A stretch of 43,550 nt of DNA from assembly GCA_014190475.1 (NCBI GenBank), contig BJGL01000012.1, forward strand, positions 1 through 43,550, given 5' to 3'. This document shows, one piece after another, positions 1 through 43,550 of the stretch. A program made the position numbers and the translations under genes. The notes under the pieces were generated by a model that was not told the origin of the DNA, searched no databases, and was given only the letters and a program-made list of their open reading frames with translations. The stretch comes from Bacteroidota bacterium. Lineage in GTDB: Bacteria > Bacteroidota > Bacteroidia > Chitinophagales > Chitinophagaceae. Position 1 is the first letter of the stretch; each line of letters opens with the position of its first letter.

Positions 1-2253
1 CCATTGGTATAAAATGTCCGTAGACCACTTCCATCCATTGCCCAATGTTTTATCAAATCCAACTGAGCTTTTAAGCACTTTGGGTAATCTGAAATTTTTA
101 GCAATCAGATCAATTTGACCTGAAGGAGAAGCCACGGTTACACCCAGGTCAGATGGTTTATATTGATTGAATGCATCCGGACGGAAAGTAATATTTGGAT
201 TATTTAGGAAAACCCCTCCAATATTAACCCCGGTATTGTTATACACTCCACCTGGCCATACTAATGGAACTCGGCCAGTGAAAGCGCCAAACCCACCACG
301 CACTTTCCAACCATTGCCTGCTTCCCAGCCAAAACCTAATCGAGGAGACAAGCTTAATTGTGGTTGCGGGCGTAGACCCGAGCGGGCGTCTTGAATATCA
401 AATAGTACATAAGGCGCCCAATTGGTACGCAGTAAGTTGGTGATTACAGGAAGTGCTGTATTGTTGAAGTATGTATCCTCGTTTGGGGTAGTTAAAAACT
501 CAAAATTATCTGCACGTACTCCTAAGTTGAATGTGAGTTTATCGTTTACCCTCCATTGATCTCCTATAAAGAATCCCGCACGTAGCGTATTAAACTCAGT
601 GCCTGCAGCACTTCCGTCTCCTGTGATATTATCTCTTAAAGAGAAAGAGCGGCTGTACTGCGCTGGTCTTCTGTCGGCCAGAAAATCTCCAACCCAATTA
701 TAGGTATAAGTACCATAATTATCACGAACAAATAAATTGTAAGAATTACTGAACTCAATATCTAATCCAGCCTTCAATTGGTGATTGCCAGCCAGCAATC
801 TTAATTCGTTAAATACAGCCGTATTATTTTGCTTTAGCTGGTTTCCAGTAGAAAAGTTTTCGGTTCCAAAAACATAGCTGGTTGAATTTACGGAGTTTAG
901 TGTCACACGGGGAAAATCCTTACCCAATGGGTCACGGTCGTCCAAAACATTCGTAAAGGTTACGAGAAGTTTATTGGAAATTTTATTAGAAAAACGACTA
1001 TTCAATTCAAGTGATCCGGAATGTGTGGTGCTGGGGAATAAATACCCACCATTAAAAAAGTTAATCCGGGTAGAAGTACTAGGACTGGTTAATGAGCGCT
1101 CAGAATTTGTATAGCGATATGAAATGTTTAAGCGATGTTTTGGATTTAAATTCCAGGTAAGCTTTGCAGCAATTTTATTACTCTCTAGTAGATCTGGAAT
1201 ATCCAAATATTCACCAGGATCGTACCCATAGGAATTCAATTTTTGTAAGATCAAATTCACGGAATCACGAAAGGCAGCTCCTGGAGGCGTTCTGAATGTA
1301 TTGGGATCAAAAGGTTGTGGTCTCTCATCACGCTGAATCTCTGCACTAACAAAATAAAAAAGCTTGTTTTTCTTTAGCGCGCCACCTAGTGTTATACCAA
1401 AAGTATTGGCTTGAAAATCTGGTAATTTGGTTGCATCAAAAATTCCTCCTGTAGGACGCTTGCCAGCGGTATTCTCATTTCTTGAAATCCAATAGGCGGA
1501 TCCTTTAGTGGTGTTAGTACCACTTTTAGTAATTGCATTAATAGAGCCTCCTGTAAAATTTCCCAGTGAAACATCGTAAGGTGAAACGCCAATTTGGAAA
1601 GACTCAATGGCGTCTACACTGATTGGAGAGGAACCCGTTTGACCTCCGTTTGTTCCTGATTCTGATAAACCAAATACATCATTATTCACCGCACCGTCAA
1701 ACATAATTTGGTTATAGCGATTATTTTGTCCGGCAATTGCAATACCACCACCGAATGTAGTTTTAGCTTGCGGTGTTAGACGAACAAAATCGGTTAGATT
1801 TCTACCTACTGTTGGAAGGTTGTCAAATCGCTCTGCTGCAATAGAAGTTCCCACACCACCTACAGTAAAGGAGCTACCTCTTTTATTAGTAATCACTACT
1901 TCTTTTAGTTCTTGTGCTGTAGTTAGTAAACTGAAATCTACTTTTGAGTTTTCACCTAAGTCCAAGAAAACATTTGTTCTTGTTTCAATCTTATACCCTA
2001 CAAATGAGGCTTCGATGGTATAGGGTCCACCCGGCTGTAGGTTAACTACAAAATAGCGACCTGAGTTAGTTGTCATGGCACTCACAACAGAACCTGTTGG
2101 TTGATGTGTAAGTTTAACACTGGCGCCAGACAGTGCTTCCCCGTTTTTAGAACGAACAATGCCTTCCACGGCACTGGTGGTTACCTGACTCCAGGCAGTG
2201 TGAGTCAATAGAATTAAAACTAAGGAACTAAGAAACAGTTGAAGTGGTTTCAT
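1..2253 (-). CDS. TonB-dependent receptor with N-terminal carboxypeptidase-regulatory-like domain (Oar-like); 3' end runs off the window
   Basis: Not in the ORF track because it is open at the window edge. Reverse translation from ATG at 2253 reads MKPLQLFLSSLVLILLTHTAWSQVTTSAVEGIVRSKNGEALSGASVKLTH...; plug-like segment GRNLTDFVRLTPQAK...GGGIAIAGQNNRYNQIMFDGAVNNDVFG. Confidence 0.88.
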   Translation of the reverse strand, partial: MKPLQLFLSSLVLILLTHTAWSQVTTSAVEGIVRSKNGEALSGASVKLTHQPTGSVVSAMTTNSGRYFVVNLQPGGPYTIEASFVGYKIETRTNVFLDLGENSKVDFSLLTTAQELKEVVITNKRGSSFTVGGVGTSIAAERFDNLPTVGRNLTDFVRLTPQAKTTFGGGIAIAGQNNRYNQIMFDGAVNNDVFGLSESGTNGGQTGSSPISVDAIESFQIGVSPYDVSLGNFTGGSINAITKSGTNTTKGSAYWISRNENTAGKRPTGGIFDATKLPDFQANTFGITLGGALKKNKLFYFVSAEIQRDERPQPFDPNTFRTPPGAAFRDSVNLILQKLNSYGYDPGEYLDIPDLLESNKIAAKLTWNLNPKHRLNISYRYTNSERSLTSPSTSTRINFFNGGYLFPSTTHSGSLELNSRFSNKISNKLLVTFTNVLDDRDPLGKDFPRVTLNSVNSTSYVFGTENFSTGNQLKQNNTAVFNELRLLAGNHQLKAGLDIEFSNSYNLFVRDNYGTYTYNWVGDFLADRRPAQYSRSFSLRDNITGDGSAAGTEFNTLRAGFFIGDQWRVNDKLTFNLGVRADNFEFLTTPNEDTYFNNTALPVITNLLRTNWAPYVLFDIQDARSGLRPQPQLSLSPRLGFGWEAGNGWKVRGGFGAFTGRVPLVWPGGVYNNTGVNIGGVFLNNPNITFRPDAFNQYKPSDLGVTVASPSGQIDLIAKNFRLPKVLKSSVGFDKTLGNGWKWSTDILYQW

Positions 2254-2342
2254 AAGGTGAATTTGGTCGCAAAATTCCCTAAGAAACAGCAGGGGATAAC
2301 CCTAAGTTTATTAATTTATTATTAACAAAATAGGCTTGGTTT

Positions 2343-3425
2343 CTATCGGCTTTTAAAATTGCTAATCCCTTTTTTTATAAAATCTTCCCAGCTGTAAAAA
2401 TGAAAAGTTTTGTCTGTACTCATAGCTACAAACAAGCCCTTTTCAAAACCCGGTAGCGGGAAGGCCGTACAATCAGATCCATCAGATTCTTGTGCTGTAA
2501 CGGGAATTGTACCAATATGTTTATGATCGTGCGGGTTGGCTGAACTTCCCTCCAGGGTAAATACCTGAAACTGATTAGCCCCCTGGTCTGACACCAAAAT
2601 ATAACCAGTAGAGTCAGTCAGATGATAAAAAGAAATGCCTTCATTGTCCTCCTTAAAATTTGTTTTTCCAAATAGTGCAAGTTCCTGATCGCCTTTTTTA
2701 GGATCAGCGTGGTATTTTCTAATTCCTATTTGTTCGTCGGAATAATAAATATGTTGATATAATGTATCTACAGCAATAGATTCTATCTCTTTAAACCCAG
2801 AGTATTTTCCAAATTTTCTAGCAACTGTAGCTTCGATTTTACCTTTTTTATTCGGGGCCAATTTATACTGCCACAAATACGATCCTGATGGGCCATTTTT
2901 ACGACCTACAATGACAAACAATGTCCCATCTGACTTGCGTTTATAAAGGGCAACCCCCATAGGCGCTCTTTCTTTTTCGCCAATAAAAACCGGGATACCC
3001 CCATCATCCAGAGGACGCATGGAGGGAAGTTCATAAATACGTATTTGATTTTCTCCTCTCTCTGTTGCTACGGCCAAATCAATAGTACCATTTCCCCAGG
3101 GCACGTTTTGGATTACATCCACGTTGTTCATCCGTTTTAATCCTACTTTGGATCGAATTGAATCAATCTGACCCTTTAGGTCAAATACATAAATACCACC
3201 ATTGAAATTGTCTTTATCTGTTCCCAGAATTAAACTGGCAGCCGGATTTTTGTAGTTGATCCAAATTGCCGGGTCGTCACTGTCCGCAAATACTTTTTGA
3301 GTGATTATTTTAGGCAAAACTGGTTCTTGCTGTGTTGGTATAGAACTGAATGCTGTTGAATAAAAAAAGAAGAGTATACCGGGTAAGCGATATACTCTTC
3401 CTCTATAAGTGGGCATGGATTTCAT
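2343..3425 (-). CDS. Beta-propeller 3-phytase (BPP family)
   Basis: ADSDDPAIWINYKNPAASLILGTDKDNFNGGIYVFDLKG and later DQGANQFQVF / ESDGSDCTAFPLPGFEKGLFVAM are typical of BPP phytases. Confidence 0.9.
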   Translation of the reverse strand: MKSMPTYRGRVYRLPGILFFFYSTAFSSIPTQQEPVLPKIITQKVFADSDDPAIWINYKNPAASLILGTDKDNFNGGIYVFDLKGQIDSIRSKVGLKRMNNVDVIQNVPWGNGTIDLAVATERGENQIRIYELPSMRPLDDGGIPVFIGEKERAPMGVALYKRKSDGTLFVIVGRKNGPSGSYLWQYKLAPNKKGKIEATVARKFGKYSGFKEIESIAVDTLYQHIYYSDEQIGIRKYHADPKKGDQELALFGKTNFKEDNEGISFYHLTDSTGYILVSDQGANQFQVFTLEGSSANPHDHKHIGTIPVTAQESDGSDCTAFPLPGFEKGLFVAMSTDKTFHFYSWEDFIKKGISNFKSR

Positions 3426-3443
3426 ATGCCCAAAGTTAATGGC

Positions 3444-6293
3444 TTATTTAGTCAGGTCTAATTTTAAGCCGGTGTTAAATCGAGGACCGTAAAATTCTAT
3501 TTGTGCAGTTCTTTCTTTTACTCCTTGATAATAACGTAATGGTTGGTTGGTGAGATTGTTGGCCTCAGCAAAAAAGCGTAATTTTTTTGTAAAAGCATAA
3601 GACGCGTTTGCATCAATAAAGAATTGCTTATCGTAATAGCGATCAAAAAATGCATCTTCATTATAACCACCATCATCGCTATCATCCACATAGGCACCGG
3701 TAAAGTTTGCAGAAATTCTTGCAACTACCTTTTTGCTTTCATAGGATAATGAGAAATTAAACATGTGGGGTGCTGTTCCAGGAAGAGCTATATTCTCCCG
3801 AATCAATTTACCAGATAAATCATAAATACCTTCTGATTTTGAGTTGGTATAGGTATAGTTTGCATAAAGTCCAATTCCTTTCCAGAAACCAGGTAAGAAA
3901 TCTAACTGACGTTGGAAAGCAACTTCAAATCCTTGCACATTGACGGGGCTTCCATTTCTGCGTTGAAGGTATTGCCAATTTTCTCCTGCTGCAATGGGAT
4001 TGACAACACCAGGAAAATCGGATGCAAACTTGGCTTGTGTATACGCCTCATCACGATAAGTGTAGAAGAAATTGCTTAAGCGCTTGTAAAATAGCCCACC
4101 GGAAATCAATCCTACATTTTTAAAATAACGCTCCGCCATCAAATCAAGGTTACTCGAACGAATGGCATCCAATTTGGGGTTTCCGCTGCTTAATTCAAAA
4201 TCTGAACGAACTACATTGAAGAAAGGTACTAGATCATAGTACTTTGGGCGAGCAATAGCAGTGGTATAGGCCAGACGCAGTATTAAATTTTTATCTGTTT
4301 GATATTTAAAATTAATACTGGGTAAAAAATCAATGTAATTATTTTTAAAATTGGCAATGCCCTTCAGTGTATTTTCATTTTCTACGATGTTTCCTGTATA
4401 ATCTAAATTAGTTGCTTCCATACGTACACCGGCTACCATGGAGAGTTTATCACTCCACTGCTGATTTAACTGTGCGTAGGCAGCTGTAATTATTTCATTG
4501 GCTTTGTAATTACCTGCTAAAAATTCAGCTCCAACTACTGATCTTGTATAAAGAGCAGTATTGTTCAAATCAAGACCTCCTAAGTAATCAGCAGAGGCAA
4601 ACTGACCTATGAAAAATTTTGTACCCGGATAAAAGTTTGAAACTGATTGATCAACTAACCCAGGAATAGCTCCTAAGCTAGAAATAGTTGTACGGGGTCT
4701 GTAGGAGTAGAAAATATTATCTCTTTCTTTTACTTTGGCTCTGATTCTGGCGCCAAAACGAAGATTTCCTTTTTGCTCTTTTAGTAATGATAAAGGAACT
4801 TGGAAATTTATTTTTCCATTAAAGTCTTCTTCGTACTGAACTTGGAACTCTTCAGACAAATCATTAAAACGTGTGTAATCAGTTAACACGCGCGTTGCGG
4901 TTAGCATCGGATAGTTTAAGTCTGAAATATCCTGCGTTACCGTTACAGATCTGCGACCCATTGAAATATACCTTTCATTTGGCCGCATTTCTGAAGCGCG
5001 TGCATATTGTGAACTCCAATCAATTTTAGTTTTACCAACCACATGTTCTCCTCTCAGGGCTAATGTTCTTACCCGCTGATCTTCCAGACGCGTTCCCTCA
5101 CTACGATCATTTAAAATTCCTCCTTTGGTTTGTTTTAACACTTCTCCATTTCTATAACCAGTAATGTTGCCTGCCGCATCGTAATTTAAATCTGTCAAAC
5201 CACCTCTTAAGCGATGTCTGAAACGGTAGCGATTTTCTAAATCATCTCTCCAATTGTAGGTTGCGGTAAGGTATAATGTATTCTTAGGATTGATTTTATA
5301 ATCAAAAGTGGCAGAGGTTGAACGGCGAACTCTTTTTACATCGTACTTACGTATATCATGATCGGCAATGAATAGTTTGCCATTTGCATCTTTTTGCCAA
5401 ACAGCCTCTACGTTATCAGAGCCATATTTATTTGTGTTGAGTGAACCGCTGAATACAAATCCAAATTTATTTTTGGCAATTCTATTTCCCACCACAAAGC
5501 CTGCTGTTCCAATAAAGCCTTCTCTGATAACATTATATCCACCGGCAAGGGTAGTAGAAATACGCAGACCATTGGACGGAGCTCTACTCACCAAATTAAC
5601 GGAACCTCCAATAGCATCCGCATCCATTTCAGGCGTCAATGTTTTATTGACTTCAACCGTTTGAACCATATCAGAGGGGATTAGGTCCATCTGTACACGG
5701 CGGTTATCTCCCTCTGCTGAGGGAATACGTTCGCCATTCAAGCTAACAGAATTTAGTTCTGGTCCCATTCCACGAATAATAATATTGCGCGCTTCTCCCT
5801 GGTCATTTTGCATGGCTATCCCTGGGACTCGCTTAATTGCATCTCCAATGTTTGCATCAGGAAAGCGTCCGATTTGGTCCGCTGAAATTATATTACTGAC
5901 GTTTGGATTATTTTTTTGTTGATTGAGTGATCTTGATTGTCCTTTGAGCCGATCTCCCAGGATTACTACTTCTTTTTCTGTTTTAATTCCGGATTGAAGT
6001 GTAACAATCAGTTCAGAAGCGCCTTGTTTTACTTCAATCGTTTCACTGTAAGCGGAATAACCAATATAGGATACACTTAGTGTGTATTTTCCAGGCTTAA
6101 CATCAATAAAACTAATTTCACCCGTTTGATTAGTGGTACCCCCATTTTTACCAGGTGTAACCGTAACAGATGCGCCAGGAAGATTTAAGTTGTCCTCATC
6201 CTTTACTTTGATTTTAAAAAGCTGTGTTGGCTGTTGTGCAATGGCGGCTTGCAAACCAAACAGTACTACTAAAACACTAGTTAGAAACTTCAT
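3444..6293 (-). CDS. TonB-dependent receptor, probably co-transcribed with the downstream phytase
   Basis: Signal peptide, CarboxypepD_reg-like repeat, plug (IGRFPDANIGDAIKRVPGIAMQNDQGEARNIIIRGMGPELNSVSLNGERIPS), C-terminal beta-barrel; 18 bp before the phytase ORF. Confidence 0.92.
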   Translation of the reverse strand: MKFLTSVLVVLFGLQAAIAQQPTQLFKIKVKDEDNLNLPGASVTVTPGKNGGTTNQTGEISFIDVKPGKYTLSVSYIGYSAYSETIEVKQGASELIVTLQSGIKTEKEVVILGDRLKGQSRSLNQQKNNPNVSNIISADQIGRFPDANIGDAIKRVPGIAMQNDQGEARNIIIRGMGPELNSVSLNGERIPSAEGDNRRVQMDLIPSDMVQTVEVNKTLTPEMDADAIGGSVNLVSRAPSNGLRISTTLAGGYNVIREGFIGTAGFVVGNRIAKNKFGFVFSGSLNTNKYGSDNVEAVWQKDANGKLFIADHDIRKYDVKRVRRSTSATFDYKINPKNTLYLTATYNWRDDLENRYRFRHRLRGGLTDLNYDAAGNITGYRNGEVLKQTKGGILNDRSEGTRLEDQRVRTLALRGEHVVGKTKIDWSSQYARASEMRPNERYISMGRRSVTVTQDISDLNYPMLTATRVLTDYTRFNDLSEEFQVQYEEDFNGKINFQVPLSLLKEQKGNLRFGARIRAKVKERDNIFYSYRPRTTISSLGAIPGLVDQSVSNFYPGTKFFIGQFASADYLGGLDLNNTALYTRSVVGAEFLAGNYKANEIITAAYAQLNQQWSDKLSMVAGVRMEATNLDYTGNIVENENTLKGIANFKNNYIDFLPSINFKYQTDKNLILRLAYTTAIARPKYYDLVPFFNVVRSDFELSSGNPKLDAIRSSNLDLMAERYFKNVGLISGGLFYKRLSNFFYTYRDEAYTQAKFASDFPGVVNPIAAGENWQYLQRRNGSPVNVQGFEVAFQRQLDFLPGFWKGIGLYANYTYTNSKSEGIYDLSGKLIRENIALPGTAPHMFNFSLSYESKKVVARISANFTGAYVDDSDDGGYNEDAFFDRYYDKQFFIDANASYAFTKKLRFFAEANNLTNQPLRYYQGVKERTAQIEFYGPRFNTGLKLDLTK

Positions 6294-6310
6294 GCGGAGT
6301 TGATTTTCCG

Positions 6311-6344
6311 CGAAATTAGAAGCGATATGTTACGTCAATGTTAA
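6311..6344 (-). promoter_or_regulatory. Candidate Pho-box-like promoter of the TonB receptor/phytase pair
   Basis: Reverse strand TTAACAT-TGAC-GTAACAT (11-bp period), 8 nt, then TAATTTCG, similar to the Bacteroidota -7 element TAnnTTTG. Confidence 0.55.
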
Positions 6345-6357
6345 CGAATCAACATTC

Positions 6358-6873
6358 CTATGGCTTGCAATTGGTTATTTGCGCGGCATGATGTTTACCG
6401 TGCCAGGCATAATATTGTAGCACCTCCCATAATTTAATATCTCTGGCTTGTTCGGGGTGATAAAAACTACGCATAAAATCCTCTTTAGTAAGCGGTTGTA
6501 ATAGCGCCTCCCAACGACGATGTAATGCATGAATTAATGTAATAGAAATATTACAGGGTACATTTTTTACATCGATTGTTTCAGCCCATACGTTTTGATC
6601 ATATGGTTTAACCGTGGGGTGCTCTTCATGTAGCGCCAATTTAAACCGTATAAAAGCATTCATGTGAGAATCTGCCAAGTGATGAATAATTTGGTTGGGT
6701 GTCCATCCACCATCCCTGTAAGGTGTATGCAGGTGCGTATCATTTAAATTCTCAACAGCATAGTCTAATTGTATGGGTAAACCCTGTATTGCTTTTAAAC
6801 AATTGTCTTTTACTATATCGCTATATCCAAGCAATTGAACCCGACCGATAGGATATTGTAGATCTGTGTTCAT
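6358..6873 (-). CDS. DinB/YfiT-like putative metal-dependent hydrolase or bacillithiol transferase-like protein
   Basis: DGGWTPNQIIHHLADSHMNAFIRFKLALHEE...YAWHGKHHAAQI, the three-His DinB/YfiT pattern. Start placed at internal Met (MNTDLQYPIGR) rather than the ORF-track start 6921. Confidence 0.8.
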   Translation of the reverse strand: MNTDLQYPIGRVQLLGYSDIVKDNCLKAIQGLPIQLDYAVENLNDTHLHTPYRDGGWTPNQIIHHLADSHMNAFIRFKLALHEEHPTVKPYDQNVWAETIDVKNVPCNISITLIHALHRRWEALLQPLTKEDFMRSFYHPEQARDIKLWEVLQYYAWHGKHHAAQITNCKP

Positions 6874-6970
6874 AAAACGAAAGGTACTCTTAATTAAATA
6901 ACTATTAAGTAAAATCGTCAACTTTCAAGCTAAAATTTTATAAACTATTTTTAACATAAACATTTTATTT

Positions 6971-8989
6971 ATGTTCCCCTTTCGAGTACCACTTTTATGC
7001 CTCTATCTCTTTGTCAGTACAGGGTCTGTGGCACAAGTTGATTCAAGCAAGAAACTTCCTGCCATAATTATTACGGCAACCAAAACAAAGAGTAGTATCA
7101 CTAAAACTCCTTTTTCTGTTTCCGTACTTGATTCTTCTAAACTTAAGCAAAGCCTCTTGCGTACTGTGCCTGAATCATTAATAGGACTCTCCTGTGTATT
7201 TGTTCAAAAAACTAATCATGGAGGAGGATCACCGATTGTTCGCGGGCTTACCGGAAATCAAAATTTATTATTAATTGACGGGTTTCGTTTGAATAATGCC
7301 ATTTTCAGGTATGGACCAAATCAATATCTGACGTTAGTAGATCCCTTCCTTGTGGAAAGAATCGAAGTTGTAAAAGGAACTGGTTCTGTTCAATTTGGTA
7401 GTGATGCCATGGGGGGTGTTATCAATGTCATTACCCGTCAACCTCGTTTATCTGTCAAACCGGTTTTTTCAAGTACTTTATTGTTGCGAGGAACCAGTCA
7501 GGGAATGGAGCGCACACTGCGTCCTGAAATTCAATTTAGCAATAAAAAAATCGCTACTCTTGTTTCGGGAGTATTTAGCGATTTTGGAGATCTTAAAGGA
7601 GGCGATACTTCGGGTTTTCAAAGACCATCCGGTTACAGACAACAATCTTTGGATGTACGAACAACTATAGGACCTGGAAAAAATTGGAGAGTGCAAATGG
7701 GTATGTCAATTGTCAATCAAAATGATGTTCCGCTGTATCATAAATATCAATTGGAAAAAGTAGCACTTTCTAAGTCTGAGTTATTACAACGGAAAATGGT
7801 TTTTTTAAAAACCCAGAAAAGCTACGCAAATGGTGTTATACGATCGATTACGCTTGATATTTCGCAACAGCAATTGATTGATCACAGACTTTCAAAGTCA
7901 CTAAGCAGCAGTCCGCTGGTGAAAGAGTTTGATACTGTTAACAGTTCGTCAATTACTACTGATATTGCAACGGTATTTACAACATTTTGGAGCGCCAACA
8001 CGGGCGTGGAGTTGAATTTGGATTATGTGAAAAGCACCCGTTTTCAATATAATACACCTATCGATATTGTTTCTAGGAGGGGTCTTTACCCCAATGGAGC
8101 CAGGTATCATAGTTTTGCTGCTTATAATTTACATCATTTTACCCTTAAGCAATTACAAATTGAGACCGGCGTTCGCTTTCATAAAAATAAAATTACTATA
8201 CAGGATGCTTCGATTGGAGCTATTTTGATTAAGCCATCCGCATGGGTTTATATGCTAGGGACATCTTATGCGATTTCCGAGCAGCTAACATTATTCGGTA
8301 ATATTAATTCTGCTTTTCGAGCACCCAATATTGATGATATGGGTACGTTAGGAATAATCGATTTCAGGTATGAGCAGCCTGCATATGATCTCAAACCAGA
8401 GCGTTCGATTAACAAAGAAATGGGAGTGCGATGGAAACAAAGGAATTTTCAAGTTTCAGTGGCTGCCTTTCATGTTACCTTAAAGGATTTAATCGGAAGG
8501 ATTAAAACATCCGCCATCATAAATAACTACCCAGTCTATATTAAAAAGAATATTGAGGAAGCTTTTATCCGCGGGGCAGAATTTGAAATAACCAGCTCCC
8601 CTTTCCCCTTCCTGTTAGTACAGGCTAATCTTTCTTATTTATTTGGACATAACCTAACTCGTAACGAGCCGCTTCGAAGGATTCCACCCATTAATGGCCA
8701 ACTTAGTATCACGTATAGTCGCCGAAAGTGGCAGGCGGGTATTATAAATGATTATGCAACTTCTCAACAAAGACTTGCACAAGGGGATAAAGATGATAAT
8801 AGAATTCCTTTTGGGGGCACCCCGGGTTATACAATATACCACCTCTTTGTGGCAAAGGAAATTGGAAAACTGCAATATCGGTTTCGGCTAAATAATTTAA
8901 TTAATACAGACTATCGCACTCATGGCTCGGGAATAAATTCAATGGGACGATCCTTATCAATTTCTTTATTCTATACGCTTAAAAACTAG
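6971..8989 (+). CDS. TonB-dependent receptor (siderophore/heme-type architecture)
   Basis: TonB-box-like N-terminus, plug GGGSPIVRGLTGNQNLLLIDGFRLNNAIFRYGPNQYLTLVDPFLVERIEVVKGTGSVQFGSDAMGGVINVITR, C-terminal barrel. Confidence 0.92.
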   Translation: MFPFRVPLLCLYLFVSTGSVAQVDSSKKLPAIIITATKTKSSITKTPFSVSVLDSSKLKQSLLRTVPESLIGLSCVFVQKTNHGGGSPIVRGLTGNQNLLLIDGFRLNNAIFRYGPNQYLTLVDPFLVERIEVVKGTGSVQFGSDAMGGVINVITRQPRLSVKPVFSSTLLLRGTSQGMERTLRPEIQFSNKKIATLVSGVFSDFGDLKGGDTSGFQRPSGYRQQSLDVRTTIGPGKNWRVQMGMSIVNQNDVPLYHKYQLEKVALSKSELLQRKMVFLKTQKSYANGVIRSITLDISQQQLIDHRLSKSLSSSPLVKEFDTVNSSSITTDIATVFTTFWSANTGVELNLDYVKSTRFQYNTPIDIVSRRGLYPNGARYHSFAAYNLHHFTLKQLQIETGVRFHKNKITIQDASIGAILIKPSAWVYMLGTSYAISEQLTLFGNINSAFRAPNIDDMGTLGIIDFRYEQPAYDLKPERSINKEMGVRWKQRNFQVSVAAFHVTLKDLIGRIKTSAIINNYPVYIKKNIEEAFIRGAEFEITSSPFPFLLVQANLSYLFGHNLTRNEPLRRIPPINGQLSITYSRRKWQAGIINDYATSQQRLAQGDKDDNRIPFGGTPGYTIYHLFVAKEIGKLQYRFRLNNLINTDYRTHGSGINSMGRSLSISLFYTLKN

Positions 8990-8992
8990 ACT

Positions 8993-11416
8993 ATGAAATA
9001 TCGAGTACTTAACTTCTTGACCTTTTTGACCTTTTCTTTGGCTGGTAATACACAATTGTTGCCTACCGCCGTTCAACTACCAAATGGATGGAAATTAACA
9101 CCAGCCGGTAAGTCTTTTAACTTGGGTGACTTACCATTGAACATGGTTTTAAATCATGCCGGCAACCTTGTTGCGGTTACTAACAATGGGCAAAGCACTC
9201 AATCGATTCAGTTGGTTGATGTGGCCAGTGAGCAAATAGTTGATGAATTGGTCATTCAAAAGTCCTGGTATGGTCTTGCCTTTTCGGCGGACGATAGTAT
9301 TTTATATGCTGCAGGAGGACATGATAATCGAATAATGCTTTACAAGATTCAGCATCAGAAATTAGTTAAATATGATAGCATTTCTTTAGGCAAACCTTGG
9401 CCTGTTCGAATCGGGCCCGCTGGAATTGCAATAGATGAAAAACGAAAGCTTTTATACGTGGTTACACGAGAGGATAAAAAACTGTACCTGATTGATTTAA
9501 AAAATAAGTCAATTCTCGCCACATTTGGATTAGATGCAGAAGCTTATGACTGTAAGATCAGTCCTGATCATCAGGAGCTGTATATTTCTTTATGGGGTGC
9601 AGATAAATTATTGGTCTTTAGTTTAGCTTCAAAGCGATGGACACATTTTATACCCGTAGGTGATAACCCAAATGAGATTTTGATTAGTTCAACAGGTGAT
9701 TTAATTTATGTGTGTAATGCTAATGACAATAGTGTGAGTATTATTGACTCAAAAACTAAGCAAGTTATTGAAACACTTGATGCGGCATTATTTCCAACTT
9801 CTCCCAGTGGTTCTACTTCAAATAGTATAGCACTGGACCCTGGCGGTAAAAAGCTTTATATTGCCAATGCGGATAATAATTGTCTGGCTGTATTTGATGT
9901 AAGTCAAAAGGGAAAAAGTAAGTCTATTGGATTTATTCCCGTGGGGTGGTATCCAACAACAGTTAGATTCATTGCTGGGAAATTGTGGGTGACTAATGGT
10001 AAAGGGGAAACCTCAAAAGCAAATCCATTTGGACCTTCACCGGTTCGTAGTAAAGAAGAAGTAATACACCATGGTTTCAAAACAAAGCCCGGAAACGAAG
10101 TAGAGTATATCGGCGGATTATTTAAAGGGACTATGTCGGTAATTGCTATTCCGAATCCGGTAACCTTAAAGGAATATACCAAAGCAGTTTATTCTAATTC
10201 TCCCTACAGTCAATCACGGTTATTATTAGCCGATAGCTTGGCTCCTGGTTATCCGATTCCAATGACACTTTCAGAAAATGGGAAGGGTACTTCTCCTATA
10301 AAGTATATATTTTATGTAATAAAAGAGAACCGTACTTATGATCAGGTTTTATCAGATCTTCCCAACGGTAATGGAGATTCTTCCTTGCTATTATTTGGAC
10401 GAAAAATTACTCCTAATCAGCATCAACTGGCTGAACAATTTGTTTTGCTGGATAATTTTTATGTAAACTCTGAAGTGAGTGCTGACGGGCATAATTGGAC
10501 CATGGGGGCCTACGCAAATGATTATCTTGAAAAAACCTGGCCCACTAATTACGGTGGACGCGGTGGTAGTTATGGTGGGGAGGGCGAACGTGAAATTGCT
10601 AATAACAAAGCAGGATTTTTTTGGGATAATTGCTATCGTAATGGGGTAAGCTTCAGGTCCTACGGTGAATTTGTAAGTGGAGACAAACCTACTATTAAAG
10701 TTTTACAGAATAATATTTGTCCAAAATTCCCAGACTATAACTTATCAATTCGCGATACAACCCGAATTAGAATTTGGAGAGAAGATTTTGATTCGCTTTT
10801 AGCCAAAAATAAATTACCTCAGTTTAATACTGTTCGGATTGGTAATGATCACACCGAGGGTGTTCGTTTGGGACGTCCTAGCCCATTTGCACATGTTGCG
10901 GATAACGATTTGGCCGTAGGGCTATTAATAGAAAAACTAGCTACTTCATCTATATGGAATGAAACTGCAGTTTTTATAGTAGAAGATGATGCCCAAAATG
11001 GTGCTGACCATATTGATGCTCACCGTAGTACAGCGTATCTGGCCGGAGGATTTGTAAAAAGAGGTTTTGTAGATCATACGCTATATACCACCGCCTCAAT
11101 GTTACGAACAATGGAGTTAATCTTGGGGTTGCCTCCTATGACTCAATATGACGCCGGCGCCACTCCTATGTGGCGATGTTTTGATACGATAGCGCAATCC
11201 TTTTCATACAAAGCCCTTGTGCCTGATGTGGACTTAACCCAAAAAAATACTGTTCGCTCGGAGTGGCAAAGAAGATCAGAACTGTTTGACTATGCAAAAG
11301 AAGATGCCAACAATGATATTGAGTTTAATCGTGTATTATGGCATGGGATAAAGGGCGATATTCCATTCCCCGGACCGCGCAGAGCAGCTTTTGTACTTTC
11401 AACAAAAAGCGAATAA
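8993..11416 (+). CDS. Bifunctional YncE/YVTN-type beta-propeller plus alkaline-phosphatase-superfamily phosphoesterase
   Basis: N-terminal propeller repeats (LYIANADNNCLAVFDV); C-terminal KENRTYDQVLSDLPNGNGDSS...VSADGHNWTMGAYANDY...EDDAQNGADHIDAHRS, as in PF04185-like phosphoesterases. Starts 3 nt after the TonB receptor stop. Confidence 0.88.
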   Translation: MKYRVLNFLTFLTFSLAGNTQLLPTAVQLPNGWKLTPAGKSFNLGDLPLNMVLNHAGNLVAVTNNGQSTQSIQLVDVASEQIVDELVIQKSWYGLAFSADDSILYAAGGHDNRIMLYKIQHQKLVKYDSISLGKPWPVRIGPAGIAIDEKRKLLYVVTREDKKLYLIDLKNKSILATFGLDAEAYDCKISPDHQELYISLWGADKLLVFSLASKRWTHFIPVGDNPNEILISSTGDLIYVCNANDNSVSIIDSKTKQVIETLDAALFPTSPSGSTSNSIALDPGGKKLYIANADNNCLAVFDVSQKGKSKSIGFIPVGWYPTTVRFIAGKLWVTNGKGETSKANPFGPSPVRSKEEVIHHGFKTKPGNEVEYIGGLFKGTMSVIAIPNPVTLKEYTKAVYSNSPYSQSRLLLADSLAPGYPIPMTLSENGKGTSPIKYIFYVIKENRTYDQVLSDLPNGNGDSSLLLFGRKITPNQHQLAEQFVLLDNFYVNSEVSADGHNWTMGAYANDYLEKTWPTNYGGRGGSYGGEGEREIANNKAGFFWDNCYRNGVSFRSYGEFVSGDKPTIKVLQNNICPKFPDYNLSIRDTTRIRIWREDFDSLLAKNKLPQFNTVRIGNDHTEGVRLGRPSPFAHVADNDLAVGLLIEKLATSSIWNETAVFIVEDDAQNGADHIDAHRSTAYLAGGFVKRGFVDHTLYTTASMLRTMELILGLPPMTQYDAGATPMWRCFDTIAQSFSYKALVPDVDLTQKNTVRSEWQRRSELFDYAKEDANNDIEFNRVLWHGIKGDIPFPGPRRAAFVLSTKSE

Positions 11417-11424
11417 CAAAGTTG

Positions 11425-11486
11425 GTAACGTTTCAATAACAGTAGGATTAATTTTTATTAACATTAACAACATTTTTGCATAACAA
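11425..11486 (+). promoter_or_regulatory. Candidate phased Pho-box-like array upstream of susC
   Basis: GTAACGT (11425), ATAACAG (11436), TTAACAT (11458), ATAACAA (11480): all on the same 11-bp register. Confidence 0.5.
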
Positions 11487-11537
11487 TAGATATTGAAATT
11501 GCAGCCTATTAAAACTGAATTTCAAAATCAACTATTT

Positions 11538-14500
11538 ATGCGCAAAAGCGTTTTTTCATTGCTTTGTCTGTTGTTTTCTTTAATGGCAGCAGCACAGCAA
11601 ATTAAAGGAAGAGTATTTAATGAGTCTACAAACGAACCACTTTCGGGTGTCACAATTTTGGTGAAGGAGACAGGTGTTCGCACAATTACTGATAAAGAAG
11701 GAAATTTTACATGTAATGCGGTTATTGGTAACACACTGGAGGTTAGTAGTTCTGGGTTTTTTACTAAGTCTCAAGCGATCGATTCATTATTTCTCACATT
11801 AACCTTAGTCGCTGAAACAAAAGAGCTTGGGGAAGTTGTGGTAACTGCTCTTGGTATAAAAAGAGAAAAGAAAAAGCTGGGTTATGCCATTCAGGAAATA
11901 AAAGGTGAAGACCTGACCATAGCTCGTGAAACAAACGTTGTAAATCAGTTAGCAGGTAAAGTAGCTGGAGTAACCGTGATTGGCAGCCCTTCAGGCGTTG
12001 GCGGTTCTTCCAGGGTTACCATCCGAGGTGAGCGGTCTGTTGATTTAAATAAAAACCAGCCATTATATGTAATTGATGGAGTGCCTATTAGTAATGCAAT
12101 AACCGGTGCTTCTGGACGTTCAAATCTCGAAATTGACTTCGGAAATGGTGCAGGGTTTGTTAATCCGGATGACATAGAATCCATGAGTGTGTTAAAAGGG
12201 CCTGCTGCCTCTGCACTATATGGCTCCCGAGCAGCAAATGGTGTAATTTTAATTAAAACAAAGTCAGGAAAAAAACAAAAAGGGCTCGGTGTTGAATTCA
12301 GTACCAATTCAACATTCGAAACACCATTAAAACTTCCGGAGTATCAAACTGTATATGGACAAGGTAATGGAAGTGGTAGCGCTTTTGCATTTGTGAATGG
12401 AGCTGGGGGTGGTTTAACAGATGGCACAGACGAAGGTTGGGGACCCGCTTTTAATGGTCAGTCTTATCCTCAGTTTAATTCGCCTCGTACACTCAATGGC
12501 CAAGTAATCCCATTCATGGGGGGCGATTTAAATGCGCCTGCCGGAAGTGTAATAACATCTACTCCATGGGTTGCCGATAAGGATAATTTGAAAAATTTTC
12601 TTCAAACAGGAACTACTTTCACCAATAATGTAGCATTGGTAGGTGGGAATAATGATGGAGATTTTCGTCTCAGTTATACTAATTTGAATCAAGTGGGTAT
12701 GATCCCAAACACTGATTTAACCCGAAATACAATTTCTTTGTCAGGGGGCTATAAACTCAACTCTAAGTTTACGGCCAGAGCTTTTGTTTCATACATAAAT
12801 GGGGAAAGTGATAACCGGCCTTCTATCAGCTATGGAACAGAAAGTATCATGTATTTATTTAATTGTTGGTTACCAGCTTCCGTAAAAGTTAGTGATCTTA
12901 AGCGTCTTTGGCAACCTGGCCTAGAGAATGCACGTCAATTTGGTTGGAACTATAATTATCATGACAATCCTTATGTGACTGTTTACAAAAATACAAACGG
13001 GCAGTCTTATAACCGTATTATGGGAAATGTAGTCTTGAAATATGACTTTACTTCTTGGTTAAGTCTGCAGTTTAGGACTGCTACAGATTGGAGTAATGAG
13101 CGTCGAGAATACAGACGTGCATTCAGTACACAACGTTTTCCTTTTGGACAATATCGTGAAACAAACATTATTAATGAGGAGCGCAATACTGACTTTTTGC
13201 TTTCTGCTGCAAAGGGGATCAATGATAAATTTTCATTTAATGCAACTGTAGGAGGTAACGCTATGCAACAAACCTCTTATTTTAATGAAGCAGTAGCAGG
13301 GCAGCTCAATATTCCTGAGGTCTACAGCCTTAATAACTCTAGAATAGCGTTGGTAAATGAACAACGTAATGTAGGAAAGCGAATTAATAGCTTATATGGA
13401 TCTTTTGGAATTTCTTTTGACAATAGAATATTTCTTGACCTCACCGGCCGTAATGATTGGAGTTCAGCATTGACACTGCCAGAGAATTTAAGAATGTTTG
13501 GAATTGAAGATAATTCATATTTCTACTCCTCTGTTGCGCTCAGTGCCGTTATAAGCGAAATGGTGAAACTTCCTAAATTTATCAGCTTCTTAAAGGCGCG
13601 AGGTAGCTTTGCACAAGTTGGAAATGACACTGATCCTTTTGCATACACTCAAACATTTAGTCGTAGTGAACCATTCGGATCCTTCCAGATATATGGTGAA
13701 ACAAGTAGCCTTGCTAACTTGAATTTAAAGCCTGAGATAAGTTCTGCTATTGAAGTAGGTTCTGAGATAAAATTTTGGGGTAATAGATTGGGGCTTGATA
13801 TCACTTATTATAAAAGTAATACCAGTAACCAGATTTTAGCCATTCCCCTCTCAACAACAAGTGGTTATGCTTCTCGCAGAATTAATGCGGGTCTGATTAC
13901 AAACTATGGTGTAGAAGTGATGATAAATGGAACGCCAATTAAAAAGAAAAACTTTACCTGGGATGTCTTTGTGAATTTTTCGGCTAATCGTAGTGAAGTT
14001 CTAGAACTATCTGAAGGACTCACGAATTATGTGATGGCCAGCCGTCGGGTTACCGTCGAGGCAAGAGTCGGAGAACGAATGGGTAGCTTATTTGGGATAG
14101 GGTTTGCACGAGTTCAAAATACAAATCCTGCTGCTCCTTACTATGATGCCAGCGGAAAGTATACCGGTCAAATGGTATTTGGATCCAACGGGCGTCCAAT
14201 TCGTACTACTAATCGTATCTATCTAGGTAACTACAATCCCGACTGGCTTATGGGCGTAGGAAACAGCTTTAATTTTAAGGGTATTAAGTTGAGTTTGTTA
14301 TTTGATATCCGTCAAGGTGGAAAACTTTATTCTGAAACACAGACAGTGGGACGTGAGGGAGGAATCATTATTGAAACGCTTCAGGGACGTGCAAATGGGT
14401 ATGATCTGACTCAAACAGGTAATGGAGTGATTGGGCAAGGTGTTGTACAAAATCCTGATGGAACGTTTACCCCAAATACTACCAAAGTTACTGCACGAGA

Positions 14501-14801
14501 GTGGCATACAGCATGGACAGGTGGACGTGCTATTGCTGAGGGGGTCATGTTTGATGCTTCATTTATTAAGCTTCGCGAGGTACAATTAGGTTATACATTT
14601 CCAGATAAGTGGTTTGTTAAAACTCCTTTCCGTGCTATCAATCTAAGCTTAGTAGGACGCAACCTACTCCTATGGGATAAAGTGCCTCACGTTGATCCGG
14701 AAAATATGTCTTACACAGGCGGAACCGCACTTCCAGGCATTGAAAATATGAGTATGCCTACCTCACGTAGTTATGGAATCAACCTGAGCCTAAAATTTTA
14801 A
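11538..14801 (+). CDS. SusC/RagA-family TonB-linked outer-membrane protein
   Basis: MRKSVFSLLCLLFSLMAAAQQIKGRVFNESTNEPLSGVTILVKETG..., plug VNQLAGKVAGVTVIGSPSGVGGSSRVTIRG, and ...GPAASALYGSRAANGVILIKTK. Start refined from 11493 to 11538 to expose the signal peptide. Confidence 0.95.
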   Translation: MRKSVFSLLCLLFSLMAAAQQIKGRVFNESTNEPLSGVTILVKETGVRTITDKEGNFTCNAVIGNTLEVSSSGFFTKSQAIDSLFLTLTLVAETKELGEVVVTALGIKREKKKLGYAIQEIKGEDLTIARETNVVNQLAGKVAGVTVIGSPSGVGGSSRVTIRGERSVDLNKNQPLYVIDGVPISNAITGASGRSNLEIDFGNGAGFVNPDDIESMSVLKGPAASALYGSRAANGVILIKTKSGKKQKGLGVEFSTNSTFETPLKLPEYQTVYGQGNGSGSAFAFVNGAGGGLTDGTDEGWGPAFNGQSYPQFNSPRTLNGQVIPFMGGDLNAPAGSVITSTPWVADKDNLKNFLQTGTTFTNNVALVGGNNDGDFRLSYTNLNQVGMIPNTDLTRNTISLSGGYKLNSKFTARAFVSYINGESDNRPSISYGTESIMYLFNCWLPASVKVSDLKRLWQPGLENARQFGWNYNYHDNPYVTVYKNTNGQSYNRIMGNVVLKYDFTSWLSLQFRTATDWSNERREYRRAFSTQRFPFGQYRETNIINEERNTDFLLSAAKGINDKFSFNATVGGNAMQQTSYFNEAVAGQLNIPEVYSLNNSRIALVNEQRNVGKRINSLYGSFGISFDNRIFLDLTGRNDWSSALTLPENLRMFGIEDNSYFYSSVALSAVISEMVKLPKFISFLKARGSFAQVGNDTDPFAYTQTFSRSEPFGSFQIYGETSSLANLNLKPEISSAIEVGSEIKFWGNRLGLDITYYKSNTSNQILAIPLSTTSGYASRRINAGLITNYGVEVMINGTPIKKKNFTWDVFVNFSANRSEVLELSEGLTNYVMASRRVTVEARVGERMGSLFGIGFARVQNTNPAAPYYDASGKYTGQMVFGSNGRPIRTTNRIYLGNYNPDWLMGVGNSFNFKGIKLSLLFDIRQGGKLYSETQTVGREGGIIIETLQGRANGYDLTQTGNGVIGQGVVQNPDGTFTPNTTKVTAREWHTAWTGGRAIAEGVMFDASFIKLREVQLGYTFPDKWFVKTPFRAINLSLVGRNLLLWDKVPHVDPENMSYTGGTALPGIENMSMPTSRSYGINLSLKF

Positions 14802-14819
14802 TCTATAAAAGCTGTTAAA

Positions 14820-16337
14820 ATGAAAAATATAATTCTTGGTATTCTATCTGTATTATTATTTACGAGTTGTACAAAAAATTTTAGGGAAATAAATACCGAT
14901 AGAAATAATCCTACTGCTGTTACTTCTGACCTGTTGTTAAGCGGAATAATTAGCAGTACATTAAATAATCAGGTGGGTGAAGCATGGTCAATCGGAAATC
15001 TTGTTGTACAATACAATGCAAAGATTCAATTTGTTAATGAGGATCGTTACGGTTGGGCAGAGTTAAATTCAATTTGGAATAATGTGTATGGTAACTACCG
15101 AAATTTGCAAAACATTTTCACACAAGTTGGATCAAACACAGCTAGTCCATATTATGGCGTATCCCTCATTTTAAAGTCATGGATGTTCTCACTAGTTGCT
15201 GATGCATATGGAGACGCTCCCTACAGCCAAGCTGGAAAAGGTAAGACTGACGCAGCTTATCAACCTGTTTATGACAAACAAGAAGATATCTATTCAGGAA
15301 TACTTGCCGATTTGAAAAAGGCAAATGAGGTTTTAGCTACAGCTAGTGGGCCATTTTCTGGCGATTTGATTTACGGGGGCGGACCTTCGGCTATAATAAA
15401 ATGGCGCAGGTTAGCTAACTCACTCAGATTGCGATACTTGATGCGATTATCAAAGCAAAAAAGTGTAAGCGCTGAGTTACAGGCTATTTTAAACGACCCT
15501 ATCAATAATCCAATTTTTACAGGAAATTCAGACAATGCAGAATTAAAATATTTGGCAGCAGCTCCAAATCAATGGCCACTATATGGATCAAGAGTTGGTT
15601 CCTTCGATGAGATTCGCTTAAGTAAAACATTTTCGGACCGTTTAACTGCGTTAAACGATCCACGTATCCGGGTTTTTGGTCGCCCTACTCAGAACTCTGT
15701 TACATCCGGCACACCTGTAATTCAGGGAATTCCAAATGGTCTTAGCGACGTTGCGGCACTAGCATTTAATGGGGGTCCACAAAACGTATCAAGAGTGGGT
15801 TACACTTTTGCTTGTCTGGTATGTAATGATCCAGGCCAAGCAGCTCCTATACCTGATGCGCCACGTGGTATATTAATGACCTATGCTGAACTCCAATTTA
15901 TACTTGCTGAAGCCAGGCAAAGAAATTTTATTACAACTGGTACTGCATCTACATATTATAATCAAGGCATAGCAGCTAATTTTTCATATTGGCAATCTGT
16001 TGTGCCAGCAGCCTACAATTTGCAAATTGCTATGCCAACAGTTTATCTGACACAGCCTGCTGTCGAACTCACTGGTACTAATACTGAGATGTTAGGTAAG
16101 ATAGCACTTCAAAAATGGATTGCACTTTACTTTAATGGGCTGGAAGCTTGGTTTGATTGGAAAAGAACTGGTTTACCGGAAATTATTCCAGGTCCCGGCA
16201 ATCTGAATAATAATTTAGTACCTGTTCGCTTCATATACCCTATTAGTGAACAGGCTCTTAATGCCGCAAATCGAGCTGCAGCAGTACAGCGTCAGGGAGC
16301 TGATAATATCAACACACGAACTTGGATAGCTAAGTAG
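14820..16337 (+). CDS. SusD/RagB-family nutrient-binding outer-membrane lipoprotein (SusD-like_2 type)
   Basis: Lipobox LLFTSC; NTDRNNPTAVTSDLLLSGII; directly follows SusC. Confidence 0.92.
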   Translation: MKNIILGILSVLLFTSCTKNFREINTDRNNPTAVTSDLLLSGIISSTLNNQVGEAWSIGNLVVQYNAKIQFVNEDRYGWAELNSIWNNVYGNYRNLQNIFTQVGSNTASPYYGVSLILKSWMFSLVADAYGDAPYSQAGKGKTDAAYQPVYDKQEDIYSGILADLKKANEVLATASGPFSGDLIYGGGPSAIIKWRRLANSLRLRYLMRLSKQKSVSAELQAILNDPINNPIFTGNSDNAELKYLAAAPNQWPLYGSRVGSFDEIRLSKTFSDRLTALNDPRIRVFGRPTQNSVTSGTPVIQGIPNGLSDVAALAFNGGPQNVSRVGYTFACLVCNDPGQAAPIPDAPRGILMTYAELQFILAEARQRNFITTGTASTYYNQGIAANFSYWQSVVPAAYNLQIAMPTVYLTQPAVELTGTNTEMLGKIALQKWIALYFNGLEAWFDWKRTGLPEIIPGPGNLNNNLVPVRFIYPISEQALNAANRAAAVQRQGADNINTRTWIAK

Positions 16338-16360
16338 TCACGTTTTAGGTCAACGACTTT

Positions 16361-19054
16361 ATGTTAGATATCATTAGATTTTTAGTGCTCTGTGGTTTAT
16401 TCAATTTCATGTTTAAAGCAACAGCACAGGAGCCTGTAATGTTACAAGTACCAGGTGTAAATAAATTTACTAAAATTAGTACTACTGGTCTCTCCGTATT
16501 GCCGAGCGGAAGATACGTGAAACCTGCAGGCGAAGTCTATCAAATTACCAACGACCCTTTTGGATTAGCTATTTCTCCAAGTGGAAGATGGGTGGTGTCT
16601 CTACACAATGGTGTGCTTACCCGTTATGATAATGCTACTAAAGAAATTCAACGAATACCTGATTACAAAAAAACCATTAAATCTCCTTTTCCGAAAGGGT
16701 CATTTCTAGGCATAGCATATGGTAAAAATGACTCTATTTTATATTTAAGTGCAGGAGACAGAGGTACTATCATCTGCTATAATCCTATTCAGTTTGAAAT
16801 AATTGACACTATTGCTTTAAATGGCATTTCAAATAATATCCGTTTTCAAGACAGTTTTACATCTGACTTAGTATATGATCATACCCGAAATGAGTTACTG
16901 GCACTTGACTTGTATAATTATAGATTAGTCCGCATTAATTGTATAAAAAATACTGTAATAAGCTCCATCCAAACCGGGAGGCTTCCCTTTGGACTTTCTA
17001 CATCTCCTGATGGTGCTTATGCATTAGTGGCAAATGTTGGGATGTATGAGTATCCTTTGATTAAAGGGATGACTAGTAGTAATTATGATTCCTTGTTAAT
17101 TTCAAGACATCCTTATGGACATAATACAATTGAATCAAAATCAGGGATTGTCATTGATGGAAAAGTTATACCAGGTGTTGGCGATCCTAACGTAGATGAA
17201 GCAATGAGTGTATATATTATTGATTTATCTACTGAACGCGTGAATTATAAAATTAAAACAGGGTATCAGGTGGGAGAATGGGTTGATGATAAGGAAGTAG
17301 TTGGCGGTTCAAGTCCTAATAGTATAGCGGTTGGCCAACAATTGGCTTATATTACAAACGCTACCAATGATAATATCACCGTATTAGATTATCGAAGTGG
17401 TAAAATCGTAAAACATATACAGCTTTCAATTGATTCAACCTTAGATAAATTACGAGGCTATTTGCCATTTGGTATTGAACTCTCACCCGATGAAAAAAGA
17501 CTGTATGTTGCATTACTTGGACTTAATGCCGTTGCAGTAATTGATACTCGATTGGGAAAGACAGTAGGTTTGATCCCCGCCGGTTGGGGACCTACACGTG
17601 TTAAATTATCAAAAATTGATTCTTCTCTTTTTATTACAAGTTGTAGAGGATTAGGTGCAGGGCCGAATGGGGGACGTGGATTTACAGCTCCCGTACAAGG
17701 CACCTACGTTGGAGATATTCAACTTGCCACATTACAACGAGTTCCATTGCCCGCTGATTCAACACTACAGTCTATGTATGCTGACGTAATCAACTATACC
17801 TATCAACGTACTTATACTAAGCCTACATTTTTGCCAGCTTACCCTGGTGAAAAATCAACACCTATTGAACATATTATATACATAACAAAAGAAAACCGTA
17901 CCTATGATGAGATCTTTGGTCAATTATTAGATGGTAACGGCGATTCTTCATTATCTCGTTTTGGAAATAATGTGAAAGTAGTTAGACAGCGTGATACATT
18001 AGAACATGTTAATGTATCACCTAACCATTCAAAAATTGCACGACAATTTGCTTTTAGTGATAATTTTTATTGTGACAGCGATGCCTCAATTCATGGCCAC
18101 CATTGGATGATGGGAGTGATCCCGAATGAATGGGTTGAGGCAAATTCAAATGCTACAAAAACGGCAATGTATTTTTCAACTGCACCCGGTAGACGTTTCC
18201 CTGGTTCCACCGGCAGCATGGATCCTGAGGATTTTGCTGAAACAGGCGGTTTATGGGAAGCACTTGAACGCAAAGGTATTTCCTTTTATAATTTTGGTGA
18301 AGCAAATGAAACCGCGCATGTTCGTGAAAATTGGTATGATACAGCTACCGGGGCAGCACATGGCGTCATGGTTCCCATGCAGAATGCTTTATATAAAAGA
18401 ACCAGTCAACAATATGCTGGTTATAATACAAATATTCCAGATCAGTTTCGAGTAGAGCAATTTACCGAGGAATTTAAAAAACTATGGATAGAGGGAAAAG
18501 ATTCACTCCCATCAATTATAACCATTCAGCTTCCTAATGATCACGCTTCTTCTCCCCGTCCCGAAGATGGATACCCTTTAATACATAGTTACATCGCTGA
18601 CAATGATTTAGCGCTTGGGCGAATAATTACTTTTTTATCCCAAACACGTTTTTGGAAAAAAATGTTAGTCATTATCACAGAAGATGATCCGCAAGGTGGT
18701 GTAGATCATATTGACGCACATCGCAGTATATTGATGATGGCTGGTCCTTATGTCAAAAGGGAATACGTATCTCATACCCATGCTAATTTTGGCTCTATAC
18801 TAAAGACAATTTATCATCTTTTGGGTGTTCCCTACGTGAATCAATATGATCTTACTGCGTCCTTGTTAGATGATTTTTTTACAGCTGATCCTGACTTTTC
18901 ACCCTATTTATTTCAAAAACCAGATTTACGAATTTTTGACCCTGCTAAGGCGATGAAAAAATATAACCGAAATATCGATTGGAGGCAGATAATCCAAGAC
19001 ATTCCTATCGACGACGTAAACGCAATAAAAAAATTGCATTATAATAATAAGTAA
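16361..19054 (+). CDS. Bifunctional YncE/YVTN-type beta-propeller plus alkaline-phosphatase-superfamily phosphoesterase, paralogue of 8993..11416
   Basis: KENRTYDEIFGQLLDGNGDSSLSRFG...DASIHGHHWMMG...EDDPQGGVDHIDAHRS shares landmark motifs with the first copy. Confidence 0.88.
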   Translation: MLDIIRFLVLCGLFNFMFKATAQEPVMLQVPGVNKFTKISTTGLSVLPSGRYVKPAGEVYQITNDPFGLAISPSGRWVVSLHNGVLTRYDNATKEIQRIPDYKKTIKSPFPKGSFLGIAYGKNDSILYLSAGDRGTIICYNPIQFEIIDTIALNGISNNIRFQDSFTSDLVYDHTRNELLALDLYNYRLVRINCIKNTVISSIQTGRLPFGLSTSPDGAYALVANVGMYEYPLIKGMTSSNYDSLLISRHPYGHNTIESKSGIVIDGKVIPGVGDPNVDEAMSVYIIDLSTERVNYKIKTGYQVGEWVDDKEVVGGSSPNSIAVGQQLAYITNATNDNITVLDYRSGKIVKHIQLSIDSTLDKLRGYLPFGIELSPDEKRLYVALLGLNAVAVIDTRLGKTVGLIPAGWGPTRVKLSKIDSSLFITSCRGLGAGPNGGRGFTAPVQGTYVGDIQLATLQRVPLPADSTLQSMYADVINYTYQRTYTKPTFLPAYPGEKSTPIEHIIYITKENRTYDEIFGQLLDGNGDSSLSRFGNNVKVVRQRDTLEHVNVSPNHSKIARQFAFSDNFYCDSDASIHGHHWMMGVIPNEWVEANSNATKTAMYFSTAPGRRFPGSTGSMDPEDFAETGGLWEALERKGISFYNFGEANETAHVRENWYDTATGAAHGVMVPMQNALYKRTSQQYAGYNTNIPDQFRVEQFTEEFKKLWIEGKDSLPSIITIQLPNDHASSPRPEDGYPLIHSYIADNDLALGRIITFLSQTRFWKKMLVIITEDDPQGGVDHIDAHRSILMMAGPYVKREYVSHTHANFGSILKTIYHLLGVPYVNQYDLTASLLDDFFTADPDFSPYLFQKPDLRIFDPAKAMKKYNRNIDWRQIIQDIPIDDVNAIKKLHYNNK

Positions 19055-19630
19055 ATGAGTAAAAATACCCCAGCTAAAATAGCTGACGAGATTGCGTCTC
19101 TTTTTAATGATCATGGACAAGATGATTACATAGGTGAAAAGGTCTCACAAATACAACATATGACACAATGTGCTGCACTGGCCAGTGCAGCGGGTCATGA
19201 TGAGGAAATAATATTAGCCGCTCTCCTGCATGATATAGGCCATTTGTGTGAATATGTGATGCCCGTGGAACGGATGGAGGAATTTGGTGTAGTTGACCAT
19301 GAGCAATTAGGATACGAATATTTAATGCAGAAATGTTTTAGTGATAAAGTTTGTAAACTTGTTGCTTCTCATGTACAAGCAAAACGCTATTTAACTTATA
19401 AATATCCCCACTATTTAGAACTCTTGTCTGACGCCAGTAAAGCTACCTTAGCATTTCAGGGAGGACCGATGCTTCCTAATGAAGCCACTCGATTTGAACG
19501 CGATCCTTTATTCCAATATTATCTTTTACTCAGACGTTGGGATGATCAGGCAAAAGATCCTACTATTGCCCCCCCTTCAATTGATCATTATCACACAATG
19601 ATTATTCGTCATTTGGATGGCAGGATTTAA
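19055..19630 (+). CDS. HD-domain phosphonate oxygenase, PhnZ-like (phosphonate-operon HDIG family)
   Basis: YIGEKVSQIQHMTQCAALASAAG...AALLHDIGHL...DHEQLG...VASHVQAKRYL...LLLRRWDDQAKDP. Tyr/Glu/His spacing and metal ligands match PhnZ as recalled. Confidence 0.88.
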   Translation: MSKNTPAKIADEIASLFNDHGQDDYIGEKVSQIQHMTQCAALASAAGHDEEIILAALLHDIGHLCEYVMPVERMEEFGVVDHEQLGYEYLMQKCFSDKVCKLVASHVQAKRYLTYKYPHYLELLSDASKATLAFQGGPMLPNEATRFERDPLFQYYLLLRRWDDQAKDPTIAPPSIDHYHTMIIRHLDGRI

Positions 19631-20915
19631 GCTTGTAATGTATAAATTGGCGCGAAAAAAAAATAATTGGCCACAGGTATTTTTTATACTCTATGCATCC
19701 CTTACAGCATTTATTGTATACTCCTGCATGTATGGTGTACGAAAGCCCTACACTGTATCTACTTATGAGGGATTAGAACAGTTTGGGTTTTCATATAAGG
19801 CGGTATTGGTATCTTCTCAAGTATTTGGCTATATGCTGAGTAAATTTATTGGAATCCGATTTATTGCGGAAGTCAAATCACATAACCGCCCATGGTTCAT
19901 CATTGGTTTAATTCTTTTAGGGTGGGTTGCTTTATTTTTTTTTGCTATAGTTCCCTTTCAATATAAATTCATTTTTTTATTCATTAATGGTTTGCCGCTG
20001 GGCATGATATGGGGCTTGGTATTTGGCTATTTAGAGGGCCGTCGAGTTACTGATATATTAGGGGCTGTTTTAGCTACCAGTTTTATTGTTTCTTCCGGTA
20101 TAGCCAAAACCGTGGGGCAATATTTTTTAGTGAAATTATCTGTTGATCAATGGTGGATGCCATTTCTTGTTGCAAGTGTATTTTTAATCCCACTGTTTAT
20201 TTGTACATTTTTTTTGAGTAAAGTCCCCCCACCGGATTATGAAGATTGTTTACAACGAACTCCTCGTACTCCAATGTATGGTAAAGCAAGAGTAAAATTT
20301 TTAAAAGAGTATGCACTCTTTTTAGTCGCACCTATACTTTCTTATATGTTATTGACTGCACTTAGAGATTTTTCTGAAGATTTTATCGTGGAACTTTGGA
20401 ATGAAACTGGTAATAGTGGCCAGTATCTCTTATTTATACAAACAAGTACTATTTCCGGTTTTATTGTTTTATTTGTTGTTGCCGGAATTGTTCTCTTACA
20501 AAATCACTTTAAGGCATTTAGTATTATCCATCTTTTAGTGGGTATGGGCTTCTTGGGTCTCATTGTAAGCACTATTTTGTTTCAGCAGGGCAGGGTTGAT
20601 GCGGTAACATGGATGGTAATTGCCACCACAGCCCTTTACCTTGGTTATGTGGCCTGTAATAGTTTTTTTTATGAGCGATTTGTTGCTGCGTTCCAAATAA
20701 AGGGCAATGTTGGGTTTTTAATGTATATCTCAGATGCTTTCGGCTATCTAGGGACTGTATTTGTTTTATTATTAAAAGAGTATTTTAATTTTTATACAAA
20801 TTGGGTACAATTTTTTTCAACTGCATTTTTAAGTGTAGGCTTCTTTGGAATATTTTTTATTTCTGTATCGCTTTATTTGTTTTCTACAAAATATAAAAAA
20901 GTTAATTATGCCTAG
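19617..20915 (+). CDS. Multi-pass membrane transporter, DUF5690/MFS-like with organophosphate:phosphate-antiporter-like helix 1
   Basis: About 12 hydrophobic segments; YSCMYGVRKPYTVSTYEGLEQFGFS...GYMLSKFIG; ORF overlaps the HD gene by 14 nt (alternative Met at 19638). Confidence 0.75.
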   Translation: MAGFKLVMYKLARKKNNWPQVFFILYASLTAFIVYSCMYGVRKPYTVSTYEGLEQFGFSYKAVLVSSQVFGYMLSKFIGIRFIAEVKSHNRPWFIIGLILLGWVALFFFAIVPFQYKFIFLFINGLPLGMIWGLVFGYLEGRRVTDILGAVLATSFIVSSGIAKTVGQYFLVKLSVDQWWMPFLVASVFLIPLFICTFFLSKVPPPDYEDCLQRTPRTPMYGKARVKFLKEYALFLVAPILSYMLLTALRDFSEDFIVELWNETGNSGQYLLFIQTSTISGFIVLFVVAGIVLLQNHFKAFSIIHLLVGMGFLGLIVSTILFQQGRVDAVTWMVIATTALYLGYVACNSFFYERFVAAFQIKGNVGFLMYISDAFGYLGTVFVLLLKEYFNFYTNWVQFFSTAFLSVGFFGIFFISVSLYLFSTKYKKVNYA

Positions 20916-22032
20916 TAGAGCAATTGTTATAGGAGCAGGAGTGGTGGGTTTAGCCACCGCAAGATCTCTAGCTGAAAATGGATTTCAAGTTGATGTATAT
21001 GAGCGTTCTGCAGCTGCAAAGGGAGCCTCTATCAGAAATTTTGGAATGATTTGGCCAATAGGACAACGATCAGGTATTCAATATGAGAGGGCAATGCGTA
21101 CAAAAGCTATCTGGAAAGAAATATGCTCTGAAATGGGTGCTTGGTTTGACGAGAATGGAAGTTTGCATCTTGCTCAAACAGAGGAAGAGGAGCAAGTGAT
21201 GCATGAAGTAGTGGAAAAATTTTCTTCAGAACGTCCTATATTCTGGGTTGATCGTGTTCATCTTGATAAACTAAGTCCTGCAATTAATAAAAATACCGTG
21301 AGAGGTGCACTTTGGTGCAAGGATGAGGCTTTGCTTGAATCTCGAAAAATAATACGTGATCTTCCTATTTTTTTAAAAGAACGATACCCTATACAATTTT
21401 ATTTTCATCGATCAATCACGGGTATAATTCAAGGAAAAGTATGGGTAGATAATAAAGCCATGGAAGCTGATCTCATTTTTATCTGTTCCGGGGTGGATTT
21501 CTCTAATTTTTTTCCGGAGGAATACCTGCGCAATTTTACCACCTGTAAATTACAAATGATGCGTACCTTTTCGCAGCCAAACCATTGGAAGTTGGGACCT
21601 TCTATATGTGGTGGACTTTCCCTGGCTCATTACCTAAGCTTTGAAGTGGCTCCTTCATTGCCTTTTTTAAAAGATCAACTTGCTAAAAAATATCCAGACT
21701 ATTTGAAATATGGAATACATGTAATGGCATGTCAAAATCATCTTGACGAAATAACAATTGGAGATAGTCATGAGTATGATATGTTGGCTGAGCCATTTAA
21801 TTCGGTTTCTATCCAACAGTTAATTCTTAATTATTTGGAGCAAATTGTACACCTACCTGATTGGCGGATTCAGCAAACATGGAGTGGTTATTATGCTAAG
21901 CTTCGCAATGGCCAGACGGAGTATTTTAAAGAAATCGAACCCGGTATTTGGGCCATTAACGGATTTGGGGGTGCTGGCATGACGCTCTCTTTTGGAACAA
22001 TTGAAGAATTATGTCAAGGGATGAGGCCGTAA
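20908..22032 (+). CDS. FAD-dependent oxidoreductase of the phosphonate-associated DAO-superfamily clade (TIGR03364-like)
   Basis: MPSRAIVIGAGVVGLATARSLAENGFQVDVYERS (Rossmann GxGxxG), then AKGASIRNFGMIWPIGQ and C-terminal GIWAINGFGGAGMTLSFG. Start refined to 20908 (8-nt overlap with the transporter). Confidence 0.88.
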   Translation: MPSRAIVIGAGVVGLATARSLAENGFQVDVYERSAAAKGASIRNFGMIWPIGQRSGIQYERAMRTKAIWKEICSEMGAWFDENGSLHLAQTEEEEQVMHEVVEKFSSERPIFWVDRVHLDKLSPAINKNTVRGALWCKDEALLESRKIIRDLPIFLKERYPIQFYFHRSITGIIQGKVWVDNKAMEADLIFICSGVDFSNFFPEEYLRNFTTCKLQMMRTFSQPNHWKLGPSICGGLSLAHYLSFEVAPSLPFLKDQLAKKYPDYLKYGIHVMACQNHLDEITIGDSHEYDMLAEPFNSVSIQQLILNYLEQIVHLPDWRIQQTWSGYYAKLRNGQTEYFKEIEPGIWAINGFGGAGMTLSFGTIEELCQGMRP

Positions 22033-22131
22033 TATAATTCTAATTCACAGGTAATCCACATTATTTCAGGGTCATATTTAGATAACAGTTTGCTAATAAA
22101 TCAATAATGATAGGGGGAGAACTTTATTCAA

Positions 22132-22401
22132 ATGTTTTCTATGGAATCCATAGTAACAACTCATACATTAAGACTTATTCATCAAGGGGTATTCAACCGA
22201 TTTACTGACCTTCAATTGTCTCAGGTATATATTAATTTATTAAGACCTCGCTCTCTCAAAACAGATCATCAATTATTGCAGTTTTGGTACAAAGGTGATT
22301 TTTCAGCGGCACAAATTACTTTTCAACTTATCAGTGCAACAAATAAAATTTTAGCATCATATAATCAACCAATTATTGAAGGATATATTCAAATTGTCTG
22401 A
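22132..22401 (+). CDS. Hypothetical protein (89 aa) inside the phosphonate gene cluster
   Basis: Complete ORF filling the gap between the FAD oxidoreductase and the HAD hydrolase, same strand, 8 nt before the HAD ATG. No family recognised. Confidence 0.6.
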   Translation: MFSMESIVTTHTLRLIHQGVFNRFTDLQLSQVYINLLRPRSLKTDHQLLQFWYKGDFSAAQITFQLISATNKILASYNQPIIEGYIQIV

Positions 22402-22409
22402 TTAAAACT

Positions 22410-23120
22410 ATGATAACAGCTAAGTTCAAAATGGTTGTATTTGATTTGGCAGGTACTGTAATCAATGAAAATAATTTAGTATACCACACCATTCACAACG
22501 TCTTGGTAAATGCTGGATATGATGTGTCACTTGAAACGGTACTAACTATTGGATCCGGAAAAGAAAAATTTCAAGCAATTAGTGATATACTTCAATTTAA
22601 AAAAGTAATTATTTCTATTGCAGAACTTTCACTTCTTTATCATAAATTTTTAAGTCAGTTACAAATTTCTTATGAAAAACTTCCTGTCAATAGTTTTCCC
22701 TTTGCCGAGGAATTATTCACGATGCTACACCATCATCAAATCTTGGTAGTATTTAATACCGGATATAACCGTTCTACTGCAGAGCTGCTTTTAGAAAAAG
22801 TAAAATGGAAGCCCCGGGTAAATTATGATTTACTTGTAACATCCTCAGAGGTTAATAATGGTAGACCGTCCCCAGATATGATTATAAGAGCCATGGCTAT
22901 GCTGGGGCTTAAAAAGCCTGATAAAATTGTAAAGATTGGAGACTCTTGTGCAGATATATTAGAGGGTCATGCCGCACAATGTGGAATGGTAATTGGTATA
23001 ACAACAGGTGCCCAGCAGCGTGAAGATCTTCAAAAAGTGAAACCTCATTTTATTATTGACTCATTGCGGGAACTTCCTACATTACTCAATTTACCCTCTC
23101 GAGTTAACAAATTTTTATAA
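22410..23120 (+). CDS. Phosphonatase-like HAD hydrolase (PhnX-related, TIGR03351-like)
   Basis: VVFDLAGTVINENNLVYHTIHNVL (DxAGT as in phosphonatases), GSGKEKF, VTSSEVNNGRPSPDMIIRAM, KIGDSCADILEG. Confidence 0.88.
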   Translation: MITAKFKMVVFDLAGTVINENNLVYHTIHNVLVNAGYDVSLETVLTIGSGKEKFQAISDILQFKKVIISIAELSLLYHKFLSQLQISYEKLPVNSFPFAEELFTMLHHHQILVVFNTGYNRSTAELLLEKVKWKPRVNYDLLVTSSEVNNGRPSPDMIIRAMAMLGLKKPDKIVKIGDSCADILEGHAAQCGMVIGITTGAQQREDLQKVKPHFIIDSLRELPTLLNLPSRVNKFL

Positions 23121-23869
23121 TGATTCAGGGTAAGAAAGTAGTTGTGGTGATGCCCGCTTATAATGCTTCAAAAACACTCCGTTCAACTTATATTGAGATT
23201 CCGTTTGATATTGTAGATGAAGTTATATTGGTTGATGATTGTAGTAATGACGATACAATATTAAAAGCTCAAAATTTGGGTATACAGCATGTGTTGCAGC
23301 ATAATAAAAATATGGGCTATGGAGGTAATCAAAAAACATGCTATAAAAAAGCTATTGAACTGGGTGCAGACATCATTATTATGGTCCATCCCGATTATCA
23401 ATATACACCTCGATTAATCACCGCTATGGCGGCAGTAATTGCTAGTGATGTTTATCCTGTTATATTTGGAAGTAGAATTTTAGGGAAGGGCGCCTTGCGC
23501 GGAGGTATGCCACTCTATAAATACTTGGCTAATCGATTTTTAACGCTATTTCAAAATATTTTTTTCAATGAAAAATTATCTGAGTATCATACGGGATACC
23601 GGGCCTATAGTGCTGATGTTTTAAGAAGAGTACCTTTTACGAAGTGCAGTGATGATTTTATTTTTGATAATCAAATAATTGCGCAATTGTTACAGCGTAA
23701 GTATCTGATAGGCGAAATAACTTGTCCGACCCGCTATTTTTCAACTGCAAGTAGTATCAACTTCTGGCGTAGCTGTACGTATGGCTGGGGTTGTATAAAA
23801 GTAGCCATTTTGTATCGTCTACATCAGTGGAAATTAATTCAATACTCTATATTGGATGAGAGGGCCTGA
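23120..23869 (+). CDS. Glycosyltransferase family 2 (polyprenyl-phosphate-sugar-synthase-like)
   Basis: VVVVMPAYNASKTLRSTYIEIP...VDEVILVDDCSNDDT...NMGYGGNQKTCYKKAIELGADIIIMVHPDYQY; TAATG 1-nt overlap with the HAD gene. Confidence 0.88.
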   Translation: MIQGKKVVVVMPAYNASKTLRSTYIEIPFDIVDEVILVDDCSNDDTILKAQNLGIQHVLQHNKNMGYGGNQKTCYKKAIELGADIIIMVHPDYQYTPRLITAMAAVIASDVYPVIFGSRILGKGALRGGMPLYKYLANRFLTLFQNIFFNEKLSEYHTGYRAYSADVLRRVPFTKCSDDFIFDNQIIAQLLQRKYLIGEITCPTRYFSTASSINFWRSCTYGWGCIKVAILYRLHQWKLIQYSILDERA

Positions 23870-25476
23870 TAAAGTACAAATCCATTTTTCTGATCTATTA
23901 CCAAAAGTTTATGTCCGAACTTCTTCAAAATTGTCTTCTTGCTATTTATTTTACTAACAAAGTAACAGGGTTTATCACTTCCATTTATTATTAACTTGTA
24001 TGGGTCGCGAATACTATTCTCGGGGGTACGTTGTGCATAAAAGTAGGGGGCATAGCTTTTGTAATCAAGCGTGCCAATATAAATATCCTTATTCGCATAG
24101 TAGGTGAAATAGTTAATGGCTGCTTGTTGAGTATACTGCTCAATACGAGGAATAAAAAAAGTTATTACAAATTGAATACTCAGCAAACAAGTACTTATAA
24201 AAGTTATCAAGGGTACCATAAACCGTTTGTTGCTTCGAGTCTGGTGAAAAAAGTAAATACTTACAGTCAGAAGCGCTATTCCAGGTATATATAAGTATTC
24301 CGGCCAATTCACATTAGCCTCCAGGCTTGCCATAAAATTTAGGTCATTTTTTGCAACATATTTTAATAGGCCACTGTTCTTTCCTAGAAACGGAAACAAT
24401 ATCAGTATAAATGACCAGCATATACCCAAGGCCACCAATAGTCCTCTATTCCATTTTGGCATTTCATTTTCTTTTTTCCAGCTAGTTATGGCTATGGCTG
24501 CCAAATACGTAATCGGAAAATAAGCTAACGATGAATAATGTAGAATTTTAGTTTTCACAATTGAAAATACTACCAATACTACAACTAATAAGCAAATCAT
24601 GAGTAACCGTAGCTGTTTCATGTCTTTATCTTCCTGCCTTATATATTTAAAATTCAACGCTAAGGCGGAAGCTGGAAAACAACCAAAAAGTAAAACTATA
24701 AAGTGGTAGAAAGGAAATCCGCCGTGTCCCGCATCCTCGGTGGTGGCCAATCTCCATTGATAACTTAGGAACTCGTTAATCCACCACATGCCGTTTTTGG
24801 TAACTCCAAATCCTAGCCAAGCAATTGGGATTAGCAAGGCCACGACCCCTGCAATTATAACTTCCTGTAATTTATAAGTGTACGTCTTTTTCTGCAATAG
24901 CAAAAAAACCAAAATCGTTAATCCCGCTATTAAAAATGCTACCGGTCCTTTAGTCAAAGCAGCCAGACCAAGAAGAAGACCACCCCATCCAATGTGGTCT
25001 GCCAGTGGTTTAGGATTTGCACCTTGTTTAAAAAACGAATGAATTGCACAGAATATGAATAAATTAAACCAGGGGTCTATAATTCCACTTTTAAAATATA
25101 AATGAGGAAGAAATGAAGCTGCATATAAAAAACACCACCAAGTAGCCATTTTTTTAGTATGCCATTGATTCCCAATATCCCAAATTATTAATAAAGTAAT
25201 TACTCCACACACAGCATTAGGAAAGCGAGCGGCCCATTCATTGATACCGAAAATATACATGGATAATGCCTGCATCCAAATAAATAAAGGCGGCTTTTCC
25301 CAAAAGGGTAAAAAGTTAATTTGTACTTGTGTAAAATCGCCAGTGATCAGCATTTCACGGGCACTTTCTGCAAAATTAATCTCATCCCAATCAAACAAGG
25401 AGATAGCTCCTAATGAATGGATGAACAATATAGTACCAAGTGTACCAATTATAATTGGTGGTAATATTTTATCCAT
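23839..25476 (-). CDS. ArnT-like glycosyltransferase family 39 integral membrane protein
   Basis: LFDWDEINFAESAREMLITGDF...LPFWEKPPLFIWMQALSMYIFGINEWAARFPNAVCG followed by multiple TM helices. Confidence 0.88.
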   Translation of the reverse strand: MDKILPPIIIGTLGTILFIHSLGAISLFDWDEINFAESAREMLITGDFTQVQINFLPFWEKPPLFIWMQALSMYIFGINEWAARFPNAVCGVITLLIIWDIGNQWHTKKMATWWCFLYAASFLPHLYFKSGIIDPWFNLFIFCAIHSFFKQGANPKPLADHIGWGGLLLGLAALTKGPVAFLIAGLTILVFLLLQKKTYTYKLQEVIIAGVVALLIPIAWLGFGVTKNGMWWINEFLSYQWRLATTEDAGHGGFPFYHFIVLLFGCFPASALALNFKYIRQEDKDMKQLRLLMICLLVVVLVVFSIVKTKILHYSSLAYFPITYLAAIAITSWKKENEMPKWNRGLLVALGICWSFILILFPFLGKNSGLLKYVAKNDLNFMASLEANVNWPEYLYIPGIALLTVSIYFFHQTRSNKRFMVPLITFISTCLLSIQFVITFFIPRIEQYTQQAAINYFTYYANKDIYIGTLDYKSYAPYFYAQRTPENSIRDPYKLIINGSDKPCYFVSKINSKKTILKKFGHKLLVIDQKNGFVLYQALSSNIEY

Positions 25477-25482
25477 ATTACA

Positions 25483-26685
25483 TTACCTTTCCTTTTTTTT
25501 GAATAAGGATTTCACTAAAAACAATAAGAGTGTGGTTAGCAACATAAATGGACTGCTAATTAAAATGGCTAGAGAGGTATTATCTTTTTTTGTGTATATT
25601 GAGGCTAGGCTTGCTCGGCTGGGAATTTTATCATCTCTTGTACGAATTATTGGGTTAAAAAAAATAACAATGCTATCGTGTGTTGTCAACTCTAGTCTTA
25701 CATAAGATTCTGTATCTGGAAAAATTAGTGTATCTATTGTTTTTTCTTTCACTGTCTTTATGCAACCAATATGTCCTTTCCAAGTCATTTGCATGGGTTC
25801 ATTCACGGCAATTGTTATCGTGTCTTTAGCCAAACTAATGCGTTGAATCAATTTATGCAGCCTACTGATTTTTGCCGCTCTTTCCGATAAATTTGAATTA
25901 GGATTCTGGTTAAGCTGAACGGCAGCCGTCCTCCTTTTTTTCAAACTAAGCAAAACACTATATCGCTTCTTTTCATTTGCGGTATATACTATCGTAAGGC
26001 AGTTACCAATCTCTTTATTGTTGGCCACATTATGAAAATCATCATTTGCCATGATACTTACCGGGTGTCCATATGATAAAGCCGTATCCAAATAAGCCAT
26101 GAAGTTCCCATTGGGGCGTAAGACCTCAATCATATCATAGTTTTGTAAATATTTCATGTCGTCCAGCGTGTACCCGCCTCGTATACCAGGATGATTTAGC
26201 ACTACGATGTTATTTGTATCCGATGCCAAAAGGTTTAAAATATGCTGTTTTTGATGTCTGTTTTGGGGGAGTAGATAATCCTTCCATACAACATCTTTAT
26301 TTCCAAGAATAAGCTGATGTGTTTTTTTAACATTAATTCCATGTTCATAAACTGAAAATTCATTTTCAGCTCTTACTGGTTTTTCTATTTTATGATATTG
26401 CGATAAATAAGTTTGGGTGTAACCTAAACTATCATACCGTTTACTTGCCAAGGCTTGCGTATGTTTTCCATTTGTAAGCCCGCCCCATGTCTTGGTATGA
26501 CCATGAAAATTGACTATTTCCGTTTTACTGAAATCCACATTTTGATAAGGGTTATTTAAAATGGTGCCCATAAAAGGGGGAGGACTAAAAAATTGAAAGG
26601 TTGGATAACTTAAGCGTAAAGTAAAATTAACGGTGAGAATTACAAGAAATAGCAACGATAATATGCTAAGTAACTGCAATCTCAA
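25483..26685 (-). CDS. Membrane-anchored PHP-domain-like putative phosphoesterase
   Basis: TM segments at both ends; VNFHGHTKTWGGLTNGKHT, VVLNHPGIRGGYTLDDM, VSIMANDDFHN resemble PHP metal-site motifs. Confidence 0.55.
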   Translation of the reverse strand: MRLQLLSILSLLFLVILTVNFTLRLSYPTFQFFSPPPFMGTILNNPYQNVDFSKTEIVNFHGHTKTWGGLTNGKHTQALASKRYDSLGYTQTYLSQYHKIEKPVRAENEFSVYEHGINVKKTHQLILGNKDVVWKDYLLPQNRHQKQHILNLLASDTNNIVVLNHPGIRGGYTLDDMKYLQNYDMIEVLRPNGNFMAYLDTALSYGHPVSIMANDDFHNVANNKEIGNCLTIVYTANEKKRYSVLLSLKKRRTAAVQLNQNPNSNLSERAAKISRLHKLIQRISLAKDTITIAVNEPMQMTWKGHIGCIKTVKEKTIDTLIFPDTESYVRLELTTHDSIVIFFNPIIRTRDDKIPSRASLASIYTKKDNTSLAILISSPFMLLTTLLLFLVKSLFKKKER

Positions 26686-26760
26686 ACTATGAATTTTCAG
26701 TAAAACTCACTTGTTTCAGTAACTAAATAGTTACGAAATCTTGACTAATTTGTTAAACAA

Positions 26761-27009
26761 TCATCGATTGGAGCATAACCAGATATACAGGTAGTTTCCG
26801 CTCAACCCTGCTAACCCTAATAAAAACGGATATGCGATAAATAGCCAGAGCATATCTATGATACGTACTTTCCGTGCAGGGGCTGTTTCTTTATCAACCA
26901 GTAGATTAATAAAATCGTACCAGCCCAGTACGCCTAATTTATTGATCACCCCATTTAACATAATGGCAGTAATTAAGATTATAATGCCGATGAGGTAGAT
27001 TTTAAGCAT
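26761..27009 (-). CDS. Small membrane protein of unknown function (82 aa)
   Basis: Two hydrophobic segments; intact ORF between divergent and convergent genes. Confidence 0.5.
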   Translation of the reverse strand: MLKIYLIGIIILITAIMLNGVINKLGVLGWYDFINLLVDKETAPARKVRIIDMLWLFIAYPFLLGLAGLSGNYLYIWLCSNR

Positions 27010-27072
27010 GGTTGTAAAACTAAGTATAATTGTATGTATCTTGATTTACTGATTAATTAAAATTATTTACCC

Positions 27073-28671
27073 ATGAACCGAAAATCTTTTTTAACTGATA
27101 TTGGGCTAGTGGTGTCTGGATATACACTATTGCCTTCCGTAGTTTTTGCAAATGAAACTGTTTTTACACCTACTATTTCATCTGACTTCATTCGCGAAGC
27201 CACTATTAATCAATTACAAAAACTGCTTACCACTGGAAAAATCAGTTCCATTCAATTAACGAAGCTGTATTTAGATAGAATTGCAGCCTATAATAAAAAA
27301 GGACCTGCTTTGAATGCCGTCATTGAACTTAATCCCGATGCTTTGGCTATTGCCAAACAATGTGACGCAGAAAGAAAGCAAAAGAAAACGGTTGGACTTT
27401 TACATGGAATTCCTGTTCTTCTCAAAGACAATATTGATACAGGCGACAAAATGCATACAACGGCAGGTGCGCTTGCTTTACAAGACAATATTGCTACAAA
27501 AGATGCCTTTTTGGTTGCTAAACTTCGTGCAGCGGGTGCTGTGCTCTTAGGGAAGACTAATCTAAGTGAGTGGGCTAACTTTCGTTCTACACGTTCAGTG
27601 AGTGGTTGGAGTAGTCGGGGCGGACAAACTAAAAATCCATATTCTCTAGATCGTAATCCTTGTGGCTCCAGCTCAGGTTCAGGAGCTGCCGTGTCTGCTA
27701 ATTTTTGTGCTGTAGCCATTGGTACGGAAACCAATGGTTCGATTCACTGCCCTTCTTCAGTTAATGGCGTTGTGGGTATTAAACCTACTGTGGGATTAGT
27801 AAGCAGGTCAGGCATTATTCCCATTTCTAAAACACAGGATACTGCAGGTCCTATGACAAGAACTGTTCGCGATGCAGCTATTGTTTTAACCACTATTGCT
27901 GGTATTGATCCTACTGATCCTGCTTCAGCTGCTTCTCCTGGTGCATCAATTGATTATACTACCTATTTAAGTGCAGATTCACTCGCTGGTAAAAGAATTG
28001 GTATTGAAAAAAGTTTTTTAACAGGTGGTCATGAGTCTGTCCTTGCCTTATATAAACAAGCGATTTCCGTATTAAAGCAAAAAGGAGCAACCGTTGTAGA
28101 AGTAGAATTTTTATCTGCGTTTAATCGGCTGGGTATTCAAGCTACTAAAGTGCTACAGTATGAGTTTAAGGATGGGGTGAACGCTTATTTATCAAAAGCC
28201 AATAGTGCTATAAAAAAGCTTAGCGAAGTGATTCAATATAACAAAGACCATGCAGAAAAAGCGATGCCATACTTTCAACAAGAGATTTTAGAAGCATCTG
28301 AAGCAAAAGGGGCTTTGACTGAAAAAGATTATTTGGATGCTTTGGCTCGGTATGCAGATGCAAGAAAATTTTATACTGAATTTTTTTCTTCACAGCAATT
28401 AGATGCAGTTTGCGGTCCTTCCAATGGTGCAGCCTGGTGTACCGACCTTATCAATGGAGATCGGTTTTCCGGATATGGAATGTACGGTCCTGCTGCGGTT
28501 TGTGGTAATCCTTCTGTAAATGTTCCCATGGGATTTGTACATGGAATGCCGATTGGAATTGCATTTTTGGGAACTGCTTTTCAAGAAGGGCCACTTATTG
28601 GCATAGCCTATGCTTATGAGCAGGCCACCAAACACCGAAGAGAACCACAGTTTGCAGCTAACGTATCTTAG
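27073..28671 (+). CDS. Exported amidase (amidase-signature family)
   Basis: GIPVLLKDNIDTGDKMHTTAGALAL, GSSSGSGAAVSANFCAVAIGTETNGSIHCPSSVNGVVGIKPTVGLVSRSGIIPISKTQDTAGPMTRTV; N-terminal signal peptide. Confidence 0.95.
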   Translation: MNRKSFLTDIGLVVSGYTLLPSVVFANETVFTPTISSDFIREATINQLQKLLTTGKISSIQLTKLYLDRIAAYNKKGPALNAVIELNPDALAIAKQCDAERKQKKTVGLLHGIPVLLKDNIDTGDKMHTTAGALALQDNIATKDAFLVAKLRAAGAVLLGKTNLSEWANFRSTRSVSGWSSRGGQTKNPYSLDRNPCGSSSGSGAAVSANFCAVAIGTETNGSIHCPSSVNGVVGIKPTVGLVSRSGIIPISKTQDTAGPMTRTVRDAAIVLTTIAGIDPTDPASAASPGASIDYTTYLSADSLAGKRIGIEKSFLTGGHESVLALYKQAISVLKQKGATVVEVEFLSAFNRLGIQATKVLQYEFKDGVNAYLSKANSAIKKLSEVIQYNKDHAEKAMPYFQQEILEASEAKGALTEKDYLDALARYADARKFYTEFFSSQQLDAVCGPSNGAAWCTDLINGDRFSGYGMYGPAAVCGNPSVNVPMGFVHGMPIGIAFLGTAFQEGPLIGIAYAYEQATKHRREPQFAANVS

Positions 28672-28688
28672 GTGAGTACATTTGTAAT

Positions 28689-29201
28689 ATGAATCTTCAG
28701 CCTACACACCTTCACAGTGAGTTAGTTTCTTTACGACCACTAGCCTTTACTGATTTTGAATCTCTTTATCAGGTAGCTAGTGATCCATTGATCTGGGAAC
28801 AGCATCCTAATCCAGATCGCTATAAACACGAGGTGTTTCAAAATTATTTTAAAGGTGCATTGGAGTCGGGTGGGGCTTTTATTGTATTAGACGAACACCA
28901 TCAAGTAATTGGTTCCACCCGATTTTATGATTATAAGCCCGCCGATAGTGAAGTAAAAATTGGCTATACCTTTTTTGCACGTGCCTGTTGGGGAGGGTTA
29001 TATAATCGTACCACCAAATTGTTAATGCTTTCTTATGCGTTTGATTTTGTCAATCGCGTAATATTTCATGTGGGAGCAAATAATATCCGATCACAAAAAG
29101 CAATGGAAAAACTTGGCGCCACAAAGGTGGGTGAAGAGGAAGTTGCTTATTATGGAGAAGCTACGCGATTGAATTATGTATATGTTTTTTCAAGAAAATA
29201 G
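28689..29201 (+). CDS. GNAT family N-acetyltransferase (RimJ/RimL-like)
   Basis: LRPLAFTDFESLYQVASDPLIWEQHP...VIGSTRFYDY...NIRSQKAMEKLGATKVGEEE. Confidence 0.9.
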   Translation: MNLQPTHLHSELVSLRPLAFTDFESLYQVASDPLIWEQHPNPDRYKHEVFQNYFKGALESGGAFIVLDEHHQVIGSTRFYDYKPADSEVKIGYTFFARACWGGLYNRTTKLLMLSYAFDFVNRVIFHVGANNIRSQKAMEKLGATKVGEEEVAYYGEATRLNYVYVFSRK

Positions 29202-29227
29202 TTTTATTAATTCATCAGCAGACACTC

Positions 29228-29278
29228 TTAACAATTTGGTAAATATTAGTTTACTCTATTCTAACAATTTGGTAATCT
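29228..29278 (+). promoter_or_regulatory. Five in-phase half-sites (11-bp period) upstream of the PhoX-like gene; candidate Pho-box array
   Basis: TTAACAA (29228), GTAAATA (29239), TTTACTC (29250), CTAACAA (29261), GTAATCT (29272); contains a 14-bp direct repeat TAACAATTTGGTAA spaced 33 bp. Confidence 0.6.
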
Positions 29279-29317
29279 GTGTCATGGAGTTTTGCACTCA
29301 AACAAATCAAAACTGTC

Positions 29318-30742
29318 ATGAGATTTTATTCAAGTTTAGTACTATCACTATTAGTAGTGTTGGTGAGTTGCAAACGTGAAAAAGTAACTCCTATAGACAA
29401 AGCTGAGTTTAGAGATCGTTCAAATGCGGAAGCCTTTGTTACTATTGAGCCCGAATTTGCTTCTACTGTAAAAGCTTATACCTTAATCAGCAGCAGCGAT
29501 ACAATCAAAAGCACTCCAAGTTTTATCTACGGAGGTGCCCCCGACGGTCAAGGTTTTTTAAAAAACCCTGATGGTACTGGCTATATTATGGTAACTAATC
29601 ATGAAAACACGTGGGCAATTTCTCGCGTTTATCTTGATAAAAAACTGAACCCAGTTAAGGGTGAATACATTGTTAATACAGATGGTGGTATGTTCAGATT
29701 ATGCTCTGGATCTTTGGCAACTCCTGAGGAACATGGATTTCCGCAAGCATTATTCTTAAGTACTGGTGAAAGCAATGTCAACGCAATGACACATGCCATT
29801 GATCCTATTGCTCCTGCAAATCCATCTAATCAAAGTCGTGTTAAACCTGCACTTGGCAAGTTCAGCGGAGAGAATTCTGTGCCATTAACTAAGTTGGCTT
29901 ATCCAGGCAAAACAGTTATCATTCTTGGTGAAGACGCTGGTAACGGACAGGTTTATCTTTATGTCTCCAATACTCCGGGGGATTTAGAAAATGGTAAGTT
30001 TTATGCTCTACGTAGAACAAACTTGGATCAGATAGAAAAAAATATGACCAAGGGTAATACGTATCCTGTAGAATTTGTAGAAGTTCCTAATGCAAAAAAT
30101 TTGACCGGAGCCGAAATTGAAAATCTAAATACTTCACTCAAATCTATTCAATTTGCTCGTGTTGAAGATTTAGATTATAGAAAGGGAAGTGCAGTAAATA
30201 ATCGTGAGATTTACTTTGTAGCAACCGGAATGTCAGGTGCTCCTGATAAAACATATTGGGGGCGTATGTATCGTTTGAAACTTACAGAGTCTTCTCCACT
30301 CAACGGTACTTTGGAAGTGGTAGAAGATGGTGACTTAGAACCTGGTACTGGGATCATTAATCCAGATAATCTGTGTGTAACAAAAAATTTTGTATATATC
30401 CAAGAAGATGGTGATTCATTCTTCCCTGGCGCAACACATAACTCACTGATTTGGCAGTGGAATATTGCTACAGGCGTAAAGAAGAGAATGCTAGATATGA
30501 AAAATAAGACTGCCGGTGGAACAAAATTTAATCCAACCAACGATCAACGCTTTGGACTTTGGGAACATGGCGCAATGATTGATATATCTGAAACAATTGG
30601 TGAGTCAGATGTGTTTTTAATTAATATTCACGCGCATAGCTGGGTAGAGAACGATCGTTTCCTAAACCCCAGTAAGGCTACAGCTGTTCAAGCTTACAAA
30701 GCTGGTGGTCAGACGCTCATACTGAAGGGCGTACCTCGCTAA
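29318..30742 (+). CDS. PhoX/DUF839-like alkaline phosphatase-family lipoprotein
   Basis: Lipobox LLVVLVSCKRE; GTGYIMVTNHENTW, RVEDLDYRKGSAVNNREIYFVATGMSG...GRMYRLKL...GIINPDNLCVTKNFVYIQEDGDS resemble the PhoX core. Start refined to 29318. Confidence 0.75.
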   Translation: MRFYSSLVLSLLVVLVSCKREKVTPIDKAEFRDRSNAEAFVTIEPEFASTVKAYTLISSSDTIKSTPSFIYGGAPDGQGFLKNPDGTGYIMVTNHENTWAISRVYLDKKLNPVKGEYIVNTDGGMFRLCSGSLATPEEHGFPQALFLSTGESNVNAMTHAIDPIAPANPSNQSRVKPALGKFSGENSVPLTKLAYPGKTVIILGEDAGNGQVYLYVSNTPGDLENGKFYALRRTNLDQIEKNMTKGNTYPVEFVEVPNAKNLTGAEIENLNTSLKSIQFARVEDLDYRKGSAVNNREIYFVATGMSGAPDKTYWGRMYRLKLTESSPLNGTLEVVEDGDLEPGTGIINPDNLCVTKNFVYIQEDGDSFFPGATHNSLIWQWNIATGVKKRMLDMKNKTAGGTKFNPTNDQRFGLWEHGAMIDISETIGESDVFLINIHAHSWVENDRFLNPSKATAVQAYKAGGQTLILKGVPR

Positions 30743-30760
30743 AAATTTATTTACTATAGA

Positions 30761-30793
30761 ATCCCTCTTTCACTATTGAAAGAGGGATTTTTA
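30761..30793 (+). terminator. Intrinsic terminator after the PhoX-like gene
   Basis: ATCCCTCTTTCA-CTAT-TGAAAGAGGGAT perfect 12-bp stem followed by TTTTATTT. Confidence 0.92.
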
Positions 30794-30808
30794 TTTACAT
30801 AACTTTTT

Positions 30809-32602
30809 ATGAAGCAACTTATTGTTTTTTTACTGGCGGCAGGAATTATACTAGTTAACTGCACTGAGTATAGAAAGACTGGTGCTAATGCCGTTTTTAA
30901 ATGGGCTGATAATGAACTAGAGACACTTGAAACTGATTTACTGGCGCTAGATTCAAGTGTACTTAATAGAAAAAAGTTAACTACGCTGCAGCAAAAATTT
31001 TTTAAGTCACGGTTACAATATAAGCGGGTTGAATTATTAGTTGAATATTATTTTCAGGGGTTGACCAAACGAATCAATGGTCCAGCGCTACCAGATATAA
31101 AGGTAGAGGATGGACAAGTTTGGCCGCCTCATGGTTTTCAGGTTATTGAACAAGCATTGTATGATAATTATACACTAGAACGAAATAAATTTATTCATAA
31201 TGAGATACAGCTATTATTAACAGATTTACGTTTTATTCGTTCTACACTTTCAACTCAACCACTTTTGGAAAGGCATGCGCACGAGCTCATGCAGCATCAA
31301 TTGATACGAATTGTTACACAAGGGCAAACTGGATTTGATTCCCCACTGGCACTTCAGTCAATTCCAGAGTCGATAAGTTCATTAGAAGGTCTCTCTATTT
31401 TTTGTGAAAAATATTTTTCTAAAAAGTCCTTTGTTGATTCAGTGGAACAGTTAATTACAATTTCTTCAAAATATATACGTGAACATTCCAATTTTGATGA
31501 ATTTGATCGGCTATATTTTTTGCGCACTTATTTATTCCCTTTGAGTTCAACCTTGTTATCCAATTATAAAATTGATCATAGCGATACAGTATTAACAAAA
31601 CCATTTTTTGGAGGATTAGTACAGGTGGCAAAAGGTGAATTCAATCCAGATTTTTTTGTAAACTATGCAAGCGGTGTTTCTACTCCCGCAAAAAATAAAC
31701 TAGGCAAGCGTCTATTTTATGAAACACGTTTATCTAGTTCAAAGAAAATAAGTTGTAGTAATTGTCATAACCCTACACTTTATTTTACTGATGGAAAGAA
31801 TAAGGCCGCTAATTTTATACATGGTGGCTTACTGGAACGAAACTCTCCCACCCTTTTGTATGCTGGGTTACAAGCTGCTCAATTTTATGACATGCGTTCA
31901 ATTACGCTTGAAGATCAGATTAATGAGGTAATGAAAAATAAAAAGGAATTTGATTTATCGCCCATTTCTGTTGCCAAAATGTTAAATGAAGATTCTTCTT
32001 ACCGTCTTGAGTTTGAAAAGGCATTTCCGGGGTCAACTTCTTTTGGTTCCTATGAAATCAGAAATGCCATTGCCAGTTATGTTCGTACGTTGATCCCTTT
32101 TTCCTCTTCTTTTGATAATTATTTACAAGGAAGAAGCGAGGCGCTTTCTTCACACGCCAAGAGAGGCTTTAACTTATTTATGGGTAAGGCAAAATGTGGA
32201 ACTTGTCATTTTTTCCCAGTATTTAACGGCACCGTACCTCCTTGGTATACAAAAGCAGAATCAGAAATTATTGGGGTACCCAAAACGCCTATCTGGAAAA
32301 ATGCATCTGTAGACGATGACCAAGGTCGCTATGAAATAAATCAAATGGAAGAATTACGCTATTCCTTCAAGACGCCTACTGTTCGTAATGCAGCCTATAC
32401 TGCACCTTATATGCATAACGGAGTTTACAAAACCTTGGAAGAAGTAATTCGCTTTTATGAAGTCGGTGGGGGCGTAGGGATTGGGATCAATTTATCATAT
32501 CAAACATTACCTTTTGATAAACTTCAGCTATCCAAAGATGACAAGCTAGCTTTAATAGAGTTTATAAAGTCACTTTCGGATTTATCTGTTGCGCAACGCT
32601 GA
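30809..32602 (+). CDS. Di-heme cytochrome-c peroxidase (CcpA/MauG-like) with an N-terminal imelysin-like helical domain
   Basis: Two CxxCH motifs (CSNCH, CGTCH), TPTVRNAAYTAPYMHNGVYKTLEEVIRFYEVGGG; N-terminal GFQVIEQALYD resembles a divergent imelysin GxHxxE motif. Confidence 0.88.
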   Translation: MKQLIVFLLAAGIILVNCTEYRKTGANAVFKWADNELETLETDLLALDSSVLNRKKLTTLQQKFFKSRLQYKRVELLVEYYFQGLTKRINGPALPDIKVEDGQVWPPHGFQVIEQALYDNYTLERNKFIHNEIQLLLTDLRFIRSTLSTQPLLERHAHELMQHQLIRIVTQGQTGFDSPLALQSIPESISSLEGLSIFCEKYFSKKSFVDSVEQLITISSKYIREHSNFDEFDRLYFLRTYLFPLSSTLLSNYKIDHSDTVLTKPFFGGLVQVAKGEFNPDFFVNYASGVSTPAKNKLGKRLFYETRLSSSKKISCSNCHNPTLYFTDGKNKAANFIHGGLLERNSPTLLYAGLQAAQFYDMRSITLEDQINEVMKNKKEFDLSPISVAKMLNEDSSYRLEFEKAFPGSTSFGSYEIRNAIASYVRTLIPFSSSFDNYLQGRSEALSSHAKRGFNLFMGKAKCGTCHFFPVFNGTVPPWYTKAESEIIGVPKTPIWKNASVDDDQGRYEINQMEELRYSFKTPTVRNAAYTAPYMHNGVYKTLEEVIRFYEVGGGVGIGINLSYQTLPFDKLQLSKDDKLALIEFIKSLSDLSVAQR

Positions 32603-33595
32603 TACTTCCACACGTGTTGGTGTTTCTAGTCCCGCCACAATGCCTTTAGAACTCAGGGCAATTGCTTTAATAATCTGATTCATGTTTTTAAGGTCAAGTG
32701 TAGATACTTCATCACTGGCTTTATGATAGTTAGGCTCATTATCCATTTTTGAAGTGGAGATTGTGTGTGCAGGCACACCTAATCTAGCTAAAGTAGCATT
32801 ATCAGAACGATAAAATAGTTGTTGGGTGGGGTAGGGATCCGGATAAAAAGTAAAGTTTGTTCCGGTTAAGTTCTTTTGTAAAAGTTCTCCCATATTGGTT
32901 TTTTCAAAACCCGTAATAAATGCTGAATTCTTGCCCCACTTACTTTCGGTACCTATCATTTCAATATTAAACATAGCTATCACCTGTACTGGATCAAATT
33001 GTTTTGAAAAGTAGGTAGCTCCAAACCCACCCATTTCTTCTGCATTGAAGGCTGCAAAAATTATTGTTCTTTCATTGTTGTTTAGTTTCTTAAAGTATTT
33101 TGCTAGCATGATCATAGCAGTTACCCCAGCAGCATCGTCATTGGCTCCATTGTAGATGCTATCGTTGTCTTTTAGATTACGGCTGCTTATACCTAGATGA
33201 TCAAAGTGTCCTGAGAAAATTACATATTCGTTTGGTTTTGATTTTCCAGGGAGTATGCCCACTACATTAGAAAGGAGTACTTTTTCACCCTCTTGTGAAA
33301 GATCAAAACTATAGCTGGCGCGCTTGTTCGCATTGATTTTTTTCACCATCTGGAATGTTTGTAAATAACTGTCCTGGTTATTCCATTTTTTCAAACCAAT
33401 TCTTTGAAACTCATCAGCAATAAAGGCAGCTGCTTTTTCATTGCCAGTGGTAAAAGCTCTCCGGCCTTCCATATTATCAGCAGCCAAAGCAGTTTCTATT
33501 CGGGTTGTTTCTTTTAAGCTGATTGCTTTTAGTCCTTTTTGAGAAAAAGTAGTTGCACTATAGAACAGAAACGATAGTAGTAGAAAAATTTTCAT
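32582..33595 (-). CDS. M28 family metallopeptidase
   Basis: VIFSGHFDHLGISS...IYNGANDDAAGVTAMIMLAKYF...TIIFAAFNAEEMGGFGATYF. Confidence 0.92.
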   Translation of the reverse strand: MKIFLLLSFLFYSATTFSQKGLKAISLKETTRIETALAADNMEGRRAFTTGNEKAAAFIADEFQRIGLKKWNNQDSYLQTFQMVKKINANKRASYSFDLSQEGEKVLLSNVVGILPGKSKPNEYVIFSGHFDHLGISSRNLKDNDSIYNGANDDAAGVTAMIMLAKYFKKLNNNERTIIFAAFNAEEMGGFGATYFSKQFDPVQVIAMFNIEMIGTESKWGKNSAFITGFEKTNMGELLQKNLTGTNFTFYPDPYPTQQLFYRSDNATLARLGVPAHTISTSKMDNEPNYHKASDEVSTLDLKNMNQIIKAIALSSKGIVAGLETPTRVEVSALRNR

Positions 33596-33621
33596 TGCTT
33601 TTTGAAATTAATAGAGAGATT

Positions 33622-35517
33622 TCAGAATCTTTTTGGAGCTATTGGAATTTTTATCACCGAAGGATACAATTTTGAGTGATGAATGGTGTTTTGTACAGTT
33701 ACTGCTTTTGATTCATTATAGTTAGGTCCTCCAGTGTTTAAGTTGCGCTCAAAGCGTGGGAAATTGCTACTCGAGATCTCAATACGAATCCGGTGTCCGG
33801 GTGCAAAATAGTTACTGGTTACCATTGGGCTCATATTCACTTTGTACACCTTTCCTTTTTCTAGCCATACTTCTTTATCATATCCTTCCCGGTAACGCAG
33901 ACGTTGAATAGTCTCATCAAGGTTATAGGCTTTGCCATCTGGATGAACATCAATTAGCTTTAATGTAATATCAGTATCTGCACCAGTAGATGAAACATAA
34001 AGGGTTGATTCAATAAATCCCGTGACTTCAATTCCTTCAGTTAATGGTTCAGACGTGTAGACCAATACGTCTTCACGTAATTCTACTTGCGACTGATCAT
34101 AAGATCCCCCTTGTATAGCGTTACCTGTGCAGCAAACATTTCCTCCAACCGAGGGAACTGGATTCATAGGGTCATAAGTGAATGTATCGGGGGCTTCTTT
34201 CATGGGTGATTTAGTTGGTGCGGTAGTTGTAAGCGCACCGTCGCCATTTCTTGTATTCGCATGTCCGCCACTCACTAGCCACATATTTTGTATGCGTGTT
34301 CCAGGAACAGGAAAGCTATCAGCAGTTTGCCATTTGTTCGCCCCCATGGTATAATAACGAACGCGTGGGTTTTGTTGCTTGAAATTGTTCGTCTCACCTT
34401 TTAAATGTAGATCGAACCAAGACCAAGTAAGATCATTATAATTTAATCGCGCATCCCCCACACTCAAGTCTCCAACCTTCGTGTCCTCAGTGGCACGCTT
34501 AAAGGAACAGTGTAAAACAGGTGCGATAACCAAGTATTGATTATCTGCAATCTTTCTGTCTTTGGCTGTATTGCGAACATGATTAAACAATTCAATATTA
34601 GGACCTGACGAAACATCAAACCAAGACACGAACCAGTAGCCCGGAACTTCAATCGGCATCGTTTCATGCCATAGTCCTCCAGTGTACCAAGCGGGGTCAT
34701 TGGGTTTGCGCGTGATCATTTTATCATATACACCTACTTGGCCGTCTACATTCTTTATGATATCGCTAACCGGTAAGTGATTAAATGCTTTTGCCCAATC
34801 AACACGAGGCATTTCTGTAGCCATATCATAAAAACGAGAAATGCGAACCAGGTCTTGTTGTGTGATATCCTTCGAAAATGTAGGTCTGAACTTGTCATTC
34901 TGTGTGCCATATAGCCAAGAGGTGAACAACATTTGTTGCGCACCGCCCCGGTACCAGTTGCCTTGCTCTTGAAAACGACCCACTTTACCAACTCCTGCAC
35001 CATATCCTTGTGCTACAATAGCACCGAGTGCTGGATGCTTACGTGCAGCTACCGCCATTTGCCACTCTGCTGTGGATGAACAACCAATCAATCCAATTTT
35101 CCCATTTGACCAGGATTGCGCTGCAAACCAAGTAAAGGCATCATCTCCATCTGTTACCGGCGTACCTAATATATCCCATTCACCTTCTGAAAAAAATCGA
35201 CCTCGTTCGTTTTGTACCGCAAAGGCATAACCACGGCTTACGGCTTCGTAGGCTTCCTCAAAACTGCGAGCAGTCATTTTACCATCTACCCAACTATTGA
35301 AATTATAAGGGGTTTTTGAAAGTATCAGTGGATGTTTGCCACCACCCTTAGGTCTGTAAATGTCAGTAGCAAGCCTTACCCCATCACGCATGGGGATCAT
35401 CACTTTCTGTTCTATCACAGCTATTTCGGCTAGCTTATAATAAATAGGGAGTGTGTCTTGGGCTTGAGAAATAAGGCCAAGCAATAATAGCAAGGGCAGG
35501 AGGATGCGACGTTTCAT
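33622..35517 (-). CDS. CocE/NonD family (X-Pro dipeptidyl-peptidase S15-like) hydrolase
   Basis: [34 protein letters not shown]...[20 protein letters not shown]-terminal jelly-roll region. Confidence 0.93.
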
Positions 35518-35618
35518 TTATTCTATTTAAGATTATTAAGTTAATGAACTAAATCAAAGGAAACGTATTCTTAGTTACTTTTTCAATCGACTTCTCTTTT
35601 GCTAACTCATCAATAATT

Positions 35619-37028
35619 TTATGCCTCTAATTGTTCAATCGTTCTTTTTGCAGCTTCTAGTCTGGCTCGTTTATTATTTTCAATGAGCTTATTAACAGCC
35701 CAATGTTCAAGCTTGTGATGGAATGGAATAATTATTGCGGCAATACCTACCAGACTAATCAACATCAATAGTGGCGAATGATGAGTAATTTTTTCTAAAA
35801 AGGGGTGAATTAATAAATTAATAAATTCAAATACAATTAATAAAGACACTACACTTAAAAACTTTATGACGTTGGTATTTGTGATGTGTCTTCTGCTAAA
35901 TAAAATGAATATCATAAAAAAGGAGATGATGCCCAGCGCAATGAATGTGTATTCTAAATTTTGTTTGCGTTCGTCCTCTTCTTTTTCTTCCTCCATTTTT
36001 AATTCAGCAATTCTTGCTTCTTCCTCTACAGCCATTAATTGCGCTTGCTGAAGCGTTCTAACATTAAACAGACTATCAGTGGCTGCTCTGTAAATTTCTG
36101 AATATTTAAAGGCGCTATCAATATTGGTATCTCGATAAATGTTCAAAAGCAATTTAGCAGGATCTACATTCAAGGTATAAAAAGCAGTATTCGTAACACT
36201 GGTGATTGCTTTTGTTGCATAGAGTTTAGCAGAGTCTTTTTGGTTGGCGTTATAATAGAACTGTGCTATAGCATTATAGGCAGTGCTGGCAAATTTTGGT
36301 GAGCCAATTCTTTTGGCTTCTTCTAGTGCTAAGTTCCAATAGTTTAATGCAAGACTGGTATTTTTCATCGCGGCATGAATACTACCAAATTGTAAATAGG
36401 TTGAAGTAAGCCAGTAAGTAATACCCGATTTAACAGCTAGTTCATACGCCTTTTGGGTATAAATGAGAGCCGAATCTATTTTGCCCATGGCTAAATAGAT
36501 AGTACCCATATCATTCACAGCACATACGTAAATAATATCAGTATCATATTTTGTTCCCGCTTCAATTGCATCTTTATTGTAAGCAACAGCTTTTTCAAAA
36601 TCACCCATCGTTAAATAGGTTAGTGCAAGCATTGCCTTAGCAAAGGTTTTTAGGCGATCATTTTTTGATTCTTCAGCCGCTTGATTAGCTTTAATACCAA
36701 ACTCTAGGCTCTTTATTTTATTTCCAAAGGCGATATAGTCGTAGCAAAGACAACAATAGCCTAATACTTGACATACTAAGTCGTTATTTTTTTGACCTAG
36801 TCGGAGTATAATTTCTGAATTGTGCATATCCTCTACCGGATTAGTTTCAGAAATCGTTAATGCACTCATTGCCAAGTAATACCGAGCACTATCGTTTTTC
36901 TCGGCTGTTATCTTGGGTAAAAGTGAATCAATATTTGGGGGCTTTTGTGAAAAATCAACTTTGGCACTTTGTGCCATTGCCAACGAAAAAACACTCAAAA
37001 AAATGAGTGAAAAAATGGCTTTTTTCAT
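35619..37028 (-). CDS. TPR-containing, membrane-anchored protein of unknown function
   Basis: Signal peptide, repeated TPR-like helices (YLTMGDFEKAVAYNKDAIEAG; YLAMGKIDSALIYTQKAYELA), coiled coil, several TM helices. Confidence 0.75.
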   Translation of the reverse strand: MKKAIFSLIFLSVFSLAMAQSAKVDFSQKPPNIDSLLPKITAEKNDSARYYLAMSALTISETNPVEDMHNSEIILRLGQKNNDLVCQVLGYCCLCYDYIAFGNKIKSLEFGIKANQAAEESKNDRLKTFAKAMLALTYLTMGDFEKAVAYNKDAIEAGTKYDTDIIYVCAVNDMGTIYLAMGKIDSALIYTQKAYELAVKSGITYWLTSTYLQFGSIHAAMKNTSLALNYWNLALEEAKRIGSPKFASTAYNAIAQFYYNANQKDSAKLYATKAITSVTNTAFYTLNVDPAKLLLNIYRDTNIDSAFKYSEIYRAATDSLFNVRTLQQAQLMAVEEEARIAELKMEEEKEEDERKQNLEYTFIALGIISFFMIFILFSRRHITNTNVIKFLSVVSLLIVFEFINLLIHPFLEKITHHSPLLMLISLVGIAAIIIPFHHKLEHWAVNKLIENNKRARLEAAKRTIEQLEA

Positions 37029-37126
37029 CTTAAAAAATTTGATTGAATGTAAACTTATTTTTTCTTTTATTTACTGAAATTTATTAACCTTTATAGGGTT
37101 ATATATTAAATGAAAAAATCTATAAA

Positions 37127-37588
37127 ATGAAAACACTCTTCTTAAATTTTATGATAGCCGCTACATTAATTGCATGTACTTCTCCAGCTCCTCAATTTGA
37201 CTTAGCAGCTGCCAAAAAAGAAATTGAAACGGCTAACCGTGCTCTTTCGGATTATATGGCTAAAGGGGATTCTGTAGCACTTGCCTCAGCTTATAGTAAG
37301 GACGGCGCTTTGATGTTAAATAATATGCCCGCAGTTAAAGGGAAAGAAAACTTAATTACGTTATGGGGTAGTTTTATAAATGCCGGTATGGGTGGCCTAG
37401 AACTCACTACAATTGAAGTTTGGGGCGACGAAAATTATATCACTGAAGAAGGACTTATTGTAATTAAAGCAAAAGACGGTACCCAATTAGACAGGGGGAA
37501 ATATTTAGTGTTATGGAAAAAGGAAAATGGCAAATGGAAGCTTCATAGGGATATATCTAATTCCGATCTTCCTGTGGTAACCCCATAA
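37127..37588 (+). CDS. DUF4440/SnoaL-like lipoprotein
   Basis: Lipobox LIAC; ALASAYSKDGALMLNNMPAVKGKENLITLWGSF...YLVLWKKENGKWKLHRDISNS. Confidence 0.85.
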   Translation: MKTLFLNFMIAATLIACTSPAPQFDLAAAKKEIETANRALSDYMAKGDSVALASAYSKDGALMLNNMPAVKGKENLITLWGSFINAGMGGLELTTIEVWGDENYITEEGLIVIKAKDGTQLDRGKYLVLWKKENGKWKLHRDISNSDLPVVTP

Positions 37589-37602
37589 ATAACGAGTAAA
37601 TA

Positions 37603-38349
37603 ATGGAAGTCCATCATCCGCATCATCCCACTCATAAAAAAAAGTGGTCTGAATATATCATTGAGTTTTTGATGTTGTTTGCCGCGGTTACACTTGGCTT
37701 TTTTGCTGAAAATCAGCGCGAACACTATGTAGAGGGGCATCGCGAAATTCAGTTTATGGAAAGTCTTATGGACGACCTGGCAAAGGATAAAATTGAAGTA
37801 AATTCTGCAAGAGAATATACCACCACTCAGATTAGTAATCTCGATACGGCTATTAGTTTATTATCAAAAAATAACTGGACATCAGAGAATATTAAAATAT
37901 TTTATCGAGTAAGTTTAAAAACTGGAGGTAACAGACCCATGACATTTATCGATAAAACTTCTTCCCAGTTAAAATCGGGTGGAATGCGTTTAATTAGAGA
38001 TAAAGAGGTGAGTAGACTCATTACTGAATATTGGCAATTGATTGCACAGTTAAATGAGTTTGAAAGCCAAACAATATTCATGTATAAGGCTAATATTAAG
38101 AATATGGCTTATAAAATTATTGATGGCACAAAGTACATCGATGTAAAAAATAAGATTATTGGTGATGATGCTCAACTAATCACGAGTGACCGAACTTTTC
38201 TAGCCGAATACAATAATCGATTAATAAATTTGAGATTTGATCTTAATAAATTTTTAATTGAATTTGCATATACGCGCCTTGATAAAAAAATCAATGAATT
38301 ACAGACTGAAATAGCAATAAAGTATAATCTTGGAAATAAATTAAATTAA
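37603..38349 (+). CDS. His-rich N-terminus single-TM protein of unknown function, paralogue of 42403..43182
   Basis: MEVHHPHHPTHKKKWSEYIIEFLMLFAAVTLGFFAENQREHYVE. Confidence 0.7.
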   Translation: MEVHHPHHPTHKKKWSEYIIEFLMLFAAVTLGFFAENQREHYVEGHREIQFMESLMDDLAKDKIEVNSAREYTTTQISNLDTAISLLSKNNWTSENIKIFYRVSLKTGGNRPMTFIDKTSSQLKSGGMRLIRDKEVSRLITEYWQLIAQLNEFESQTIFMYKANIKNMAYKIIDGTKYIDVKNKIIGDDAQLITSDRTFLAEYNNRLINLRFDLNKFLIEFAYTRLDKKINELQTEIAIKYNLGNKLN

Positions 38350-38370
38350 TTTGTTCTCATTAATTAGAAA

Positions 38371-38637
38371 ATGCGACTGTTGATTATCATATTGTTTTTC
38401 TTTTTTAATTACTGTTTTGGGCAGCAAAAAAGTTCATTACCTCACAAATATGTTTTTAAATCATTTGTTATCTCTTCGCAACCAAAAAAGCCAATTCCAG
38501 TTATTAGGCCTGATTTCATTAGTTTAAAGCAAGGGTACATCTGTAAGCAAGAGTGGAAGTTTGAAAAGAAAACTAGAGTACCACTTAGGCTCAGAATAGG
38601 CTCACTTGAATATGTAAATAAATTGGAAGGGAAATAA
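38371..38637 (+). CDS. Small secreted protein of unknown function (88 aa)
   Basis: Signal-peptide-like N-terminus MRLLIIILFFFFNYCFGQQ; follows the previous gene on the same strand. Confidence 0.45.
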   Translation: MRLLIIILFFFFNYCFGQQKSSLPHKYVFKSFVISSQPKKPIPVIRPDFISLKQGYICKQEWKFEKKTRVPLRLRIGSLEYVNKLEGK

Positions 38638-38751
38638 ATTATCAATAACTATTTCTGGTTAATTCTCAGAATCGAACCCTCTGTATTAACGCTGATTATT
38701 AGCACCTACAACTTGGCTATATTAAAAATGTCACCAAATTGTCACTCGCTT

Positions 38752-40386
38752 CTATAGCTCCCTAACATCAGCCTTCGCTAGTAACGTAGTTCTAGGATCT
38801 GCAAGTAAGGCAACTGGTTTTTTATCTGCTTTGATCTTGAAGGTGGAGGTTTTACCGCTGATTTCTAAGCTTACGATTCTCTTACCCGTTGTTTCAATTA
38901 TCTCGATTTCAACAGGCGCTTCAAAATAAAATTTAGTGGACTGCTTTTGATCAATGGTAATCTCTAATTGTGAAGTTGCACTATCATACCGCCACGACAC
39001 CTGCAAGTTCAATACCTCAGGCCGGTGTAACCACTGATTGCGAAATACCTGTAGCGATGCTTTTGTAAATTTCTGCATGTGCTCAAAAAAGTCATCCGTA
39101 GTTGCATTTTTATTGTAAAACGCCTGGTAGTAAGATCGTATCCCTTCCCTAAATGCTTCGTGTCCCATTTTTTCGCGCAGCATATGTAAAACCCAAGCAC
39201 CCTTCTGATAGGTCATGTCATTGGTTACGGGCCCTTCCTCTGCTGTACGGTTATCGATAATCTTATATGTTGAATCCTTGCTATAGAAATTGAAGATGCG
39301 GCCACGGGCCTTTTTTAATTCATCAACATATACATTTGTCCCGTAAGCATACTCTTGGAACAGCATCGTGAAATACGTGGCAAATCCTTCACTTAGCCAA
39401 GCGTCGTCCCAGGTGGACTCTGTTACCGCATTTCCAAACCACTGGTGAGCGATTTCATGAATAACAACATTGCGCAGACGCACATCTCGTTTACCGTTAA
39501 CAAGATTTTCGCCATAAAATATAGCAGAGGCAGTTTCCATTCCACCACCTACACTCGGTGACTGGATATTTGCTAGTTTTTCGTAAGCAAACGGTCCAAC
39601 ATAGTTTGAGTAAAATCCAAGTACTTCTTTAGTGGGGCTTGCAAAATCAAAAAATCCTTTCTCTCGATCTTGTGGGTATACCCAAGTTTGGATTTGCTTT
39701 CCCATAAACTCATCTACATACTGCACAGCAAATCTTGCCACCCCCAGCACATATAGCCACGAGGATATCGGTACAGACTGTTTCCAGTGCGTGAGCTTTT
39801 GATTTGCGTTAAGTATCGATTCTTCTACAAGTAGCCCATTCGATATTACTTGATAGTGGGAGGGAGCTATAATGACGAACTCGTTAGTGGCTTTATCATA
39901 AGGGTGATCTACCGTAGGTAGCCAATGTCTTGTTCGATTAGGCCAGTTTTCGTTAAAAAAGCTTCTTTCTCCATGTTTGGTATTGCCGATCCGAAGTCCA
40001 TCGGCAGGTATACCGCGGTAGTTGATAACAAAAGTTGCAGTTGTATTTTTTGCAAAAGATCGAGGTAGATTGATATAAAGTGCATTTCTTTCATGTTTAT
40101 AAGAAACGGGGCTGTTTTCAAAAAACACGCTTTCTACCCCCATGCCTTTGTCTTTTAATTCCGAAGAGCGGTTAATTAAGTCGAATCGTAATTGCTTGCT
40201 GTTATCGGTATTAAAAAGAACAACTATCGATGTTTTTCCAATTATTTCGTCCGTAGCATCTGATAGTGTTAGTTCAAACTTATAGTGTAAAATATCGAGC
40301 GAATAGTTTCTTGGATAGTTATCGGCATGACAAATAGATGAGGTGCCTAATACTATAATAAGTAAGAAGTATTGTAGATATCTCAT
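38752..40386 (-). CDS. M1 family metallopeptidase
   Basis: HEIAHQWFGNAVTESTWDDAWLSE (HExxH-18-E), GGGMETASAIFY. Confidence 0.93.
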   Translation of the reverse strand: MRYLQYFLLIIVLGTSSICHADNYPRNYSLDILHYKFELTLSDATDEIIGKTSIVVLFNTDNSKQLRFDLINRSSELKDKGMGVESVFFENSPVSYKHERNALYINLPRSFAKNTTATFVINYRGIPADGLRIGNTKHGERSFFNENWPNRTRHWLPTVDHPYDKATNEFVIIAPSHYQVISNGLLVEESILNANQKLTHWKQSVPISSWLYVLGVARFAVQYVDEFMGKQIQTWVYPQDREKGFFDFASPTKEVLGFYSNYVGPFAYEKLANIQSPSVGGGMETASAIFYGENLVNGKRDVRLRNVVIHEIAHQWFGNAVTESTWDDAWLSEGFATYFTMLFQEYAYGTNVYVDELKKARGRIFNFYSKDSTYKIIDNRTAEEGPVTNDMTYQKGAWVLHMLREKMGHEAFREGIRSYYQAFYNKNATTDDFFEHMQKFTKASLQVFRNQWLHRPEVLNLQVSWRYDSATSQLEITIDQKQSTKFYFEAPVEIEIIETTGKRIVSLEISGKTSTFKIKADKKPVALLADPRTTLLAKADVREL

Positions 40387-42023
40387 GGTAACATTGTAAT
40401 CTTTTTCAAGTAATAGCCATTAGCGTCTACAAGTGGGGGAGTAGCGCTTTGTATCTTGAGGCCTTCTTTGCCAATGATATGCTTGTCTTTACCATTAGAT
40501 GTAGTTATTTCTAATGGCAGCGGCATAAAGAAATTATTGAGTTTTATCGTGTATTGCTGATAGCCAGTTTCTTTGACGCTAAAATCCAGCACATCAGTGG
40601 TTCGCATATAAAAATCAAAAAACGGCTTTAGGTCTTTACTAGCGGCGTTGCTGAAAAGCTTTTCAACATCACTAGTGGTAACGAAACTATCGTACGTATA
40701 GGCTGGATCTGTTGCAAGTTTTTTGAGCGTAGGCAAGAAAATATCATCGCCAATTACAAATCGTAGACTATGCATAAAGAACGAACCTTTTGTGTAGATA
40801 TCGGTGAATGCATAGGTCTCATCTTCCGAAAGCTCCTCTCCACCTACCATTGGCTTTTTATATTTGATAGATCTTCTGTGGGCGCTAATTATTTTATCAT
40901 ATGCCGCTTGCCCTCCTAATTCAAAGTGTGCAAGCGCTTCAGCGTATGTTCCAATACCTTCTTGAATCCACATATGCGCCCAATCTTTGTTGGTTACCTT
41001 GTTCGCCCACCATTCATGCGCATATTCATGGAAGAGATTGTCAGAATAGTCGTTATTGCCAATACGAGTGTATACGAACTTGTTTTGAAATGTAATATTT
41101 GTCTGGTGTTCCATTCCTGAATTAGGTACTTCGCAAATACCAATCTTTTCTTTTACCCAAGGGTATTCCCCAAAGTACTTTTCAAGAATTCGCGTGTCTC
41201 GTGCTTTTAGCTCTATAAGCTTATCCGCTTCTTTTACATCTTCTTCTAAAACATAGAACACAATCGGTACAACGTTATTATTGATAGTTGTAAAGTCTTT
41301 TTGGACTACTTTAAACTTGCCAATATTGAAAAGAACGCAATAGTTGCTAATTGTGTAATTGGTTTTCCAGTGATAGGTAGCATTTCCTTTGCGCTTAGTT
41401 ATTTTTTGCAATAAACCAGGCCCTGATACTACTAATGTATCGGGAACTGTAATATGCATATCTACTCCTTCGTTGGGTTCGTCACTAGGATGATCTTTGC
41501 AAGGAAAATAAACACGTCCTCCTTCTTTTTGACAATTAATAGCAATCCAAGGATTACCACTTCTGTCCTTTGTCCAGGTAAAACCTCCCGACCAAGGGGG
41601 TCTTACTGCTACAGGTGGTTGACCACTATAGTTCACACGAATAGTAACTTTTCCTTGTGGGTATTGTTTGTCTCCATAGATATAGAGCTTGTTATCAATA
41701 TGACTAAACTTTTGCTCTTTACTATTTACAGCAATCGACGATACTTCATAGAGATTAATAAGGTCTAGTAAAAGTGTATCAGCTGTTTTTGCAAGAATTA
41801 TGTCAACATCTGCAAATCCCTTGATAGACTCTTTTGAAATATCGATATTAAGCGATAGCGTATAATGCCTAATATCCATATTTGCTTGTAAAGGATTTAG
41901 CTTTCCTCCGGACGATAGTTTGCTAATATCACGATCTTGCCCAGCTGTTAATAGAGTGAAGAAGCCTAGTATTAAACTGGCTACTATTTTGAATGATGTG
42001 GGGTTGAATAAGGGGAGTCGCAT
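40383..42023 (-). CDS. M1 family metallopeptidase, second tandem copy
   Basis: HEYAHEWWANKVTNKDWAHMWIQE (HExxH-18-E), NSGMEHQTNITF; ATGA overlap with the next gene. Confidence 0.93.
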   Translation of the reverse strand: MRLPLFNPTSFKIVASLILGFFTLLTAGQDRDISKLSSGGKLNPLQANMDIRHYTLSLNIDISKESIKGFADVDIILAKTADTLLLDLINLYEVSSIAVNSKEQKFSHIDNKLYIYGDKQYPQGKVTIRVNYSGQPPVAVRPPWSGGFTWTKDRSGNPWIAINCQKEGGRVYFPCKDHPSDEPNEGVDMHITVPDTLVVSGPGLLQKITKRKGNATYHWKTNYTISNYCVLFNIGKFKVVQKDFTTINNNVVPIVFYVLEEDVKEADKLIELKARDTRILEKYFGEYPWVKEKIGICEVPNSGMEHQTNITFQNKFVYTRIGNNDYSDNLFHEYAHEWWANKVTNKDWAHMWIQEGIGTYAEALAHFELGGQAAYDKIISAHRRSIKYKKPMVGGEELSEDETYAFTDIYTKGSFFMHSLRFVIGDDIFLPTLKKLATDPAYTYDSFVTTSDVEKLFSNAASKDLKPFFDFYMRTTDVLDFSVKETGYQQYTIKLNNFFMPLPLEITTSNGKDKHIIGKEGLKIQSATPPLVDANGYYLKKITMLP

Positions 42024-42080
42024 TTAAAAATTTTGAGTTTATTGAAACTACAAAAATTGAACTGGATAAACTTGGCTAGA

Positions 42081-42171
42081 ATTTGGAGTATACTGGGTAT
42101 TGGAAAAGAAAAAACCCTCACAAATTGTTGATTTGCAAGCGTTTATTTCATTTTGTTTGTGGTGTGGGGCG
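42081..42171. repeat. Direct repeat copy A: duplicated tRNA-Phe 3' end plus terminator
   Basis: atttggagta...aaaagaaaaaaccctcacaaattgttgatttgcaagcgtttatttcattttgtttgtggtgtggggcg, nearly identical to 43347..43436 over its inner about 70 nt. Confidence 0.92.
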
Positions 42172-42402
42172 TACGGTCGTAGTTACTTTATCCTTCATAA
42201 AGACCGTCTTAATAGTTGATATTCATACATGTTGAGATAAATCTAAGTTGATTAAATGGTAATAGATCTCAAAAACTGTGCACCCTAAAAAGAAAACCCT
42301 TGTAAGGATATGGCTACCCTAAAATGTCGCCAATAGCCGAAAACTGCTAACTTCTAAATGGCACGAAAAATAGGTAAGCTGACACATGTTTTGAATAATT
42401 AA

Positions 42403-43182
42403 TTATAGAGCACCGTGCTCTATAAGATAGTTTCTTAATAAGGATAAAAGTTCGTGACACTGCTTTTGGGTAGGTGCGATATACTCTTTATCTGTAGATT
42501 GTCTAATTGTTTGAAGCATGCCTAAAATAGCTATATAATTATCCCAGTCTAACTGATCTTTTTTCATGATTTTTAGGTTGGCAGGAATTGGTATTGTAAT
42601 AACTATTTTATTGTTATCAATTTTAAAATTAGTGGGGGCAGCTCTAAAAAAATTAAACTCAAAATTATTAATTGAAATAGGATCGACCATTCTGTCAATA
42701 TATCCAAATTCTCGCTGTTCTCTTAATTTTAGACCCGTACCCAAGCTAGCATAACGCTGGATAGCAGCTTTTAATTCGTCAGACTCTAAAAATTTTAATG
42801 CTCCTGAATTTTTTACTTCGTCTAATGCAAGCGTATTCATTTGATGTAACTGCCTAAAAGAGATATAACCATGTGCAGCATAAATAGCTGGTGTTTCATT
42901 ATCAAGTGTTTTGTTGTTATAGTAGTTGTTTATAATCTCAAAACAACTGTCTTGTCTGCTTCTAAAAATTATATTGTTTGCATAGCCAATTGAGTCATAA
43001 GTAACATCGACGTACAGGTTTTTGGCACTGATAAGTGCTTTTTTGGTTTCTACATAATGCTCTCTTATATTCTCTGCCCCATATCCAAGTGTTACAGCAA
43101 CAAATATCATTAAGCCTTCTAATAAGTATTCTTTCCATGGTTTGGCATGTTTTGGAATATGTGGGTGGTGATGTACTTCCAT
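42403..43182 (-). CDS. His-rich N-terminus single-TM protein of unknown function, paralogue of 37603..38349
   Basis: MEVHHHPHIPKHAKPWKEYLLEGLMIFVAVTLGYGAENIREHYVE. Confidence 0.7.
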   Translation of the reverse strand: MEVHHHPHIPKHAKPWKEYLLEGLMIFVAVTLGYGAENIREHYVETKKALISAKNLYVDVTYDSIGYANNIIFRSRQDSCFEIINNYYNNKTLDNETPAIYAAHGYISFRQLHQMNTLALDEVKNSGALKFLESDELKAAIQRYASLGTGLKLREQREFGYIDRMVDPISINNFEFNFFRAAPTNFKIDNNKIVITIPIPANLKIMKKDQLDWDNYIAILGMLQTIRQSTDKEYIAPTQKQCHELLSLLRNYLIEHGAL

Positions 43183-43346
43183 TTATTTTATTTCTTCTAT
43201 TTGTTTAATTAATTCTGATCTTCTTTTAAGTCCTCTTTGATTCCAAAGAAAAGATAAGGCATCTTCCTATTCGATGAAGTGAAAGGGGACCAGAACGCTG
43301 TTCCTAATCTTACTATGTTACGTAAAATGATATCCTGAAACATAAG

Positions 43347-43436
43347 ATTTGGAGTACAAATAGTATTTGAAAAGAAAAACCCTCACAAATTGTTGATTTG
43401 CAAGGGATTATTTCATTTTGTTTGTGGTGTGGGGCG
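43347..43436. repeat. Direct repeat copy B: overlaps 12 nt of the intact tRNA-Phe 3' end and its terminator
   Basis: Aligned with 42081..42171 in the same orientation. Confidence 0.92.
43371..43406 (-). terminator. Intrinsic terminator downstream of tRNA-Phe
   Basis: Reverse strand CCCTTGCAAAT-CAACA-ATTTGTGAGGG stem (11 pairs, two G.U wobbles) followed by TTTTTCTTT. Confidence 0.8.
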
Positions 43437-43497
43437 GGATCGAACCGCCGACACAAGGATTTTCAGTCCTTTGCTCTACCGACTGAGCTACCGCACC
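43425..43497 (-). tRNA. tRNA-Phe (GAA)
   Basis: Reverse strand GGTGCGGTAGCTCAGTCGGTAGAGCAAAGGACTGAAAATCCTTGTGTCGGCGGTTCGATCCCGCCCCACACCA; anticodon stem AAGGA/TCCTT, loop CTGAAAA; CCA not encoded. Confidence 0.95.
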
Positions 43498-43550
43498 ATC
43501 CAGTCTCATTTTCAGAGCGGATTGCAAATATAGGTGTCAAAAATCATCTA

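Follow-up and report, generated by a model that had tools for sequence, protein, structure and literature searches.

A putative phosphonate-utilisation operon in a Chitinophagaceae-type bacterium with two predicted C-P-cleaving branches and a Bacteroidota-type import route

The genes described here most likely enable a Chitinophagaceae-type bacterium to import C-P compounds and to strip phosphate from them by two parallel, known chemistries. They lie in a stretch of 43,550 nucleotides (the window), and we consider it likely that they form a phosphonate-utilisation operon in which two parallel C-P-cleaving branches stand behind one import route. The enzymes are of known kinds in a known combination, and the importer and outer-membrane components are a Bacteroidota version that has been little described so far.

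As the initial annotation had described, the genes for the HD oxygenase (HD), the DUF5690 permease, the FAD oxidase, an 89-aa ORF and the HAD hydrolase (HAD) form a closely packed, co-directional run, and the coordinates and spacing of the ORFs agree with that description (Table 1). HD overlaps the DUF5690 gene by 14 nt, which in turn overlaps the FAD oxidase gene by 8 nt; 99 nt precede the 89-aa ORF and 8 nt separate it from HAD. The five genes proposed as the operon stand, but its extent was drawn too narrowly, as SusC, SusD and a secreted phosphoesterase had been left out and a GT2 gene follows HAD with a 1-nt overlap. The phosphoesterase gene abuts HD (0 nt), and the operon probably begins with it and the SusC/SusD pair, SusC (likely start, ATG 11538) being the probable first gene of the locus. 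Promoter and terminator scans gave signals no better than those of shuffled sequences. The operon sits inside a phosphorus-scavenging island, with phytase, PhoX-like and PF04185 phosphoesterase genes as neighbors. Because a related MAG (L101, UBA2467) has the identical gene order, including the 89-aa ORF, the arrangement is not due to chance.

Table 1. Features of the locus in window coordinates.
Feature	Position	Strand	Support
SusC/RagA-type TonB-dependent outer-membrane transporter	11493..14801	+	TIGR04056, 626 bits
SusD-like outer-membrane lipoprotein	14820..16337	+	PF12771, E 3e-94
Secreted beta-propeller + PF04185 phosphoesterase (phospholipase C / acid phosphatase superfamily)	16361..19054	+	
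Phn-HD / PhnZ-family diiron oxygenase (HD)	19055..19630	+	TIGR03276, E 3e-62
DUF5690 major-facilitator-type permease	19617..20915	+	PF18943, E 1e-138
TIGR03364 / PbfD-type FAD amine oxidase	ATG 20908..22032	+	358 bits
89-aa gene, no assigned function	22132..22401	+	51% identity to L101 orthologue
Phosphonatase-like HAD (PhnX-like)	22410..23120	+	TIGR03351 186 bits, TIGR01422 93 bits

In the pathway that we propose, the SusC/SusD pair would pass phosphonates through the outer membrane, including those that the secreted phosphoesterase has cut as esters. Judging from its fold and gene associations, DUF5690 would then move free phosphonate through the inner membrane, probably swapping it for phosphate. 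In one branch, the PbfD-type FAD oxidase would oxidatively deaminate AEP and N-methyl-AEP to phosphonoacetaldehyde, which the PhnX-like HAD would convert, by way of a Schiff base on its cap lysine, to acetaldehyde and phosphate. This chemistry has been shown for homologues, and we infer it here from protein families and conserved residues. In the other branch, HD would cleave imported (R)-1-hydroxy-AEP or an N-methylated version of it, releasing phosphate and leaving glycine (or N-methylglycine). PhnY* would not be needed because HD would use an imported hydroxy compound, nor would PhnW because the FAD oxidase would replace it.

HD belongs to the Phn-HD family TIGR03276, of the mixed-valent diiron oxygenases, scoring 209.2 bits, just under the cut-off of 214.6; most of its orthologues in the taxonomic family also fall slightly short of it. 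It matches PhnZ (4mlm, E 7.5e-41) and TmpB (6npa, E 7.9e-30), and the PhnZ Fe-ligand positions H34, H58, D59, H80, H104 and D161 are all identical, as are Y24, E27, H62, K108, S126 and R158. The roles given to the iron ligands and phosphonate-binding residues are those known from the PhnZ structure. HD is predicted to cleave (R)-1-hydroxy-2-aminoethylphosphonate (R-HAEP) to glycine and phosphate. Clusters of the PhnWX and PhnWAY types can include PhnZ, but PhnZ and PbfA, which also acts on R-HAEP, never occur together (PMC8154272); this fits an R-HAEP role for PhnZ. PbfA itself would be an alternative hydroxy-AEP enzyme; its candidates in the genome are limited to two class III aminotransferase genes, both located off the contig of the window. 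That R-HAEP is documented in few organisms counts against the two-branch model.

The FAD oxidase scores above the TIGR03364 cut-off (358.1 versus 285.1 bits), and association with a phosphonatase-type enzyme was found in that it shares its operon with HAD. A homologue with 42% identity on a Gloeocapsa plasmid adjoins genes for a HAD hydrolase and an annotated AEP ABC transporter. PbfD enzymes of TIGR03364 have been proven to convert N-methyl-AEP and AEP to phosphonoacetaldehyde, thereby replacing PhnW (PMC10590968), and the same conversions are predicted here. The enzyme is divergent, however: its identity to the TIGR03364-like sequences found in A. baumannii is only about 27%, so that it may prefer either AEP or N-methyl-AEP, and this was counted against the two-branch model.

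The best family for HAD is PhnX-like TIGR03351, in which it scores 185.6 bits, below the cut-off of 218.9, and three of its operon relatives also remain below it (198-211); with the PhnX model TIGR01422 it scores 93.3 against a cut-off of 220. That HD and HAD both fall under the curated NCBIfam cut-offs is a further point against two branches. Both C-P-cleaving enzymes have their catalytic residues intact. HAD retains the nucleophile Asp, the Schiff-base Lys, the Arg and two Asp residues of PhnX (D12, K53, R152, D178 and D182), with the DxAGT nucleophile motif (D12, A14, T16) and with R152 in place of the HAD lysine. The cap lysine and the arginine, which distinguish phosphonatases, are each kept in 91 of 91 homologues, and two other PhnX active-site positions differ here (M49 to S, H56 to A). 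We predict that HAD is a phosphonoacetaldehyde hydrolase.

The initial annotation had noted that no PhnW, PhnA, C-P lyase or PhnY was visible in the window. The absence of the first three extends to the whole genome, which is 98.7% complete: the best matches to PhnW and PhnA reached 28.7 bits (cut-off 400.8) and 23.6 bits (cut-off 407.6), and PhnJ was not found. No PhnY* is linked to HD in this genome, where the only PhyH protein, on contig C7, is unlinked and only weakly resembles a phosphonate hydroxylase. On these searches, a hidden PhnW, PhnA, PhnJ or linked PhnY* was rejected. The strangeness attributed to the missing partners was overstated, because PbfD is a recognized replacement for PhnW (PMC10590968), PhnZ occurs in PhnX- and PhnA-type clusters (PMC8154272), and Achromobacter combines hpnW, phnX and phnHD (PMC11203657).

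Of the two readings offered at the outset, parallel branches in which the FAD oxidase feeds HAD and HD takes hydroxy-AEP is the best supported, with no canonical PhnW, PhnA or PhnJ in the genome, and nothing requires the other, an undescribed substrate. In that alternative, which is the original TIGRFAM proposal, the FAD oxidase would deaminate hydroxy-AEP or another alpha-hydroxy aminophosphonate, HAD would cleave hydroxylated phosphonoacetaldehyde, and HD would take a different alpha-hydroxyphosphonate. The separate family formed by the PhnX-like proteins apart from true PhnX, the two altered HAD positions, the divergence of the FAD enzyme and the TIGR03364 description, which suggests HAEP, all agree with it. 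We think it unlikely, given that the characterized TIGR03364 (PbfD) enzymes use N-methyl-AEP and AEP (PMC10590968) and that HD would be redundant if the FAD oxidase took hydroxy-AEP, whereas HD behaves as an optional extra to the FAD oxidase and HAD.

Less probable still is a conventional PhnY*-PhnZ pathway in which the contig C7 protein feeds hydroxy-AEP to HD. Of 60 HD genomes, 54 contain PhyH genes, but the remaining 6 have no PhyH match at all, and, among the matches listed, none lies within 20 kb of HD in the 60 genomes; the C7 gene itself, the only one in its genome and likewise unlinked, scores a weak 24.6 bits with the methylphosphonate hydroxylase model, against a cut-off of 500. One could also envision general scavenging of organic phosphate, in which HAD and HD would act as common phosphatases or phosphohydrolases and leave C-P bonds untouched, since both superfamilies consist mostly of phosphatases and the phosphatase-type neighbors mentioned above lie close by. 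The invariant cap lysine and arginine of HAD, the conservation in HD of every PhnZ residue checked, and the PhnA, phosphonoacetaldehyde dehydrogenase or HpnZ genes in the same neighborhood of relatives make this highly improbable.

There is nothing exceptional about this set of genes, and strains of Flavisolibacter, Cnuella and Mucilaginibacter are among the cultured relatives that have the operon. HD is present in approximately 83 of 299 sampled Chitinophagaceae genomes, 82 of which also carry DUF5690 (Fisher p 2e-35 for co-occurrence). HD is absent from 28 of the 78 loci with both the FAD oxidase and HAD; conversely, 59 of 62 HD loci have the FAD oxidase and 53 of 62 have HAD or PhnA, and in two loci (L073 and L140) PhnA and phosphonoacetaldehyde dehydrogenase occur instead of HAD. 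This modularity was counted in favor of the two-branch model. SusD is conserved ahead of the phn genes in relatives, a SusD-family gene lying within 8 kb in 48 of the 62 DUF5690 loci that contain HD, and SusC in 41. Among phn-type DUF5690 loci, 42 of 83 have a phosphoesterase nearby, as against 0 of 27 of the non-phn type. Relatives also carry an XRE-cupin regulator that the window does not.

The AlphaFold2 model of DUF5690 (pLDDT 89) gave G6PT/SLC37A4 (TM ~0.66) and GlpT (1pw4, E 2.8e-6) as its best Foldseek matches, which place the fold and not the family because other major-facilitator proteins score close behind. From this model and its gene associations, DUF5690 is predicted to be an inner-membrane phosphonate importer of the organophosphate:phosphate antiporter type. 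It resembles AepP of Pseudomonas putida, a GlpT-related AEP permease (PMC8316502), in being a single-gene major facilitator superfamily permease, phosphonate being the substrate of AepP; the link is by fold only, as the DUF5690 sequence profile matched no PDB chain up to E = 1, leaving no profile-based connection to solved transporters. In one relative (L097), DUF5690 adjoins a genuine PhnW. The family is not tied exclusively to phosphonates: among 110 long DUF5690 loci, phn genes are missing from 27. The prediction offers a role for a so far unassigned domain that occurs across Bacteroidota and in some Gammaproteobacteria.

Similar enzyme sets are known. In Mariniblastus fucicola (PbfD2-PhnX; PMC10590968), a PbfD-type FAD oxidase likewise adjoins a phosphonatase in a genome without PhnW, but HD, DUF5690 and SusCD are additions here, and HAD is PhnX-like (TIGR03351) and does not score as PhnX. 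The Achromobacter hpnW-phnX-phnHD cluster (PMC11203657) has the same three enzyme types, without PhnW or PhnY*; it differs in having PhnSTU and LysR, with a separate phnW elsewhere, where our locus has DUF5690 and SusCD. In the PhnWX and PhnWAY clusters, already tabulated (PMC8154272, Table 1), a PhnZ-family enzyme also joins the phosphonoacetaldehyde pathway without PhnY*, whereas here the FAD oxidase stands in for PhnW. The locus is a test bed for the role of Phn-HD without PhnY*, a question raised by the Achromobacter authors (PMC11203657). PhnZ, PbfD and DUF5690 are not named in the available part of the report on the Flavobacterium phosphate utilisation systems PusCD (PMC8115612), compared with which, as outlined there, ours is a Chitinophagaceae-type version. 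Plant-associated Bacteroidetes are reported to lack common organic-phosphorus transporters (PMC8115612), and the locus would tie phosphonate use to SusCD uptake in that group. A more specific and rather doubtful reading is that all the genes from SusC through HAD serve bound phosphonates as a dedicated Bacteroidota locus, in which the propeller-phosphoesterase would free AEP, N-methyl-AEP and hydroxy-AEP from phosphonolipids or phosphonoglycans, SusCD would capture them, and DUF5690 would represent a new phosphonate permease family exchanging them for phosphate.

The 89-aa ORF was rejected as a part of the pathway. Weak homologues occur in 6 other genomes of the family, several near uvrD-type helicase genes, and no phosphonate genes were found near these relatives; because they adjoin unrelated genes, the ORF is likely a passenger. 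It is nevertheless a real coding gene, with pN 0.34 and pS 0.69 relative to the L101 orthologue.

Re-reading of the open reading frames, their strand and their spacing bore out the five co-directional genes, and the gaps between them, that had been described in the initial annotation. Searches of the window proteins against NCBIfam and Pfam assigned the oxygenase gene (HD) to Phn-HD (TIGR03276), the transporter gene to DUF5690 (PF18943), the FAD gene to the oxidoreductases of TIGR03364 and the HAD gene to the PhnX-like proteins of TIGR03351; the 89-aa ORF matched no family in either collection. Upstream of HD, on the same strand, lie SusC, SusD and a gene for a secreted beta-propeller/PF04185 phosphoesterase, the stop codon of which is immediately 5′ of HD, while at the 3′ side a family 2 glycosyltransferase gene overlaps HAD by one base. 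The operon is real and well delimited, and enzymes that are already known, in a combination that is itself known, account for most of it. What is fresh is the Bacteroidota import module together with the prediction made for DUF5690.

Coordinates of the operon genes and of other phosphorus-related features in the window
Feature	Position	Strand
Phytase with TonB receptor	2343-6293	-
Second TonB receptor with propeller-phosphoesterase	6971-11416	+
HD (Phn-HD oxygenase)	19055-19630	
DUF5690 transporter	19617-20915	
FAD oxidase (TIGR03364)	20908-22032	
89-aa gene	22132-22401	
HAD (PhnX-like)	22410-23120	
PhoX-like gene	29279-30742	+

The active sites of the two predicted C-P bond-cleaving enzymes were examined by alignment, with residue roles as established in work on PhnX and PhnZ. 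The reference for HAD was the Bacillus cereus phosphonatase, in a sequence that differs from PDB entry 2iof only in its N-terminal part. Against this reference, the window HAD retains the nucleophilic Asp, the DxAGT motif, the Schiff-base lysine of the cap, the arginine and both later aspartates; the cap lysine and the arginine are each kept in all 91 of 91 homologues. Its cap motif, GSGKEK, fits a GxGKEK-type subgroup of relatives, and the HADs of Flavobacteriia operons carry a motif of the same type. In the alignment of the window HD with PhnZ and TmpB, all of the metal ligands and substrate residues checked are kept; of the two references, PhnZ is the closer, at 143 bits against 107 bits for TmpB.

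Judged by its sequence, the FAD enzyme is a member of the PbfD group, characterized enzymes of which convert N-methyl-AEP and 2-aminoethylphosphonate (AEP) to phosphonoacetaldehyde and so substitute for PhnW (PMC10590968). By analogy with related enzymes, the window oxidase would produce phosphonoacetaldehyde from AEP or N-methyl-AEP in place of PhnW, HAD would next free phosphate from the phosphonoacetaldehyde, and HD would cleave an alpha-hydroxyphosphonate. The absence of PhnW, PhnA and C-P lyase noted earlier for the window holds genome-wide, in that no PhnW, PhnA or PhnJ was found in the organism's own genome. The same check for PhnY did return one PhyH protein, located on another contig and with no more than a trace match to a phosphonate hydroxylase model. 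Among the PhyH matches listed for 60 HD genomes, a list of all but the weakest, none lies within 20 kb of HD.

A near-full-length HD was detected in 83 of the 299 genomes scanned from the same family and DUF5690 in about 137 of the 299; DUF5690 is also present in 82 of the 83 HD genomes. The usual order in 40 HD loci is SusC-SusD-(phosphoesterase)-HD-HAD-DUF5690-FAD. The window carries a variant in which HAD is placed last with the 89-aa gene just before it, and the gene order of the MAG UBA2467 locus (L101) is identical to this variant. We then compiled 137 unique loci from the HD loci, the DUF5690 loci of a second genome collection and 20 further regions; as these were picked by matches to HD or DUF5690, the counts describe composition and not prevalence. 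HD, FAD and HAD occur together in 48 of the 137, FAD and HAD without HD in 28, and HD with FAD in 8. In a few of the 137, phosphonoacetate hydrolase and phosphonoacetaldehyde dehydrogenase replace HAD.

The initial annotation had proposed either an undescribed substrate or two branches operating in parallel, with the oxidase feeding HAD and HD taking a hydroxylated phosphonate. In the locus counts HD is an optional companion of FAD and HAD, which supports parallel over serial branches; the steps of each branch are inferred here from related enzymes. PhnZ homologues have been found in clusters of both the PhnWX and the PhnWAY type, and in no case do they co-occur with PbfA, the other enzyme acting on (R)-1-hydroxy-AEP (R-HAEP) (PMC8154272); because of this, the simplest reading is that HD would serve a branch supplied with imported R-HAEP.

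Three HD loci (L043, L073 and L140) carry PhnA and phosphonoacetaldehyde dehydrogenase without HAD. In L075, L076 and L095, a HAD is adjoined by HpnZ (TIGR03366), which has been proposed to be an alcohol dehydrogenase associated with phosphonates; L075 and L076 have two HADs each. An XRE-cupin regulator recurs near the SusC or HAD genes of relatives (for example, at 1827-2408 of L041); none was seen in the window operon.

Of the 83 phn-type DUF5690 loci, 52 have a SusD-family gene nearby, compared with 5 of the 27 remaining DUF5690 loci (p 1e-4); for phosphoesterases the corresponding counts are 42 of 83 and 0 of 27 (p 3e-7). A Hymenobacter plasmid groups TIGR03364 with SusC, SusD, a HAD, two genes of the phosphatase superfamily and an XRE regulator. 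In Flavobacterium, PusCD loci are known to be found together with phosphoesterases and with enzymes that degrade phosphonates (PMC8115612). The phytase, TonB receptors, propeller-phosphoesterase and PhoX-like gene give the window the look of a phosphorus-scavenging island.

A structural model of the DUF5690 protein, of good confidence, shows a helical permease. The best structural matches of the model were glucose-6-phosphate:phosphate antiporters, and GlpT was matched too; the sequence itself matched no solved chain. In one relative's locus (L097), a genuine PhnW (10549-11658, 492 bits) directly adjoins DUF5690. Several loci, including L081, L105, L135 and L169, have DUF5690 with no phosphonate gene nearby.

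The 89-aa gene is under purifying selection, and the small unnamed family of which it is a member shares the conserved pattern GVFN(H/R)...YWY/FWY. Its weak relatives in other Chitinophagaceae have as neighbors a uvrD-type helicase or other unrelated genes.
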